Positions 1 to 64,000 of a DNA stretch of 64,000 nt are shown piece by piece. The notes beneath the pieces were generated by a model, which worked only from the letters and a program-made list of their open reading frames with translations, was not told where the DNA came from and did no database searches. Each line of letters begins with the position of its first letter. The first letter of the stretch is position 1. Source of the stretch: an uncultured Planktomarina sp. (GTDB lineage: Bacteria; Pseudomonadota; Alphaproteobacteria; Rhodobacterales; Rhodobacteraceae); NCBI GenBank assembly GCA_905182455.1, contig CAJJBJ010000002.1, forward strand, positions 434,001 to 498,000. Direction: 5' to 3'. The position numbers were made by a program, and so were the translations under genes.

Positions 1-46
1 CGGTTCTTCCGTTGTTCCTGTTTCTCAATCCTAAGGATTATCAAGA

Positions 47-1111
47 ATGACACGCACCGTTGTTGAGTCAAAAACAAAAACCGCGATTATTGGTTTTGAC
101 GAGCCCTTCTGCGTTATCGGAGAGCGTATCAATCCAACTGGCCGGAAAATTCTCAATGCTGAGCTTGAGGCTGGAGATTTTTCTCGGGTTGAAGCCGACG
201 CCATTGCGCAAGCTGCGGCTGGCGCCTCGATCTTAGACATCAACTCTGGCGCCGTTTTTTCCAACAAAATGGCCGAAGATCCGCGCTATGCTGACAATAA
301 CTTTGTCGAACCGACATTGATGCGCGAATTAGTGCTGCGGGTGCAGGCGGTTGTCGACACACCTTTGTGCATCGACAGTTCCGTGCCCGGTGCTTTGGAA
401 AATGGCTTAGCCGCTGCCGAAGGCCGTCCCTTGCTCAATTCCGTGACCGGTGAAGAAGACCGGCTTGAGCTCGTTCTACCTTTAGTAAAAAAATACAACG
501 TGCCGGTGGTGGCTATCTCCAATGACGACACCGGGATTTCAGAAGATCCAGACGTGCGCTTTGCTGTGGCCAAGAAGATTGTCGAACGAGCCGCTGATTT
601 TGGCATTCCACCCCATGATATTGTGGTGGATCCCTTGGTGATGCCTGTGGGTGCGATGGGCACAGCTGGATTGCAGGTTTTCACCTTGGTGCGGCGCTTG
701 CGCGACGAGCTGGGCGTGAACACCACCTGCGGCGCATCGAATATCTCCTTTGGCCTGCCAAATCGTCATGGGATCAACAATGCCTTCTTGCCGATGGCCA
801 TGGTGGCCGGCATGACATCCGCAATCATGAATCCAGTGATGTTACCGGTCAATCAAGCCAAGATTGATGCCAAGAAAGAAGCCATTCGCGCGGCAGGCAT
901 CATGCTGCCGGAAGATATGGATGATGAAACTTTCGTGACCCTCTTTGGCATGGGCTCGACCAACTCCAAAGCAGGTAAGGAAATGGAAGCCATCCGGGCG
1001 GCCAATTTCCTGATGGACAATGACGCCAGCGGTGGGGCTTGGATCAAATTCAACAAAGTTCCCGGAGACGATGCCGGCGGGCGCGGTGGGCGCAAGCGCC
1101 GCCGCGGTTAA
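47..1111 (+). CDS. Methyltetrahydrofolate:corrinoid methyltransferase family protein
   Basis: 354-residue pterin-binding TIM-barrel protein of the family that moves methyl groups between tetrahydrofolate and a corrinoid protein. The family-type stretches DPLVMPVGAM (about residue 196) and CGASNISFGLPNRHGINNAF (about 227-246) are visible and line the pterin site in relatives. An N-terminal GERINPTGRK motif is also typical. The C-terminus ends in a Gly/Arg/Lys-rich tail (GGRGGRKRRRG) that looks disordered. The start is supported by AAGGA nine bases upstream. In Rhodobacteraceae such genes usually sit with other C1/corrinoid genes; these would lie left of the window and cannot be seen. The actual methyl donor is not deducible. 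Confidence 0.8.
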   Translation: MTRTVVESKTKTAIIGFDEPFCVIGERINPTGRKILNAELEAGDFSRVEADAIAQAAAGASILDINSGAVFSNKMAEDPRYADNNFVEPTLMRELVLRVQAVVDTPLCIDSSVPGALENGLAAAEGRPLLNSVTGEEDRLELVLPLVKKYNVPVVAISNDDTGISEDPDVRFAVAKKIVERAADFGIPPHDIVVDPLVMPVGAMGTAGLQVFTLVRRLRDELGVNTTCGASNISFGLPNRHGINNAFLPMAMVAGMTSAIMNPVMLPVNQAKIDAKKEAIRAAGIMLPEDMDDETFVTLFGMGSTNSKAGKEMEAIRAANFLMDNDASGGAWIKFNKVPGDDAGGRGGRKRRRG

Positions 1112-1130
1112 CAAAATCACAAGATCTCAA

Positions 1131-1158
1131 GGGCGCGGTGGCATCACTGCGCTCTTTT
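1131..1158 (+). terminator. Rho-independent terminator after the corrinoid methyltransferase
   Basis: Ten-pair stem GGGCGCGGTG / CACTGCGCTC with two G-U pairs and a GCAT loop, followed directly by TTTT and further T residues. It lies 20 bases after the stop codon and before the convergent aldolase gene. Confidence 0.7.
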
Positions 1159-1161
1159 GCT

Positions 1162-1932
1162 TTACAAGTTGCGCGCCGTGGCAGCCGTGGCTCTTAGAGC
1201 AGTTTGCAATGTGACCACATCCGCCGCCACGCCCAAAAACTTACCGCCCTGCGCCACAAAACGCTCTTGCTCCTCCTCCCCTAAACAAATTGTACCGGCG
1301 CAAAGCCCTGCTGCGGTGATATCAGCCATGCCTTTAGCGATAACCTCGAGCACATCAGGATGATTCAAATTACCCAAATATCCCATATCCGCACTTAAAT
1401 CGGCAGGACCAATGAAAATGCAATCTACCCCCGGTACTTTGGCAATCTGAGGGATATTGAGCATGGCAGACAATGTTTCGACCTGCACAATCACGCAGAT
1501 TTGGTCATTGGCGGTGTGGGCATAGTCTGAAATCGCGTTGTAACCGCTGGCCCGGGCCAAAGCGTAGCCAACCCCGCGATTGCCTTCGGGCGCATATTTG
1601 CAAGCCGCAACGACTTTGGCCGCCTGTTCGGCAGTCTCAACCATAGGCACCAAAATACTTTGCGCACCGATATCCAAGACCTGCTTTAGGATCCAATTCT
1701 CGCCGTCTGGCACACGTACAATGGCGCTGGCACCCAAGCCCTGCAATGCCCGCAGCTGCGACTCAATCAGCGGCAAATCATTGGGGCCATGCTCGCCATC
1801 GATCAAACACCAATCAAAGCCTGCGGCCCCGGCCATCTCAGCCACCGCGGGGCTGGTGAGCCCCAACCAAATGCCGATTTGCATTTCACCGGCGCGAATT
1901 GCGGCCTTTAACTCATTTGTTGGTGCAGGCAT
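1162..1932 (-). CDS. HpcH/HpaI-family aldolase
   Basis: 256-residue class II, metal-dependent aldolase of the HpcH/HpaI family. These enzymes cleave 2-keto acids such as 4-hydroxy-2-ketoheptanedioate or 2-keto-3-deoxy-L-rhamnonate to pyruvate (or pyruvic semialdehyde-type products) plus an aldehyde. Family signatures: IWLGLTSPAVAEMAG near the N-terminus, CLIDGEHGPND (metal and catalytic His region), VPMVETAEQA, and IFIGPADLSADMGY near residue 173. It stands alone between a convergent methyltransferase and the divergent glucokinase. It could serve the sugar-acid cluster at 15-20 kb (inference); the substrate is not determinable from sequence. Confidence 0.85.
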   Translation of the reverse strand: MPAPTNELKAAIRAGEMQIGIWLGLTSPAVAEMAGAAGFDWCLIDGEHGPNDLPLIESQLRALQGLGASAIVRVPDGENWILKQVLDIGAQSILVPMVETAEQAAKVVAACKYAPEGNRGVGYALARASGYNAISDYAHTANDQICVIVQVETLSAMLNIPQIAKVPGVDCIFIGPADLSADMGYLGNLNHPDVLEVIAKGMADITAAGLCAGTICLGEEEQERFVAQGGKFLGVAADVVTLQTALRATAATARNL

Positions 1933-2081
1933 GGCCTAATCCTTTGTTGCTTGGATAAAAACAGCCATAGAACACGCCAAATGACAAGGCTTTTACAAAT
2001 TTTCCTACTCTGCGCCCTTGCAAAAATTGCACAAAATCAAGTAAACAATGGCAAGAAAATTAAGTGAGTTGGACTGAGAAT

Positions 2082-3041
2082 ATGGGTATGCAATATCTGA
2101 TCGCAGACGTGGGCGGCACCAACACCCGCGTGGCGCTGGCTCATGATGGGCGATTGCAGACCGACAGCATCCACCGCTACCGCAATGTCAATCAATTTGG
2201 CGTCGCGGAAATTCTACAAGATTACCTGAGTAATCACGCTCCAGATTCCCGCCCCTCAGCGGTGTGTATCGATGTGGCAGGCCCGGTTGGAGACAACCAA
2301 GGTCAGCTGACCAATCTCGATTGGACAGTTACAACCGCTCAACTTTGCGACGCCACAGGCGCAAGCCGCGGGGCCATTATCAACGACATGCAGGCCCAAG
2401 GCTTGGCTTTGTCACATTTGCCCACCGAATCCTTCAGCAGCGTGCTCAAAGGCACGGCCCAGACGGGCAACCGCATCGTGGTGAACGTCGGCACGGGCTT
2501 CAATTCGGCGGTGGTTTTGGGCGATGGGCCAAAGCTCACCGTGCCAGGCAGTGAAACGGGTCATGTGAACCTTCCGGTGCCCAGCCCCGAGATCTTCGAA
2601 TTGCACCAATATCTGACAGCCCGCTTTGGATTTGCCTCTGCCGAGGAAGTACTGTCCGGCCGTGGCTTGGGTCACATCTATGCCTTCTTAGCCCAGCACA
2701 GCGCGTCGGAGCCTCTGCCCAGCTCTCAACATATCATGGCACATTTGGACAGTGATCCTCTTGCGCTCAAATCCATCTCTATTTTGCTGGAAGTATTTGG
2801 CTGCGTGTGTGGCAATCTCGCGCTGACGCACCTACCGTTTGGTGGAATTTATTTGGTTGGCGGCATGGCCCAGGCCCTCGCAGATCACTATTCAGATAGT
2901 CCCTTTCACAGCGCCTTCGCCGCAAAAGGCCGATTTTCCGAGTTTATGAACCAATTTTCGGTAAATTTGGTGCAAGATGACCATGCGGCCCTTGCGGGAT
3001 GTATCGCGCATCTGCAATTCTTTGAGAATGACACTCACTGA
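2082..3041 (+). CDS. glk: Glucokinase (Glk family)
   Basis: ATP-dependent glucokinase of the bacterial Glk family, giving glucose 6-phosphate. Visible motifs are the N-terminal phosphate-binding ADVGGTNTR, a central GTGFNSAVV phosphate loop, PGSETGHVNLP (sugar-binding region), EEVLSGRGLGHIY and a C-terminal GGIYLVGGMAQAL. At about 320 residues it has the usual family length. Three in-frame starts exist: GTG 2064, ATG 2082 and ATG 2088. I prefer 2082, which has GAG just upstream, although 2088 would begin right before the conserved strand. Its 3' end overlaps the next gene by 14 bases, so the two are probably co-transcribed. Confidence 0.85.
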   Translation: MGMQYLIADVGGTNTRVALAHDGRLQTDSIHRYRNVNQFGVAEILQDYLSNHAPDSRPSAVCIDVAGPVGDNQGQLTNLDWTVTTAQLCDATGASRGAIINDMQAQGLALSHLPTESFSSVLKGTAQTGNRIVVNVGTGFNSAVVLGDGPKLTVPGSETGHVNLPVPSPEIFELHQYLTARFGFASAEEVLSGRGLGHIYAFLAQHSASEPLPSSQHIMAHLDSDPLALKSISILLEVFGCVCGNLALTHLPFGGIYLVGGMAQALADHYSDSPFHSAFAAKGRFSEFMNQFSVNLVQDDHAALAGCIAHLQFFENDTH

Positions 3042-4221
3042 TCTGCTTTCCAACAAACTGGCCCGGCAGCATTTCCTAGATCGCCACCGCCTGCGCGCCC
3101 CGCCACTCAGCACTACGCCGCAAAGCGTCTTGGGACACCTTAACTTTGTGCAGGTTGACAGTATCAACACTATGGCGCGGGCCCATGATCTGATCTTATG
3201 GTCGCGGCAACAATCCTACCGCCCAACAGACCTGCGCAAGATGGTCGATATCAACCGCAGCGCCTTTGAAGGCTGGACCCATGATGCCTCAATCTTGCCA
3301 ATAAAGGCCTTCCCCCATTGGCAACATAAATTTACCCGCGACGGGGCTTTGTTGCAAAAGCGCTGGAAATTGTGGCACCGAGGCGACTTTCTGGCGCAAA
3401 CTCAAACGGTATTGGACCAAATTGCCAGCCAAGGCCCAGTTGGCTCAGGCGATGTTGGCACGCAGGAAAAACGAGGTGGCGGCGGTTGGTGGGATTGGCA
3501 TCCGTCCAAAACCGCATTGGAATATCTCTGGCGCACCGGTCGTATCGCCGTCACCCGCCGCGAAGGTTTTCGCAAGATTTACGATTTGGTCGAAAACGTG
3601 ATCCCCAACGCCTATTTGCACCAACATCCCTCCCCAGATGACAGCACCGATTGGGCCTGCCGCTCGGCCCTTCAGGCCATGGGCTTTGCCACCGAAAAAG
3701 AAATCGCCAAATTTTATGATTTTGTGACGATTTTAGATGTGACGCGCTGGTTGGCGCTCAGACAGGCCGAGGGGGAGATCCGTTGGATCCATGTTGAGGC
3801 CGCGGACGGCACATCCCGCCTACGGGCTATATTTACGCAAGATTGGGAGAGATTACAAACCCCGCTGCCCTTCGCCCCGCGCGTGCGCATCCTAAGCCCC
3901 TTTGATCCCGCCCTGCGCAACCGGCAGCGCGCGCAAGAGCTCTTTGGGTTTTCCTACCGGATTGAGGTATTTGTCCCCGCCGCCAAGCGCGTCTATGGCT
4001 ATTATGTCTTTCCGATGTTGGAAGGTGACAAGCTGATTGGCCGCATCGAGGTCAAAACCAACAGGCCAAACAGAACATTAGACATTTTAGGCATATGGCC
4101 CGAAGCCACCACAGGTCTTACCCCCGCCCGCAAAGCCCGCATTCAGGCCGAACTGACCCGATTGTGCGGCTTAGCAGGTTGTGAGGGAGTGAGCGGGCTT
4201 GAGGTTTTGGCCCGCGCATAA
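3028..4221 (+). CDS. Winged-helix DNA glycosylase, YcaQ/AlkX (HTH_42) family
   Basis: About 397 residues, the size of the YcaQ/AlkX family of DNA glycosylases that unhook interstrand crosslinks and remove bulky alkylated bases. The Q-x-D motif (FVQVDSINTMARAHDLILWSR region, near residue 40) matches the catalytic QxD/QxQ motif reported for this family. The central GWWDWHPSKTALEYLWRTGRI and late RILSPFDPALRNRQRAQELF segments are also family-typical. I start it at ATG 3028, because the upstream in-frame ATGs lie inside glucokinase and the protein then begins MTLTDLLSNKLARQ. Its stop lies only four bases from the convergent stop of the reductase fusion. Confidence 0.8.
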   Translation: MTLTDLLSNKLARQHFLDRHRLRAPPLSTTPQSVLGHLNFVQVDSINTMARAHDLILWSRQQSYRPTDLRKMVDINRSAFEGWTHDASILPIKAFPHWQHKFTRDGALLQKRWKLWHRGDFLAQTQTVLDQIASQGPVGSGDVGTQEKRGGGGWWDWHPSKTALEYLWRTGRIAVTRREGFRKIYDLVENVIPNAYLHQHPSPDDSTDWACRSALQAMGFATEKEIAKFYDFVTILDVTRWLALRQAEGEIRWIHVEAADGTSRLRAIFTQDWERLQTPLPFAPRVRILSPFDPALRNRQRAQELFGFSYRIEVFVPAAKRVYGYYVFPMLEGDKLIGRIEVKTNRPNRTLDILGIWPEATTGLTPARKARIQAELTRLCGLAGCEGVSGLEVLARA

Positions 4222-4225
4222 CCCG

Positions 4226-7200
4226 CTAGATATCCAATATCAAAACCCCGTTCTCCTGCAAAGCCCGGCTTTGACAGAGTATAATCGTGGTTTCACGTTG
4301 CGCCGCGGAGAGGACAAAATCACGATGTTCAACTTCGCCTGCAATCACCGTGCATTTGCACACGCCACACAGACCATCTGAGCATTTCACATCTACAGGT
4401 ATCCCCGCCGCAATCAAGGCATCACTGGCGGATTGATCTGCGTTCACCGCAAGCTTTTGACCATTGCTACGCTCAATCTCAAACGGCAGATTAACCCAAT
4501 CTAACATGTCCGGCACTGCGAAAAATTCCGCATGCAACGCTGCATCAGGATAGCCTATGGCGCGGGCATGACCCAAAATTGCGCTCATGTAGGCATCCGG
4601 GCCGCAGACATAGATATGAACGCCCGGCGCGTAGGGCGGAACGGCTACTGCAATATCCAATCGGCTGCCTTGATCAGAGTAGTGCTTGCTGGTTTTTGCG
4701 GCCCAAGGCTGCGCTGCAAAATCACCGTCGAACGCAGCGGAGTCTAGTCTACTGGCCGAATACATCATCTTAAAATCGCGCCCGGCATGGTCCAACTCAT
4801 GGGCAAAGGCAATCATCGGCGTTACACCAATGCCGCCGCCAAACAGCAACGACAGGTTGGACTGCGTTTCAAGACCAAAATGGTTGATTGGTTTGGAGAC
4901 AAATACGCGCCGGCCTTGCTCAAAAATACGGTGCATCAGTTTTGATCCACCGCGTCCTTCCGGCTCAATCAACACCGCAATTTCATAACAACTGCGATCC
5001 GCAGGATCCCCGCACAACGAATATTGCCGCAGAAACTCTGGCGCCACAACGATATCCAAATGCGCCCCTGCGGTCCAAACTGGCAAATCCGCAGCATCAG
5101 CGGCAACCAATCTATATTTCTTCACACCGCCCGCACAGTCCGTGACGCAATCTACAATCATCTGAATGACTGGCGCTTCTTGATCGCTTTGGTACAGGTG
5201 TAAGTGATCCTGTGCGCCGCTAGCAGATTTGGCCTGATACGCCTCAGCGGTGATCATGGCTTGGTAGGCCTCAATACCCGCTTCACGGTCCATTGGGGAT
5301 GGATAGGGATAGGGATGCGGAGCCAAGGGGGCAGGATAAACCGCCAAGGTTTGATCGGCGTATTTGAGATCTAGATCCTTTTGCAGCGCCCGTGCGTTCG
5401 CCACATGTAGGCTAGGCGCATAGGCCCCATCTTCTGTCAGCTCTAGATCCCACCACCACTTTTTCACTGGGTTCAATTCACCGTGACCGACCATATCATC
5501 AAGCTTGGCCAAAACAGGCGCCATCTGCGGCACATTCATCGCAGCCCAACGAAACGGCGCTTCCGAAAACAAGCCCTCAAGGTTCCAAGGACAGGTTTTC
5601 ATGCACCGACCACACATTGCACCACCCGGCGTGTTGATCCGGTAGGTGGCGCATTTTTGACTGTCTGACTTCCAAATTTCATACCCGTTAAACATCAATT
5701 TTGGCCCTGCGGTGATCGCTCCAGACGGGCATTCGCGCGCGCATTTATTGCAGCTGTCACAAAACTTTTGCAGTCCAAAATCAATGGGCTTGTCATGGGC
5801 CATCGGCAGTGATGTGGTCACCGCACCCGATTTCAAACGTGGCCCCAGAAACGGATTTAATATCACCTCACCTATCCGGCTCACCTCCCCCAGTCCAGAC
5901 AGCAGCAACAAGGGCGGTTGCAGCACCTCACCGTCCATCACCGTATGGGCCTTGGCCGAATAGCCCATATTGCGGATATGCTGGGCCAGAATCCCACCGA
6001 ATAGCGAAAACCGCAGATAGGCCCGCATGGATTGCGCCACGCTGATCCAATCATCACCGGAGGCCCCCTCCATCGTTTCGAAGCCTTGATCAACAATCAT
6101 ACTGACCGCATGGTCATGCGGCGGGATGATAGGCGTGCCGCGGGCATCATGAGAATACCAGCTCCACTCCGGGCAGCGCGACAGGCCCGTAGCGTCAATG
6201 CCCATAAAATAACTTGCGCCCTTGATGTTTTCGCCAGCTTTTTCAGGTGAAATCTGTTGCACCTCTTGGGCAGGCTCGCCATCTTGCAACAGCACAAAGG
6301 CCCCCAAAAGTCGCCGTTGCGCGGCGCTCGGGGCGGCTTTTCGAACATAATGGCCGCCCGTCGCGCCTTTTTGCACCTGCGGGCCCATATCGCCAAATTG
6401 CGCGCGTGCAAACATATCGGTGCGTTTTGGCACCCGCGCGATATTGGGCTCATCCATATAGGTGGTTGGAGTTTCCACCCGTTTCAGCGTTTCAAAAGGA
6501 TGCGCGCCGCTCACATAATCGCGTGCCGCATAGGGATCATGATTGCCCCGGCTGGCCCCGCCATGCCGTCCAAAGATCCAGTCTAGGGACTTCAAGGCCG
6601 ATTTGGGCTGAACCGCCGCCAAAGGCTGATCATAGGCCAAGGGCATATCTGTGGTCACGGCAGCCAAACCAAAGCGGCCACCCAGCCATGGATGGGTGAT
6701 ATGATTGCCCTCGACCTCTGCTACGCCCGCTTTGACCGCTAGCCGGGACAGCTCTACATCGCTTGTGGTCGCTGAATGCGCCCGCGCGCTGAAGCCCAAC
6801 ACCCGCAGGTAATTGGCCAGTACAGTTGCAGTTTCCATGCCCAAAACTGCCGCACGTTCAGCCTGCGCATCTTGCACCCAGTCACAGCCAGACTCATCCG
6901 GCCGAGGGTCGCGGCGGTAGTCCACTAAAAACACCAAAGCCCCGGTATGATGGCTAATAGATTCAAGCTTTGCAGCCATGCTTTCCTTGAGATCAGCCAT
7001 AATCATATCAATGCCCGCCGCCAGCGTTTTGGTCTGCCTTGTGCTCAAAGCATAGGCCAACCGCGCCACCTCCGGGTTGAGGCGCGGGGTTGCAAGATGG
7101 TCATCCGCGGCTAGAGCGGTTACCCCCACCATGGCAATGTCGTTGAAATAAGCAAATGCCTTCAGGTGATTGGAGCGCTCTTGCAAATCTGATGGAATTT

Positions 7201-7426
7201 CTGAAACCACCGAGTTTGCACGACCGTCGCGCACCGCATCCATCATGGCTTGAAATTCCGCCATGGCCGGCACGATGCTGCTACTGGCGGTCGGGCGCTG
7301 GAAATCCAACACCGGCCAAGGGACAAGGGCTTTTAGATCTGGGCACACCGAGCTGCGCATGAGCCGTTCTGTGGGAAAGCGGCCCATATGGATGGGGCGG
7401 TTACGATCTGAAAACAGCTTGCTCAT
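4226..7426 (-). CDS. Reductive dehalogenase-like protein fused to a flavin/2Fe-2S reductase
   Basis: About 1066 residues with three parts. Residues about 80-550 contain two divergent copies of the corrinoid-binding nitroreductase-like fold (around 90-270 and 400-550). They are followed by two [4Fe-4S] motifs: CDSCNKCARECP (Cys 556, 559, 562, 566) and a Cys at 592 with CGRCMKTCP (605, 608, 612). From about 745 there is a phthalate-dioxygenase-reductase-like module with RQYSLCGDP (flavin, ~801), GGGIGVTPM (NAD(P)H, ~863) and a plant-type ferredoxin CSDGLCGVC (1015, 1020, 1023, with Cys 1051). This is the architecture of self-sufficient, catabolic RdhA enzymes (BhbA type). No Tat signal or RdhB anchor gene is seen, which suggests a cytoplasmic enzyme. 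ATG 7426 overlaps the xdhC stop as ATGA, with AAGGA ten bases upstream; ATG 7447 is the alternative. The substrate is unknown. Confidence 0.8.
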   Translation of the reverse strand: MSKLFSDRNRPIHMGRFPTERLMRSSVCPDLKALVPWPVLDFQRPTASSSIVPAMAEFQAMMDAVRDGRANSVVSEIPSDLQERSNHLKAFAYFNDIAMVGVTALAADDHLATPRLNPEVARLAYALSTRQTKTLAAGIDMIMADLKESMAAKLESISHHTGALVFLVDYRRDPRPDESGCDWVQDAQAERAAVLGMETATVLANYLRVLGFSARAHSATTSDVELSRLAVKAGVAEVEGNHITHPWLGGRFGLAAVTTDMPLAYDQPLAAVQPKSALKSLDWIFGRHGGASRGNHDPYAARDYVSGAHPFETLKRVETPTTYMDEPNIARVPKRTDMFARAQFGDMGPQVQKGATGGHYVRKAAPSAAQRRLLGAFVLLQDGEPAQEVQQISPEKAGENIKGASYFMGIDATGLSRCPEWSWYSHDARGTPIIPPHDHAVSMIVDQGFETMEGASGDDWISVAQSMRAYLRFSLFGGILAQHIRNMGYSAKAHTVMDGEVLQPPLLLLSGLGEVSRIGEVILNPFLGPRLKSGAVTTSLPMAHDKPIDFGLQKFCDSCNKCARECPSGAITAGPKLMFNGYEIWKSDSQKCATYRINTPGGAMCGRCMKTCPWNLEGLFSEAPFRWAAMNVPQMAPVLAKLDDMVGHGELNPVKKWWWDLELTEDGAYAPSLHVANARALQKDLDLKYADQTLAVYPAPLAPHPYPYPSPMDREAGIEAYQAMITAEAYQAKSASGAQDHLHLYQSDQEAPVIQMIVDCVTDCAGGVKKYRLVAADAADLPVWTAGAHLDIVVAPEFLRQYSLCGDPADRSCYEIAVLIEPEGRGGSKLMHRIFEQGRRVFVSKPINHFGLETQSNLSLLFGGGIGVTPMIAFAHELDHAGRDFKMMYSASRLDSAAFDGDFAAQPWAAKTSKHYSDQGSRLDIAVAVPPYAPGVHIYVCGPDAYMSAILGHARAIGYPDAALHAEFFAVPDMLDWVNLPFEIERSNGQKLAVNADQSASDALIAAGIPVDVKCSDGLCGVCKCTVIAGEVEHRDFVLSAAQRETTIILCQSRALQENGVLILDI

Positions 7427-8394
7427 GGGGATGGCATCCTTAGGCATTGGGTGATGGCCGCTAGAATAGACAGGGCAATCTCTGCCGGAGACTTACTGCC
7501 GATGGACAATCCTACCGGTCCTTGGATGCGGTCGAATTGGGCCGCACTCACCCCCAAGTCCAACATAGATGCCCGGCGCTTGGCATGTGTGCGCGTCGAG
7601 CCCAGTGCCCCTATATAAAAAGCCTCGGTCGCAAGCACAGCTTGCAAGGACGGCGTGTCCATTTTTGGATCATGGGTCAGGGTCACCAAAGCCGTGCGAT
7701 TGTCGATGGCGAGACCAGCCAAAGCATCCTCGGGCCAATCCACGATCAGCTCTTGATCTGGAAACCTTTGAGGGCTGGCGAAGGATTCGCGTGGGTCAAT
7801 GATGGTGACCTGATAGCCCGCAAGTTGCGCCATTGGCGCCAAAAACTGTGCAATATGCACCGCCCCCACCACGACCAAACGCAAATGTGGGTTTTGAATA
7901 TGAGTGTAAACCTGCTCTGAGACACCGCCCAGACCAGTGAAGTCCTGCGAATGGGTTTGTGGCGCGATCACAGCCCGCGCCCAAGTTTGCAAATTGACCT
8001 GAAGTCCTAGCCCTTGGCGATCGGTGTAAGCCTGCGCCAAAGCCTCCAGCGCTTCCACTGCGACCCCCTGCCCAAAGCCAACAGGCTCAACCATGATCTT
8101 GATCGTGCCACCACAGGCCAGCCCCACAGCGAAAGCATCCACATCATTCACACCGTATTCCAGCACCTTACAGGTGCCATCAGCCAAAACCTCCAGCGCC
8201 TCAAGCACCACGGCCCCCTCAACGCAGCCACCAGAGACAGAGCCATGAAAAGAGCCATCTTCACAGACCACCAATTGCGCCCCCACCGGACGGGGCGACG
8301 AGCCCCATGTGCTCAAAACCGTGGCCAGAGCCACCTTTTGCCCTTTGCGGTGCAGCGAGGCTGCAAGCCCACCTATATGCTGTGACACCTTCAT
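7423..8394 (-). CDS. XdhC/CoxF-family molybdenum cofactor maturation protein
   Basis: 323 residues. XdhC/CoxI-family proteins help sulfurate and insert the molybdenum cofactor into xanthine-dehydrogenase/CO-dehydrogenase-type enzymes. The N-terminal domain carries ATVLSTWGSSPRPVGAQL and GSVSGGCVEGAVV, both family hallmarks. The C-terminal half has a Rossmann-like LVVVGAVHIAQFLAPMAQLAGY, with Ala and Val where many members have a stricter G-x-G-x-x-A pattern, and ends with GLSIGSKSPAEIALSILAAI. It overlaps coxE by four bases upstream and the reductase fusion downstream (ATGA), so it sits inside a translationally coupled operon and probably services the CoxL of this cluster. Confidence 0.88.
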   Translation of the reverse strand: MKVSQHIGGLAASLHRKGQKVALATVLSTWGSSPRPVGAQLVVCEDGSFHGSVSGGCVEGAVVLEALEVLADGTCKVLEYGVNDVDAFAVGLACGGTIKIMVEPVGFGQGVAVEALEALAQAYTDRQGLGLQVNLQTWARAVIAPQTHSQDFTGLGGVSEQVYTHIQNPHLRLVVVGAVHIAQFLAPMAQLAGYQVTIIDPRESFASPQRFPDQELIVDWPEDALAGLAIDNRTALVTLTHDPKMDTPSLQAVLATEAFYIGALGSTRTHAKRRASMLDLGVSAAQFDRIQGPVGLSIGSKSPAEIALSILAAITQCLRMPSP

Positions 8395-9611
8395 TTTAAC
8401 AGTCCCATCACTCTGGTTTTATGATCCGCGCGCAAACCATTTCTCAGACCATCGGATAATTCCTGCAGACTGTCCAGATTATGACAGGCCACAAAGGACG
8501 ACACATGCGGCAACATCGCGCGAATGCCAGCGGCTTGTGGCGAAAACTGATCCCATCGCAGCAGCGGATTAAGCCAAATCAGCTCACGGGTTTGCAGCGC
8601 CAATCGGGAGATTTCTGCCTCCAATTGCGTAATGGCCTCACGCTCCAACCCGTCGGTGATCAACAGCACTACCGACGGGGTTGAGAGCACCCGTCGTGCC
8701 CAATGCCGGTTAAACTCCCCAAGGCTCGTGGCGATGCGCGTGCCGCCTTCCCAGTCGCGCACGTGACTGCCAATGGCCGTCAGTGCGGCATCCGGGTCTT
8801 TGATGGTCAACAAAGGTGATATATTATGCAGACGCGTACCAAAGGTGAAACTGTGCACCTCGGCCCAAGATTGCCCCTGAGCCTGCGCCATGGAATGCAC
8901 AAAATGCATCATCATGCGGCTGTAACGGGTCATGGAGCCTGAAATATCACACAGCACCACAAGGTTGAGCCGCCGTGGTTTGGCGCGTTGTTTGGGCAGT
9001 TGCATCATTTCACCACCACTTCGCCGGGCACTTTGTAGGGCTTTGCGGCGATCAATTTGCACCGTATTTGCAGCCTGCGCATACCGACGCCCAAGCACTT
9101 TGGGCAGATCAAGCCCCATGCTGCGAATGGCAATTTTAGCTGCACGGATTTCTGCGGCGGTCATGGCGTCGAAATCTTTCTGGGTGAGCTTTTCCATATT
9201 GGAATGCGAAAACTGCGCGTCGACTTCCAATTGCTCTTTCGGGGGCGCTTGGCGGGGATTGCCCCCCCCGGCCGCCATCGCCTCAGCCGCCCGGTTTTGT
9301 GCCGGCTTCAAGGGGCGATCAATTGGCGGCGCGGTGATCACAGGCAAGAGATTGGTGATCATATTTTCCAAAAACTCAGGGTCACGCCAAAACATGGCAA
9401 ACACTTGATCAAAAATTAAAAGATGCTCAGCACGGGTCACAATCATTGCGCGCAGGGTGGTGTGAAAATCACGGCGATTGGTAAAACCCACCGTCTGTAC
9501 CGCGCGCAAGGCCTCAAGAATTTGCGCTGTGCCCACTGGAACCCCTGCCCGCCTTAGAGCACGCACAAAATAAACAATATTATCCGGCAGCCTTCCGGCG
9601 GTTGGTGTCAT
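8391..9611 (-). CDS. coxE: VWA-domain protein CoxE
   Basis: 406-residue CoxE-family protein. An N-terminal helical region precedes a von Willebrand A domain with the MIDAS motif DISGS at 222-226 (LCDISGSMTRYS), then TFGTRL and ITDGLERE further on. CoxE works with the MoxR-type ATPase CoxD in post-translational assembly of the Mo/Cu or Mo site of CO-dehydrogenase-type hydroxylases in characterised systems. It overlaps coxD by four bases (ATGA) and xdhC likewise, giving the fixed order coxD-coxE-coxF. Confidence 0.88.
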   Translation of the reverse strand: MTPTAGRLPDNIVYFVRALRRAGVPVGTAQILEALRAVQTVGFTNRRDFHTTLRAMIVTRAEHLLIFDQVFAMFWRDPEFLENMITNLLPVITAPPIDRPLKPAQNRAAEAMAAGGGNPRQAPPKEQLEVDAQFSHSNMEKLTQKDFDAMTAAEIRAAKIAIRSMGLDLPKVLGRRYAQAANTVQIDRRKALQSARRSGGEMMQLPKQRAKPRRLNLVVLCDISGSMTRYSRMMMHFVHSMAQAQGQSWAEVHSFTFGTRLHNISPLLTIKDPDAALTAIGSHVRDWEGGTRIATSLGEFNRHWARRVLSTPSVVLLITDGLEREAITQLEAEISRLALQTRELIWLNPLLRWDQFSPQAAGIRAMLPHVSSFVACHNLDSLQELSDGLRNGLRADHKTRVMGLLK

Positions 9612-10510
9612 TGCAGCGCCTGCATGTCCTGTTTTATCTGGTCCAAGATACGTGTAGCCGCCCCACCGGTGATCTTGGCAATGTCATCTTGATATTTCAG
9701 CACCGCTCCAATCGTGTCGGTGATCACATCAGGTGACAGCGCCACAACGTCCAGCGCCACGAGGCATTTGGCCCAATCCAGCGTTTCCGACAAGCCAGGA
9801 CGTTTGAACAAATCTTCCTCACGGAGCTTTTGAATAAAACAAACCACCTCAAGGCTCAGGGCCTGTTTGGCCTCTGGCACGCGGGCCGCCAAAATCTCCA
9901 TCTCGCGGTCAAAATCGGGATAATCCACCCAATGATATAAACACCGCCGCTTCAGGGCATCATGCACTTCACGGGTGCGGTTGGAAGTGAGAATCACGAT
10001 GGGCGGCTTTTGGGCTTTAATCACACCAAGTTCTGGCACGGTGACTTGAAAATCAGAGAGTGCTTCCAACAAAAACGCTTCAAACGGCGCATCTGCGCGG
10101 TCAATTTCATCAATCAGCAGGACCGGTGGGCCCAAAGCATGTAGCTCCACCGCTTGCAGCAAGGCCCGTTTTATTAGATATTTCTCTGCATAGATATCCG
10201 CCTCGCCTGCGCCGTTGCGCATGGCCAGCATTTGCGCGGCAAAATTCCATTCATACACCGACGTCGCCGTGTCCAGCCCTTCATAGCATTGCAGCCGTAT
10301 CAGATTGCGCCCCAGCCCTTTGGCGATGACCTTGGCCAGTTCGGTTTTGCCAACACCGGCCTCGCCCTCCAAGAACATTGGACGATTAAGCGTCAGAGAC
10401 AAAAAGGTGAGCGTCGCCAGTGACCGATCTGCCACATAGCCCTCAGAGGCCAGCAGATCCGAAGTTTCTTGAATCGATTTGGGCAGCTGTTTCACGGTAT
10501 CAATCCCCAA
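9608..10510 (-). CDS. coxD: MoxR-family AAA+ ATPase CoxD
   Basis: 300-residue MoxR-type AAA+ ATPase with Walker A GEAGVGKT at 49-56, Walker B VLLIDEIDRAD near 130, sensor-1 ILTSNRTRE, and the arginine-finger region RRCLYHWVDYPDFDRE. CoxD is described as a chaperone that partly unfolds apo-CoxL so the active site can be completed. It overlaps coxE by four bases. A 53-base spacer holding a strong inverted repeat separates it from coxM upstream. Confidence 0.88.
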   Translation of the reverse strand: MGIDTVKQLPKSIQETSDLLASEGYVADRSLATLTFLSLTLNRPMFLEGEAGVGKTELAKVIAKGLGRNLIRLQCYEGLDTATSVYEWNFAAQMLAMRNGAGEADIYAEKYLIKRALLQAVELHALGPPVLLIDEIDRADAPFEAFLLEALSDFQVTVPELGVIKAQKPPIVILTSNRTREVHDALKRRCLYHWVDYPDFDREMEILAARVPEAKQALSLEVVCFIQKLREEDLFKRPGLSETLDWAKCLVALDVVALSPDVITDTIGAVLKYQDDIAKITGGAATRILDQIKQDMQALQ

Positions 10511-10518
10511 ATAAGGAA

Positions 10519-10545
10519 CACCAGCCCAAAATTTTGGAGCTGGTG
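10519..10545 (-). repeat. Near-perfect inverted repeat between coxM and coxD
   Basis: A 27-base palindrome, CACCAGCCCAAAA followed by TTTTGGAGCTGGTG: 13 bases pair with 13 bases around a single unpaired A and there is no loop. It sits in the coxM-coxD spacer. No T-run follows on the minus strand, so it is not a standard terminator. It could be an mRNA processing or stabiliser hairpin that sets the ratio of structural (SLM) to maturation (DEF) products, or a protein site. Confidence 0.5.
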
Positions 10546-10563
10546 CACGGTGTTTATCGCAGT

Positions 10564-11391
10564 TTATGCCAAAGCGCGTTTGGCCATGACCTTGATCAAG
10601 TTAGCTCGATAGGCGGCAGTCCCATGAAGATCCGACATCAGCCCATCCGCAGAGACCTCAACCGCATCCACCGCAGAGGCAGACCAATCCGCAGACAGAG
10701 CCGCTTCCAGTCCCGCGTGACGGTACACACCGTTATCGCCCGCACCCGTAACCGAAACCCGCACCTCGCCGTCAACGGATTTGGCTACAAACACGCCGGC
10801 CATGGCATAGCGAGACGCCGGGTTCGGGAATTTGCCATAGCCACCCACTACAGGGGCTTGGAAGCTCACGGCTGTGATGATTTCCATATCATCGAGGGCC
10901 GTCAGGAACATGCCTTTAAAGTAATCCTCAGCGGCGATGTCTCGACTGTTGGTATGGATTGTGGCCCCCAGAGCCAGCAAGGCGGCAGGATAATCCGCAG
11001 CAGGGTCATTATTGGCCACAGATCCGCCAATGGTGCCGCGATGGCGCACCGCAGGATCGCCAATATTACCGGCCAACCCACAAATTACAGGGCAAACTTG
11101 CGCCAGCTCCGTGTTGCCTGCCACTTCGGCATGGGTGGTCATAGCGCCGATGGTGATTGTCTCGCCACCATCCGCTTTCATGATACCCATCTTTTTACGC
11201 TTGGTGATGGTCACACCGCGCAGGGCCTCGGCCCGGCTCAGATCGACTAGATCCGCAGGTGCTGCCAGTCTTTGCTTCATCGTGGGAATCAATGTCTGAC
11301 CACCCGCCAAGATTTTGCCATCGTCTGATTTGGCTAAGAGTGCTGCCGCGTCTTGCGCCGTGGAAGCTTTATGAAAATTGGTCTCATACAT
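10564..11391 (-). CDS. coxM: Medium subunit, FAD-binding, of form II CO-dehydrogenase-type molybdenum hydroxylase
   Basis: 275-residue FAD-binding subunit that passes electrons from the 2Fe-2S subunit to FAD. The FAD motifs of this family are visible: AGGQTLIPTMKQRL near residue 31 and TIGGSVANNDPAADYPAALLAL near 100. The protein has the PF00941 domain plus the C-terminal CO-dehydrogenase flavoprotein domain and the usual length of about 270-290. It lies directly after coxL (12-base spacer), so the order is S-L-M, which marks form II clusters; form I is M-S-L. Confidence 0.9.
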   Translation of the reverse strand: MYETNFHKASTAQDAAALLAKSDDGKILAGGQTLIPTMKQRLAAPADLVDLSRAEALRGVTITKRKKMGIMKADGGETITIGAMTTHAEVAGNTELAQVCPVICGLAGNIGDPAVRHRGTIGGSVANNDPAADYPAALLALGATIHTNSRDIAAEDYFKGMFLTALDDMEIITAVSFQAPVVGGYGKFPNPASRYAMAGVFVAKSVDGEVRVSVTGAGDNGVYRHAGLEAALSADWSASAVDAVEVSADGLMSDLHGTAAYRANLIKVMAKRALA

Positions 11392-11403
11392 CGTCCAAAC
11401 TCC

Positions 11404-13764
11404 TTATTCAGCTGCTAATTTGCTGCGCACATCCTGCAAAGCGGTCCAAACCGCAGCAGGGGTGGCAGGCATAGAAAGGTTGTTGTTGCCAATGGCATCT
11501 GTGATCGCATTGATCACCGCTGGCGGCGAGCCAATGGCCCCCGCCTCTCCGCATCCCTTCATGCCAAGCGGGTTGCCTGGGCATGTGGTGGACGCGTGAT
11601 GCACTGAGTAATTGGGCAAGTCATCGGCCCGTGGCATGGTGTAATCCATATAGCTGGCCGACAATTGTTGACCCGCATCATCATAGACCACATTTTCAAG
11701 CATCGCTTGGCCAATGCCCTGTGCGATGCCCCCGTGCACCTGACCTTCCACAATCATCGGGTTGATGATGGTGCCAAAGTCATCTGAGGCCACAAATTGC
11801 ACAACCTCGGTGACGCCCGTGTCTGGATCCACTTCAACTTCACAAATGTAACATCCTGCCGGGAAGGTGAAGTTCGTTGGGTCGTAGAAGGCGCTTTCTT
11901 TTAGGCCCGGCTCCATTCCCGCAGGAATATTATGTGCGGTATAAGCGGCCAGTCCCACCTCATGCCAGAGCATTTGCTTGTCGGTGCCCGCCACTTTCAC
12001 AGCGCCGCCTTCAATCACGATATCATCCTCGCCCGCTTCCAAAACATGCGCTGCGATTTTCTTGACCTTGGCTTCCACCTTATCCATCGCTTTAACGATG
12101 GCGGACATGCCGACGGCCCCTGAACGCGATCCATAGGTGCCCATGCCGAATTGTACCTTATCAGTATCGCCATGCACAATTTGGATGTTCTCAGTTGGAA
12201 GACCAAAGCGCTCTGCCACAATTTGAGCAAATGTGGTTTCATGGCCCTGACCATGGCTATGAGAGCCAGTGAGAATCTCAATTGTACCCACCGGGTTCAC
12301 CCGCACTTCGGCACTTTCCCAAAGACCCACGCCTGCACCCAAGCTGCCAACGGCCGCTGAAGGGGCGATGCCGCACGCCTCGATATAGTTGGAATAGCCC
12401 AAGCCACGCAGTTTGCCACGGCTGGCCGCCTCCGCCTTGCGTGCAGCAAAGCCCGCCACATCAGCCGCATCTTGCGCTTGCTTTTGGTTGGCCGCGAAGT
12501 CACCGCTGTCATAGGCCATAATCACTGGCGTTTGATGAGGAAATGACGTCACAAAGTTTTTCGCACGCAGCTCGGAAGGGTCCATACCCATTTCACGTGC
12601 AGCGGTTTCCATCAGCCGCTCAATCACATAGCAAGCCTCAGGCCGCCCCGCGCCGCGATATGCATCAACCGGAACGGTGTTGGTATAAACCGCCTGAACA
12701 TTACAGTAGATATTAGCAATATTATACTGACCCGACAGCAATGTTGCATAAAGATAGGTCGGAACAGCCGAGCTGAACAGAGACATGTAGGCGCCAAGAT
12801 TGGCCTTGGTATCCACCTTCAAACCCACGATCATACCGTCTTTGTCAAACCCAATTTTCGCAGTCGAGACATGATCGCGACCATGGGCATCGGTCAAGAA
12901 GGCTTCTGTGCGATCGGATGTCCATTTTATCGAGCGTCCAGATTTCATCGCCGCCCATAGGCAGGCAATTTCTTCGGGGTAGATATAGATTTTTGATCCA
13001 AACCCACCGCCCACATCCGGTGCAATGACCCGCAATTTATGCTCAGGTGCCACGTTGTAAAACGCAGAAAGCACCAAACGCGCCACATGCGGATTTTGGC
13101 TGGTGGTGTAGAGCGTGTAATGATCTTCCGCCTCGTTGAAGGTGGCTATTGCAGACCGTGGTTCCATTGGATTTGGCGCCAATCGATTGTTGGTGATGTC
13201 CATTTCCGTCACATGAGCCGCAGTGGCCAGTGCCGCATCTGTTGGGGCCAGATCACCGATTTCCCAATCGAAAATCAGATTGCCCGGTGCATTGTCATGC
13301 AGCTGCGGCGCGCCTTTGGCCAAAGCCTGCACCGATCCCACCACAACAGGCAGCTCTTCATAAGTCACAACCACAGCCTCGGCGGCCAATTTGGCGATAG
13401 ACTTGCTATCGGCGACCACAATGGCCACAGCATCCCCCACATAGCGCACTTTATCAGTGGCCAAAGCGGACCATGCTCCCATGTTCATTGCACTGCCGTC
13501 TTTTGAGGTAACACCCCAACCGCAAATGATATTACCAATTCCATCGGCAACCAGTTCAGGCCCCATCAGCACAGTCTCAACACCCTCTATTGCCATGGCA
13601 GCGGAGGTATCTATGGCAATGATACGCGCATGGGCATGCGGGCTGCGCACAAAGGCAGCATAGGCTTGATTGGCCTCAACGATATCGTCGGTGTACCTGC
13701 CTTTGCCAGTGATGAATCTTTTGTCTTCCTTGCGTAAGACGCGGGCTCCAATTCCTTCGGACAT
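11404..13764 (-). CDS. coxL: Large Mo subunit, form II (AYRGAGR) CoxL-like hydroxylase
   Basis: About 786 residues; the molybdopterin-cytosine-dinucleotide subunit of an aerobic carbon-monoxide-dehydrogenase-like hydroxylase. The active-site loop reads AYRGAGR (residues 370-376 counted from ATG 13770; bases 12643-12663), which is form II. Form I, the proven CO oxidiser, has AYxCSFR with a Cu-binding Cys that is absent here. Other motifs are PDVGGGFGSK, GSHSHGQGHETTFAQI and, late in the protein, GCGEAGAIGSPPAVINAI (catalytic Glu region). ATG 13764 lies seven bases after a G-rich Shine-Dalgarno tract and is preferred over ATG 13770. The physiological substrate of form II enzymes is generally uncertain. 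Confidence 0.92.
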   Translation of the reverse strand: MSEGIGARVLRKEDKRFITGKGRYTDDIVEANQAYAAFVRSPHAHARIIAIDTSAAMAIEGVETVLMGPELVADGIGNIICGWGVTSKDGSAMNMGAWSALATDKVRYVGDAVAIVVADSKSIAKLAAEAVVVTYEELPVVVGSVQALAKGAPQLHDNAPGNLIFDWEIGDLAPTDAALATAAHVTEMDITNNRLAPNPMEPRSAIATFNEAEDHYTLYTTSQNPHVARLVLSAFYNVAPEHKLRVIAPDVGGGFGSKIYIYPEEIACLWAAMKSGRSIKWTSDRTEAFLTDAHGRDHVSTAKIGFDKDGMIVGLKVDTKANLGAYMSLFSSAVPTYLYATLLSGQYNIANIYCNVQAVYTNTVPVDAYRGAGRPEACYVIERLMETAAREMGMDPSELRAKNFVTSFPHQTPVIMAYDSGDFAANQKQAQDAADVAGFAARKAEAASRGKLRGLGYSNYIEACGIAPSAAVGSLGAGVGLWESAEVRVNPVGTIEILTGSHSHGQGHETTFAQIVAERFGLPTENIQIVHGDTDKVQFGMGTYGSRSGAVGMSAIVKAMDKVEAKVKKIAAHVLEAGEDDIVIEGGAVKVAGTDKQMLWHEVGLAAYTAHNIPAGMEPGLKESAFYDPTNFTFPAGCYICEVEVDPDTGVTEVVQFVASDDFGTIINPMIVEGQVHGGIAQGIGQAMLENVVYDDAGQQLSASYMDYTMPRADDLPNYSVHHASTTCPGNPLGMKGCGEAGAIGSPPAVINAITDAIGNNNLSMPATPAAVWTALQDVRSKLAAE

Positions 13765-13776
13765 ATTCATTCCCCC

Positions 13777-14259
13777 CTATACAGTCGTCATCTTGGACGC
13801 ACCGTCCGCGATGGATTTCACAATATTGTGGTAGCCCGTGCAGCGGCAAATATTGCCTTCTAGCTCATGGCGAATGGCGTCTTCGGTAATCTCTTTGCCC
13901 TGAGCCTGATAGCGCGCCACCATATCGGTCGCGGTCATGATCATCCCGGGGGTGCAGAACCCACATTGCAGGCCGTGGTTTTCTTTGAACGCCACCTGCA
14001 TCGGATGCAGATCATCTTTGGATTTGGCGAGCCCTTCCACCGTGGTCACAGCCGCGCCTTCAGCACTGGCGGCCAGCATGGTGCAAGATTTTATCGCTTG
14101 ACCGTCCACATGCACAACACAGGCGCCGCATTGGCTGGTGTCACAGCCCACATGGGTCCCGGTCAATCGTAGATGGTCTCGTATGTATTCAACAAGCAAA
14201 GTGTTGTCAGACACCTCACGGGATACAGATTTCCCGTTTACAATCATCGCTATCTTCAT
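13777..14259 (-). CDS. coxS: Small 2x[2Fe-2S] subunit of the form II hydroxylase
   Basis: 160-residue iron-sulfur subunit. The N-terminal plant-type cluster is [10 protein letters not shown] plus a downstream Cys (KSCTML). The C-terminal all-alpha cluster is CGFCTPGMI ... [13 protein letters not shown]. Both are complete, so the subunit should be functional. It is six bases upstream of coxL and is the second gene of the operon after coxG. A second in-frame Met at codon 5 is an alternative start. Confidence 0.92.
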
Positions 14260-14279
14260 TTGTTTTCTCCCTAGTCATA

Positions 14280-14795
14280 TTATTTTTTGAACACGCGTAA
14301 AATTCGTTGCCAAAGCCCAATTGTTTGCACCGGTACTTCAGCCTCGGTTGATATTGAGCCTTCCACTTGAGCTTGGAAGGTTTGAAAAAACTGATCCGCC
14401 ATTTGACTGACAAAACTGTCAATGATCCTCGAGCCCAGCTGTGCCAGCTTCCCGCCAATTTGTGCCGTAACGGCATAAGTAAGTTTGGTTCCGGCTCCAT
14501 CAGCCTCAAGCGTGACATTGGCGCCACCGCGGGCAAATCCCGCGACGCCGCCTTCGCCTTTGCCGCTGATGCGCAGACTGTGAGGGGCGGTGAGCTCGCT
14601 CAGCTGAACCGTACCTTTAAACGTGGCTTTCACCGGCCCTACCTTTTGCACCACCGTGGCCTCAAACCCGTCTTCGACGCTACCTGTCAGGCTTTGACAC
14701 CCCGGCACACATTCTTTCAAGACGGCTGGGTCGAGCAAATGCATCCAGACTTTTTGAGGCGGGGCCGCAATTATGCGGTTGTCTTTAAAATCCAA
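14280..14795 (-). CDS. coxG: CoxG-type SRPBCC protein
   Basis: 171 residues of the CoxG/SRPBCC (START-like) family: opening [20 protein letters not shown], then [11 protein letters not shown], and a [19 protein letters not shown] core. CoxG proteins are found in cox operons and have been linked to membrane attachment of the enzyme or handling of its electron carrier. The start is TTG at 14795, supported by GGAGG eight bases upstream. As the first gene of the SLM-DEF operon it probably marks the promoter-proximal end; an AT-rich dyad lies about 50 bases upstream. Confidence 0.85.
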
Positions 14796-14846
14796 ATTTC
14801 ACGCCTCCGGAACATATAATACAGACGCTGCGGGCCCCATCGATTT

Positions 14847-14861
14847 TTATATTCAATATAA
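14847..14861. promoter_or_regulatory. AT-rich perfect dyad upstream of the cox operon
   Basis: TTATATTCAATATAA is a perfect 7-1-7 palindrome about 52 bases upstream of the coxG start, in a 205-base gene-free stretch (14796-15000). A TATTAT-like hexamer lies between it and coxG. The position suits an operator, but no regulator gene is adjacent and AT-rich dyads can arise by chance. Confidence 0.3.
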
Positions 14862-15000
14862 GTTTAGGTTAAAGAAAATTTTATGCAAGCGATGAATGTT
14901 TTTGGGCAGGTCAGCAGGTATTATGATTACTTTTTATGCAATTTAAGACTCGTCGCGACAATGAGAGGTCAAGGCCAGCCCTACTCACCTCAAAACATCA

Positions 15001-15888
15001 TCAAACGTCATCCAATCCATTTTGGTCGCGCAACTCGAGATATAACGCAGAGTGATCCAGCTCGGCGCCGTCAAGCTCAGTCACCAAACGTTGGAACCGG
15101 TCACGGGTGTTAATCAGGGTTGGCAGGATCAGCCCAAAGCTTTCAGCCTCTGACACCGCGTTGTTCAAGTCTTTCAGCTGCAATGTGCACAATCCGCCCG
15201 GCGTGAAATCTCCCGTGGTCATACGTGCGCCGTGCAGTTGCAAAATGGTGCTATCCGCAAAACCACCCTTGAGCGCAGCCCGCACCGCAGCCGGATCCGC
15301 ACCACCGTTTTGCAGCATCAACATCGCTTCGGCCACCGCAGCAATGGTGATACCAACAATGGCTTGGTTGGCCAATTTCGCCAATTGCCCTGCGCCCACC
15401 GGACCCACATGCACAGGTCGCCCCATCGCGCTTAACGCTGCTGTCACGGTCGCGAACTCTTCCGCCGCACCGCCCGCCATAATGGCAAGGCTGGCCTCTT
15501 CGGCGCCTTTAGTTCCGCCAGACACAGGCGCATCCACGTAGTGCACACCCAATTCCTCAAGGCTCAATGCTGCCGCCCGGGCCTCCTCAGGTTTGATAGA
15601 GCCCATCTCAACCCAAATGGCTCCGCCCCGCAGGGCCGCGCGCAACTCAGGGTCAGATTGCACCAACACGCCAGTTGGACCGTCTGACAGCATTGAGATG
15701 ACAATATCTGTGCCAGCAACAGCCTCAGCCGCCGTTTTCGCGACATTAGCACCAAAGGCCGCAAGCGGCTGTGCCTTGGCGATTGTGCGGTTCCAGACGG
15801 TCGTGTGCATACCAGCTTGGCAAAGATTGCGCGCCATCGGCGCGCCCATCAATCCGGTGCCCAGCAGAGCTATTTTTTGTACAGACAT
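15001..15888 (-). CDS. NAD(P)-dependent 3-hydroxyisobutyrate dehydrogenase/GarR-family reductase
   Basis: 295 residues of the beta-hydroxyacid dehydrogenase family. Motifs in order are the Rossmann loop LLGTGLMGAPMARNL, the substrate loop DAPVSGGTKGAEEASLAIM near residue 120, and the catalytic-Lys region GAGQLAKLANQ near 170. Family members oxidise 3-hydroxyisobutyrate or reduce tartronate semialdehyde. The start MSVQKIALLG (15888) fits the family; the longer frame to 15966 adds 26 unlikely residues. It is divergent from the sugar-acid cluster, 286 bases away, which suggests, but does not prove, a shared role. Confidence 0.85.
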   Translation of the reverse strand: MSVQKIALLGTGLMGAPMARNLCQAGMHTTVWNRTIAKAQPLAAFGANVAKTAAEAVAGTDIVISMLSDGPTGVLVQSDPELRAALRGGAIWVEMGSIKPEEARAAALSLEELGVHYVDAPVSGGTKGAEEASLAIMAGGAAEEFATVTAALSAMGRPVHVGPVGAGQLAKLANQAIVGITIAAVAEAMLMLQNGGADPAAVRAALKGGFADSTILQLHGARMTTGDFTPGGLCTLQLKDLNNAVSEAESFGLILPTLINTRDRFQRLVTELDGAELDHSALYLELRDQNGLDDV

Positions 15889-16174
15889 GACTTTAAAACC
15901 CTTATTGAAGCGCGGGATGCGTCCCCTAAGATATCTTTTGATACTGAGGCACTGGAAATGCAACACTCGATATCTCTCGATTAGTCATCCTGCGCCCACC
16001 CACAAAGTCACGATTGGCCTATCTGAGGCAGGACAAATCGCACCGCCCGCAAGTATCTACAAGACACAGGCGAGTTTTGCTTTAACCCAAGCCAGAAATG
16101 CGTATAAATTGGCGCAACTTACAGCCCTTGCCTAAGCTTGCGGCTCACTGTCTTGGTATTGAAAAGGATTAAAC

Positions 16175-16915
16175 ATGGGACGACTTTCTGGAAAACGCGC
16201 TTTGGTCACTGCCGCAGGCCAAGGCATTGGCCGGGCCACAGCTTTGGCAATGGCCGCAGAAGGCGCACATGTTTTCGCCACCGACATCAACCCCGACACT
16301 TTAGCCGAGGTGCAAAGCGCCTGCATTGGCCAGCTGGAGACCTATGTGCTCGACGTCTTAGACGCACAGTCTGTCACCGCAGGCGTCGCGCGGGCCAACC
16401 CTGACATTTTGTTCAACGGTGCGGGCTTTGTGCATCACGGCAGTATTTTGGAAGCCCAAGACGTCGATTGGGATTTTGCGCTTAACCTCAATGTCCGTTC
16501 TATGCTGCGCACTATTCAAGCAGCCCTCCCCGGCATGCTGGACCGTGGCACCGGCTCGATCATCAATATGTCCTCGGCCTGCTCTTCAGTGATTGGTGCG
16601 CCGAACCGCTTTATCTATGGCACCACCAAAGCCGCGGTAATTGGTCTGACCAAATCCGTAGCCATTGATTACATAAGTCAAGGGATCCGGTGTAACGCTA
16701 TTTGCCCCGGCACGATCGAAAGCCCTTCCCTGCACGACAGATTGCGCGCCACGGGAGATGAAGTTCAAGCTATGAAAGACTTCACCGCCCGCCAACCCAT
16801 GGGCCGCATCGGAACCGCCGAAGAAATCGCAGCCCTTGCGGTTTACCTGGGATCAGACGAGAGTGCCTTCACCACTGCCACAACTCAGGTGATAGACGGC
16901 GGCTGGTCCAACTGA
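16175..16915 (+). CDS. Short-chain dehydrogenase, probable 2-keto-3-deoxy-sugar-acid dehydrogenase
   Basis: 246-residue classical SDR with cofactor motif TAAGQGIGRA, an NGAG-type strand (FNGAGFVHHGSI), catalytic Ser region NMSSACSSV and YGTTKAAV (Tyr-x3-Lys). It most resembles the BDH2/2-keto-3-deoxy-L-fuconate (or L-rhamnonate) 4-dehydrogenase group. AAGGA lies six bases before ATG 16175. The next two genes, a dehydratase and an FAH-family hydrolase, are the other two partners of the known non-phosphorylating L-fucose/L-rhamnose diketo route, which supports that assignment. The exact sugar is an inference. Confidence 0.8.
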   Translation: MGRLSGKRALVTAAGQGIGRATALAMAAEGAHVFATDINPDTLAEVQSACIGQLETYVLDVLDAQSVTAGVARANPDILFNGAGFVHHGSILEAQDVDWDFALNLNVRSMLRTIQAALPGMLDRGTGSIINMSSACSSVIGAPNRFIYGTTKAAVIGLTKSVAIDYISQGIRCNAICPGTIESPSLHDRLRATGDEVQAMKDFTARQPMGRIGTAEEIAALAVYLGSDESAFTTATTQVIDGGWSN

Positions 16916-16957
16916 TAAACACTGAAAACAAATTAGAACTTTACGAGGGCCATACAC

Positions 16958-18745
16958 TTGTCAAATAATAAATCAAAATTACGATCCCAACTGTGGTTCA
17001 ACAATCCCGACAATCAAGAAATGACGGCTCTCTATCTGGAGCGTTATCTCAATTATGGCCTAACCCGGAACGAGCTACAATCGGGCAAGCCAATCATCGG
17101 CATCGCACAAACTGGCAGTGATCTAAGCCCCTGTAACCGCCACCACATCGAGCTGACCAAACGGGTCCGCGACGGGGTGATTGCGGCAGGCGGCACAGTG
17201 ATTGAGATCCCAGTGCACCCCATCCAAGAAACCGGCAAGCGCCCCACGGCTATGCTGGACCGCAATTTGGCTTATCTTTCGCTGGTCGAAACCCTATTTG
17301 GCTACCCAATTGACGGCGTTGTGCTGAACATCGGCTGTGACAAAACCACCCCAGCCCTGTTGATGGCAGCCGCCACAGTGAATATTCCAGCAATCGCTTT
17401 ATCCGTTGGCCCCATGCTCAACGGCTGGTTTCGCGGCAAACGCACCGGCTCAGGAACCATCGTTTGGAAGGCCCGCGAAATGCAAGCTGCTGGCGAGATT
17501 GATGATGATGGCTTTATGGAGATGGTGGCCTCTTCCACCCCTTCAGTCGGCTATTGCAACACCATGGGCACAGCTACCACCATGAACTCCCTCGCAGAGG
17601 GTTTGGGCATGCAATTACCCGGTGCCGCCGCCATTCCCGCGCCATACCGTGAAAGGGGTCAAATCAGCTACGAAACTGGATTGCGTATCGTTGATATGGT
17701 GCGTGAGGATTTGCGCCCCAACGCCATTATGACCCGGGAAGCATTTGAAAATGCGGTTGTGATTAACTCCGCGATTGGCGGTTCTACCAATGCGCCAATC
17801 CATCTCAACGGCATAGCCAAACATTTGGGCGTATCTTTGAACAATGACGACTGGCAAACCCTCGGCCATGACGTGCCATTGCTGGTGAATTTGCAGCCTG
17901 CTGGTGAATATCTCGGCGAAGATTACCATAGAGCGGGCGGCGTGCCGGCGGTGATCGGTGAATTATTGGCAGCTGGCCTGTTGCCACACCCCAAAGCAAT
18001 GACAGCCAATGGCAAAACCATCGCGGAAAACTGTGCGCACCTGCGCAGCGAGAACCATGACGTGATCAAACCGGTCTCTACGCCACTTTTACAAACAGCT
18101 GGGTTTATCAATCTCAAGGGCAATCTGTTTGATAGCGCAATTATGAAAACATCCGTAATTTCACCCGAATTCCGCGACCGCTATCTGTCCAACCCCGACA
18201 GCCCCAATGCCTTCGAAGGCCGGGCCGTGGTCTTTGAAGGACCGGAAGATTTTCACAGGACAATCGATGACGAAAGTCTGAACATTGACGCCAATTGCGT
18301 GTTAATCATGCGTGGCGCCGGGCCGATCGGCTATCCAGGTGGCGCGGAAGTTGTGAACATGCGCCCACCGTCCTATCTGCTCACGCAAGGTATCACATCA
18401 CTGCCCTGCTTAGGTGACGGGCGCCAGTCGGGCACCTCCGGCTCCCCCTCCATCCTCAACGCCTCGCCTGAGGCTGCCGATGGTGGCGGACTTGGCTTGG
18501 TGAAAACCGGCGACACCATTCGCATTGATTTGAACGCGTGCACAGTTGATATGTTGGTGAATCCCGCCGAATTGGACCGCCGGCGTGCCGCACTTGGCCC
18601 ACGCCCCTTCACACCGGACAGTCAAACCCCTTGGCAAGAGCTGTTTCGTGAGAAGGTCCAGCCCTTCTCCGAAGGCATGACCCTTGAAGGGGCCCATAAA
18701 TATCAAGACATCGCACGCAAACATATGCCACGCGACAATCACTAG
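16958..18745 (+). CDS. IlvD/Edd-family sugar-acid dehydratase (xylonate/arabonate type)
   Basis: 595 residues, the length of pentonate dehydratases and about 30 longer than IlvD. It dehydrates an aldonic acid to a 2-keto-3-deoxy acid using an Fe-S cluster and Mg. Cluster and metal motifs: [78 protein letters not shown]. From memory it closely parallels the Caulobacter xylonate dehydratase, including the PRxNH C-terminus. The start is TTG 16958, with GAGGG about nine bases upstream; no closer ATG keeps the conserved N-terminus. It could accept xylonate, arabonate or a 6-deoxy acid. Confidence 0.85.
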
Positions 18746-18754
18746 GAGTTTGAA

Positions 18755-19603
18755 ATGAAATTGGTTCGCTATGGCAATGAGGGCGCAGAGCGTCCCGGGT
18801 TGATCGATGCAAACGGGGTCCTGCGCGACTTATCTGCGCATATTTCAGATATCGACGGGAGCATGCTCAACGACGCGGCGCTCGAGCGTTTGCGCGCCTT
18901 GGACACCGAAGCCCTACCCGCAGTAGACGGCTCCCCACGCTTTGCCCCTGTTGTGGGAAATATCGGGAAGTTCCTATGCATCGGCCTGAACTATTCGGAT
19001 CACGCAGCAGAAACTGGCGCGGCGATCCCCGAGCATCCAATTTTATTTTTTAAAGCCAATTCAGCCATCGTTGGAGCCAATGATGATGTGATCATGCCCC
19101 GCGGCTCCACCCATACGGATTGGGAGGTTGAGCTGGGCGTGGTCATCGGCACCACTGCTAAATATGTCTCCGAACAAGAGGCCCTGTCGCATGTGGCCGG
19201 TTATTGTATCGTCAATGACGTCTCCGAGAGGCATTTCCAAACCCAGCTGACCGGTCAATGGACCAAGGGCAAAAGCTGCGACACCTTCGGCCCCACCGGC
19301 CCATTTTTGGTGACCCGCGACGAGGTCCCAGATCCGCAAGCGTTGGATATGTCTCTCGATGTGAACGGAAAGCGCATGCAAACCGGCAATACCTCCACGA
19401 TGATTTTCAGCGTGGCACAAATCATCAGTCATCTGTCTCAGCTCATGACATTGCACCCGGGCGATATCATCACCACAGGCACGCCTCCCGGTGTTGGCAT
19501 GGGGATCAAGCCAGATCCGGTCTACCTCAAATCCGGTGACGTCATGGAGTTGCACATTTCCGGCCTCGGCCAGCAACGCCAAACTGTCGGGCAAGACGCC
19601 TAG
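18755..19603 (+). CDS. Fumarylacetoacetate hydrolase-family diketo-acid hydrolase
   Basis: 282 residues. The FAH fold starts near residue 70 (KFLCIGLNYSDHAAETGA), with metal ligands in DWEVELGVVIG and NDVSERHFQ, and the late GDIITTGTPPGVGMG loop. The N-terminal 60 residues (MKLVRYGNEGAERPGLID) match the subgroup containing 2,4-diketo-3-deoxy-L-fuconate/rhamnonate hydrolases, which split the diketo acid to pyruvate plus lactate. AGGAG lies six bases before ATG 18755, ten bases after the dehydratase stop. With the SDR and dehydratase it forms a plausible three-step route. Confidence 0.85.
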   Translation: MKLVRYGNEGAERPGLIDANGVLRDLSAHISDIDGSMLNDAALERLRALDTEALPAVDGSPRFAPVVGNIGKFLCIGLNYSDHAAETGAAIPEHPILFFKANSAIVGANDDVIMPRGSTHTDWEVELGVVIGTTAKYVSEQEALSHVAGYCIVNDVSERHFQTQLTGQWTKGKSCDTFGPTGPFLVTRDEVPDPQALDMSLDVNGKRMQTGNTSTMIFSVAQIISHLSQLMTLHPGDIITTGTPPGVGMGIKPDPVYLKSGDVMELHISGLGQQRQTVGQDA

Positions 19604-19667
19604 TGCGCCACGGCCTGCCTTCCATACATTTGTCACCATTCCCCGCGGCACTTTGAAAGGACCCTAC

Positions 19668-20492
19668 ATGGCCAACCTTCTGCGCAAAGCAACAGCATTG
19701 ACCGGCAAATGCCACGACATCACCGCTGAGGACGCAGATTGGGGCTACGTTGGGTTTGGCCTTTATAAGCTGGCCGCAGGCGAAAGCGTGACGGAGGCCA
19801 CAGGCGACCGGGAAGTCATTTTGGTTCTGGTCGAAGGCAAAGCCGAGATCACCGCTGCGGGACATGATTTTGGGGAAATGGGCGAGCGCATGTCAGTGTT
19901 TGAACGCCTACCCCCCCATTGCCTCTATGTGCCCAATGATCAAAACTGGCAGGCCACAGCCACCACAGAATGCACCTTGGCCATCTGCACCGCGCCTGGC
20001 AAAGGGGGCCACAGCGCGCAGCGGCTTGGTCCTGCGGGCATCACCCTCACCCCACGCGGCAAAGGCCAAAACACCCGTTTTATAAATAATATAGCAATGG
20101 AAGATCGCGACGTGGCCGACAGTCTGCTCGTCACAGAGGTCTTCACGCCCGCAGGCAATTGGTCCAGCTACCCCAGCCACCGGCACGATGAAGACACCTA
20201 TCCTGATATGACCTATCTTGAGGAAACCTATTATCACCGCCTCAACCCCGCTCAAGGCTTCGCAGTGCAAAGGGTCTACACGGAAGATGGGTCGCTCGAT
20301 GAAACTATGTCCGCGGCTGATGGTGATGTGGTCTTGGTGCCCAAGGGCCACCACCCCTGCGCCGCCCCCTATGGCTATGACCTTTACTACCTCAACGTGA
20401 TGGCCGGGCCCCTGCGTAAATGGCGCTTCAAAAACGATCCCGCCCATGATTGGATTGCGCAACGCGATGCAGATGCTACCACCACAGGCTAA
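19668..20492 (+). CDS. iolB: 5-deoxy-glucuronate isomerase family (IolB/KduI fold)
   Basis: 274-residue double cupin of the IolB family, which isomerises 5-deoxy-D-glucuronate in myo-inositol catabolism. Metal and fold motifs: WSSYPSHRHDEDT, LEETYYHRLNPAQGFAVQRV, LVPKGHHPCAAPYGYDLYYL and LNVMAGPLRKW. The start ATG 19668 (MANLLRKATAL) fits the family, and AAAGGACC lies upstream. No iolC, iolD, iolE or iolG is in the window, so its presence 64 bases after the FAH hydrolase is unusual; it may act on a related deoxy-uronate in this pathway (inference). Confidence 0.85.
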   Translation: MANLLRKATALTGKCHDITAEDADWGYVGFGLYKLAAGESVTEATGDREVILVLVEGKAEITAAGHDFGEMGERMSVFERLPPHCLYVPNDQNWQATATTECTLAICTAPGKGGHSAQRLGPAGITLTPRGKGQNTRFINNIAMEDRDVADSLLVTEVFTPAGNWSSYPSHRHDEDTYPDMTYLEETYYHRLNPAQGFAVQRVYTEDGSLDETMSAADGDVVLVPKGHHPCAAPYGYDLYYLNVMAGPLRKWRFKNDPAHDWIAQRDADATTTG

Positions 20493-21028
20493 ACAGACCG
20501 TCATCTCGCTCTGTTCGCCAAAATCCGATCTTCTTCTGGCCAGAAATACTCAAACACTTAGGCTGCCGCAGGCCCAGATCCACCCTATTTTTCAACACCA
20601 GCTGCCAACCATCTATTTGGGTGGCGTCTGAGCGATGACCGCCATCTCTTCCATCCAAAATCCGGGTACAACTTTTTAAGCAGAGCTTATTGCCATCAGC
20701 ATCCCCACCACAGAATCCCTGCGCGTCTTTGGGGGCAGATGCGGCCTATCGCACCTTGTTGTCTGCCGGCACTCGCCCGCATTTCATTGGATATTATGTC
20801 TAGCATATGGCGCTCAAAAGTCGACCTTGAAATGATTGCAAAGGCGTGGAGAAAGCTGCCTTTCGGGTCAAATTTGTCGTCTTGGTCAACGATACGCTCC
20901 AGATTAATGATCACGGAATAGAAAATTTTTAAATGAAGTAGGCACCGAAAAACGACGCTAGGCCTCGACGCAGGCAAAAAGGCTGCACCCTTACGGAATA
21001 CAGCCTCATTTAAAAATATTTATGTGGC
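20493..21028. other. 536-base gene-poor interval between iolB and ndk
   Basis: No convincing gene is seen. A minus-strand frame at 20696-20977 (about 93 codons) has no recognisable domain and a weak start. Another minus-strand frame near 20510-20570 reads FEYFWPEEDRILANRAR before a stop and looks like a protein C-terminus without a body. The interval may hold decayed gene pieces. The ndk terminator occupies its right edge. Confidence 0.4.
20975..21006 (-). terminator. Rho-independent terminator after ndk
   Basis: On the minus strand AGGCTG pairs with CAGCCT around a 15-base loop that can pair further inside, and TTTTTG follows. It lies 22 bases after the ndk stop codon. Confidence 0.6.
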
Positions 21029-21451
21029 TTAACCCACCAGTTCCAGACCGGAAAAGAAATACGCAATTTCCAATGCAGCGGTTTCAGGAGCGTCAGAACC
21101 ATGCACGGAGTTTTCGCCCATTGATTCTGCAAAATCAGCGCGGATTGTGCCTGCTGCGGCGTCTGCTGGATTGGTCGCACCCATCACTTCGCGGTTTTTA
21201 GCAATGGCGCCTTCGCCTTCCAAAACCTGAGCCACGATTGGCGCAGAAGCCATGAATTCGCACAATTCACCATAAAACGGGCGGTCTTTGTGCACTGAGT
21301 AGAACTCGCCGGCTTGCGCTATGGTCAAGTGAATGCGCTTTTGAGCAACAATACGCAGGCCTGCGTCTTCAAATTTTGCATTGATTTTACCAGTCAGGTT
21401 GCGGCGTGTTGCGTCTGGTTTGATGATTGAGAATGTGCGTTCCAAAGCCAT
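21029..21451 (-). CDS. ndk: Nucleoside diphosphate kinase
   Basis: 140 residues, the normal length. It equilibrates NTP and NDP pools through a phospho-histidine. The N-terminus [13 protein letters not shown] and the catalytic-His segment [20 protein letters not shown] are intact. ATG 21451 is chosen because the longer frame to 21595 adds residues outside the family fold. It is divergent from the ABC-F gene, 121 bases apart, and is followed by its own terminator. Confidence 0.95.
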
Positions 21452-21572
21452 TTTAGTCGTCCTTTTGTATGTTTGGTTGTGATGTTGAATTGTCTGGCCG
21501 CGCGTTAGCATGGCACAGGCGCGATGAAAAGGTATGATTGACGCCCGGTCAAAGCTAGGCCATGGGTGCGGC

Positions 21573-23420
21573 ATGTTAAAAATCCAAGATATCACCTATG
21601 CCATCGACGGTCGCCGTCTGTTTGAAAACGCCAGCGCCACCATTCCAACCGGCCATAAAGTTGGCTTTGTAGGTCCTAACGGGACCGGTAAAACTACGCT
21701 TTTTCGCATTATTCGCGGCGAGCTAGCCTTGGAGGGTGGGGAAATTGAGCTGCCACGTCGGGCCAAGATCGGCGGCGTGGCGCAAGAAGCGCCTGCAAAT
21801 AATCTGTCACTGTTGGAAACTGTGTTGGCCGCCGACATCGAGCGAGCCACGCTTTTGTCCGATACCAGCCAAGACCCAAATAGAATCGCCGAAGTGCAAA
21901 CCCGTTTAGCCGACATCGATGCATGGTCTGCTGAAGGTCGCGCCTCCGCCATCCTAAAAGGCCTCGGCTTTGATGAGGCCGCGCAAAAGCGCCCCTGTGC
22001 CGATTTCTCAGGTGGCTGGCGCATGCGCGTGGCCTTGGCCGCAGTATTGTTTTCAGCCCCAGATATTTTGCTGCTCGATGAGCCAACCAACTATCTTGAT
22101 TTAGAAGGCACCATTTGGCTAGAGTCTTTTCTTGCACGCTATCCGCATACAGTTGTTGTGATCAGCCACGACCGCGATTTGCTCAACCGCGCGGTTGGTG
22201 GAATTTTACACCTCGAGAATAAGCAATTGACCTTCTATCAAGGCAATTACGATACATTCGCAAAAACCCGCGCCGCGAAACGTGCGGTTCAAGCCGCCGC
22301 TGCAAAAAAGCAAACCGCGCAACGCGACCATTTGCAAAGCTTTGTAGATCGCTTCAAAGCCAAGGCCTCAAAAGCCAAACAGGCGCAATCTCGGGTGAAA
22401 GCCTTGGAACGTATGGAGCTGATCACACCGCCGGAGGAAGTCGCAAAGCGCGTATTCACCTTCCCGCAGCCTGAGGAGCTGTCGCCGCCAATTGTGGCGA
22501 TTGAAAACGGTGCGGTGGGCTATGGCGGGCCAGATATTCTGTCTCAGCTGGAACTGCGTATTGACCAAGATGATCGCATCGCGCTTTTGGGCAAAAACGG
22601 TGAGGGCAAGTCAACTCTGTCGAAATTGATCTCTGATCGTCTAAAAACCTCCTCTGGTCGTCTCGTAACCCATAATAAATTGCGCATCGGGTATTTTGCC
22701 CAGCATCAGGTGGATGAACTACATCTCGATGAAACTCCATTGCAACACCTGCAATCGGAACGCCCGGATCACAGCCCAGCCCGTTTGCGCGCCGTGTTGG
22801 CTGGCTTTGGCTTGGGGCCAGATCAAGTTGATACAGTGGTGGGTCGCCTTTCTGGTGGTCAGAAAGCCCGGCTTTCGCTGCTGCTGGCCACATTAGACGC
22901 GCCGCATCTGTTGATCTTGGATGAGCCGACCAACCACCTTGATATTGAGAGCCGCGAAGCGCTGGTGCAAGCGCTGACCACCTATTCCGGTGCCGTCATT
23001 TTGGTCAGCCACGACATGCATCTTTTGTCGTTGGTGGCGGACCGCCTCTGGCTGGTGTCAGACGGACGCGTTACCCCCTTTGAACAAGATTTGGCTGCCT
23101 ACCGCGCCTTCCTGCTCGGTGGGCCGGCACAGAAAAAGCCTTCCGAAAAATACAAAACAAAGGTCAAAAAATTTGGTCGCGAGCATCTGATCGCAGCGCG
23201 TAATGAAGTGCGGCGAAGCGAAGAGCGGATCGAGAAAATTACTCAGATGCACAGTAAGTTGCAGGAAAAACTGGCCGATCCAAAACTTTACGAAGATCAC
23301 AACGCAGTAGATCTCGCCGTTTGGCAGAAAAAGTTCCACGAAATCGAGACCGCTCTTGTGCGGGCGGAAAAGCTCTGGATTACGGCAACCGATACTGTGG
23401 AGAAAATGGAAAATGTCTAA
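21573..23420 (+). CDS. ABC-F family ATPase
   Basis: 615-residue soluble twin-ABC protein of the ABC-F family (Uup/YheS-like), without membrane segments. Domain 1 has Walker A GPNGTGKT, signature DFSGGWRMR and Walker [12 protein letters not shown]. Domain 2 has [17 protein letters not shown] and [12 protein letters not shown] charged linker (about 240-300) and a C-terminal coiled coil (about 535-615) complete the fold. ABC-F proteins act at the ribosome or in DNA-associated roles; which applies here is unclear. ATG 21573 ([10 protein letters not shown]) is the natural start. The 3' end overlaps marC by eight bases. Confidence 0.88.
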
Positions 23421-24054
23421 TGTTATGGATTATGCGGTGCTGTTTACGGCCTTTGCCACTCTGTTTGTGGTTATTGATCCGATTGGTTTGGCGCCGGTAT
23501 TTGTAGCGCTCACCCAGGGCATGGCGCCGAAAAAGCGCAAGGCCATCGCCCTGCGCGCCTGCATCATAGCCTTTTTCATCCTCTCGCTGTTTGGCTTGCT
23601 GGGCGAATCAGTTTTGAGCTTTGCGGGCATCTCTATGCCGGCTTTCCAAATTGCGGGTGGGGTGTTGTTGTTTCTCACCGCACTTGAAATGTTGTTTGAA
23701 CTGCGCGGCAAACGCCGCAGTGACAAGGGCGATGACAGTGAAGAAGATGACCGAGACCCTTCAGTCTTTCCTCTGAGCATCCCGTTGATCGCTGGGCCTG
23801 GAGCCATTGCGTCGATGATTTTGTTGACCAATGAAGCGCAGGGCCGTGTGTGGCAATTTGCAGGTGTTTTTAGTGCAATGTTTGTAGTCGTATTGGCTGT
23901 GATGGCGTTGTTCATGATGGCAGGCTTCATGGAGCGCGCTCTGGGCAAAACTGGGATTTTGGTTGTGAGCCGGGTTTTGGGCATGCTTTTGGCCGCGCTG
24001 GCGGTCCAGTTTATTTTAAACGGTCTCACTGGCTTTGGCATTGCAATCAGCTAA
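23413..24054 (+). CDS. MarC/UPF0056 family membrane protein
   Basis: 213 residues with about six hydrophobic segments and the family opening TLFVVIDPIGLAPVFVALTQ. The second conserved half includes PLSIPLIAGPGAIASMIL. A charged cytoplasmic loop (RGKRRSDKGDDSEEDDRD) separates the two halves. The function of MarC proteins is unknown; the name does not show antibiotic resistance. ATG 23413 overlaps the ABC-F stop, with ATG 23422 as an alternative. Confidence 0.85.
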   Translation: MSNVMDYAVLFTAFATLFVVIDPIGLAPVFVALTQGMAPKKRKAIALRACIIAFFILSLFGLLGESVLSFAGISMPAFQIAGGVLLFLTALEMLFELRGKRRSDKGDDSEEDDRDPSVFPLSIPLIAGPGAIASMILLTNEAQGRVWQFAGVFSAMFVVVLAVMALFMMAGFMERALGKTGILVVSRVLGMLLAALAVQFILNGLTGFGIAIS

Positions 24055-24088
24055 TTTGTCCCCATCTTAAGCCACAGGGAGACCTGAT

Positions 24089-24661
24089 ATGGGCGATACA
24101 CTTGCAAGCTTTGGTTATTTGGCCATTTTATTGGTAGCCGTAGCCGGTTGGTTTATGGCCACAAACCGCCCTTCTGTCGGAAGATCACTGCAAATGGCGC
24201 TGGTTTGGGGCATGATATTCATGGGTGGCATGGCGATATATGGCATGTGGCATGACATCTCCCGCAACTACGCCATCCAAGTCAGCAGCGATGGTGGCGC
24301 CATCACCCTACCGCGCGAACGTGACGGGCATTATTATGTGACAGCTGAAATCAATGGGGTGGATATCAATTTCTTGGTCGATACCGGCGCCAGTGATCTG
24401 GTACTTAGCCGCGCAGATGCGCAACGGGTCGGGATTGATGTGGATGCCCTGCCCTTTTTGGGCAGCGCCAATACCGCTAATGGCACAGTGCCCATTGCCT
24501 ATACACGCCTCAATCAAGTCCGGCTCGGCCCCCATCTCGATCGCGACGTTTCAGCCTCGGTTAATGGCGGCGAAATGAAAAAAAGCCTTCTTGGCATGAG
24601 CTATTTGGGCAAATATGACCGCATCGAAATTCTAGGTGATCGGTTAGTTTTGAATCGGTAA
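24089..24661 (+). CDS. Membrane-anchored retropepsin-like aspartic protease
   Basis: 190 residues of the clan AA aspartic protease family (TIGR02281-like, related to Caulobacter PerP). Two N-terminal membrane segments (about 7-25 and 33-52) precede a single retropepsin domain with catalytic FLVDTGASDLVLS near residue 97 and a flap and C-terminal LLGMSYLGKYDRIEI. As one lobe it should dimerise. A GGGAGA-type Shine-Dalgarno lies before ATG 24089. It is convergent with holC. Confidence 0.82.
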   Translation: MGDTLASFGYLAILLVAVAGWFMATNRPSVGRSLQMALVWGMIFMGGMAIYGMWHDISRNYAIQVSSDGGAITLPRERDGHYYVTAEINGVDINFLVDTGASDLVLSRADAQRVGIDVDALPFLGSANTANGTVPIAYTRLNQVRLGPHLDRDVSASVNGGEMKKSLLGMSYLGKYDRIEILGDRLVLNR

Positions 24662-24678
24662 AGCCTTCAGTTACGGGT

Positions 24679-25143
24679 TCAAACGGCGGCTTTTTCAGCC
24701 TGAAGCTCCCAATTACCCTCAGCCTGGCTCCAATATTTGGCAGCAAGCCCAGCTTGGGTGAGGGTTTTCCATTGGCTGCGGGCGTTTTGCAGATCAGCGC
24801 TGTTATCGTTTTGAAACAGGATGCAGACCCGTTTGGCCTGCGTCACTTCTTCGGCTGACACCTCGGCACCTGCAATGCAGATCAGGCAGTCATGGGGATG
24901 GGTTTGCCCCGCGAGCGCCAGTAAGATCGGTTGCTCCGCCTCACCCGCTTCACCGGCCAAACCATGGGGTAAGAAAGCCTCCGAAGGGCCCTGCCAAAGT
25001 TTGTCATTCAGCAAGGCAAGCCCTTGGGCCTCGGCGCCACGGATCACCACCCGCCAGCTGTTAGCCAAGCATTTGCCAAGCAAGGGCAGTAGAGCTTGAT
25101 CAACAGTCTGACGTGTTAGGTGGTAGAAATAGACTTCACTCAC
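24679..25143 (-). CDS. holC: DNA polymerase III chi subunit
   Basis: 154-residue HolC/chi protein of the clamp-loader complex, which contacts SSB. It opens SEVYFYHLTRQTVDQALLPLL and includes the conserved CLANSWRVVIRG and the Trp near GPSEAFLPHG. The start is GTG 25143, overlapping the pepA stop by eight bases, the usual arrangement in this order; the longer frame to 25179 would run further into pepA. Confidence 0.87.
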   Translation of the reverse strand: MSEVYFYHLTRQTVDQALLPLLGKCLANSWRVVIRGAEAQGLALLNDKLWQGPSEAFLPHGLAGEAGEAEQPILLALAGQTHPHDCLICIAGAEVSAEEVTQAKRVCILFQNDNSADLQNARSQWKTLTQAGLAAKYWSQAEGNWELQAEKAAV

Positions 25144-26623
25144 CCGTCGCTTCCTCTTGCGGTTCGTAGTGATCCGCAATCATGCGGTTCAAAGCGCGTA
25201 CGCCCCAGCCGGTGGCCCCTTTGGGTGAAAATGCGCTTTCAGAGGCAATGGAGGCCACGCCTGCAATGTCGAGATGCGCCCAAGGCATATCCTCTTTGAC
25301 AAAACGCTGCAAAAACTGGCCCGCAGTGATAGAACCTGCGGCCCGAGAGCCCACGTTTTTCATATCTGCAATCCGCGATTTGAGCATTTTATCGTAGGCG
25401 GGAGCCAAAGGCATACGCCACGCGCCTTCTCCCTCAGCATCAGCGGAATTGATGAACTGCTTACACAGCTGGTCATTGTTGGAAAACACACCTGCCATTT
25501 CATGTCCCAAGCCCACAATGATCGCACCAGTTAAGGTCGCAAGATTGATCATGCCCGTGGGAGCAAAGCGCTCTTGGGTGTACCATAGTATATCTGCCAA
25601 AACGAGCCTGCCCTCAGCATCGGTATTGATCACTTCAACCGTGTCGCCCTTCATGGATTTAACCACATCGCCGGGGCGCACCGCATTGCCCGATGGCATA
25701 TTCTCCACCAAGCCCACAACGCCAACAACATTGGCTTTGGCCTTACGCAGGGCCAGAGCCTTCATGGCACCAGCCACAACGCCCGCGCCGCCCATATCCA
25801 TGGTCATATCTTCCATGCCGGCTGCAGGTTTTAACGAAATCCCACCGGTGTCAAAGACGACACCCTTACCCACAAGCGCAAAAGGCGCTCCATCGCCACC
25901 ACCGTTCCATTGCATCACAACCACTTTTGACGGGCTGTCAGAGCCTTGGCCCACGCAAAGCAGCGTGCGCATGCCCAGTTTTTCCAACGCAGGTTCGTCC
26001 AAAACTTCAACCGTGATGCCCAATTTAGACAGCGCAGAGAGTTGTTTGGCGAATGTGGTAGTGGTCAAGACATTGGCTGGGGCATTGATTAGATCACGGG
26101 TGAAAAATACCCCTTCCACAACCGCCATCTTAAGGTCAATCTCAGCCACTTGATTTTCAAGTTCTTGCACCATGACCCGGACATCCAAAGGCTTGGGGTT
26201 AGTGTTGGTTTTTTGGTCGAGATATTCGTAATTGCGCATGGCCATGCCTTCGACCAAATCTGCAATCCGTTTGAATTTTCCGCCGGCCAGCAAGATGTTT
26301 TCGCATTTTGCGGTTTTGGCAATTTCAACGCCACAGCTGCGCGCGTCCGCCACGCTGGCATTGCCGTTGATTTTGGCTACAGTCACAGATTTTGCATTTA
26401 AACCGGTAGGATAGGCTAAAGATAAAACTTTGCCCAGAGCCAGATCATCAAAACCCTTTGATCCTAAGAAACGTCCCAGCGCGCCTTTGGTGGCCTTGTT
26501 AATACGCCGTGCCACGGCATCCAATTTAGCGTCACCTGGCACCAAAATTACAATTTGACCGTCACAGTCTAACACAGTGTCAAAATCCGTTTCTATAACT
26601 GAAAATTTTGGGAGCGGTGTCAT
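25136..26623 (-). CDS. pepA: Leucyl aminopeptidase (M17)
   Basis: 495 residues, the usual length. It is a cytosolic two-metal M17 peptidase that removes N-terminal residues from peptides. The catalytic domain shows GKGVVFDTGGISLKPAAGM, MDMGGAGVVAGAMKALA and the signature NTDAEGRLVLADILW; all metal-ligand motifs are intact. It is divergent from lptF (123-base spacer) and overlaps holC. Confidence 0.95.
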   Translation of the reverse strand: MTPLPKFSVIETDFDTVLDCDGQIVILVPGDAKLDAVARRINKATKGALGRFLGSKGFDDLALGKVLSLAYPTGLNAKSVTVAKINGNASVADARSCGVEIAKTAKCENILLAGGKFKRIADLVEGMAMRNYEYLDQKTNTNPKPLDVRVMVQELENQVAEIDLKMAVVEGVFFTRDLINAPANVLTTTTFAKQLSALSKLGITVEVLDEPALEKLGMRTLLCVGQGSDSPSKVVVMQWNGGGDGAPFALVGKGVVFDTGGISLKPAAGMEDMTMDMGGAGVVAGAMKALALRKAKANVVGVVGLVENMPSGNAVRPGDVVKSMKGDTVEVINTDAEGRLVLADILWYTQERFAPTGMINLATLTGAIIVGLGHEMAGVFSNNDQLCKQFINSADAEGEGAWRMPLAPAYDKMLKSRIADMKNVGSRAAGSITAGQFLQRFVKEDMPWAHLDIAGVASIASESAFSPKGATGWGVRALNRMIADHYEPQEEATGE

Positions 26624-26746
26624 AGAAGTTCCTTTTCAAAAGTTGATGGGCAAAGCCTAGCCTGTGTATGCGATATTGACCAGATTCATGTTTCTGTTTT
26701 GATCAAATTCCTTTAGCAGGGATACAAAGGTCACTCCGGGGGGACA

Positions 26747-27865
26747 ATGGCGCGGATCAACACATATATTCTCAAGCAATTGCTAGCCCTGTTTGGCTTT
26801 TTTGCGTTGGTCTTGGTGTTGATCTATTGGATCAACCGGGCCGTGCGCCTGTTCGACCGTTTGATCGCCGACGGCCAATCGGCCATGGTCTTTTTGGAAC
26901 TCACCTCCCTGACCCTACCTTGGATGATTTCTGTGATCGCACCCATCGCCGGATTTGCCGCTGTGGTCTATGTGGTAAATCGGTTGGCCTCTGACAGTGA
27001 ATTGGTGATTTTAAATATGGCCGGCCTGTCCGCCAGTGCCATTGCAAAGCCCGTTTGGATATTCGCCATTAGCTTGGCGGGTTTGATTATGGTTTTGAGC
27101 AATATTTTGGTGCCCATCAGCCAAGCGCAATTGCATCAGCGGCAATTGGAAGTGGCCGAAAACCTGACGGCGCGCTTGCTGACCGAGGGGACATTCCTCA
27201 CCCCAAGTGACGATGTAACCTTTTATCTGCGCCAAATCACCGCCGAAGGTGAGCTTGAGGGGGTGTTTCTACATGACACCTCTGATCGCAGTAAAAGCCT
27301 CACCTACTCCGCCGCAAAAGCCTTTTTGGTGCGCTCCGATGTTGGACCCCGTTTAGTGCTGATCGATGGGCTAATTCAAAACCTTGATCTTTTTACCGAC
27401 AGGCTGACCGTGACAAAATTCAATGATTTTGTCATCAATATCGGCCAGATTGTTAGCCCACGCTCTAAAGCGCAAAAAAATATAGACCATTTCACCAGTT
27501 TTGAAATTTTGGATCATATCATCAAGGGCACAGCCCCACGTGGCATAACAGCCTTTGGGGCCGTTTTTACCCTGCATCAGCGCATCACAGCACCTTTATT
27601 GAGCATTTTTTCGGTGCTCATTGGCTATGCCGTGATGGTCACGGCACCGTTTAGTCGCTTTGGGCTTTGGCGCCCGGTTTTAACAGCGGTATTTTATTTG
27701 ATTATCTTGAAATTTTTAGAGGGTCTTTGCCTGGACTATGTGCGCCGGGCCGAAGGGACGGTTTGGGTCATGTACCTGCCCTTGTTCTTTGGCTTTCTAT
27801 CGGCCTACAGCATCATCCTGAGCCGTGACCGACCTTGGGCTAAATCCCAGGAGGCCGTGCAATGA
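26747..27865 (+). CDS. lptF: LPS export permease LptF
   Basis: 372-residue inner-membrane subunit of the LptB2FG transporter that extracts LPS toward the LptA bridge. Three N-terminal membrane segments, a periplasmic beta-jellyroll (about 130-265) and three C-terminal segments fit the family. It opens MARINTYILKQLLALFGFF, preceded by GGGGGG. The stop overlaps the lptG start by four bases. Confidence 0.9.
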   Translation: MARINTYILKQLLALFGFFALVLVLIYWINRAVRLFDRLIADGQSAMVFLELTSLTLPWMISVIAPIAGFAAVVYVVNRLASDSELVILNMAGLSASAIAKPVWIFAISLAGLIMVLSNILVPISQAQLHQRQLEVAENLTARLLTEGTFLTPSDDVTFYLRQITAEGELEGVFLHDTSDRSKSLTYSAAKAFLVRSDVGPRLVLIDGLIQNLDLFTDRLTVTKFNDFVINIGQIVSPRSKAQKNIDHFTSFEILDHIIKGTAPRGITAFGAVFTLHQRITAPLLSIFSVLIGYAVMVTAPFSRFGLWRPVLTAVFYLIILKFLEGLCLDYVRRAEGTVWVMYLPLFFGFLSAYSIILSRDRPWAKSQEAVQ

Positions 27866-28959
27866 TCCTGCATCTCTATTTCGCCAGACGATTTGCAGTG
27901 GCCTTTTTATTTGTCACCGGGGCGTTTTTGGTCCTGGTGCTGCTGCTTGATTTCATCGAACAGCTAAGGCGGTTTCGTGGCAAGGAAGTGGCCTTTGGCA
28001 AAATCGTGCAATTGGTGGTGTTGAATGTGCCCGCCACGCTGTACCAAATGCTGCCTCTCATTATGGTTTTGTGCAGCATAATGTTGTTTTTGAGCCTTGC
28101 ACGAAGCAGCGAACTGATTGTCGCGCGCGCAGCTGGCCGCTCGGCGCTGCGCGCTCTCACCGGGCCACTGCTCACCTCGCTGACCATTGGCATCTTGGCC
28201 GTGGTGGTGGTCAACCCAATCGTGGCTAGCACTCAAAAACAATATGAGGCTTTGGCATCCAGTTTTTTCAGCTCTCAGGTCAGCACAGTTTCCATCTCAG
28301 CCAATGGGCTTTGGCTACGCCAAGGCAATGATAAGGCGCAAACCGTGATCCATGCGGAACGCGCAAATCTTGACGGCACCCAGCTTTATGATGTGGCACT
28401 CTATGAGTTTGATCTGTCGGGCAAGGCAACGCGGCGGGTGGCGGCTCAAACCGCAACACTGCGCGAAGGGCATTGGAATTTGCTCAACGTGAAAGAATGG
28501 CCCTTGCAGAGTGGTGGTAATCCAGAAGCCGACGCTGACCAAATGCGCCAATATCAGATTCCAACAGAGCTGACAAAAGAACATATTCATGACAGTTTTG
28601 GCACGCCAGCCTCGATCCCAATCTGGCAACTGCCCGCGTTCATAGCACGGCTGGAGCAAGCGGGTTTTTCAGCACGGCGCCATCGGGTTTGGTTTCATAT
28701 GGAATTGGCTTTGCCTCTATTTTTGGCCTCGGTTGTAATGATTGGTGCCGGTTTCACCATGCAGAAAGGACGGCAAAACCGCACCGGGCTTCGCGTATTG
28801 ACGACAGTCCTATTTGGCTTTGGTCTTTATTTCCTACGGAATTTTGCGCAAATTTTAGGGGAAAACGGCCAATTGCCTGAAATTTGGGCCGCATGGATCC
28901 CGCCAGTTGCGGCCATCGGCCTATCCTTGGCCTTTTTACTCCACACAGAGGACGGATAA
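27862..28959 (+). CDS. lptG: LPS export permease LptG
   Basis: 365-residue partner of LptF with the same layout: N-terminal segments beginning LYFARRFAVAFLFVTGAFLVL, a periplasmic domain from about residue 130, and a C-terminal trio ending in LAFLLHTEDG. It overlaps lptF (ATGA) and abuts lptD with no spacing, so the LPS export genes are one transcript. Cytoplasmic LptB is not in the window. Confidence 0.92.
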   Translation: MILHLYFARRFAVAFLFVTGAFLVLVLLLDFIEQLRRFRGKEVAFGKIVQLVVLNVPATLYQMLPLIMVLCSIMLFLSLARSSELIVARAAGRSALRALTGPLLTSLTIGILAVVVVNPIVASTQKQYEALASSFFSSQVSTVSISANGLWLRQGNDKAQTVIHAERANLDGTQLYDVALYEFDLSGKATRRVAAQTATLREGHWNLLNVKEWPLQSGGNPEADADQMRQYQIPTELTKEHIHDSFGTPASIPIWQLPAFIARLEQAGFSARRHRVWFHMELALPLFLASVVMIGAGFTMQKGRQNRTGLRVLTTVLFGFGLYFLRNFAQILGENGQLPEIWAAWIPPVAAIGLSLAFLLHTEDG

Positions 28960-31092
28960 ATGGTTCGCATCCTAACCCTCTTATTTCTGATGTGCAGCGC
29001 CCTAAGCGCATCGGCTCAACAGGCGGCTAATCTGATCGCGGATCGGATCGAAATAAGTCCCGATGGCGTGCTACAGGCCAGTGGCGCCGTTACGGTTTGG
29101 CATGGTGAGACCCGGATCTCAGCTCGTGAAATCTCCTATACAAGCTCAGGGGGACAATTGAAGATCACAGGACCGATACGCCTCACCGATGGCACAGGTA
29201 CGGTGATTTTGGCTGACCAAGCGGCTATATCTCAGGATTTGAGCCAAGGCATCATCTCAAGCGCGAGGATTATTTTAAGCCAACAAGTCCAAATAGCAAC
29301 GGCGCAAATTTCTCGCGTGAGCAGCAGATACACCCAAGCCTACAATGCATCCGCCACCTCATGCTTTATTTGCAAAGGCGAAATTCCACTGTGGCAAATT
29401 CGGGCCAAACGCATCGTCCATGATAGCGTTGAAAAACAGCTGTATTTTGACCGTGCGCAGCTGCGGGTCTTGGATGTGCCGGTGTTCTTTTTCCCATACC
29501 TACGGCTGCCCGACCCGACGCTTAAACGCGCCACAGGGTTTTTGGTGCCACAACTGTCGACCTCGACGACCCTTGGTACTACAATTCAAGCCCCCTATTT
29601 TTTTAAACTTGGGAATCACCGAGATCTCACGCTCACGCCTATGGTGTCATCGCGCGCCACCAGCTTGGGCTTTCGGTATCGCCAAGCCTACCAAACGGGG
29701 CGGCTGAGCTTCAAAGGCGCTATATCGCGCGATACAATTTTACTTGATAAAAACCGTGGCTATATTTTTTCAAATGCCGGGTTTGAGTTGGACCAAGGCT
29801 ATATGTTGGGGATGCAAGTTCAGACAGTAAGTGACCCGTCATATCTGTTTGAATACAATGTGTCAGAAATTGACCGGCTGGAATCGAATATCACGCTCAA
29901 CCGCACCCAACGCTACAAAAACTCTGAGCTACGGTTTTCGAACTACCATTCGCTTCGTGAAAGCGAAACCAATGCCACTCAGCCCACACTCGTCACAGAA
30001 GGCATCGTTCAACGCCGGATACACCCCGGCTCTATCGGAGGGGTGTTGGACCTTGAGACAAGTTTCCTCGTCAGTTATCGTTCCTCTAGCAAGGACACAG
30101 ACGGCGCCGATGAGGACAGTGACGTAGACGGCTATGACACAGCGCGCCTGTCTTTTTTGGCGGATTGGCACCGTGATTGGACCTCTCAAAATGGGATAGT
30201 ATTGGATGTCGACTCCGAAATTGAAACCTCGCAATATATCGTAAGGCAAAATCAAACCTTTGACCCGAATACAACGCGTCTCAGGGCCACCTCCGCGATT
30301 GGGCTACGATGGCCCCTATCGCGCCGACTTCAAGATGGCGGCTTGCAACTGATCGAGCCTCGCATCCAATTGGCGGGCCTGACAGGTCAGGTTCAAGACA
30401 TTCCGAACCAAGACAGCACCCGCGTTGAATTTGACGAAGGCAACCTCTTCCGGTTCAACCGCGCCCCCGGATTTGATCAAACAGAGACTGGCGCCCGCCT
30501 CAACATCGGCGTCAGTGGCTCCAATCGCTACGTGTCCAGCACCACCATCGGCTGGCAAGTTGGCCGGGTGTATCGGCAAGATAATCTCAACAAATTCTCT
30601 TCGACCTCTGGCCTATCCGGCTCGATCTCCGATTGGTTGTTTGTTGGATCATTGGAAACCGCATCCGGCATCGAGCTGATTACCCGCGCCTTGCTAAAAG
30701 ATGCAGGCGACGTCAACAAAACCGAGGCGCGGATAAAATGGCAAAATGACATCCAGAAAATAGCTGCAACCTATGTGGGGCTCAGCGCCGATAGCCTAGA
30801 AGATCGCGCCACATCTCTCAGCTCTCTGGCGCTGAACTGGCAGTATAACTTTACGCCCAATTGGCGTTCTACATCTGAATTTCAGTTCGATTCTACTATC
30901 GGCAAGTTCTCAAAGCTTGATTTTGGCGTAAGATATGCAAATGAATGCGTGAATATTAATTTTTCGGCCTCGCGTCGTTTCTCTACTTCCACTACATTGA
31001 CGGAAAAAACCGAATTTGGTTTGAGTGTGGATCTAACAGGGTTTTCCTCAGGCGTTCGAAAAGCACCGAAAAGCCGCCAATGTGGTTCATAA
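28960..31092 (+). CDS. lptD: LPS-assembly protein LptD
   Basis: 710 residues; the outer-membrane beta-barrel that places LPS in the outer leaflet. A signal peptide (MVRILTLLFLMCSALSASA) is followed by an OstA-like jellyroll (ADRIEISPDGVLQASGAV) and a long barrel ending NECVNINFSASRRF ... LTGFSSGVRK. The C-terminus has a Cys in KSRQCGS and only a few other Cys are seen (for example ATSCFICK near 135), relevant to disulfide maturation. It overlaps the surA frame slightly. Confidence 0.92.
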   Translation: MVRILTLLFLMCSALSASAQQAANLIADRIEISPDGVLQASGAVTVWHGETRISAREISYTSSGGQLKITGPIRLTDGTGTVILADQAAISQDLSQGIISSARIILSQQVQIATAQISRVSSRYTQAYNASATSCFICKGEIPLWQIRAKRIVHDSVEKQLYFDRAQLRVLDVPVFFFPYLRLPDPTLKRATGFLVPQLSTSTTLGTTIQAPYFFKLGNHRDLTLTPMVSSRATSLGFRYRQAYQTGRLSFKGAISRDTILLDKNRGYIFSNAGFELDQGYMLGMQVQTVSDPSYLFEYNVSEIDRLESNITLNRTQRYKNSELRFSNYHSLRESETNATQPTLVTEGIVQRRIHPGSIGGVLDLETSFLVSYRSSSKDTDGADEDSDVDGYDTARLSFLADWHRDWTSQNGIVLDVDSEIETSQYIVRQNQTFDPNTTRLRATSAIGLRWPLSRRLQDGGLQLIEPRIQLAGLTGQVQDIPNQDSTRVEFDEGNLFRFNRAPGFDQTETGARLNIGVSGSNRYVSSTTIGWQVGRVYRQDNLNKFSSTSGLSGSISDWLFVGSLETASGIELITRALLKDAGDVNKTEARIKWQNDIQKIAATYVGLSADSLEDRATSLSSLALNWQYNFTPNWRSTSEFQFDSTIGKFSKLDFGVRYANECVNINFSASRRFSTSTTLTEKTEFGLSVDLTGFSSGVRKAPKSRQCGS

Positions 31093-31108
31093 TGAAACGA
31101 GGTTTGAA

Positions 31109-32305
31109 ATGGTCAAGTTAACCCTTCGCAAATATTTAACAGCCCTGGTTTTGATAGGTGGGGTCACCGGCCCCAGCTTGGCGCAAAGCTTGTTTGATCC
31201 CGTCATCTCTGTGGACCGCTCTGCCATCACCCAATATGAGTTGGAGCAACGCATCCAGTTTTTGCGAATCCTTGAGCGCTCGACGGATGTCGACGAGCGA
31301 GCCCGCGAAAGCCTGATTGACGATCACCTCAAAATGGCGGCTGCAAGCCGTGTGGGCATTGCTTTGTCAGAAGACACTTTGACCCAAGCCATGTCAGCTT
31401 TCGCCGCAAATGCAAATCGTAGCCTTGGCCAGCTATTGATTGATTTGGCGCAAGATGGCGTCGATGAGGAAACATATCGCGATTATATTGAAGTGGGTAC
31501 AACATGGCGCGAAGTTGTCCGTAGTCGGTTTGCATCCCGCGGCAATCCCACCGAAGAGGAGATAGATCGCGCATTAGCCTCTACGGGTGATCAGGGTGGC
31601 ATCCAAGTTTTGCTCACCGAAATTGTATTGCCGGCCGCTCCAGAACAGCTGGCTAACGCCAGACAAACTGCAGAAAGATTGACACGCATAAAATCGGCCA
31701 GCCAATTTTCGGAGCAAGCGCGCCTGTTATCGGCGTCCCAATCACGCAACAATGGCGGTAAATTGGAATGGACTAACCTCAATGACCTGCCCGCAGGTCT
31801 ACGCCCCATTATTTCTGGTCTGCACCCGGGACAGATTACAGAACCACTTGAAGTGCAAAATGCGATTGTGCTATTTCAACTGCGTGACGTGGCTGAAAGT
31901 TCCGCCACTGGCGCCAAAATATCAGCGATAGAATACGCACTGTTGTCGGGCCCAGCTGAGGCTGTCGCAACCGCCTCAAGAAAAGCCGATACCTGTGATG
32001 ATCTCTTTGGATTGGCCAAAGCCGAACCGGCTTTGGAACTGACCATTCAGTCACAAACGCCTGATCAAATCAGCCGTTCTATCGCCCTGCGCATCACCAG
32101 CTTGGATAAAAACGAATTCATCATTCTACCTGCGGCTCAAACCGGTCAAGCAGATTTGGTGATGCTCTGCGCGCGCGTTCACATGGCACTTGAAAATGTG
32201 TCCCGCGCTCAGATTGCTGGGAATTTGCGCTCAGCCCGTCTTACAAGCCTGGCTGACGGCTATCTTGCAGAATTGCGATCCACCGCTGACATCATCTTTC
32301 ATTGA
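31109..32305 (+). CDS. surA: SurA-like periplasmic chaperone/peptidyl-prolyl isomerase
   Basis: 398 residues with a signal peptide (MVKLTLRKYLTALVLIGGV to about SLAQ), an N-terminal SurA chaperone domain (SVDRSAITQYELEQRIQFL), and a parvulin region around 170-275 (LTEIVLPAAPEQ ... GGKLEWTNLNDLPAGL ... GQITEPLEVQNAIVLFQL). It delivers outer-membrane proteins such as LptD to the Bam machinery, which suits its place right after lptD. I prefer ATG 31109, where the signal peptide starts; the frame is open from 31082. Confidence 0.88.
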   Translation: MVKLTLRKYLTALVLIGGVTGPSLAQSLFDPVISVDRSAITQYELEQRIQFLRILERSTDVDERARESLIDDHLKMAAASRVGIALSEDTLTQAMSAFAANANRSLGQLLIDLAQDGVDEETYRDYIEVGTTWREVVRSRFASRGNPTEEEIDRALASTGDQGGIQVLLTEIVLPAAPEQLANARQTAERLTRIKSASQFSEQARLLSASQSRNNGGKLEWTNLNDLPAGLRPIISGLHPGQITEPLEVQNAIVLFQLRDVAESSATGAKISAIEYALLSGPAEAVATASRKADTCDDLFGLAKAEPALELTIQSQTPDQISRSIALRITSLDKNEFIILPAAQTGQADLVMLCARVHMALENVSRAQIAGNLRSARLTSLADGYLAELRSTADIIFH

Positions 32306-33273
32306 TGACACAGCCCCCCCTTGCAATCACCTGCGGCGATCCTGCGGGCATCGGTCTTGAGATTTTTCTGACTGCCCACAAACAGATTGGCCATGAGATC
32401 CCAATGGTGCTGTTTGCCGATCAAAAGCATTTGCCAGATGATCTTGACGTTATGCTGTGGTCGCCTGATGCGCCTGCACACTCTGGGATCACGCTTTATC
32501 AGATTGATTTTTCCAATCCAGCAGTACCTGGAAAGGTCGATCCGCAAAATGCAACTGGTGTGATCCGCGCCATTGAAGAGGCGGTGCGACTGACGCAAGA
32601 GGGGCACATGGCGGGCCTGTGTACTGCGCCCATTCACAAAGCCAACCTGCAAGACGGGGCTGGTTTCAAATTCCCCGGCCATACAGAGTTTCTAGCGCAT
32701 CTCTGCTCTGCGCAAACAGTGGTGATGATGCTAACCTGCCCCACGCTCAGCGTTGTGCCACTCACCATCCATATCCCCATCAGAGACGTGCCAAGCGCGA
32801 TCACCCACAAACTGTTTTACACAACCGCGCAGATCATCCATGACGGATTGACGCGAGACTTTAGCATCCCTAATCCAAGGATCTCGGTGGCTGGGCTAAA
32901 CCCACATGCCAGCGAAGACGGGAAAATTGGTCGCGACGATATTGACCGTATCAAGCCATGGATTGCTGAATTGCAGGCCAAAGGCCTATCTATCACCGGC
33001 CCTCATTCCGCCGATACGATGTTTCACGCCACAGCGCGGTCGGGCTATGATGTGGCACTATGCATGTATCACGACCAAGCGTTGATCCCGATCAAAACAT
33101 TGGACTTCTCCGGTGGGGTCAATGTTACTCTTGGCTTACCCATCGTGCGCACCTCCCCCGATCACGGCACCGCCTTTGACATCGCAGGTCAGGGCATTGC
33201 CGATGCAACCTCAATGATACAAGCCATACGCACCGCTGATCGCATGATAAAGGCCCGCCGAGATGCAAATTGA
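32302..33273 (+). CDS. pdxA: 4-hydroxythreonine-4-phosphate dehydrogenase
   Basis: 323-residue PdxA of pyridoxal phosphate synthesis. Motifs are [13 protein letters not shown] at the N-terminus, [10 protein letters not shown] with the [12 protein letters not shown] metal-His region, [14 protein letters not shown], and [15 protein letters not shown] with [13 protein letters not shown] near the C-terminus. It overlaps surA by four bases and rsmA by eleven. The surA-pdxA-rsmA order is common in proteobacteria. Confidence 0.93.
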
Positions 33274-34099
33274 TAAACTCCCCCCCCTGCGTGACGTCAT
33301 CGCCACCCATGCGTTGAATGCCAAAAAATCACTTGGCCAAAACTTCCTACTTGATCTCAACCTCACCGCAAAAATTGCGCGTCTGGCCGGAGATCTTGAG
33401 GGACACGACGTTTTGGAAGTGGGTCCCGGCCCCGGTGGCTTGACCCGCGGGCTCCTAGCCTCAGGTGCGCGCCGCGTTGTGGCGCTGGAAAAGGATCGCC
33501 GCTGCATCCCCGCTCTGGCTGAGATCTCCGATGCCTATCCAGGTCAGTTGGACGTGTTCAACGCCGATGCGCTTGATTTTGATATTAGCAGCCATTTGAC
33601 AGTCCCAATCCGTATTGTGGCCAACCTGCCGTACAATATCGGCACGGAGCTGTTGATCCGTTGGCTCACACCCAAGGAGTGGCCACCATTTTGGAGCACA
33701 TTGACATTGATGTTTCAAAAAGAAGTGGCTGAACGGATCATCGCAACACCGAATTCAAAAGCATATGGTCGGCTTGCGATCCTCGCTCAGTGGAAAACCA
33801 ACCCGAGCATTGTGATGGAACTGCCACCAGAAGCCTTCACACCGCCGCCTAAGGTGCATTCAGCTGTGGTGCATTTTGACGCTTTGGCGGAACCGCGGTT
33901 TCCGGCCCCCGCAGGCCTGTTGTCCTCAACTGTGGCCATGGCCTTTAATCAGCGGCGCAAGATGTTGCGCTCAAGTCTGAAATCGGCCTCGCCAGACATC
34001 GAAAACGTGCTGCGCGATGCGGGTCTTGAGCCAACGGCGCGTGCTGAAGAAATATCTCTCGAAGGGTTTTGTGCTTTGGCCCGTCGTTTGGCGCGTTAA
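33263..34099 (+). CDS. rsmA: 16S rRNA (adenine1518/1519-N6)-dimethyltransferase
   Basis: 278-residue KsgA/RsmA that dimethylates two adenines in the 3' hairpin of 16S rRNA. SAM motif I is [15 protein letters not shown], the catalytic NLPYN is in [18 protein letters not shown], and the RNA-binding end has [24 protein letters not shown] at the N-terminus is diagnostic. It ends immediately before the convergent DUF4167 gene. Confidence 0.94.
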
Positions 34100-34681
34100 T
34101 TAGTCTTCACGCGCCGGTTCTGGAGTTGCAGAAGCGGCCGCGGCTGGCTTTTCAGACCGACGCCGCACACGTGGCTTAGGCCGCTCTTCAGGCTGCTGTG
34201 TCGCGACTGGCGCTGATTGGCTCAACTCAATCGGGCTCAACGGTGCGAAATCTGGCTGCGGTGCATCTGTAAAATCCGTGACATCAAAGGCAGAAGGCGT
34301 GGGCGGCGTGTTATGTTCAACGCGCTCGGTCTGCTGCTCTGAGCGATCATTGCGTTCCTGATCCCGTTGCACCTGCTTTTCACGATTTTCACGATCTTGC
34401 TGCTCGCGGCGGGCATCAATTTCGCGCTGCGCTTCCGCCTGCAACCGCATGTAATGTTCTGCGTGCTGTTGGAAGTTTTCAGCTGCCACACGGTCTCCAG
34501 ACAATTGGGAATCACGTGTGAGCTGTTGATATTTTTCAATGATCTGCTGCGGCGTGCCGCGCACTTTGCCCTCCGGACCTGAGCTATCGAACACCCGGTT
34601 CATAACATTGGCGACAGAGCGATTGTTATTGTTATTGTTACGATTATTCTTCGAGCGAGGGCGCGGTTTTGAAGATCTCAT
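34100..34681 (-). CDS. DUF4167 domain protein
   Basis: 193 residues. The N-terminal half holds the DUF4167 core (NNRSVANVMNRVFDSSGPEG and KVRGTPQQIIEKYQQL) after a basic, Asn-rich leader (RPRSKNNRNNNNNN). The second half is low complexity: a charged coiled-coil stretch (QREIDARREQQDRENREKQV) and a Pro-rich basic tail. The function is unknown; the composition suggests nucleic-acid binding. The start MRSSKPRPRSK at 34681 fits the family; the frame open to 34813 does not. It follows prfA-prmC on the same strand, as in other alphaproteobacteria. Confidence 0.82.
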   Translation of the reverse strand: MRSSKPRPRSKNNRNNNNNNRSVANVMNRVFDSSGPEGKVRGTPQQIIEKYQQLTRDSQLSGDRVAAENFQQHAEHYMRLQAEAQREIDARREQQDRENREKQVQRDQERNDRSEQQTERVEHNTPPTPSAFDVTDFTDAPQPDFAPLSPIELSQSAPVATQQPEERPKPRVRRRSEKPAAAASATPEPARED

Positions 34682-34847
34682 GTGATGAAAAAGCCTATTT
34701 GGCGACGGACCGATCAAGCAATAACTGCAATTGGTCATGTTTGGGTTAAGTGTCGTACATGCCTGCGCATGGTCTCGACGACCACTCAAACCACGCCCAG
34801 CCCAAATCAGCAAGGGAAAAATGTAAATATAGCTATTTTAGTTACCT

Positions 34848-35690
34848 CTACCGGCTTAGGGACAGACAGGCCACAACCCGCGCTCGACCATCAAAGTCAG
34901 GCAGCACGACAATTTCACGATAGGTCTGTGCGGCCAAAATGTCTGACACAGCCCCACCTTGGTCAAACCCGATTTCAAACACCAAACGTCCCTTGGGTGC
35001 CAAAAATCTGTGCGCCGCCTGAGCGATATGGCGGTAATGGCTCAACCCATCTTTTTGATCGGTGAGGGCCAATTCGGGTTCGTGCAACACTTCTGCCGAA
35101 AGCCCAGCCATGGCATTGGGGTGAACATAGGGTGGGTTTGACACAATCAAGTCAAACCGCCTCTCCGGCAGCGCCGAAAACCAATCGGAGACAATGAACT
35201 CAGAGCGTGTGCTTAGCTCAAGCGCGCGGGCATTACGCTCGGCCACAGCAATGGCCTTCGCCGATTGATCCACCCCGACCCCCTGTGCATGAATATTTTT
35301 TGCCAATAAAGACAGTAAGATGCATCCAGATCCCGTGCCCAAATCCAACACATTGTCAAAATCATATTCCAACGCCCGTGACACCAATGCTTCGGTGTCA
35401 GGCCGCGGGTCCAGCACGTCAGGGGTGACGATAAACCGATGCTCATAAAAGTCGCGGTAGCCCAGAATATGCGACATGGGCACCCGATCCAGCCGCAGGC
35501 TTAGGGCGGCGCTAAACGCGGCCTCTTGCGCGGGATCTAAACTGTTATTGAGACGTAGGGAAATCTGATGAGGTTCTAGCCCCAGTGCGAAAGCCATCAA
35601 TAAACTCGCATCGCGAGACGCACCCTCCACCCCGGCCGCAGTCAGGGCTTGGCTTGCCTTCGCCATAGCGGACTGCAGGCGCTGGGTCAT
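34848..35690 (-). CDS. prmC: Peptide chain release factor N5-glutamine methyltransferase
   Basis: 280-residue PrmC (HemK) that methylates the Gln of the GGQ motif of release factors. The SAM motif [16 protein letters not shown] and catalytic NPPY ([12 protein letters not shown]) are intact, and the N-terminal helical domain ([12 protein letters not shown]) is present. Its ATG overlaps the prfA stop by four bases, coupling the enzyme to its substrate. Confidence 0.95.
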
Positions 35691-36736
35691 CCGTTCATAT
35701 CAGCCAGCATGGCCGCTTGCGCCTCAGCGGTTAGAGCGTCGATAATCTCATCGAGATTACCCTGTAAAATTTGGTCCAAACGGTACAGCGTTAAGCCAAT
35801 CCGGTGATCTGTCATTCGGCCTTGTGGAAAATTATAGGTGCGAATCCTCTCGGAACGGTCACCAGAGCCCACTTGGGATTTGCGATTGGCAGACCGCTCC
35901 CCATCCACGCGCGCGCGTTCCAAATCGTAAAGCCGAGTTTTGAGCACCTGCATGGCAATCTCACGGTTGCGGTGTTGCGACTTCTCAGCGCTGACCACGA
36001 TCAAACCTGTCGGCAGGTGGGTGATCCGCACGGCAGAATCTGTGGTGTTGACGTGCTGGCCACCGGCCCCACTGGCACGCATGGTATCGATGCGAATATC
36101 GCCCAGGTCCACATGGATATCTACATCTTCCGCTTCTGGCAAAACCGCAACTGTGGCGGCAGATGTGTGAATGCGCCCGCCACTTTCAGTGCTGGGCACC
36201 CGCTGCACCCGATGCACGCCAGATTCGTATTTCAGCTTGGCAAAAACCCCGTCGCCTTTGACATGGGCCACAAATTCTTTGACGCCGCCCAATTCTGTAG
36301 TTTGGTTTTCAATGATGTCAAAGGTCCAGCCTTGGGTTTCGACATAGCGTTGATACATACGGATGAGATCTGCGGCAAACAGCGCTGCCTCATCGCCACC
36401 GGTGCCAGGGCGAATTTCCAAAATGGCGGGTCGTGCATCAGCGGAATCTTTTGGCAACAAGGTCAATTGCAAATCATGTTCCGCTTTTGGCAACGACGCA
36501 CGCAGGATTGGCAGCTCTTCAGCCGCCAACTCACGCATATCAGGATCATCCATCATCGCCTCAGCATCTGAAATATCACGTACCAAAGTTTGATACGCAC
36601 GCACCTCATCGACCACCGGCTTCAGGTCCGAGTATTCTTTCGCCAATTTGGCAATATCGCTAGAGCCCTCAGCCATTTGAGCTTCAAGAAACTCAAATCT
36701 TTGGGTGATCTGGATCAATGTATCTTCTGCTATCAT
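35687..36736 (-). CDS. prfA: Peptide chain release factor 1
   Basis: 349 residues. It recognises UAA/UAG and triggers peptide release. The GGQ loop lies in [19 protein letters not shown], and the domain sequence [18 protein letters not shown] is typical. The opening [20 protein letters not shown] fits the family. It overlaps prmC at its 3' end. Confidence 0.95.
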
Positions 36737-36797
36737 ACTTTCAGGTCCCCTATGTGGGCTTCTGGGTCAAGGGCTGCTTTGATCTGATGGTCAGATT

Positions 36798-37181
36798 TCA
36801 AGGCATTAGCCAGCTTTTTATGCGTTTTTTGTTGCTGCCAAGATCCGACATGCCCAAAACGGAATGGCCCCGGATATGGACCACACCCGCATCGGACCAA
36901 ACTTCAATCATATCAGAAAAGCCCCAAAACCAAGAGCGATACACCGCAACTAAAGTTGGGGTTTCCCGCAAAATGCTCAGACCAGGCGTGGCTGTCAGGC
37001 GCGCCTTGAGTTGATCAAAAGACACCACATCACTTTGACGATAATAACCACCCAAGACCGTCCACTCACCGGTGCCCGCCTCGACATCACCACCGCGCCA
37101 AGGTACATCTGGCAAGGGCCAAAGGCGAATAACAAGCTGAAGACCAACAAACAACGCGAGTAGAATTACGATCACCTTCAC
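36798..37181 (-). CDS. DUF1499 family protein
   Basis: 127 residues with an N-terminal hydrophobic anchor (about 1-20, VIVILLALFVGLQLVI) and the DUF1499 core: AVYRSWFWGFSDMIEVW and the end segment GHSVLGMSDLGSNKKRIKSW. The function is unknown; the protein is likely membrane-attached facing the periplasm. It lies between prfA and the ureohydrolase genes on the same strand. Confidence 0.75.
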   Translation of the reverse strand: MKVIVILLALFVGLQLVIRLWPLPDVPWRGGDVEAGTGEWTVLGGYYRQSDVVSFDQLKARLTATPGLSILRETPTLVAVYRSWFWGFSDMIEVWSDAGVVHIRGHSVLGMSDLGSNKKRIKSWLMP

Positions 37182-37198
37182 GCCAAACCCTCTTCGTT

Positions 37199-38140
37199 TT
37201 ATCGAAATTTTACCCCCGGTAAAATGCTAAGAATTTCAAACATCAAATTCGCCGCAGTCAGCGCCGTATTGCCCGAAGTATCATACATAGGGCTTACCTC
37301 GACCATATCAAAGCCAATGATGTTCAGACCACGCAGGGCGCGAATAAGCTCCATGGCCTGCGGCGTGGTCAGCCCGCCAATTTCCGGTGTGCCAGTGCCC
37401 GGCGCATAGGCGGGATCAAGACTGTCGATGTCATAGGTCAAATAGCACGGGTGATCGCCTATGGCTTGGCGGATTTCATGCCCCAAAGGCGTCAGGGATT
37501 TATGCCAAATATCTGGTGCTGTAGTCATATTAAAGCCCCAGCCTGCAGCCTCAGTGAAATCTTCCGCCGTGTAGCCTGTACCCCGCAGACCAACTTGGAA
37601 CACCAGCTCTGGAACCAAAAGCCCCTCCTCATAGGCGCGGCGAAACACCGTGCCATGGGTTTCGCGTTCGCCAAACATCTCATCATTCACATCCGCATGC
37701 GCATCCACATGCACTAAAGCCACCGGCCCGTGTTTTTTGGCAATCGACCGCAAGATCGGCAAGGTCAGCGAATGATCGCCCCCCATCGTGGCAGGGATAA
37801 CCGGATAGGCATGCAGCTTGTCATAAGCGGCCTCAATGATCTTCAAACTCTCAGACAGAGAGAAGGTATTGATCGCCACATCACCCAGATCAGCCATCTG
37901 CAAACTGTCAAACGGTGCCGCCCCGGTTTGTAGGTTATAGGGCCGGATCATGGCGCTTTCTTGGCGGATTTGCTTGGGACCAAAACGGGTGCCACTGCGC
38001 CAACTAGTGCCGATATCCATTGGAATGCCCAGAAAACAGACGTCCAACCCCTCCAGACTGCTGGCCTCCGGCAGGCGCATGAAAGTTTGAAGCCCAGAAA
38101 AACGGGCCAGATCATTTCCAGAGATGGGTTGATTGGGCAT
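37199..38140 (-). CDS. Ureohydrolase family protein (agmatinase/guanidino-acid hydrolase type)
   Basis: 313-residue binuclear-Mn ureohydrolase. Metal motifs are GGDHSLT, VDAHADVND and DIDSLDPAYAPGTGTPEIGGLT. The substrate loop (FGERETHGTVFRRAYEEGLL) differs from the companion gene and looks closer to guanidinobutyrate/guanidinopropionate hydrolases than to E. coli SpeB, so the two copies may differ in substrate. It is 26 bases after the second copy, third in an M20-ureohydrolase-ureohydrolase operon. The exact substrate is not deducible. Confidence 0.82.
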   Translation of the reverse strand: MPNQPISGNDLARFSGLQTFMRLPEASSLEGLDVCFLGIPMDIGTSWRSGTRFGPKQIRQESAMIRPYNLQTGAAPFDSLQMADLGDVAINTFSLSESLKIIEAAYDKLHAYPVIPATMGGDHSLTLPILRSIAKKHGPVALVHVDAHADVNDEMFGERETHGTVFRRAYEEGLLVPELVFQVGLRGTGYTAEDFTEAAGWGFNMTTAPDIWHKSLTPLGHEIRQAIGDHPCYLTYDIDSLDPAYAPGTGTPEIGGLTTPQAMELIRALRGLNIIGFDMVEVSPMYDTSGNTALTAANLMFEILSILPGVKFR

Positions 38141-38165
38141 GGGGTTAATCCTTGATTTAAATGTC

Positions 38166-39140
38166 TTAAACTGTAGCTCTGACGCGCAGGTTCCAGCAAT
38201 AAAGGCACATCAACTCCATGGCCGCATGTGCACCTGCGACCGCTGTGGCCCCGGAGGCATCATATTGTGGTGAAACCTCCACAATATCGCCGCCCACCAT
38301 ATTGATTCCGCGAATATCACGCAGGATCGCCGCCGCCTGAGCAGAGCTGAGCCCACCCCAAACCGGCGTGCCAGTGCCCGGCGCAAAGGCAGGATCCAAG
38401 CAATCAATATCAAAAGTCAGATAGACCGGATGATCGCCAACAATTTTCTTGATCTGCGCCGCAGTGACCGCCGGTGTTTGGCCATGCACCTTTGGCGCAT
38501 CAATCACATGTACGCCGACGTCATAGTTGTTTTGCGTGCGAATGCCAATTTGCACGGACTTCTGAGGCAAGATCAGCCCCTCTCTCACCGCTTTATAAAA
38601 CATCGTGCCGTGATCGATGCGCGCCATGTCATCATCTGGCCAAGTGTCTGAATGCGCGTCGAAATGCACCAAGGCCAGCGGGCCAAATTTCTCCGCATAG
38701 GCGCGCAGGATCGGAAAGGTGATATAGTGATCACCACCAAGACTCAAAGACCCCGTCCCCGCCGCCAAAATACTCCGGATGTGATCGGTCAAACGCTCCG
38801 GAAAAGCCGACACATCCGCATAATCAAAAGCCAAATCTCCGTAATCCACCACATCAAACTCCGCCAGCGGGTTGATGTCCCAACCAAAGGGCGGATCACA
38901 GGGTTGCAGGGTGCTGGCCTCGCGAATAGCCCGCGGGCCAAAGCGGGCCCCTGGACGGTTGGTCACGGCTTGGTCGAACGGAATGCCAGTGACGGCCAGA
39001 TCAACGCCAGTCAAATCCTTGGTGTAGCTGCGGCGCATAAACGACAGTATGCCCCCGAAGGCATTTTCAAATGACATTCCGCGATGCCCCTCACGGGTGA
39101 CCGCATTGTCCACATCAAAGGCCGCATCTTTCAAAGCCAT
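38166..39140 (-). CDS. speB: Agmatinase
   Basis: 324-residue ureohydrolase with GGDHYITFPILRAY, HFDAHSDTWPDDD and LTFDIDCLDPAFAPGTGTPV. The loop DHGTMFYKAVREGLILPQ and SVQIGIRT are very close to E. coli SpeB as I remember it, supporting agmatine to putrescine plus urea. It abuts the M20 gene upstream with no spacing and shares strand and spacing with the divergent copy downstream. Confidence 0.85.
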   Translation of the reverse strand: MALKDAAFDVDNAVTREGHRGMSFENAFGGILSFMRRSYTKDLTGVDLAVTGIPFDQAVTNRPGARFGPRAIREASTLQPCDPPFGWDINPLAEFDVVDYGDLAFDYADVSAFPERLTDHIRSILAAGTGSLSLGGDHYITFPILRAYAEKFGPLALVHFDAHSDTWPDDDMARIDHGTMFYKAVREGLILPQKSVQIGIRTQNNYDVGVHVIDAPKVHGQTPAVTAAQIKKIVGDHPVYLTFDIDCLDPAFAPGTGTPVWGGLSSAQAAAILRDIRGINMVGGDIVEVSPQYDASGATAVAGAHAAMELMCLYCWNLRVRATV

Positions 39141-40307
39141 CTAGGCCTCCACAGGTTGAGCGCGTTCAACCAAACGCGCAAAGAATGAGGCGCCAACCGG
39201 GGCCACATCATCATTAAAATCAAAAGCCGCATTGTGCCAAGCGGCACCCTCGCCCTGCCCCAGAAATAAATAGCAACCGGGAATTTTTTCCAAGAGATAG
39301 GAGAAATCCTCTGCGCCCATTTCGCGGGTGCGCTGCGCGTCGGTCAAAGCATCACCGCAGATCTCGCGCGCAACTTTGCTGGCAAAGCCCGTTTGCTCAA
39401 CTGAATTTATGGTGGCGGGATAGCCGCGAGTGTACACACAGCGTACGTCCACCCCGAAGGCCGCCGCATGGCCTGCACAAATCTCAGACATGCGTCGCTC
39501 AACCATATCCTGCACGTGACCCGCAAAGCTGCGCACGGTTCCACCCACAAACGCATCATCATTGATCACATTATCGATGGTGCCCGCGTGGATTTGAGTT
39601 ACGCTGACCACAAGATCCTCAACCGAATTATGGTTGCGGCTCACGATCGTCTGGAAGGCCTGAGTGATCGACACCGCCGCCGGAATTGCATCCACAGCCA
39701 AATGCGGCATCGCGCCATGTCCACCTTGGCCGGTCACATAGACCTCAAACGTATCTACCGCCGCCATAATAGGCCCCGGTGTGGTGCTCAACTGACCCGC
39801 AGGCGCACCGGGTTCGGTGTGCAACGCATAGACGGTTTCAATGGCAAAGCGCTCCAGAATGCCCTCCTGCACCATAACCTCGCCGCCGCCGCCATTCTCT
39901 TCGGCTGGCTGAAAGATCAGCGCCACTGTGCCTGAGAAATTGCGTGTCTCCGCCAGATAGCGCGCCGCGCCTAACAGCATGGTTGTATGGCCATCATGCC
40001 CGCAGGCATGCATTTTTCCCGGCACAAGGCTGGCATAATTAGCCCCTGTCGCCTCCTCAATTGGCAGCGCATCCATGTCGGCGCGCAGCCCAATCACCGG
40101 ACCCGGAGTACGACCGTGGATAAGAGCAACAACACCGGATTGTGCAATGCCACAGTGAATTTCTGTGATCCCAAATTCCTGTAACCGCGCCACAACAAAG
40201 GCCGCCGTCTCATGGCAGTCAAATCCCAGCTCAGGGTTTTGATGCAAATGACGGCGCCAAACTTTCATATCTTCAGCAAATTCAGCGATGCGGTTGACGA
40301 TTGGCAT
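39141..40307 (-). CDS. M20-family amidohydrolase (hippurate hydrolase-like)
   Basis: 388-residue metal-dependent amidohydrolase of the M20D group, which releases acyl groups from N-acyl amino acids or related amides. Visible motifs are ADMDALPIEEATG, KMHACGHDGHTTMLLGAA, FQPAEENGGGGEVMVQEG and late GAEDFSYLLEKIPGCYLFLG. It is the first gene of the operon with the two ureohydrolases, hinting at stepwise breakdown of an acylated guanidino compound or polyamine (inference). Confidence 0.85.
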   Translation of the reverse strand: MPIVNRIAEFAEDMKVWRRHLHQNPELGFDCHETAAFVVARLQEFGITEIHCGIAQSGVVALIHGRTPGPVIGLRADMDALPIEEATGANYASLVPGKMHACGHDGHTTMLLGAARYLAETRNFSGTVALIFQPAEENGGGGEVMVQEGILERFAIETVYALHTEPGAPAGQLSTTPGPIMAAVDTFEVYVTGQGGHGAMPHLAVDAIPAAVSITQAFQTIVSRNHNSVEDLVVSVTQIHAGTIDNVINDDAFVGGTVRSFAGHVQDMVERRMSEICAGHAAAFGVDVRCVYTRGYPATINSVEQTGFASKVAREICGDALTDAQRTREMGAEDFSYLLEKIPGCYLFLGQGEGAAWHNAAFDFNDDVAPVGASFFARLVERAQPVEA

Positions 40308-40356
40308 GGGCTAGCTCCTTATAGCTACAAGAAACCGGAAATAAAGGAGCAACGCA

Positions 40357-41208
40357 ATGGACAATGACGATCTAGTGCATGCAGAAGACGGTGGTATTGA
40401 GCGGTTGTTGCACATCATGCGACGCCTACGCGACCCGCTGACCGGCTGTCCTTGGGACATCGAGCAAACCTTCGCCTCCATTGCCCCCTATACCATAGAG
40501 GAAGCCTATGAGGTCGCGGATGCGATTGACCGAGGAGATATGAATGATCTCAAAGGTGAATTGGGGGACTTGTTGCTGCAAACTGTTTATCACACCGCCA
40601 TTGGTGAGGAAGATGGGTTGTTTACTTTTCAGTCCGTGGCCGATGCAATCAGTGACAAAATGGTGGCGCGGCATCCGCATGTTTTTGGCGATCAGTCCCG
40701 CGATAAATCCTCAGATCAACAAACCAGTGATTGGGAAGCCATCAAGGCTACAGAGCGTGCCAATGCCGATCAAACCCGCGCTTTGGACGGGGTGGCTCTT
40801 GGATTGCCTGCGCTGACCCGGGCGGTCAAACTCCAGAAACGCGCGGCGCGGGTGGGCTTTGACTGGCCCGAAATAGATCAGGTCCTGGACAAGGTCCGAG
40901 AAGAGATTCTAGAGTTGACCGAAGCAGAAAACCCCGAACATCAACATGAAGAATTCGGGGACCTGATGTTTGTCATGGCCAATCTAGCCCGGCATATGAA
41001 GATTGACCCCGAGCAGTCACTGCGTGATGCAAATTATAAATTTTCTCGTAGATTCAATTTAATTGAGGATAAACTTAATGCAAAAGGAAGCGCCCCTGCG
41101 CGCTCAAACCTCGCAGAAATGGATGCGCTTTGGGATGAGGTGAAGCGCGAGGAAAATATCTTAGTAAAAGACTCGGGTAGTGGCCTAACTAAAACACTCA
41201 GGTATTGA
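40357..41208 (+). CDS. mazG: Nucleoside triphosphate pyrophosphohydrolase MazG
   Basis: 283 residues with the two MazG domains. The first has LRDPLTGCPWDIEQTFASI, EEAYEVADAID and LKGELGDLLLQTVYHT; the second has FDWPEIDQVLDKVREEILEL and EEFGDLMFVMANLARH. It hydrolyses NTPs to NMP plus pyrophosphate, cleaning nucleotide pools and affecting (p)ppGpp stress responses in E. coli. It is divergent from the M20 gene with a 49-base spacer. AAAGGAGC precedes the ATG. Confidence 0.92.
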   Translation: MDNDDLVHAEDGGIERLLHIMRRLRDPLTGCPWDIEQTFASIAPYTIEEAYEVADAIDRGDMNDLKGELGDLLLQTVYHTAIGEEDGLFTFQSVADAISDKMVARHPHVFGDQSRDKSSDQQTSDWEAIKATERANADQTRALDGVALGLPALTRAVKLQKRAARVGFDWPEIDQVLDKVREEILELTEAENPEHQHEEFGDLMFVMANLARHMKIDPEQSLRDANYKFSRRFNLIEDKLNAKGSAPARSNLAEMDALWDEVKREENILVKDSGSGLTKTLRY

Positions 41209-41233
41209 TTCGCCATCAAACTTGGAGACAATC

Positions 41234-42241
41234 ATGACCCGACCAACACCCGCCCTCGCCCTTTGCGCCCTGACCCTCGCCAGTACAGCCGTGGCGCAAG
41301 AGGTGAATGTCTATTCCTATCGTGAGCCTGCACTTATCCAGCCGCTTATGGATGCTTTCACGGCCCAGACGGATGTGGCGGTCAATGTAGCTTTTCTCAA
41401 CAAGGGGTTGATTGAACGCCTGCGCGCGGAAGGTCGCCGCTCCCCTGCAGATTTGGTTTTCACCGTTGATATTTCACGGCTTCATGGCGTTAAGGATGCA
41501 GGGCTCACCCAGCCCGTGCAAAACGACGCTCTAACAAACAATATCCCCGCCGAGTTCAGAGACCCAGACAATCATTGGTTTGGTCTCACCACGCGGGCCC
41601 GTATTATCTATGCCTCCAAAGACCGTGTCGCCCCCAACGAGGTTACAACCTATGAAGATTTGGCCGATTCCAAGTGGAAAGACCGCATTTGCACCCGCTC
41701 CGGTACGCATTCTTACATGTTGGCTCTGACCGCCGCCTATCTGCACCATCACGGCGAAGCGGAGACATTGGACTGGCTCAAAGCCGTAAAATCCAATCTG
41801 GCCCGCAAACCACAGGGCAATGACCGCGCACAAGTAAAAGCAATTTGGGCTGGAGAATGTGATATCGCTCTGGGCAATACCTATTACATGGGCCAAATGC
41901 TATCGGATCCTGAACAGCAGGATTGGGCCAACAGCGTCTCAGTTGAATTCCCAACCTTTGCAGATGGGGGTACACATGTGAATGTCTCAGGTATGGCCCT
42001 CACCAAATCAGCACCCAACCGCGACGACGCCATCCGGCTTATGGCGTTTTTGGCCTCACCTAAAGCGCAAGAAATCTATGCCGCTGACAATTTCGAATAC
42101 CCAATTGCACCCGGCACTGAAGCAGATCCATTGGTGCAAAGCTGGGGCAGCTTTGAGGCAGATACCGTAAATTTGACCACCATAGCGAAACTGCGCGCTG
42201 AAGCCCTACGCCTCACCGAACTTGCGGATTTTGATGGGTAA
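41234..42241 (+). CDS. Fe(3+)-type ABC transporter substrate-binding protein
   Basis: 335 residues with a signal peptide (MTRPTPALALCALTLASTAVAQ) and a FutA/AfuA-type fold: NVYSYREPALIQPLMDAF, LRAEGRRSPADLVFTVD, TRSGTHSYML and GNTYYMGQML, whose twin Tyr are typical iron ligands. It binds periplasmic ferric iron for uptake. ATG 41234 has GGAG eight bases upstream and begins the signal peptide. No permease or ATPase gene is adjacent, and a terminator follows, so it is a detached binding protein. Confidence 0.85.
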   Translation: MTRPTPALALCALTLASTAVAQEVNVYSYREPALIQPLMDAFTAQTDVAVNVAFLNKGLIERLRAEGRRSPADLVFTVDISRLHGVKDAGLTQPVQNDALTNNIPAEFRDPDNHWFGLTTRARIIYASKDRVAPNEVTTYEDLADSKWKDRICTRSGTHSYMLALTAAYLHHHGEAETLDWLKAVKSNLARKPQGNDRAQVKAIWAGECDIALGNTYYMGQMLSDPEQQDWANSVSVEFPTFADGGTHVNVSGMALTKSAPNRDDAIRLMAFLASPKAQEIYAADNFEYPIAPGTEADPLVQSWGSFEADTVNLTTIAKLRAEALRLTELADFDG

Positions 42242-42268
42242 GACAGCCGGTTTGCATCAGTGAGAAAA

Positions 42269-42300
42269 AAGGCGCGGGAAGATGATCCCTCGCGCCTTTT
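42269..42300. terminator. Hairpin terminator between the iron-binding protein and the cyclophilin genes
   Basis: GGCGCG-GGA pairs with TCC-CT-CGCGCC (two-base bulge) around an AGATGA loop, with A-rich sequence before and TTTT after. The flanks allow it to end both convergent transcripts. Confidence 0.7.
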
Positions 42301-42320
42301 CAGTTTGAACGCCTGTGGCC

Positions 42321-42869
42321 TTAGTCGATCACAGTCACCTTTTGCATCACGTCTGGCTGCCCACTGATGGCACCGGAACGGGAGTCCCCTAGCTTCAGCG
42401 CGTCGACCACATCCATGCCTTCGGTCACACGTCCCACAACCGTATATTGGTTGTTCAGGAAGTAACCTTCTGTAAACATGATAAAAAATTGGCTGTTGGC
42501 AGAATCAGGGCTTTGCGAACGGGCCATGCCAACGATCCCACGATCAAACGGAACGTCGGAAAACTCAGCCGGGATATTCGCAAGATCAGATCCGCCCATG
42601 CCTGCGCGTGACATGTCGCTTGGATCTTTGCCGAACTTCACATCACCAGTCTGTGCCATAAAGCCGTTGATCACGCGGTGAAAGACCACGCCATCATAAA
42701 CGCCATCGGCTGCAAGCGCGGTGATTTGCGCTACATGTAAAGGAGCCACATCTTCCAGCAGGTCGATGTTGATAGTTCCATTCACATTCTCACCACTGAC
42801 TTCAATTTCCAACCCAACAGAAAATGCAGGGGTTGCAAAAAATAGTATTAAAAAAATGAGCTTACGCAT
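42321..42869 (-). CDS. Secreted cyclophilin-type peptidyl-prolyl isomerase
   Basis: 182 residues with an N-terminal signal peptide (MRKLIFLILFFATPAFS) and a cyclophilin domain: VVFHRVINGFMAQTGD, GIVGMARSQSPDSANSQFFIMF and QYTVVGRVTEGMDVVDAL. It should assist folding in the periplasm. Its ATG overlaps the stop of the upstream cytosolic cyclophilin by eight bases, so the pair is co-translated. Confidence 0.9.
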   Translation of the reverse strand: MRKLIFLILFFATPAFSVGLEIEVSGENVNGTINIDLLEDVAPLHVAQITALAADGVYDGVVFHRVINGFMAQTGDVKFGKDPSDMSRAGMGGSDLANIPAEFSDVPFDRGIVGMARSQSPDSANSQFFIMFTEGYFLNNQYTVVGRVTEGMDVVDALKLGDSRSGAISGQPDVMQKVTVID

Positions 42870-43494
42870 TTTTGACTAGCTCCTTCTTAGCTGCAGGCTT
42901 CTTAGCTGCAGGCTTCTTAGCTGCAGGCTTCTTAGCTGCAGGCTTCTTAGCTGCAGGCTTCTTAGCTGCAGGCTTCTTAGCTGCAGGCTTCTCATCTGCA
43001 ACAACTTTCATGCTGATCATTCGATCAGGGTTTTCTGCAGGTTCGCCACGTGTAATAGCATCAACGTGTTCCATGCCTGAAATAACCCGCCCATAAACAG
43101 TGTACTGACCGTTCAGGAAGTTATTATCAGAGAAGTTGATGAAGAATTGGCTGTTGGCAGAATCAGGGCTTTGCGAACGGGCCGCACCAATGGTGCCGCG
43201 ATCATGTGGTAGCTTGGAGAATTCCGCCCGAACATTTGGCAAGCTTGACCCGCCAGTGCCAGCAGCACGCAGGTTGAAATTGTTTTCCATGTTGCCGTTC
43301 TGAACATCGCCAGTTTGCGCCATGAAACCGTCAATCACCCGGTGAAACGCCACATTGTCATATTGCCCAGTGCGCACGAGGTCTTTCATCCGCTCGCAAT
43401 GCAGCGGCGCCACATCAGGCAAAAGTTCGATAGTCACGATACCATCTTTGAGTTCCATCAAGATTGTGTTTTCGGGATCTTTAATTTTGGCCAT
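42862..43494 (-). CDS. Cyclophilin-type peptidyl-prolyl isomerase with PAAKK-repeat tail
   Basis: 210 residues. A complete cyclophilin domain (residues about 1-165; VAFHRVIDGFMAQTGDVQ, GTIGAARSQSPDSANSQFFI, YTVYGRVISGMEHVDAI) is followed by seven exact copies of PAAKK and the end ELVKNA. No signal peptide is seen, so it is cytosolic. AGGAG lies seven bases before ATG 43494 (MAKIKDPEN); ATG 43512 is the longer option. The Lys/Ala/Pro tail resembles histone-H1-like tails and may bind nucleic acid or ribosomes (inference). Confidence 0.9.
   Translation of the reverse strand: MAKIKDPENTILMELKDGIVTIELLPDVAPLHCERMKDLVRTGQYDNVAFHRVIDGFMAQTGDVQNGNMENNFNLRAAGTGGSSLPNVRAEFSKLPHDRGTIGAARSQSPDSANSQFFINFSDNNFLNGQYTVYGRVISGMEHVDAITRGEPAENPDRMISMKVVADEKPAAKKPAAKKPAAKKPAAKKPAAKKPAAKKPAAKKELVKNA
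42886..42990 (-). repeat. Seven perfect 15-base tandem repeats in the cyclophilin gene
   Basis: Seven consecutive identical units of CTTAGCTGCAGGCTT (plus-strand reading), 105 bases in all, encode the PAAKK tail. Identity includes the synonymous positions, so the array is young or kept uniform by slippage or unequal exchange. An eighth, diverged unit (CTCATCTGCAACAAC) follows on the right. Confidence 0.95.
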
Positions 43495-43617
43495 TGGGGC
43501 GCTCCTTTTCATTTGCAGGACAATCTAATGAGATTTGCAGCAAAGGAAAAGGCCTAACCGGTTGACCATTCGTCCGATATCAGGTGTTAACAGGGCAACC
43601 AATTCAGGAGCGAGAGT

Positions 43618-44796
43618 ATGAACTGGAAAACACTGGACGACCTGGACCTATTGGGCAAACGCGTGTTGACGCGTGTCGACATAAATGTGCCGGTTGAAAA
43701 CGGGCTAGTCAGCGACACCACGCGAATTGACCGCATCGTCCCCACAGTGCGCCATATATTGCAAGCCGGTGGCACTCCTGTGTTGATCGCTCATTTTGGC
43801 CGCCCAGAAGGCAAGCCCGTGCCGGAGATGTCGCTCAAAGTCACCCTGCCAGCCCTTGAGGCTGCTCTTGGTGTGCCGGTGAAATTCACCACGCTCGATG
43901 AAGCCCGCGAGACCATCGCCTTTGCCAAGAACCAAGTGGTTTTGATCGAAAATATCCGATTTGAACCCGGCGAAGAGGCAAATGATCCAGCTTTAGCCCA
44001 ACGTTTGGCCAATTTGGGTGATATCTATTGCAATGATGCCTTTTCAGCGGCGCATCGCGCCCATGCCTCCACCGAGGCCCTTGCCCGCCTGCGACCTGCC
44101 TGTGCCGGCCGGTTGATGGCCGAAGAGCTGGACGCACTGGAGGCAGCTTTGGGTGCGCCACAGCGGCCTGTTGTGGCAGTTGTGGGGGGGGCAAAAGTCT
44201 CGTCAAAGCTGGATTTGCTCGAAAATTTGGTCGGCAAAGTGGATCATCTGGTGATCGGCGGCGGTATGGCCAATACGTTTTTGGCAGCGCTTGGCCATGA
44301 TGTGGGCAAAAGCCTCTGTGAGCATGATCTTGCCAACACCGCGCGCAGCATTTTGGCCAATGCCGAAATATCCGGCTGTGAGATCATCTTGCCCTCTGAT
44401 GTCGTGGTCGCACGCAGCTTTGCCGCCAATGCAGATCACAAAACTGTCGAAGCCAACGCCTGCTCAGCTGATGCGATGATTTTGGACGCAGGCCCCGAAA
44501 CCGTGGCTCGGATTGGCGCATGCTTTGCGCAAGCGCGCACTTTGATTTGGAACGGCCCACTCGGGGCTTTTGAGCTCGTGCCTTTTGACCGCGCCACAAA
44601 CACCGCAGCACAGGCCGCAGCCACGCTCACAAAAATGGGCAAGCTGATCTCTGTGGCTGGGGGCGGAGACACTGTGGCCGCTTTAAACCAAGCTGGGGCG
44701 GCGGAGGATTTCACCTATATTTCAACTGCAGGCGGCGCGTTTCTGGAGTGGATGGAGGGCAAAGACCTGCCCGGCGTCGCGGCGCTGAGTACATAG
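43618..44796 (+). CDS. pgk: Phosphoglycerate kinase
   Basis: 392 residues, full length. It makes ATP from 1,3-bisphosphoglycerate. Motifs: [16 protein letters not shown] (substrate-binding Arg and Asp), [34 protein letters not shown] and the C-terminal nucleotide loop [20 protein letters not shown] precedes ATG 43618. It is followed 99 bases later by class I aldolase on the same strand. Confidence 0.95.
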
Positions 44797-44831
44797 GCTA
44801 ATTTAATTTCAGACCGTTAGCGCCACCAATA

Positions 44832-44876
44832 TTGAAGCTTTGATACAAGCCCCCTAAACCGGACCCAGAGCTTCAA
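44832..44876. repeat. Inverted repeat in the pgk-fba spacer
   Basis: TTGAAGCT at 44832-44839 is matched by AGCTTCAA at 44869-44876, with a 29-base loop, just before the aldolase gene. The long loop makes a terminator doubtful; it could shape the aldolase leader or be chance. Confidence 0.3.
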
Positions 44877-44895
44877 CTTTGGGTGGGTTTACGAC

Positions 44896-45789
44896 ATGTC
44901 AAATCAAGCACAAACAGACTTAATTCGCGCAGGCCAAGGCTTCATCGCGGCGCTGGACCAAAGTGGCGGCTCAACCCCCAAAGCTCTGGCGGCATATGGC
45001 ATCGGCCCGGATGGCTTTGCCTCTAACGCTGATATGTATGACCTGATCCATGAGATGCGCGCCCGAATCGTTAAATCCCCTGATTTTAACGGTAAAAAGG
45101 TTGTAGGAGCTATTTTATTTGAGGACACGATGGGCCGTGAATTCGCCGGCAAACCGGCCCCAAGCTATCTCTGGCAAGACCGTGGAGTTGTGCCGTTTTT
45201 GAAGGTCGACAAAGGCCTGCTCGACACAGCTGAGGATGTGCAGCTCCTTAAACCAATCCCAGATCTGGCACCACTTCTGGAACGCGCTACAGGCCTTGGT
45301 GTGTTTGGAACAAAAATGCGGTCGGTCATCCATGCGGCTAATCGCAAGGGTATTGATCAGGTGGTGGATCAGCAATTTGCAATCGGCGCGCAAATCACCG
45401 CGCACGGCTTGATGCCAATTCTTGAGCCAGAGGTGACCATCTCCATCGCAGATAAGGCCGAAGCTGAAACACTGCTGCGCGCTTCGATTTTGGAGCATTT
45501 GGACAACTTACCGTCCGATCAATTCGTTATGCTCAAGCTCACATTGCCAGAGTTTACCAATCAATATCTCGACCTGTGCCAACATCCACGGGTTTTGTCC
45601 GTTGTGGCGCTTTCTGGCGGGTATAGCAGAGCCGAGGCCAATGGACGATTGGCGCAAAATAAATCCATGATCGCCAGCTTCTCACGCGCGCTCACCGAAG
45701 GGCTGTCAGCACAGCAAAGTGATGTAAAGTTTGACGAGCTGTTGAGCCAAACGATTGATGGCATCTACCAAGCGTCAATTTCCGGATAA
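44896..45789 (+). CDS. Fructose-bisphosphate aldolase class I
   Basis: 297 residues of the class I (Schiff-base) aldolase family used by many Rhodobacteraceae. Markers are GFIAALDQSGGSTPKAL near the N-terminus, GAILFEDTMGREF, LKPIPDLAPLL, EPEVTISIADKAEAE and VVALSGGYSRAEAN at the phosphate-binding end. It splits fructose 1,6-bisphosphate in glycolysis or makes it in gluconeogenesis. It follows pgk on the same strand. Confidence 0.9.
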   Translation: MSNQAQTDLIRAGQGFIAALDQSGGSTPKALAAYGIGPDGFASNADMYDLIHEMRARIVKSPDFNGKKVVGAILFEDTMGREFAGKPAPSYLWQDRGVVPFLKVDKGLLDTAEDVQLLKPIPDLAPLLERATGLGVFGTKMRSVIHAANRKGIDQVVDQQFAIGAQITAHGLMPILEPEVTISIADKAEAETLLRASILEHLDNLPSDQFVMLKLTLPEFTNQYLDLCQHPRVLSVVALSGGYSRAEANGRLAQNKSMIASFSRALTEGLSAQQSDVKFDELLSQTIDGIYQASISG

Positions 45790-45867
45790 AATACGAAGCA
45801 GGGGATTCACAACACCAAATCAATATGTAATACTGCTCTAAAGCCCATAAGAGGCAGAAGGCAGAAA

Positions 45868-46167
45868 ATGTTTCATCGCAATACCCCCCCGGTTGGCCCA
45901 TTGGCCGTGACCTTGGTGTCGCTCACTTTAGCGGCATATTTCGTGTTTTCTGCGATCCAAGGGGATTATGGGGTTTTGCGTCGGGCTGAATATCAGGCCG
46001 AATCCAATGCCCTAAGGCGGAATTTAGAACAGCTTCAAATATCCATCGCCCTGCAGGAAAATAAGACTTTGCGCTTGTCAGATCACTATCTCGACCTTGA
46101 CCTTTTGGACCAGCAAGCCCGAGACATTCTAGGTTTTATCAGGCCTGACGAAATCGTGATCCAGTAA
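45868..46167 (+). CDS. ftsB: FtsB/DivIC-type septum formation initiator
   Basis: 99 residues. A short cytoplasmic N-terminus, one membrane segment (about 11-29, PLAVTLVSLTLAAYFVFSA), a coiled coil (about 40-72, RRNLEQLQISIALQENKTLRL) and the conserved C-terminal DLDLLDQQARDILGFIRPDEIV. It joins FtsL/FtsQ in the divisome. Its place between aldolase and pdhA is usual for alphaproteobacteria. Confidence 0.85.
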   Translation: MFHRNTPPVGPLAVTLVSLTLAAYFVFSAIQGDYGVLRRAEYQAESNALRRNLEQLQISIALQENKTLRLSDHYLDLDLLDQQARDILGFIRPDEIVIQ

Positions 46168-46252
46168 CAACTCACCTAACACTCTGAAAAAATTAATAAT
46201 AAATCCTCTTAAAATAAATTGTTCCCATTTCGCATGCTTATGTGATATGAGG

Positions 46253-46275
46253 TAGTTTAATGCTAAACTATTTTT
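46253..46275 (+). promoter_or_regulatory. Dyad/hairpin with T-run in the pdhA leader
   Basis: TAGTTTA - ATGC - TAAACTA forms a seven-pair palindrome followed by TTTTT, ending 12 bases before the pdhA ATG; the Shine-Dalgarno GAGG (46279-46282) comes just after. The stem is AT-only apart from one pair, so it is weak as a terminator. An operator for pdh control or a leader hairpin are both possible. Confidence 0.4.
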
Positions 46276-46287
46276 AATGAGGTCCTA

Positions 46288-47286
46288 ATGGCGGCTAAAA
46301 AAACAAGCAAGGCAAATGTCTCAAAAGACAATCTGATGCATTTCTACCGTGAGATGCTACTCATCCGGAGATTTGAAGAAAAAGCCGGCCAACTTTACGG
46401 CATGGGCCTCATTGGTGGATTTTGTCACCTTTATATCGGACAAGAAGCGGTTGTTGTAGGTTTGGAAGCCGCAGCAGAAGATGGCGACAAGCGCGTCACC
46501 TCTTACCGCGATCACGGCCATATGTTGGCCTGTGGTATGGAAGCAAATGGCGTTATGGCTGAGCTGACTGGCCGCAGCGGCGGTTATTCTAAAGGCAAAG
46601 GCGGCTCGATGCATATGTTCTCGAAAGAGAAACATTTCTACGGCGGCCACGGCATTGTCGGCGCTCAGGTGCCAATCGGTGCGGGCTTGGCTTTTGCAGA
46701 TAAATACCTCGGCAATGGCCGCGTGACATTTGCTTATTTTGGCGACGGCGCTGCCAACCAAGGTCAGGTTTATGAAACGTTTAACATGGCGGCTCTTTGG
46801 GACCTGCCAGTGATTTTCGTTATTGAAAACAACCAATACGCCATGGGCACATCGCAGCAACGCTCCACCTCTTCTGCTGAAATCTACGAACGTGGGCGCG
46901 CCTTTGGCATTCCTGGAGAAGCCGTTGATGGCATGGATGTTCTGGCCGTGAAAGCCGCTGGCGAAACCGCTGTGGCTCATTGCCGCTCAGGCAAAGGCCC
47001 TTATATCCTTGAGATCAAAACCTATCGCTACCGTGGACATTCGATGTCTGACCCTGCCAAATACCGTACCCGTGAAGAAGTTCAAAAAGTGCGTGAAGAA
47101 AAAGACGCGATTGAGCATGTGCGCGATCTGCTGTTGACCGGCAAACATTGCACTGAGGATGATTTGAAGGCCATCGACAAAGAGATAAAAGCCGTGGTCA
47201 ACCAAAGCGCCGAATTCGCAAAAGAGAGCCCGGAACCGGCTCTCGAAGAACTTTGGACAGATATTTATGCACAGGCGGAGGCTTAA
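46288..47286 (+). CDS. pdhA: Pyruvate dehydrogenase E1 alpha subunit
   Basis: 332 residues. The thiamine-diphosphate motif is GDGAANQGQVYETFNMAALW ... VIENNQYAMGTS, and the phosphorylation-loop-type segment RYRGHSMSDPAKYRT is present. GGSMHMFSKEKHFYGGHGIVG is characteristic of PdhA. It forms E1 with PdhB and oxidatively decarboxylates pyruvate. GAGG lies five bases before the ATG. pdhA-pdhB-pdhC is a tight operon (3- and 10-base spacers). Confidence 0.95.
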   Translation: MAAKKTSKANVSKDNLMHFYREMLLIRRFEEKAGQLYGMGLIGGFCHLYIGQEAVVVGLEAAAEDGDKRVTSYRDHGHMLACGMEANGVMAELTGRSGGYSKGKGGSMHMFSKEKHFYGGHGIVGAQVPIGAGLAFADKYLGNGRVTFAYFGDGAANQGQVYETFNMAALWDLPVIFVIENNQYAMGTSQQRSTSSAEIYERGRAFGIPGEAVDGMDVLAVKAAGETAVAHCRSGKGPYILEIKTYRYRGHSMSDPAKYRTREEVQKVREEKDAIEHVRDLLLTGKHCTEDDLKAIDKEIKAVVNQSAEFAKESPEPALEELWTDIYAQAEA

Positions 47287-47289
47287 ACC

Positions 47290-48645
47290 ATGGCTATTGA
47301 AATCTTAATGCCCGCTCTCTCGCCGACCATGGAAGAAGGAACATTGGGCAAATGGCTGGTGGCAGAAGGTGATAAAGTTAGTTCAGGCGATATTTTGGCT
47401 GAAATTGAAACCGACAAAGCCACAATGGAATTTGAGGCGGTCGATGAAGGGATCATCGGCAAGCTGTTGATCGCTGAAGGCACTGCAGCGGTGGCGGTGA
47501 ACTCCGCGATTGCCATATTGCTCGAAGAGGGCGAGAGCCTGTCAGACGCGGTTCCTGCGGCCGTATCCCCGGCCCCAACTGCCGCTGCGGCCGCACTGCC
47601 GGCGACGGCACAGGCTCCCAAGCAAGGCAATATTGTCGAGCAAGACCTGCCCGACGGCACCACGTTCAAATCTCAAACCGTCCGCGAAGCCATCCGCGAG
47701 GCGATGTCTGAAGAGATGCGCAGAGATGAAACCGTCTATCTGATGGGCGAAGAAGTGGCCGAGTACCAAGGTGCTTATAAAATCTCGCAAGGTATGTTGG
47801 ACGAATTTGGCTCCAAACGCGTCATCGACACCCCTATCACCGAGCACGGCTTCGCTGGCATCGCGGTGGGTGCTGCTTTTGGTGGTTTAAAACCAATTGT
47901 TGAGTTTATGACCTTTAACTTCGCAATGCAGGCGATGGATCAGATCATCAACTCAGCAGCCAAGACGCTCTATATGTCTGGTGGCCAAATGGGCGCGCCT
48001 ATGGTGTTTCGTGGTCCTAATGGCGCAGCTGCCCGAGTGGGCGCGCAACACAGCCAAGATTACGCCGCATGGTATGCGCATATTCCCGGCTTGAAAGTTG
48101 TGCAGCCCTATTCAGCCGCTGACGCGAAGGGGCTGTTGAAATCCGCTATTCGTGATCCAAACCCAGTTATCTTTTTAGAAAATGAAATCCTTTACGGCCA
48201 AAGCTTCGATGTGCCAGATCTGCCCGATTACACCGTGCCTTTAGGCAAGGCACGTATCTGGCGTGAAGGCAATGACATTACACTTGTGAGCTTCGGTATT
48301 GGCATGAAATACGCCTTGCAAGCCGCTGATAAATTATTGGAAATGGGTGTGAGCGTTGAAGTGATTGACCTGCGTTGTTTGCGGCCGTTGGACACGGAAA
48401 CAGTTGTGAATTCGGTTAAGAAAACCAACCGTTGCGTCACCATTGAAGAAGGTTTTCCGGTGTGTTCCATCGGCAGTCATATCTCGTCCGTGCTGATGCA
48501 AGAGGCCTTTGATTATCTCGACGCGCCTGTGATCAATTGTACAGGCAAGGATGTTCCAATGCCCTATGCCGCCAATCTCGAAAAATTAGCTTTGGTCACC
48601 ACAGAAGACGTGATGGCCGCCGCTAAATCAGTCCTCTATCGTTAA
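47290..48645 (+). CDS. pdhB: Pyruvate dehydrogenase E1 beta subunit with lipoyl domain
   Basis: 451 residues. Unlike the enterobacterial enzyme, it carries an N-terminal lipoyl domain (about 1-80, lipoyl-Lys in ETDKATMEF), an Ala/Pro linker (about 88-115) and the transketolase-type beta domain ([19 protein letters not shown] ... [20 protein letters not shown] ... [30 protein letters not shown] in two parts). This fusion is normal in alphaproteobacteria. Confidence 0.95.
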
Positions 48646-48655
48646 GGAGCGCCCC

Positions 48656-49916
48656 ATGGCACTTGAAATTCTTATGCCTGCCCTGTCGCCGACTATGGAA
48701 GAAGGCACCCTTGCCAAATGGCTGGTGTCAGAAGGCGATGTGGTCCAATCCGGCGATCTGTTGGCCGAAATTGAAACGGACAAAGCCACGATGGAGTTTG
48801 AAGCCGTTGACGAAGGCATCATCGGCAAGCTCTTGGTCGCCGAAGGTACGGCCAATGTGAAAGTAAACTCTGCAATTGCGATTTTGCTCGAAGAGGGCGA
48901 TGCCGCAGATGCGACTGTTGCACCGTCAGCCCCGGCTGTAGTGGCCGCTGACGTAATGGCAGCGCCTGCTGTGCAAGCTTCTGCGCCTGCAGCCCCTGTG
49001 GCCGCAAGCGGGACCCGCATCTTCGCCTCTCCTTTGGCGCGGCGTATCGCGGCAGACAACGGCTTGGACTTAACCGCCATCACCGGATCCGGCCCTAAGG
49101 GCCGCATCGTTAAAGCAGACCTGAGCACCGCTGTCGCCCCTGCGGCTGCGGCGGCTCCTGTATCTGCCGTGACCATGCCAACATCGGCCAATGCAGCCGC
49201 TGTTGAAGCCATTTATCAAGGTCGCGGGTTCAAAACTGTGCCGCTTGACGGTATGCGCAAGATCATTGCCTCCCGTCTGACCGAAGCCAAGCAAACCATC
49301 CCACATTTCTACCTGCGCCGGGACATTCGGCTTGGACAAGCTTCTTCGGGTGCGCGGTGAGATCAATAAAGGTCTAGAGGCCCGTGGAGTTAAAACCTCC
49401 ATGAATGATTTCATCATCAAAGCCTGCGCACTTGCGCTGCAAAAAGTACCTACTGCCAATGCCGTTTGGGCCGGTGATAGGGTTCTGCAGATGGAAGCGT
49501 CAGATATTTCTGTGGCCGTGGCCATTGAAGGTGGCTTGTTCACACCTGTCTTGCAAGACGCTGAGGCAAAACCCTTGTCGCAGCTGGCTGTTGAGATGAA
49601 AGATTTGGCCGCTCGGGCGCGTAATCGCAAATTGGCGCCGCATGAATATCAAGGTGGAAGCTTCTCAATCTCCAACCTTGGCATGATGGGCATCGACAAT
49701 TTTGACGCCGTGATCAACCCACCACAAGGTGCAATCTTGGCTGTGGGCGCTGGTAAAAAACGCCCTGTCGTGCTCGACGACGGTAGCCTGTCGGTGGCAA
49801 CTGTCATGTCAGTGACCATGTCTGTAGATCACCGGGTGATTGATGGGGCTTTGGGCGCTGAATTGCTCAATGAGATTGTAAATTATCTTGAAAACCCGCT
49901 TTCTATGCTGGTCTAA
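48656..49916 (+). CDS. pdhC: Pyruvate dehydrogenase E2 (dihydrolipoyl acetyltransferase), frameshifted
   Basis: E2 core of the complex, about 419 residues if repaired. The N-terminal frame (48656-49360) has a lipoyl domain (ETDKATMEF), linker, E3-binding domain ([14 protein letters not shown]) and the start of the catalytic domain ([12 protein letters not shown]). The reading then moves by one base: from 49335 the next frame continues [18 protein letters not shown] through to [20 protein letters not shown], containing the catalytic HxxxDG, and stops at 49916. One surplus G in CTTGGAC (49334/49335) explains it exactly. Either an assembly error or a real lesion; both halves are otherwise intact. 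Confidence 0.88.
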
Positions 49917-49940
49917 AGCACAGGTCACAACAAAAAATCA

Positions 49941-49971
49941 CGGCGCAGAACACTCTGCAGCCGGGTTTTTT
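49941..49971 (+). terminator. Probable terminator of the pdh operon
   Basis: CGGC-G-CAGA pairs with TCTG-CA-GCCG around ACAC, followed by GG and six T residues, 25 bases after the pdhC stop. The small internal loop lowers confidence slightly. Confidence 0.6.
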
Positions 49972-49988
49972 ATCGTCATAAGGCTCAT

Positions 49989-50786
49989 TTATCCCAAAAG
50001 TTGGTCCATCATCACCGAAGGCTGGTCACAGCCCGCATTGCCTACGATCTTGGCAGGAACACCCGCTACTGTTTTGCACGGTGGCACCTCATGCAGCACC
50101 ACCGAGCCCGCCGCAATGCGGCTGCAATGGCCCACTTTGATGTTGCCCAAAACTTTAGCTCCTGCCCCAATCATGACACCGTCGCCAATTTTAGGATGGC
50201 GGTCATCATCTTGCTTGCCAGTGCCGCCTAGGGTCACGGAATGCAGCATAGAGACATTGTTGCCCACAACCGCTGTTTCACCAATTACGATGGAATGGGC
50301 ATGGTCAATCATCAACCCTTTGCCGATCATCGCCGCGGGGTGAATATCAATCCCAAAGACTTCTGAGATGCGCGATTGGAAGAAATAGGCCAAATCTTTG
50401 CGGCCAGACATCCAAAGGAAATGGCCAACACGGTAAGCTTGAATAGCTTGAAACCCTTTGAAAAACAACAAAGGTTGGGTCAGGTTGTGGCACGCCGGAT
50501 CGCGGTCGCGTACCGCCACAAGATCTGCCCGCGAAAACGCGCTCAAACCACCCTCTTTGATCGCATGATCCGAGATTTCGCGCAACATTTGCTCCGGCAT
50601 CTCCGTTGAGGCTAGTTTTAACGCGATACGGTACGACAGCGCACTGTCCAGCGAACTGTGATGCAGAATGCTAGAATGGATCATCGCACCCAAGAGCGGC
50701 TCTTTTTCCAACGCGCATTGCGCTTCCAGTACCATTTTATCCCAAACCGGGTCCAATGTTCCAAATTCTAAAGCAGTCTGTGCCAT
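49989..50786 (-). CDS. cysE: Serine O-acetyltransferase
   Basis: 265 residues. It acetylates serine for cysteine synthesis. The N-terminal helical domain begins MAQTALEFGTLDPVWDKM; the left-handed beta-helix hexapeptide repeats span about 150-250 (HPAAMIGKGLMIDHAHSIVIG, split here as HPAAMIGKGL and HAHSIVIGETAVVG), with GAGAKVLGNIKVG and AGVPAKIVG. ATG 50786 is the family start; the frame open to 50840 is longer. It directly follows the decayed GTA gp15 on the same strand, the position cysE has beside GTA clusters in Rhodobacterales. Confidence 0.92.
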   Translation of the reverse strand: MAQTALEFGTLDPVWDKMVLEAQCALEKEPLLGAMIHSSILHHSSLDSALSYRIALKLASTEMPEQMLREISDHAIKEGGLSAFSRADLVAVRDRDPACHNLTQPLLFFKGFQAIQAYRVGHFLWMSGRKDLAYFFQSRISEVFGIDIHPAAMIGKGLMIDHAHSIVIGETAVVGNNVSMLHSVTLGGTGKQDDDRHPKIGDGVMIGAGAKVLGNIKVGHCSRIAAGSVVLHEVPPCKTVAGVPAKIVGNAGCDQPSVMMDQLLG

Positions 50787-50846
50787 AGTCTTACCCCTCA
50801 ATTGAGCTCCCTCGGTATCAACAAGATATGAGGATTGCAAAGATTT

Positions 50847-51706
50847 TCAACCATAGGCGTTAAACAATAAAGCTTTGCTGGCGATACAGCCCCGACCCAA
50901 ACTGTCCGATATCTGTGCAATTTGCACCTCACATTGGCCAGCGGCAGCATCCTGAGCGATCATGGCAGCCTCATAGCCCCAATTGGGAACGCTCACCTTT
51001 ACGTCCCGCAAAACAGTAGCGCCCGAAAAGACCTTCACAAGATAGCGCTCTGCGATTTCTGACAGGGGTATTTCTGCTAATTTCCAGGGGTCCCCATCAA
51101 TGCGCGCCGGCCGAATCCAAGAGAATATGATATCCTGACCCTGATGGGCGGCACTCACATGAACTGTCGCATTGTGGCGCAGCCCGTTGCCTGCGCAAGG
51201 TGGTCTTGACTGAGTTATAGCTCAAATCCGAATACCGCCACGATGCAAGACCAATTGTGAAATACTGCTAAACATTGCGCCCCGAGGCCGGAATATTCTC
51301 CTGCTTTGGCGCGCCGTTCAGCAAAACGAAATAAGAGCCAGCGGGCCAAACTTTGGGCATCAAAACGTCACGGCCCAACTGACTGCGCAGCCCCCGTGAC
51401 AGGACGTAGGCATTCGGCGACAAAAGATCGGCCGTTTGAAATTGAAACACCTCACAATTGTCCTGCGATTTATCTCCAATCGCGGCGAGATTTGGCCCCG
51501 CCAAAAGCCGCTGCACACTCACACTCGACCGCGCACCGCGTCAGATCCACCTTCAGCGCGTCCCCACAGTCCACAACACCCGGGCTGGCGCCCGAAGTGG
51601 CGTTTGGGTTCCCCCACCCAAAGGATTGCGGCCCACGACAGAAGGGTGTTGAGCCTGTAATCAGCGTCATGTCCAGACGAATAAGACGCGATAGAGTCCC
51701 GACCAT
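50847..51706 (-). pseudogene. Decayed gene transfer agent gp15 (tail host-specificity protein), C-terminal remnant
   Basis: On the minus strand four pieces, read in order, resemble the C-terminal quarter of Rhodobacterales GTA gp15. (a) From 51706: GASPGVVDCGDALKVDL. (b) In another frame to 51268: RLLAGPNLAAIGDKSQDNCE and RGLRSQLGRDVLMPKVWPAG, ending at TAG. (c) The same frame past the TAG: QYFTIGLASWRYSDLSYNS. (d) A third frame: GNGLRHNATVHVSAAH, then IFSWIRPARIDGDPW and VQIAQISDSLGRG, stopping at 50847. At least two frameshifts and one in-frame stop separate them. No other GTA gene is present; mltG lies right upstream. The assignment rests on remembered family sequence. Confidence 0.72.
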
Positions 51707-51810
51707 GTATCCGCAGTGACAGCCAAATAGGGCGCATGCTGGGTTTGAGAGCCCGTTATGAGGGGCAAATCTATGAACAGCGCCACCGGACCAGCGGAGG
51801 TCACGCGCGC

Positions 51811-52962
51811 TTATTGGTTACGCTCTACTTCGATTTTGCGCCAAGCCGCGACGTTGCGGTTGTGCTCTTTGAGGGTCACAGCAAAAGCATGACCGCCCGT
51901 GCCGTCGGCGACAAAAAATATATAATCCGTCTCCGTCGGGGAAACAGCGGCCTGAAGGCTCGCAAGGCCGGGATTGGCAATGGGTGTTGGCGGCAAGCCC
52001 CGGTTCACATAAGTGTTCCAAGGGGTATCACGGCGCAGTTCACTTTTGCGCAAGCCACGGCCCAAGGGGCCTTTGCCCAAAGTAATGCCATAAATAACAG
52101 TTGGATCGGTTTGCAACGGCATGCCCTTGTCCAAACGATTGGCAAACACCGAGGCCACCTGAAACCGCTCATCAAAAAACCCGGTCTCTTTTTCGATAAT
52201 TGAGGCAAGCACCAAAAGCTGGTCAATAGTTTCGACAGGTGTTGTGTCATCGCGTGTGGCCCAAACATCTGCCAAGCGACCTTCTTGCGCCAACGCCATT
52301 CTGGACAGGATATCAACCCGCAGATCACCAGTTCTTATTTCATAGCTGTCAGGCGCCAGAGACCCTTCGGCGGGCACTTCCGGGATATCTCCGGTCAAAA
52401 TATCAATCGATTTCAGCGCTTCCACGACTTGCCAGCTGGTGGTGCCCTCGGAGGCTGCCACCCGCATGCGGGTATCATTGAGCGTTACCACACGAGAATA
52501 AGCGTCCGGAATAGCATCATCAGCCGGATTGAAGCGCGCAACTTCTTTATAGGCATTAGTGGCAGGATCCAGTTCACGCACCAATACTGTGGTGCGAGTC
52601 ACACCGACCCGGTACACCACTTCCGTGCCGCATGTATTACGCCCACTGGTGGTGATTTGGTCGGCAATCTCAGCCATGGAAGCCGCCGCAGGAATAAGAA
52701 AACTGCCAGCCTTCAAATCTCCAGATTTATCAGTGTAATCAACACCAACATGAAACAGTTTTTGACTTGTCACGGCCCCTTGCACACTCAATTGCCCAGC
52801 AACTCTGGACATGGAACTGCCCGGCTCAACCTTCAGGCAAATAGCTTCCGCCAAGGGACCCGGCTTGTAATATTGAGATTTCAGCAAAGTTATTAATCCG
52901 CCAAGCAGGAATAATACCACAACAGAAATCGTAAGAGCATTGGAAGCGATGTTCCGCCACAT
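51811..52962 (-). CDS. mltG: Endolytic transglycosylase MltG
   Basis: 383 residues with one N-terminal membrane segment (about 9-27, ALTISVVVLFLLGGLITLL), then the YceG/MltG domain. The catalytic Glu lies in LVLASIIEKETGFFDERF, followed by VFANRLDKGMPLQTDPTVIYG and the late PTPIANPGLASLQAAV. It trims nascent glycan strands near the membrane. ATG 52962 (MWRNIASN) is chosen; the frame to 53031 overlaps fabF. It follows fabF by one base, a frequent pairing. Confidence 0.92.
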   Translation of the reverse strand: MWRNIASNALTISVVVLFLLGGLITLLKSQYYKPGPLAEAICLKVEPGSSMSRVAGQLSVQGAVTSQKLFHVGVDYTDKSGDLKAGSFLIPAAASMAEIADQITTSGRNTCGTEVVYRVGVTRTTVLVRELDPATNAYKEVARFNPADDAIPDAYSRVVTLNDTRMRVAASEGTTSWQVVEALKSIDILTGDIPEVPAEGSLAPDSYEIRTGDLRVDILSRMALAQEGRLADVWATRDDTTPVETIDQLLVLASIIEKETGFFDERFQVASVFANRLDKGMPLQTDPTVIYGITLGKGPLGRGLRKSELRRDTPWNTYVNRGLPPTPIANPGLASLQAAVSPTETDYIFFVADGTGGHAFAVTLKEHNRNVAAWRKIEVERNQ

Positions 52963-52963
52963 G

Positions 52964-54223
52964 TTACTTATATTTCCCAAAAACAACACTGGCATTGGTG
53001 CCGCCAAATCCAAAGGAATTTGACAGCGCAATCGTGATGTCCCGCTCTACTTTCACGTTGGGCGCCAGATCAATCAAAGTCTCAACGGCTGGATTGTCGA
53101 GGTTGATCGTCGGCGGCGCCACTTGATCCCGGATCGCCAGAATGCTAAAAATAGCCTCAATAGCCCCTGCAGCCCCTAGCAAATGCCCGGTCGAGGATTT
53201 TGTTGAAGACATGGTGACACGCGATGCAGAATCACCCAACAACCGCTCAACAGCGGCCAATTCGATGGTGTCGGCCATGGTCGAGGTCCCATGGGCGTTG
53301 ATGTAATCGATATCTGACGGCTGAAGACCTGCGTTTTTCAAAGCGGCCCGCATAGAGCGCTCGCCGCCTTCACCAGTCTCAGAAGGCGCGGTGATGTGAT
53401 AGGCATCGCCTGACATTCCGTAGCCCAGAACTTCTGCATAGATTTTCGCGCCGCGCGCCTTAGCGTGCTCCAGCTCTTCAAGAACCACAACACCGGCCCC
53501 CTCGCCCATCACAAATCCGTCTCGGTCAATATCATAGGGGCGGCTGGCTTTGGTGGGATCGGATTCACCTTTGGTCGACAGCGCTTTGCATGCGTTGAAG
53601 CCCGCGATGCCAATTTCACAGATTGAGCTTTCAGCCCCGCCTGCCACCATGACATCCGCATCACCAAACATAATCAAACGGCTGGCATCTCCAATGGCAT
53701 GCGCGCCAGTGGAACAGGCCGTCACAACCGCATGGTTGGGGCCTTTAAATCCAAATCTAATACTCACATGGCCAGATACAAGATTGATCAAAGCCCCAGG
53801 AATGAAGAACGGTGACACCCGGCGTGGGCCTTTTTCCTTGATGAGCAATGCGGTGGCGGCAATGGTTTGCAGCCCTCCGATACCAGAACCGATCATCACT
53901 CCCGTGCGCTCACGATCCGCGTCAGCTTCCGGCATCCAGCCACTGTCGTGCACGGCCTGCTGGGCTGCTGCCACCCCATACAGAATAAAATCATCTACTT
54001 TGCGCTGTTCCTTGGCCGCCATATAGGTGTCACTATTAAAAGTGCCATTGGTTCCGTCGCCCAAGGGCACTTCACAGGCGTATTTGGTGACCACTTCGCT
54101 TGTGTCAAATTTCTGAATGAGACCCGCGCCGGATTGACCTGCGAGCAAACGCTCCCAAGTTGCTTCTACCCCATCCGCAAGAGGGGATACCATTCCAAGC
54201 CCAGTAACTACGACACGCCGCAT
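52964..54223 (-). CDS. fabF: 3-oxoacyl-ACP synthase II
   Basis: 419 residues. A condensing enzyme that elongates acyl-ACP with malonyl-ACP. The catalytic triad regions are VVTACSTGAHAIG (Cys), INAHGTSTMADTIE (His) and STKSSTGHLLGAAG (Lys/His). It begins MRRVVVTGLGMVSPLADG at ATG 54223; ten extra upstream codons are unlikely. It is downstream of acpP and upstream of mltG on the minus strand, with a terminator between it and acpP. Confidence 0.95.
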   Translation of the reverse strand: MRRVVVTGLGMVSPLADGVEATWERLLAGQSGAGLIQKFDTSEVVTKYACEVPLGDGTNGTFNSDTYMAAKEQRKVDDFILYGVAAAQQAVHDSGWMPEADADRERTGVMIGSGIGGLQTIAATALLIKEKGPRRVSPFFIPGALINLVSGHVSIRFGFKGPNHAVVTACSTGAHAIGDASRLIMFGDADVMVAGGAESSICEIGIAGFNACKALSTKGESDPTKASRPYDIDRDGFVMGEGAGVVVLEELEHAKARGAKIYAEVLGYGMSGDAYHITAPSETGEGGERSMRAALKNAGLQPSDIDYINAHGTSTMADTIELAAVERLLGDSASRVTMSSTKSSTGHLLGAAGAIEAIFSILAIRDQVAPPTINLDNPAVETLIDLAPNVKVERDITIALSNSFGFGGTNASVVFGKYK

Positions 54224-54315
54224 CTTGATCTCCAATTTTGATCTCTGTACCAACTATGGCCCAAACCAATCAAGAGGTCAGCCCCAATTTATCACCTATT
54301 TAGATAATGGAAACG

Positions 54316-54341
54316 AAAACGGCATCCGAAATGGGATGCCG
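54316..54341 (-). terminator. Terminator after acpP
   Basis: CGGCATCC and GGATGCCG pair perfectly (eight pairs, six-base loop), followed on the minus strand by TTTTCGTTT. It lies 25 bases after the acpP stop and before fabF, so abundant acpP mRNA can end here with partial read-through. Confidence 0.75.
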
Positions 54342-54365
54342 CAATCAAAACTCAATGGTCAGTAC

Positions 54366-54599
54366 TTAGACTGCTGCGGAGATATGCTTTACAGCATCGC
54401 CGAAAGTCTGAATTGTTTCAGCAGCGTCATCAGGAATTTCAATTCCGAATTCCTCTTCGAAAGCCATTACCAATTCAACTGTATCAAGGCTATCTGCGCC
54501 GAGATCATCGATGAAGGATGCATTTTCAACAACTTTATCTTCTTCAACACCTAGGTGCTCTACAACGATCTTCTTAACGCGGTCAGCGACATCGCTCAT
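54366..54599 (-). CDS. acpP: Acyl carrier protein
   Basis: 77-residue acidic carrier with the phosphopantetheine site Ser37 in [20 protein letters not shown]. It carries growing acyl chains to FabF, FabG and FabD, whose genes flank it. The 218-base space to fabG (54600-54817) probably holds its own promoter; I see no gene there. A terminator follows. Confidence 0.95.
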
Positions 54600-54817
54600 A
54601 TCTCAGGTCCTTATTCGTTCCTGGGCCGTGGCCCGTGGTTCTCCGCAGTAGAACTGCGATCTTGAGGTGCTTCAAGAGTGAAGCGGTGGATCCCCGTTCG
54701 TTTATGGGGCGATGTGCACAGATCAGCGTCCAAAGCACTTCGTTCAGCCGCCTATAGCACAGGTTTGCCTAGGGGCAAATGTTTTGTCGTAAGCAAGTCT
54801 AAATCGGCATAAAGCCA

Positions 54818-55555
54818 CTAAAGCATAGCCATGCCACCATTAACATGCAACGTAGCACCCGTCATGTAGGCTGCTTCTTCGCTGGCCAGATATAATGCCG
54901 CCGCCGCAATTTCACTGGCTGTGCCCATGCGCCCAGCAGGCACTTGAGTCAAAATTCCAGATTTTTGATCATCGGTCAATTTGTCGGTCATCGCAGTTGT
55001 GATAAAGCCCGGCGCCACACAGTTCACTGTGATGCCGCGTGTTGCCACTTCATAAGCCAATGACTTGGACATCGCCACGACACCCGCTTTTGACGCGGCA
55101 TAATTGGCCTGCCCGGGATTGCCAGTCGCACCTATGATAGAAGACACATTGATAATGCGGCCCCAACGCGCTTTCATCATGCCGCGCAGCACACCTTTGC
55201 ACAGACGCATGGTGCTGGTGAGGTTGATATCCAAAACCGACCCCCACTCATCATCCGACATGCGCATGAATAGGTTGTCGCGGGTCACGCCAGCGTTATT
55301 GACCAAAATGTCAACGCTGCCCATGGCCTCAGCCGCTTGTTTCGGCAAGGCGGTGACCGCTTCTGCGTCTGACAGGTTGCACGGCAAAACATGCACCCGA
55401 TCCCCCAGTTCAGCCGCTAAAGCTTGCAAGGGTTCCACCCGCGTGCCAGAGAGCGCAACAGTTGCGCCAGCCGCATGCAAAATTTTTGCAATCTCGCCGC
55501 CAATGCCGCCTGAGGCGCCCGTGATTAATGCTTTTTTTTCATCCAAACGAAACAT
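54818..55555 (-). CDS. fabG: 3-oxoacyl-ACP reductase
   Basis: 245-residue SDR that reduces 3-oxoacyl-ACP with NADPH. Motifs: TGASGGIGGEIAK, NNAGVTRDNLFMRM, NVSSIIGATGNPGQANYAASKAG in two parts (Ser, Tyr, Lys) and the C-terminal MTGATLHVNGGMAML. It sits between fabD and acpP, the standard fatty-acid cluster order. Confidence 0.95.
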   Translation of the reverse strand: MFRLDEKKALITGASGGIGGEIAKILHAAGATVALSGTRVEPLQALAAELGDRVHVLPCNLSDAEAVTALPKQAAEAMGSVDILVNNAGVTRDNLFMRMSDDEWGSVLDINLTSTMRLCKGVLRGMMKARWGRIINVSSIIGATGNPGQANYAASKAGVVAMSKSLAYEVATRGITVNCVAPGFITTAMTDKLTDDQKSGILTQVPAGRMGTASEIAAAALYLASEEAAYMTGATLHVNGGMAML

Positions 55556-55646
55556 GTGATTCTCCTAAGTTCGACGTCAATTATAACAGGCTGAGATACA
55601 AAATTCTAATTCTGCGCCTCGGGCCTGCCATCGTGTCAAAATGTTA

Positions 55647-56582
55647 TTAAGTTTTCGGCGCCAAAGCCTTGGCTATATTTTCGGGCGATCCGATGGCTTG
55701 GCAAGTCAATGCGCGGTCAATCCGCCGGATCATACCCGACAGAGCTTTGCCCGCGCCAATTTCCCAAACCTCAGTCACACCCTCAGAGGCCAAATACATC
55801 ACAGATTCGCGCCAGCGCACCGCGCCCGTGACCTGCTCAACAAGCAAGGAACGTATCATAGCGGGATCACTCACTGCCGAAGCCAGCACATTTGACACCA
55901 AAGGCAAAGCCGGCGCTGCAATATCAACCTCAGCAAGGGCCAAGGCCATGCGTTCAGCCGCAGGCTGCATCAATGCACAATGAAACGGAGCGCTAACCGG
56001 CAGCAAAACCGCCCGTTTCGCCCCGGCCTCCTTGGCCAAATCAAGAGCACGTTCCACAGCCGCACGATGGCCAGAGACCACCACTTGTCCCGGATCATTG
56101 TCGTTGGCTGCTTGGCAAACGTCACCTTGTGCGGCGGCCTCAGCCAGGGCTGTCACAGCGGCAAAATCCATCCCCAAAATCGCAGCCATAGCGCCAACTC
56201 CAACAGGAACGGCCTCTTGCATTGCTGTTCCGCGGATCCGCAACAATCGCGCGGTGTCAGCAATAGAGATGGCTCCAGCGGCCGCGAGGGCAGAATATTC
56301 GCCCAAGGAATGACCCGCTACAAATGAGGCCGTATCCAAGGCCATGCCTTCCGCCTGCAAGGCCCGCAAAGCGGCAAGCGATGTGGCCATCAAGGCGGGT
56401 TGTGCGTTAGCAGTGAGAGTTAAGGTTCCAATGTCACCCTCCCAAATCAGGCCAGAAAGATCTTGCCCCAGCGCATCGTCGACCTCATCAAAAACAGCCT
56501 TAGCAACCGGATAGTTGGCGGCCAGAGCCTGCCCCATGCCAATCGTTTGAGCCCCTTGGCCCGGAAAAACAAATGCGCGCAT
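55647..56582 (-). CDS. fabD: Malonyl-CoA:ACP transacylase
   Basis: 311 residues. It loads malonyl groups onto ACP. FVFPGQGAQTIGMG opens the protein; the nucleophile is the Ser in AGHSLGEYSALAA; GPVS-like dyad regions (LPVSAPFHCALM with the catalytic His) follow. It is the first gene of fabD-fabG-acpP-fabF and is divergent from rpsF, 310 bases away. Confidence 0.95.
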   Translation of the reverse strand: MRAFVFPGQGAQTIGMGQALAANYPVAKAVFDEVDDALGQDLSGLIWEGDIGTLTLTANAQPALMATSLAALRALQAEGMALDTASFVAGHSLGEYSALAAAGAISIADTARLLRIRGTAMQEAVPVGVGAMAAILGMDFAAVTALAEAAAQGDVCQAANDNDPGQVVVSGHRAAVERALDLAKEAGAKRAVLLPVSAPFHCALMQPAAERMALALAEVDIAAPALPLVSNVLASAVSDPAMIRSLLVEQVTGAVRWRESVMYLASEGVTEVWEIGAGKALSGMIRRIDRALTCQAIGSPENIAKALAPKT

Positions 56583-56892
56583 AATATATCCTCTTTCGAA
56601 ACTTTGGTTGTTCTTGGCATATCTTCTGTCTAGGCATCGCGCAACGCTTCACCTGCGCCCCAAGCCGCAGGGCGCCAAAATATCACCCTGCCCGCCTGAA
56701 CTTCAGGCACCCAGCCCACCGGACAACAAACCGGTTAATACTTACGATTCAGGCACCAATTTCCTTGCACATCAGCAGCACTTATGGCAAACGCAGCCAT
56801 CCGCAGAATATCTTTTCCCGTGCGGCCTCTCGTGATCAGACTGCGGTCAAACCTCTGATCTTTGAAGCGCACCTAAAAAAACAGGAAAGCAC
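56583..56892. other. 310-base divergent spacer between fabD and rpsF
   Basis: No gene is seen. It should hold back-to-back promoters for fabD and the rpsF-rpsR-rplI operon. A ribosomal-protein autoregulatory leader is plausible before rpsF but I could not draw a convincing S6:S18 structure. AACAGGAAAG just before 56893 is the rpsF ribosome-binding site. Confidence 0.5.
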
Positions 56893-57258
56893 ATGTCATT
56901 TTATGAGCATGTCTTTATCATGCGTCAGGACCTGTCGAACACACAGGCTGAAGCATTGATTGAAGAATTTTCCAATGTTCTGAGCGAAAATGGCGGTTCC
57001 GTCGTAGAGCATGAATATTGGGGCGTCAAAACCATGGCGTACAAAGTTAACAAAAACCGTAAAGGCCACTACGCCTTTCTTAAAACAGACGCGCCTTCCG
57101 CTGCTGTTCAAGAAATGGAACGCCTGATGGCTTTGCATGAAGACGTCATGCGCTTGTTGACCATCCGCGTGGACGGCCATGAGGAAGGCCCATCCGTTCA
57201 AATGCAAAAACGTGACGACCGCGGTGATCGTGGCGAACGCCGCGAACGTCGGACATAA
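56893..57258 (+). CDS. rpsF: 30S ribosomal protein S6
   Basis: 121 residues with the S6 fold (MSFYEHVFIMRQDLSNTQAE, EYWGVKTMAYKVNKNRKGHY) and a charged C-terminal extension of Arg/Asp/Gly (RDDRGDRGERRERRT), common in this group. It pairs with S18, encoded 13 bases downstream. Confidence 0.96.
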   Translation: MSFYEHVFIMRQDLSNTQAEALIEEFSNVLSENGGSVVEHEYWGVKTMAYKVNKNRKGHYAFLKTDAPSAAVQEMERLMALHEDVMRLLTIRVDGHEEGPSVQMQKRDDRGDRGERRERRT

Positions 57259-57271
57259 GGAGCGCTAAGTT

Positions 57272-57499
57272 ATGGGAACAAAACCATTTTTCCGCCGCCG
57301 GAAGGTCTGCCCTTTCTCTGGTGATAATGCCCCGAAAATCGATTACAAAGACACACGTTTGCTTCAGCGCTATATCTCTGAGCGTGGCAAAATTGTGCCG
57401 TCTCGTATCACCGCAGTCTCTGCAAAGAAACAACGTGAATTGGCTCGCGCCATCAAACGTGCTCGTTTCTTGGCCTTGCTGCCATACGCTGTGAAATAG
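57272..57499 (+). CDS. rpsR: 30S ribosomal protein S18
   Basis: 75 residues, the typical length: [40 protein letters not shown] and [16 protein letters not shown]. It binds S6 and 16S rRNA. AAGGAGCG precedes the ATG. It is the middle gene of the rpsF-rpsR-rplI operon. Confidence 0.97.
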
Positions 57500-57511
57500 G
57501 GAGCCAAGCAC

Positions 57512-58138
57512 ATGCAAATTATCCTTATGGAACGCGTGGCCAAATTAGGCCAAATGGGCGATGTCGTAAATGTAAAACAGGGGTTCGCTCGAAACTTCCT
57601 AATTCCAACTGGCAAAGCAATGCGCGCCTCTGAAGCAAATATTACGAGCTTCGAAGCGCAAAAATCTCAGATGGAAGCACGCAATCTGGAAACCAAATCT
57701 GAGGCAGAAGCTTTGGCTGTGAAACTGAACGGTCAGCAATTTATTGTGATTCGTTCTGCTTCCGATGCGGGTTCGCTTTACGGGTCAGTCACAACACGTG
57801 ACGCCGCAGAAGCTGCATCTGCCGCTGGTTTCAGCCTCGACAAGAAGCAGGTTATTCTGATGGCGCCGATCAAAGATCTGGGCATCCATGACCTTTCTGT
57901 GCGTCTGCACCCTGAGGTCGAAAGCAAAATTGAGTTGAACGTTGCACGTTCGCCTCAAGAGGCTGAGCTTCAAGCTGCTGGTAAATCCATCCAAGATCTG
58001 GCTGCTGAAGAAGAAGCTGCAGCCGAGTTCGAAATTCAGGAGCTCTTTGATGATATCGGCTCTGCAGGCATGGACGACTTTGGTGAGGATGCGCCCAAAA
58101 CTGCATCTGCAGAAGCGTCTGACGAAGACGAAGCTTAA
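57512..58138 (+). CDS. rplI: 50S ribosomal protein L9
   Basis: 208 residues. The N-terminal rRNA-binding part ([34 protein letters not shown]) and the C-terminal domain joined by a long helix are clear. It is about 60 residues longer than E. coli L9 because of an acidic tail ([18 protein letters not shown] ... EASDEDEA), which is usual in Rhodobacterales. A strong terminator follows. Confidence 0.96.
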
Positions 58139-58164
58139 CCCCTTCTCTCTTTGCTAAAGAAATG

Positions 58165-58195
58165 AGCGCCGCCTTACATTAAGGTGGCGCTTTTT
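58165..58195 (+). terminator. Strong terminator of the rpsF-rpsR-rplI operon
   Basis: AGCGCCGCCTTA and TAAGGTGGCGCT form twelve pairs (one G-U) around a CAT loop, followed by TTTTTC, 26 bases after rplI. Confidence 0.85.
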
Positions 58196-58352
58196 CTTTG
58201 TCTGATACAGATCGAGGATATGAAATCCCCTTACCCACAAGGCCTGCACAGTTCGCTACACGCAAAAGAACGATCAAGCCGCCAGACCCTTGGTTCAATT
58301 CTATCCGTGATGATTTAGGGGGGGCGTCTTGACACCCACAGTGGGGTGGAAG

Positions 58353-58385
58353 CCTGCACCCGATCTTCATGAGACCGGATGCAGG
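58353..58385 (-). repeat. Inverted repeat downstream of tig
   Basis: CCTGCAcCCGATC and GACCGGaTGCAGG form a long imperfect hairpin (outer CCTGCA/TGCAGG, inner GATCGGG opposing CCGGTC) 15 bases past the tig stop. No T-run follows on the minus strand, so termination, if any, would need another factor. Confidence 0.45.
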
Positions 58386-58400
58386 GAATGACTTAAAGCT

Positions 58401-59732
58401 TTACTCTTCTTCGAGGGCTTCAACGGCTTTTTGCAGCTCGTCTTTTGTGATCACTTTGTCTGTCACTGTTGCAAGTTCAAACACATAATCAACCACTTTA
58501 TCTTCAAACAAAGGCGCACGCATTTGCTGCTGCATTTGCTGATTCTGTTGCACAAACTCAAAGAACTCACGCTCTTTACCTGGATACTGACGCGCTTGGT
58601 TCATCATCGCTTGAGTCATTTCAGCGTCGGTCACTTGGATCTCAGCTTTTTGACCCATTTCGGCTAACAGCAGACCAAGGCGCACGCGGCGGTCGGCCAA
58701 TGAGTTGTGCTCATCAGTTGGTGTCACTTCAGGATGATCATGGCCCTCAATTTCAGGGTTTTCATCATGCCACAGCTGATGCGCAATTTGGCCAGCTTCG
58801 GCTTCTACCAATGATGGTGGAAGTTCGAATTTCACCATTTTGTCGAGAGCATCAAGCAAACCACGTTTTTGGATCTCACGGGCAGCGCCTGCATATTCAG
58901 CTTCCAGACGTTCAGAAATCTGAACTTTCAGCGCAGCCAAATCTTCAGCACCAAATTTCTTGGCCATATCATCGTTGATCTCTGCCGCTTTTGGTGCTTT
59001 GACAGCTTTTACTTTGCATTCAAAAACAGCGTCTTTGCCGGCAAGGTTTTCCGCGCCATATTCAGCTGGGAAAGCTACTTTAACTTCAATATCTTCGTCA
59101 ACCTTGGCGCCTACCAATTGGGCTTCAAAACCGGGGATGAAGGAATTAGAACCCAAAACCAATGGGTAATCTTCAGCAGTACCGCCTTCGAAAGGCTCGC
59201 CGTCAACTTTACCGAGGAAATCTATAGTCACTTGATCGCCGTCTTTGGCTTTTGAGCCTTTTTTGCGATCTGCGAAGTCTTGAGCTGTTTCAGACAAGTT
59301 TGCCAAAGCTTCATCAACAGAAGCGTCATCAGCTTTTGTAATCAATTTTTCGAGTTTGATCTTTTTCAGATCAACTTCTGGGATGGTTGGCAGCGCTTCG
59401 TAAGACATCTCAACATTGATGTCGTCGCCCTCTTTCCAGTCATCATTTGTCATTTTAACCGCAGGCTGCATGGCAGGGCGATCGCCGCTGTCTTCAAAAT
59501 GCTTAGCCATGGCGCTATCGATGCTCTCTTGCATCGCTTCGCCCGTCAAACGCTGACCATATTGTTTTTTCAGCAAGGCCATAGGGACTTTACCCTTACG
59601 AAAGCCCTTCATTTCAATGTCGGGCCGGGCTTCTACCAGCTTCTCGTCAACTTTTGTAGCCAACTCGGCGGCTGTTACAACGATGTTATAACCGCGTTTC
59701 AAGCCTTCGTTCAGGGTCTCAGTGACCTGCAT
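58401..59732 (-). CDS. tig: Trigger factor
   Basis: 443-residue ribosome-bound chaperone. The N-terminal ribosome-binding domain contains the signature region [19 protein letters not shown]; the FKBP-type isomerase domain follows ([38 protein letters not shown]) and then the helical C-terminal arms. ATG 59732 ([10 protein letters not shown]) is the family start; the frame to 59783 would run into the tRNA gene. Confidence 0.95.
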
Positions 59733-59753
59733 ATTACATCCCTTTTCAAACCA

Positions 59754-59838
59754 TGGTGCGGGTAGAGGGACTTGAACCCCCACGCCTTGCGGCGCTAGAA
59801 CCTAAATCTAGTGCGTCTACCAATTTCGCCATACCCGC
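59754..59838 (-). tRNA. tRNA-Leu (anticodon UAG)
   Basis: The minus strand folds as an 85-base class II tRNA. The acceptor GCGGGTA pairs with TACCCGC; anticodon stem CTAGA/TCTAG encloses loop TTTAGGT with anticodon TAG (reads CUN codons); a variable arm GCGCCGCAAGGCGT follows, and the T arm contains GGTTCAAGTCC. The discriminator A and CCA are encoded. It lies 21 bases upstream of tig. Confidence 0.93.
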
Positions 59839-60511
<673 letters not shown>

Positions 60512-60537
60512 TAACGCTTTTAAAGGAGAGACATCCA

Positions 60538-61941
60538 ATGAGCAAAGACCTTCTATCCATGATCGCCGAAGAAGGCGTTGAATATGTGGACATCCGTTTC
60601 ACTGACCCGCGAGGCAAGCTGCAGCACGTTACAATATGTGCAGATCAAGTCAACGAAGACTTCATTGCAGACGGTTTCATGTTTGATGGTTCCTCCATCG
60701 CTGGTTGGAAATCCATCGAAGAATCAGACATGAAATTGATGCCTGACGTCGATTCCGCCTATCTTGACCCATTTTACGCTGAAAAAACCATCTGCGTCCA
60801 TTGCACCGTGGTTGAGCCAGACACAGGCGAAAGCTATGCCCGTGATCCACGCGGCTGTGCTCAACGCGCTGAAGCCTATCTAATCTCAACCGGCATCGGC
60901 GACGTGGCTTATATGGGTCCAGAAGCTGAATTCTTCCTGTTTGATGATGTACGGTTCGAAAATAAAATCAATAAAGTGTCATACGAAGTTGATGCAGTAG
61001 ACGCGTCTTGGAACACAGATAGCGCCTATGAAGTTGGTAACATGGGCCATCGTCCCGGTGTTAAAGGTGGGTATTTCCCAGTTAACCCAGTTGACGATGC
61101 ACAAGACATTCGCAGCGAAATGCTCTCCACTATGAAGCGCATGGGAATGAAGGTCGACAAGCACCACCACGAAGTGGCCAGCTGTCAGCACGAACTGGGC
61201 CTGATCTTTGGTTCATTGACCCATCAAGCTGATGAGTTGCAAAAATATAAATATGTGGTCCACAATGTGGCCCACGCCTACGGTAAATCTGCTACATTCA
61301 TGCCAAAGCCAATCGCAGGCGACAACGGCACCGGCATGCATGTGAACATGTCCATATTCAAAGGTGGCAAGCCTTTGTTTGCAGGCGACAAATATGCAGA
61401 CCTGTCAGACGAAGCGCTTTACTTCATTGGTGGCATCCTGCAGCACGCCAAAGCGTTGAACGCCTTCACCAACCCGGCCACAAACAGCTACAAACGCTTG
61501 ATCCCAGGTTTTGAAGCCCCTGTTTTGCGCGCTTACTCTGCACGCAACCGCTCGGGCTGTGTTCGGATCCCATGGGCTGAGTCTGCAAATGCAAAACGCG
61601 TTGAAGCACGTTTTCCAGATCCAGCTGCAAACCCTTACCTGTGCTTTGCAGCCTTGTTGATGGCCGGCCTTGACGGCATCAAAAACAAAATCCACCCGGG
61701 CGAAGCTGCTGACAAAGATCTCTATGATCTGCCACCAGAAGAATTGGCGGATATCCCAACAGTTTGCGGCTCCCTGCGCGAAGCGCTGGACGAGTTGAAA
61801 GCGGACATGGGCTTTTTGACTGAAGGCGGCGTGTTCACTGAAGATCAAATCGCAGGCTACATCGACCTGAAAATGGAAGAAGTTCTGCACTATGAGCACA
61901 CGCCTCACCCAGTAGAATTTGGCATGTACTACAGCTGCTAA
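60538..61941 (+). CDS. glnA: Glutamine synthetase type I
   Basis: 467 residues, a dodecameric GSI. It makes glutamine from glutamate, ammonia and ATP. Motifs: [49 protein letters not shown]-like region, [38 protein letters not shown]-type segment, and the adenylylation Tyr in [17 protein letters not shown] precedes the ATG. A terminator follows. Confidence 0.96.
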
Positions 61942-61962
61942 CTCCGCAGCACTCAGGCTTGG

Positions 61963-61990
61963 AAGGCGTCCAGAAATGGGCGCCTTTTTT
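61963..61990 (+). terminator. Terminator of the glnB-glnA operon
   Basis: AAGGCGTCC and GGGCGCCTT form nine pairs (one G-U) around AGAAAT, followed by TTTT, 21 bases after the glnA stop. Confidence 0.8.
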
Positions 61991-62009
61991 ATGGCTAAAG
62001 CCAGAGAGC

Positions 62010-62757
62010 TTAGAGATCGATCTGTTCAGGCTGTTTCACCACATAGGTATGAATAGCAAACAACACCGCTCCCGACTTAGGCATACGCACCAAAGCTTGA
62101 TGTTCGGTGCGCGTATAGGCCCCGGTGCCATAGTCTTCATCCGAGTTGCGCGCATCATTTTCGCGTCGGGGCTGGAACAAATCAGGGCGCACATATTGCA
62201 GAACATTAAAGCGCCACATCGGACGGCCCGCTTGGATGCCGTCAAACAATCGCTGCACACGCTTGGCAATATCGGTGTTATACTCATCCACTGTCGCATG
62301 CACCCCGCTCAAGGGGCATCCAATTTTCTCGTCCAAAGTCCAACTAGCGGGAAAGCATAAGACCGCAGCAGTCAACACATGCTCGTCGCCATGCTTTTCA
62401 TGCAGACAAAGATCCTCTTGCACCAATCGCGCAGCGGTCAGCAATGGATCCCCATCCAAGCGCACCCTTACCCCATCCGGGCGGATCACGTCGCTCGGGC
62501 TGACCTGATAGGACGCGCGGTTGCGCAGCAACGCCAGAACCTCATCCAAAACCTCCTGCTTGGCCTCTGGCGTGGCCCCTGCATCTGCAAACACCCGCTC
62601 AGGCATCTGTGAGAGCAGGCGATCCCGCTCCGCCATTTGGCCGGCGAAAGCCTCATCCTCAATCAACCAGCCCTCCGTAGCCAATGGGGCAATTCCGGGC
62701 AGATTCTTCTTGGTGCTCTACGTCATAGGGAATGCGTGATTGTAGAATTTCAGGCAT
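62010..62757 (-). CDS. DUF3445 heme-dependent oxidative N-demethylase family protein, frameshifted near the N-terminus
   Basis: The main frame (62684 to 62010, 224 residues) matches the DUF3445 family, a heme-binding PAS fold reported in oxidative N-demethylases and dimethylamine-monooxygenase systems. Visible: RLLSQMPERVFAD, LCLHEKHGDEHVLTAAVLCF, GVHATVDEYNTDIAKRVQRL and MPKSGAVLFAIHTYV. Its natural N-terminus lies upstream in another frame: ATG 62757 gives MPEILQSRIPYDVEH, and after one surplus base near 62712 the main frame continues KNLPGIAPLATEGWLIEDE, the expected joining sequence. Sequencing error or lesion cannot be separated here. The position next to glnA would suit nitrogen scavenging from methylated amines (inference). 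Confidence 0.72.
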
Positions 62758-62860
62758 ATTATACGGCTCACAGGGCGGATTATTACAAGAGAGATGTCGC
62801 AAACAAACCTGACACAGACAATCTGCAAACGCAATCTTGCGGAGTATAGAGAGGCTAGCC

Positions 62861-64000
62861 ATCACACAGACATTCAACGAGATCCGTAAAATTGACCCAA
62901 CCAAAGGTGCCATGACCGGCGACAACAGCCCCAATGATATGGATCGGGTTGAAATAGGCCCGACCAAACTGGCCTTTGATGAATGGGCCAAAGTTGGACT
63001 GGATCTGCCCGATCTCCAACAAATGCGCGGGTTTCGCCATCAAAGGCTGGTGCAGTGCATTAATGCCCGCGACTATGGTGCGCTGGTAGTGTTTGACCCG
63101 CTCAACATCCGCTACGCCACCGACAGCACCAATATGCAGTTGTGGAACACCCATAATCCCTTCCGCGCTCTGATTGTCTGTGCGGATGGCTATATGGTGA
63201 TATGGGACTATAAAAACTCGCCCTTCTTGTCACAATTCAATCCACTGGTAAGCGAACAACGCTCGGGCGCGGATTTTTTCTATTTTGACCGAGGGGATAT
63301 GGCGCATTTGGCTGCGAAGAAATTCAGCCAAGAGGTGTTAGATTTGGTGCGCGAACATGGCGGTAGCAATATGCGATTGGCAGTCGATAAGATCATGATG
63401 GTCGGCCTCCGCGCGCTTGAGACCTTAGGGTTTGGTGATGGAAGGCGAAGAGTTGACCGAGAAAGCCCGTGTCATCAAAGGGCCTGACGAAATCAAAGCG
63501 ATGCGCTGCGCCAGTCATGCCTGCGAAACCGCCGTACGCGCCATGGAAGACGCGGCCCGCGCTGGCGTGCCTTCAGGGCAGATGAGCGAGGATGATATCT
63601 GGGCGGTGCTGCATGCGGAAAACATCCGACGCGGCGGCGAATGGATCGAGACAAGGCTTCTGACATCCGGACCGCGCACCAACCCTTGGTTTCAAGAGTG
63701 CGGCCCCAGACTGGTGCAGAACAATGAAATCGTCAGTTTCGACACAGTTTCAATTGGCAGCTACGGCATTTGCGTGGACATCTCACGTAGCTGGTGGATC
63801 GGAGATCAGGCACCTCCCCCCGATATGATATCAGCTATGCAACACGCCCATGAGCATATCCAGATCAATATGAAAATGCTCGCGCCCGGCGTCTCGATGC
63901 GCAGCCTTTCGAAGAACGGACACCGCTTACATGACCACTATCAGGTACAAAAATACGGCTGCATGATGCATGGGGTCGGTCTATGCGATGAATGGCCCTT
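62861..64000 (+). pseudogene. dddP: DMSP lyase DddP (M24 peptidase fold), damaged; runs off the window
   Basis: DddP cleaves dimethylsulfoniopropionate to DMS and acrylate. The N-terminal part is clear: IRKIDPTKGAMTGDNSPND, FDPLNIRYATDSTNMQLWN and GADFFYFDRGDM. Three defects are visible. (1) The expected start is ATC at 62861, seven bases after AGAGAGG; only a TTG at 62837 without a good ribosome site is in frame upstream. (2) At about 63434 the frame is lost; the next frame resumes VMEGEELTEKARVIKGPDE, as if two bases of a Glu codon were deleted. (3) The metal motif recalled as FDTD reads FDTV, while the following GSYGICVDISRSWW is intact. The frame is open to the window end, so later ligands are unseen. 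It is divergent from the DUF3445 gene. Confidence 0.8.

Follow-up and report, generated by a model that had tools for sequence, protein, structure and literature searches.

In an uncultured Planktomarina sp., a form II cox operon ends in a gene for a reductive dehalogenase (RdhA) fused to a reductase; the protein is probably a cytoplasmic enzyme that debrominates phenolic compounds with NAD(P)H, and its gene would have been inserted once behind xdhC. With the Mo-enzyme of the same operon it probably shares expression and not a pathway, because rdhA is the last gene of the operon.

Anatomy of the operon

The operon lies on the minus strand of the window, the whole 64,000-nt stretch that was analysed, and both the open reading frames and the family matches confirmed the order that the earlier note had proposed, coxG-S-L-M-D-E-xdhC followed by rdhA. 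Family searches assigned CoxG (14280-14795), CoxS with two 2Fe-2S domains (13777-14259), CoxL (11404-13770, also by its motif), the FAD subunit CoxM (10564-11391), CoxD, a MadB-like AAA ATPase (9608-10510), CoxE (VWA_CoxE; 8391-9611) and an XdhC-family Mo-cofactor maturation protein (7423-8394); the RdhA-reductase (PDOR) fusion (4226-7426) was assigned by family search and alignment. The xdhC stop (TGA) and the rdhA start (ATG) overlap by 4 nt as ATGA, and AAGGA lies 10 nt ahead of the ATG, so that both signs of translational coupling named in the earlier note are present in the sequence; from the ORF coordinates, 4-nt overlaps occur at CoxD/CoxE and CoxE/XdhC too. The start of RdhA was set at 7426, which gives 1066 aa and matches the homologues, and the mechanical ORF extends to 7447.

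As for CoxL, the AYRGAGR motif and the S-L-M order place it in form II. The marks of a form I CO dehydrogenase are absent: the motif is not AYxCSFR, the gene order is not M-S-L, and the TIGR02416 score of 638.7 bits is below the curated cut-off of 991. The substrate of form II Mo-hydroxylases is not settled.

The RdhA fusion and its relatives

The fusion reached 196.4 bits with the RdhA model TIGR02486 (curated cut-off 160.35), and it matched the NpRdhA structure 4ras with an E value of 1e-149. The corrinoid-type domain is duplicated: TIGR02486 matched two stretches, at 161.9 and 39.6 bits, the latter below the cut-off; in the comparison with NpRdhA alone, residues 111-158 fall between two aligned stretches and may be an insertion. 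The two [4Fe-4S] sites (Cys 556/559/562/566 and 592/605/608/612) are invariant in the fusion alignment. The C-terminus is a predicted phthalate-dioxygenase-reductase-like flavin/NAD(P)H/2Fe-2S domain, with a match to 2pia (E 1e-42), a Fer2 score of 37.6 bits, RxYS at residues 800-803, and a 2Fe-2S site at Cys 1015/1020/1023/1051; the reductase domain (VIA) aligned with 6kbh (Z 35.5, rmsd 2.5, 312 aligned) and with 2pia (Z 30.2, rmsd 7.2, 313 aligned). The domain layout of the ~1066-residue protein is thus the one described earlier.

NpRdhA residues F291, S422, M423, Y426, K488 and R552 correspond to F339, S466, M467, Y470, K532 and R596 of the window protein, and all six are invariant across 36 aligned fusions; the loss of corrinoid-binding or catalytic residues, which the earlier note had named as a refutation of its proposal, was not seen on alignment. 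Two pocket positions are substituted, Phe290 to Met338 and Ala419 to Val463. A motif scan of residues 1-60 found no TAT motif ([ST]RRx[FL][LVI]), and the dN/dS values of four RdhA pairs (0.05-0.09) indicate that RdhA evolves under purifying selection. In the RdhA tree, the eight XdhC-linked proteins that were included form a single clade with support 100, on a long stem branch of 0.44 changes per site; because of this branch and of Met338 and Val463, the substrate range may differ. The AlphaFold model has a mean pLDDT of 67, with values below 50 in several active-site stretches (448-463, 495-530, 548-599 and 602-620), and this weakness was counted against the debrominase reading.

Regarding known systems, a BhbA-type protein from plasmid pBHB of Comamonas sp. 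7D-2 (WP_015585978) is 48.6-49% identical over its full length and has the same six active-site residues; judging from strain and plasmid name, it is presumably the product of the published bhbA, which is described as converting 3,5-dibromo-4-hydroxybenzoate into 4-hydroxybenzoate (PMC13101508). The pBHB gene, on a conjugative-typed plasmid, follows the genes for LigA, for a class III dioxygenase and for a transport protein, whereas the window gene is coupled to xdhC; among 72,556 plasmids, eight carried full-length matches to the fusion. JtRdhA of Jhaorihella thermophila, which according to its published description debrominates phenolics with NADPH in air, resembles the window protein in the absence of a TAT signal, the duplicated cobalamin domain, the two [4Fe-4S] clusters, the PDOR fusion, and the equivalents of Y426, K488 and R552; this likeness rests on that description (PMC10463259), and the substrate of the window protein is predicted. 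NpRdhA of Nitratireductor pacificus (PDB 4ras, 6zxx) matches in its RdhA part and active-site residues, and differs in the two pocket positions and in a solved chain without the fused reductase. Kept active-site residues and Fe-S cysteines support the BhbA/JtRdhA-type assignment.

Gene order within the genus and beyond it

The complete cox-XdhC-RdhA arrangement occurs in four genomes. Among the 11 genomes of the genus that carry this RdhA type, 10 have XdhC adjacent to RdhA, and in the remaining one a contig end interrupts the region; the adjacency is therefore not confined to one strain, the case that the earlier note had regarded as fatal. The stop-start overlap was found at nine of ten loci examined (XdhC identity 63-100%), including loci without cox. 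In four sister genomes (G001, G002, G004, G011) cox is unlinked from RdhA and XdhC-RdhA are still adjacent, with CoxL and RdhA 876 kb apart in G011, on a single contig, and 789 kb apart in G004; at the corresponding locus of G009, XdhC adjoins Glk, without RdhA. A tie between cox and the sugar-acid genes that flank it appears doubtful, since in sister genomes those genes stay and cox leaves; an IolB gene does adjoin the relocated cox, so that such a tie may yet exist.

Outside the genus, CoxS-L-M-D-E-XdhC followed by a MobA-like gene was found at 6 of 11 CoxL loci examined, in six families. These form II operons (coxSLM, AYRGAGR) have the same gene content and order as the window up to XdhC, after which comes the MobA-like gene instead of RdhA; RdhA is absent from all 11 loci, and none of 37 RdhA loci gave a MobA-like match. 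The ancestral cox order is deduced from other families, because the closest same-family CoxL relatives (73-81%; L204, L205, L206) depart from the window order: D-E precede S-L-M, or D, E and XdhC were not found. Taken with the single clade, these orders suggest a single insertion of rdhA immediately after xdhC, at the place that the MobA-like gene occupies in other families; rdhA would then have become translationally coupled to xdhC and may have been kept there for co-expression.

In the earlier note's proposal, a single halo-aromatic compound would be processed in turn by the form II Mo-hydroxylase and RdhA; such a joint pathway now appears very unlikely. The contiguous, overlapping genes in four genomes agree with such a pathway, as does the finding that this CoxL accompanies the RdhA type in 10 of its 11 genus genomes; however, the two are unlinked in the four sister genomes, and each enzyme is found without the other, as shown by the CoxL loci outside the genus and by 8 of 18 genus genomes with the fusion in which CoxL was not seen at E 1e-200, although some of these absences may be gaps because those genomes are 67-98% complete. 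XO-family genes do lie near RdhA at eight loci (L132, L137, L148, L157, L179, L183, L052, L060), but they are just 27-43% identical to CoxL. Four Ruegeria RdhA loci have an XO-family M-S-L set ~100-200 bp downstream, at 27-41% identity to the window subunits, and the best model for the L137 L subunit was 4-hydroxybenzoyl-CoA reductase, with a score far below cut-off; a recurrent Mo-hydroxylase beside RdhA was rejected, the neighbours being near chance by our judgement and their identity low. Co-occurrence was not enriched in a hand-tallied sample of 41 other family genomes (CoxL in 11/14 with RdhA vs 19/27 others; Fisher p 0.72), where most CoxL were 55-59% identical and not close orthologues; at ≥70% identity, CoxL was found in 1/14 vs 2/27.

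That XdhC and RdhA form a functional unit, XdhC serving RdhA in folding or cofactor handling with cox as a passenger, is quite unlikely, even though the overlap persists where no cox is near; that XdhC stays with RdhA after cox relocation can be read as a functional tie and was counted against the shared-expression reading. XdhC, however, closes the cox operon at the six loci outside the genus and is the sole close XdhC found where cox moved, which means that Cox may still depend on it in trans. Moreover, none of the 73 named RdhA loci that lie outside the lineage had it within the flanks examined. Recruitment of the RdhA part to a non-dehalogenating corrinoid reduction, also raised earlier, is highly improbable: the long stem branch and two pocket substitutions would fit it, whereas the six kept residues, the purifying selection and the full-length BhbA similarity argue otherwise, and nothing observed points to such a role. 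It is most improbable of all that RdhA took the slot of a Mo-cofactor gene because form II Cox and RdhA cooperate, the Mo-hydroxylase acting on the aromatic compound after (or before) its debromination; if true, this would give form II CoxL its first assigned substrate class, and the sister genomes would have kept the pathway with its genes unlinked.

Proposed reaction, product fate and meaning

By analogy with NpRdhA and JtRdhA, the debrominase would pass electrons from NAD(P)H to the reductase-domain flavin, then via the 2Fe-2S centre of the reductase and both 4Fe-4S clusters to base-off cobalamin. Ser466, Lys532 and Arg596 may hold the phenol hydroxyl, the halogen would bind cobalt with Tyr470 as the proton donor, and a bromo- (or iodo-) phenolic compound would lose its halide. 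A product like 4-hydroxybenzoate could then pass to PobA and PcaGH in genus members having both.

Of 20 genus genomes, 11 had a PobA score above the cut-off, and the window's own genome holds an intradiol dioxygenase pair. In the window's own assembly (96% complete) the best PobA score was 25 bits against a cut-off of 538.7, and homogentisate dioxygenase and the LigB family gave no match, which was counted against the debrominase reading; these searches covered single families, other degradation routes being outside their scope. Aromatic-catabolism genes adjoin a minority of named RdhA loci outside the lineage: PobA directly in L128, HpaH and HpaE in L126, and HmgA in L132, L150 and L159. No more than 12 of the 80 named loci, including those of the seeds themselves, had any of six chosen seed genes, and this too was counted against the debrominase reading. 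The window's genome also encodes a second, short RdhA with 71% identity to the MED193 protein, which appears to correspond to Ros_A3X954, a debrominase that has been tested.

In conclusion, a shared pathway need not follow from a tight gene overlap. Planktomarina has been described as one of the major Roseobacter lineages in oceans from temperate to polar latitudes (PMC10675870), and no report of reductive dehalogenases in it was found in the literature; B12-dependent putative debrominases are now placed in a Planktomarina-like genus. Matches to the fusion and the short RdhA occur together in 11 of 20 genus genomes, and bromophenol turnover there therefore becomes testable.

The fused reductive dehalogenase and its locus

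Regarding the locus, open reading frames and family matches confirmed the positions given in the earlier note for all eight minus-strand genes, coxG-S-L-M-D-E-xdhC and rdhA; as it had stated, the stop of XdhC and the start of RdhA (7426) share 4 bases, with AAGGA upstream, and the coordinates give the same kind of overlap for CoxD/CoxE and CoxE/XdhC. The window is part of contig C2, in an assembly of 2.12 Mb (96% complete). The same locus occurs in named relatives (L119-L125) recorded as Planktomarina, Rhodobacteraceae or Alphaproteobacteria, titles for which the genus is called Planktomarina-like. Catabolic genes of the sugar-acid type flank both sides (window 1162-1932 and 15001-20492): HpaI/GarL-like aldolase, GarR-like reductase, SDR, IlvD/Edd-type dehydratase, FAH-family hydrolase and IolB, several of these names coming from matches below curated cut-offs.

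As for the enzyme, RdhA (4226..7426, minus strand, 1066 aa) passed the reductive-dehalogenase model with 196 bits (cut-off 160); the best solved relative of its first ~740 residues is NpRdhA (E 1e-149), and those of the remainder are P450-fused and phthalate-dioxygenase reductases. Alignment to 35 fusions taken from named genomes (61-91% identity) shows no variation at the positions corresponding to F291, S422, M423, Y426, K488 and R552 of NpRdhA, nor at the eight 4Fe-4S and four 2Fe-2S cysteines; the earlier note had read the protein as dehalogenase-like, and the Tyr/Lys pair (Y426, K488) and the other active-site residues are indeed kept. According to an excerpt of PMC7565698, K488, R552 and S422 bind the substrate hydroxyl, and Y426 is placed as the proton donor. 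RdhA differs from NpRdhA in having Met for F290 and Val for A419. Four RdhA pairs gave dN/dS values of 0.05-0.09, which are rough, as dS is above 1 for three pairs.

The AlphaFold model (36 rows; pLDDT 67.4, pTM 0.59) matched NpRdhA in Foldseek (E 3e-43, TM by query 0.47), 4ras_B with a VIA Z of 24.2 (rmsd 3.6, 452 residues) and the reductase 6kbh with a VIA Z of 35.5 (rmsd 2.5, 312 residues); because confidence is low in the active-site stretches, the model speaks for the fold alone. In the plasmid collection, a match covering at least 80% of the query occurred in 8 of 72,556 records, including pBHB of Comamonas sp. 7D-2, whose protein is 48.6% identical to RdhA with the six active-site residues identical; from the strain and plasmid names, this gene is presumably bhbA. 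The bhbA reaction is given in PMC13101508 (section 11). RdhA is real, apparently intact and kept in one genus, and it is a known kind of enzyme in an unusual genomic place.

The same genome has a second, short RdhA of 409 aa (L006:7731-8960, contig C3:233730-234959; TIGR02486, 177.6 bits), next to a gene that by eye resembles pirin. Its single match at E 1e-60 in Roseobacter sp. MED193 is 71% identical; taking MSWPQN as the start of the latter, two cluster motifs begin at residues 283 and 337, the positions printed for Ros_A3X954 in PMC13101508 (section 10), whose abstract reports the conversion of 2,6-dibromophenol into 2-bromophenol by Ros_A3X954. Of the 19 other genus genomes, 12 have a match to this short RdhA, six of them with an internal stop.

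Origin of the cox operon and linkage within the genus

Beyond the RdhA loci of the window's lineage, 16 CoxL loci were examined, five from the genus itself (L199-L203) and 11 from elsewhere (L204-L214); RdhA is absent from all 11. Six of these, from six other families, have the order S-L-M-D-E-XdhC (L207, L209, L210, L212, L213 and L214, the last with a ~4 kb gap from M to D), with CoxG upstream in four. In all six, a MobA-like protein directly follows XdhC (in L214 it runs off the end of the stretch), and a Pfam scan of three of them gave NTP_transf_3 at 120-139 bits; the 37 RdhA loci searched had no MobA-like match. The CoxLs that come closest beyond the genus (73-81%) are from the window's family, and their loci are ordered otherwise than the window: D-E-S-L-M on a short contig (L204), D-E-G-S-L-M (L205, where XdhC lies upstream in divergent orientation at 30% identity and a MobA-like match is weak), and G-S-L-M only (L206). 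L208 has CoxL only, and L211 has G-S-L-M, reaching near the contig end. We infer that the window order is the older one, because it agrees with other families and not with the nearest kin. The motif AYRGAGR is present in CoxL of 28 of the 30 loci matched in the CoxL search. In the portions consulted, form II cox is described for Planktomarina species C2-C8 (PMC10675870), and PMC13203968 and PMC6794299 state that the role of form II Cox is unclear.

Of the 20 genus genomes, 18 carry RdhA fusions; among 41 further family genomes, 14 have full-length ones. Those of the genus are of two sorts: the XdhC-linked ones form one clade (8 rows in the tree, support 100), and the others, of which nine were included in the tree, fall at separate places among Roseobacter sequences and need at least five changes, which suggests several transfers. 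The XdhC-linked type (identity at least 77%) is found in 11 genomes: the cox block precedes XdhC-RdhA in four (the window's own, G005, G017, G018), GarR-XdhC-RdhA occurs without cox in five (G001, G002, G004, G006, G011; in G006 read from a contig ending inside RdhA, L216), and in the remaining two the contig stops short (within RdhA in G003, beyond XdhC in G015). The two genes overlap in nine of ten loci, by 4 nt in the cox-linked group and 8 nt in the cox-less one; in the exception, L124 (G015), the XdhC stop lies 2 nt before the RdhA start, and the XdhC match holds one stop. In G001, G002, G004 and G011, a CoxL of 94% identity lies elsewhere in the genome together with S, M, D and E (876 kb from RdhA in the single-contig G011, 789 kb in G004), with no CoxG or XdhC match alongside; CoxL was not found in G006 (assembly 80% complete). 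An IolB-type gene directly follows these moved S-L-M-D-E blocks (L199-L202, from G011, G004, G002 and G001), and the window's IolB homologue is at 19659-20492, ~5 kb from the cox operon. At the same place, G009 (L215) has XdhC, CoxM and part of CoxS, with no CoxL between the latter two and no CoxD, CoxE or RdhA. Broken frames in two comparison assemblies (G005 CoxL in three pieces, G018 RdhA in two) are possibly assembly errors.

Joint pathway or shared expression

The earlier note proposed that the Mo-hydroxylase and RdhA act in one pathway. Around 73 named RdhA loci outside the lineage (L126-L198; flanks of up to 10 kb, shorter at contig ends), XdhC was matched (E 1e-8) near none, and across 41 family genomes form II-like CoxL accompanies the RdhA fusion as often as expected (CoxL in 11/14 genomes with the fusion vs 19/27 without); on this analysis, a joint pathway is unlikely. 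The neighbours of these loci are variable, with some aromatic-catabolism genes: PobA directly upstream of RdhA in L128 (677 bits, cut-off 539), HpaE, and HpaH ~0.3 kb upstream, in L126, HmgA near RdhA in L132, L150 and L159, and a second PobA on the other strand in L197. Any of six chosen seed genes, two of them only loosely aromatic, was found in 12 of 80 loci, a count that takes in the loci of the seeds themselves; such neighbours are a support, not a rule. A different XO-family Mo-hydroxylase set (M-S-L) follows RdhA at a short distance, in the same orientation, in four Ruegeria and Silicibacter loci (L137, L148, L179, L183). Lone CoxG-like genes (59-61% to window CoxG) occur ~3-6 kb from RdhA in L135, L152 and L178, with no other cox match there.

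The explanation that fits best, and which we hold to be probable, is that a debrominase was inserted behind xdhC and shares its expression; confidence is slightly lowered because the nearest cox relatives are without the window's gene order. In the literature searched, as far as the texts were available, one paper contained both Planktomarina and dehalogenase, each word a single time, and the XdhC-RdhA pairing was in no title or abstract opening among the best matches listed; neither the main text of PMC10675870 nor PMC12661815 contains halogen or bromin.

Proposed reaction and fate of the product

According to the part of PMC10463259 consulted, JtRdhA is aerobic and NADPH-dependent and acts on bromo- and iodophenols, chlorinated compounds being inhibitors only; by analogy, RdhA would most likely remove bromine from an aromatic compound bearing a hydroxyl group. 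In the window's own genome, a CobN match above the cut-off is at G000:C10:51174-54860, with one TAA within the matched stretch, and two intradiol dioxygenase genes (PF00775) stand side by side; by eye these look like PcaH and PcaG, and a gene alongside is PcaC-like. A profile search did not find PobA in this assembly; of the 20 genus genomes, 11 have a match that exceeds the cut-off (one with six internal stops), and four more fall just short of it. The debrominated product may be used in much of the genus.
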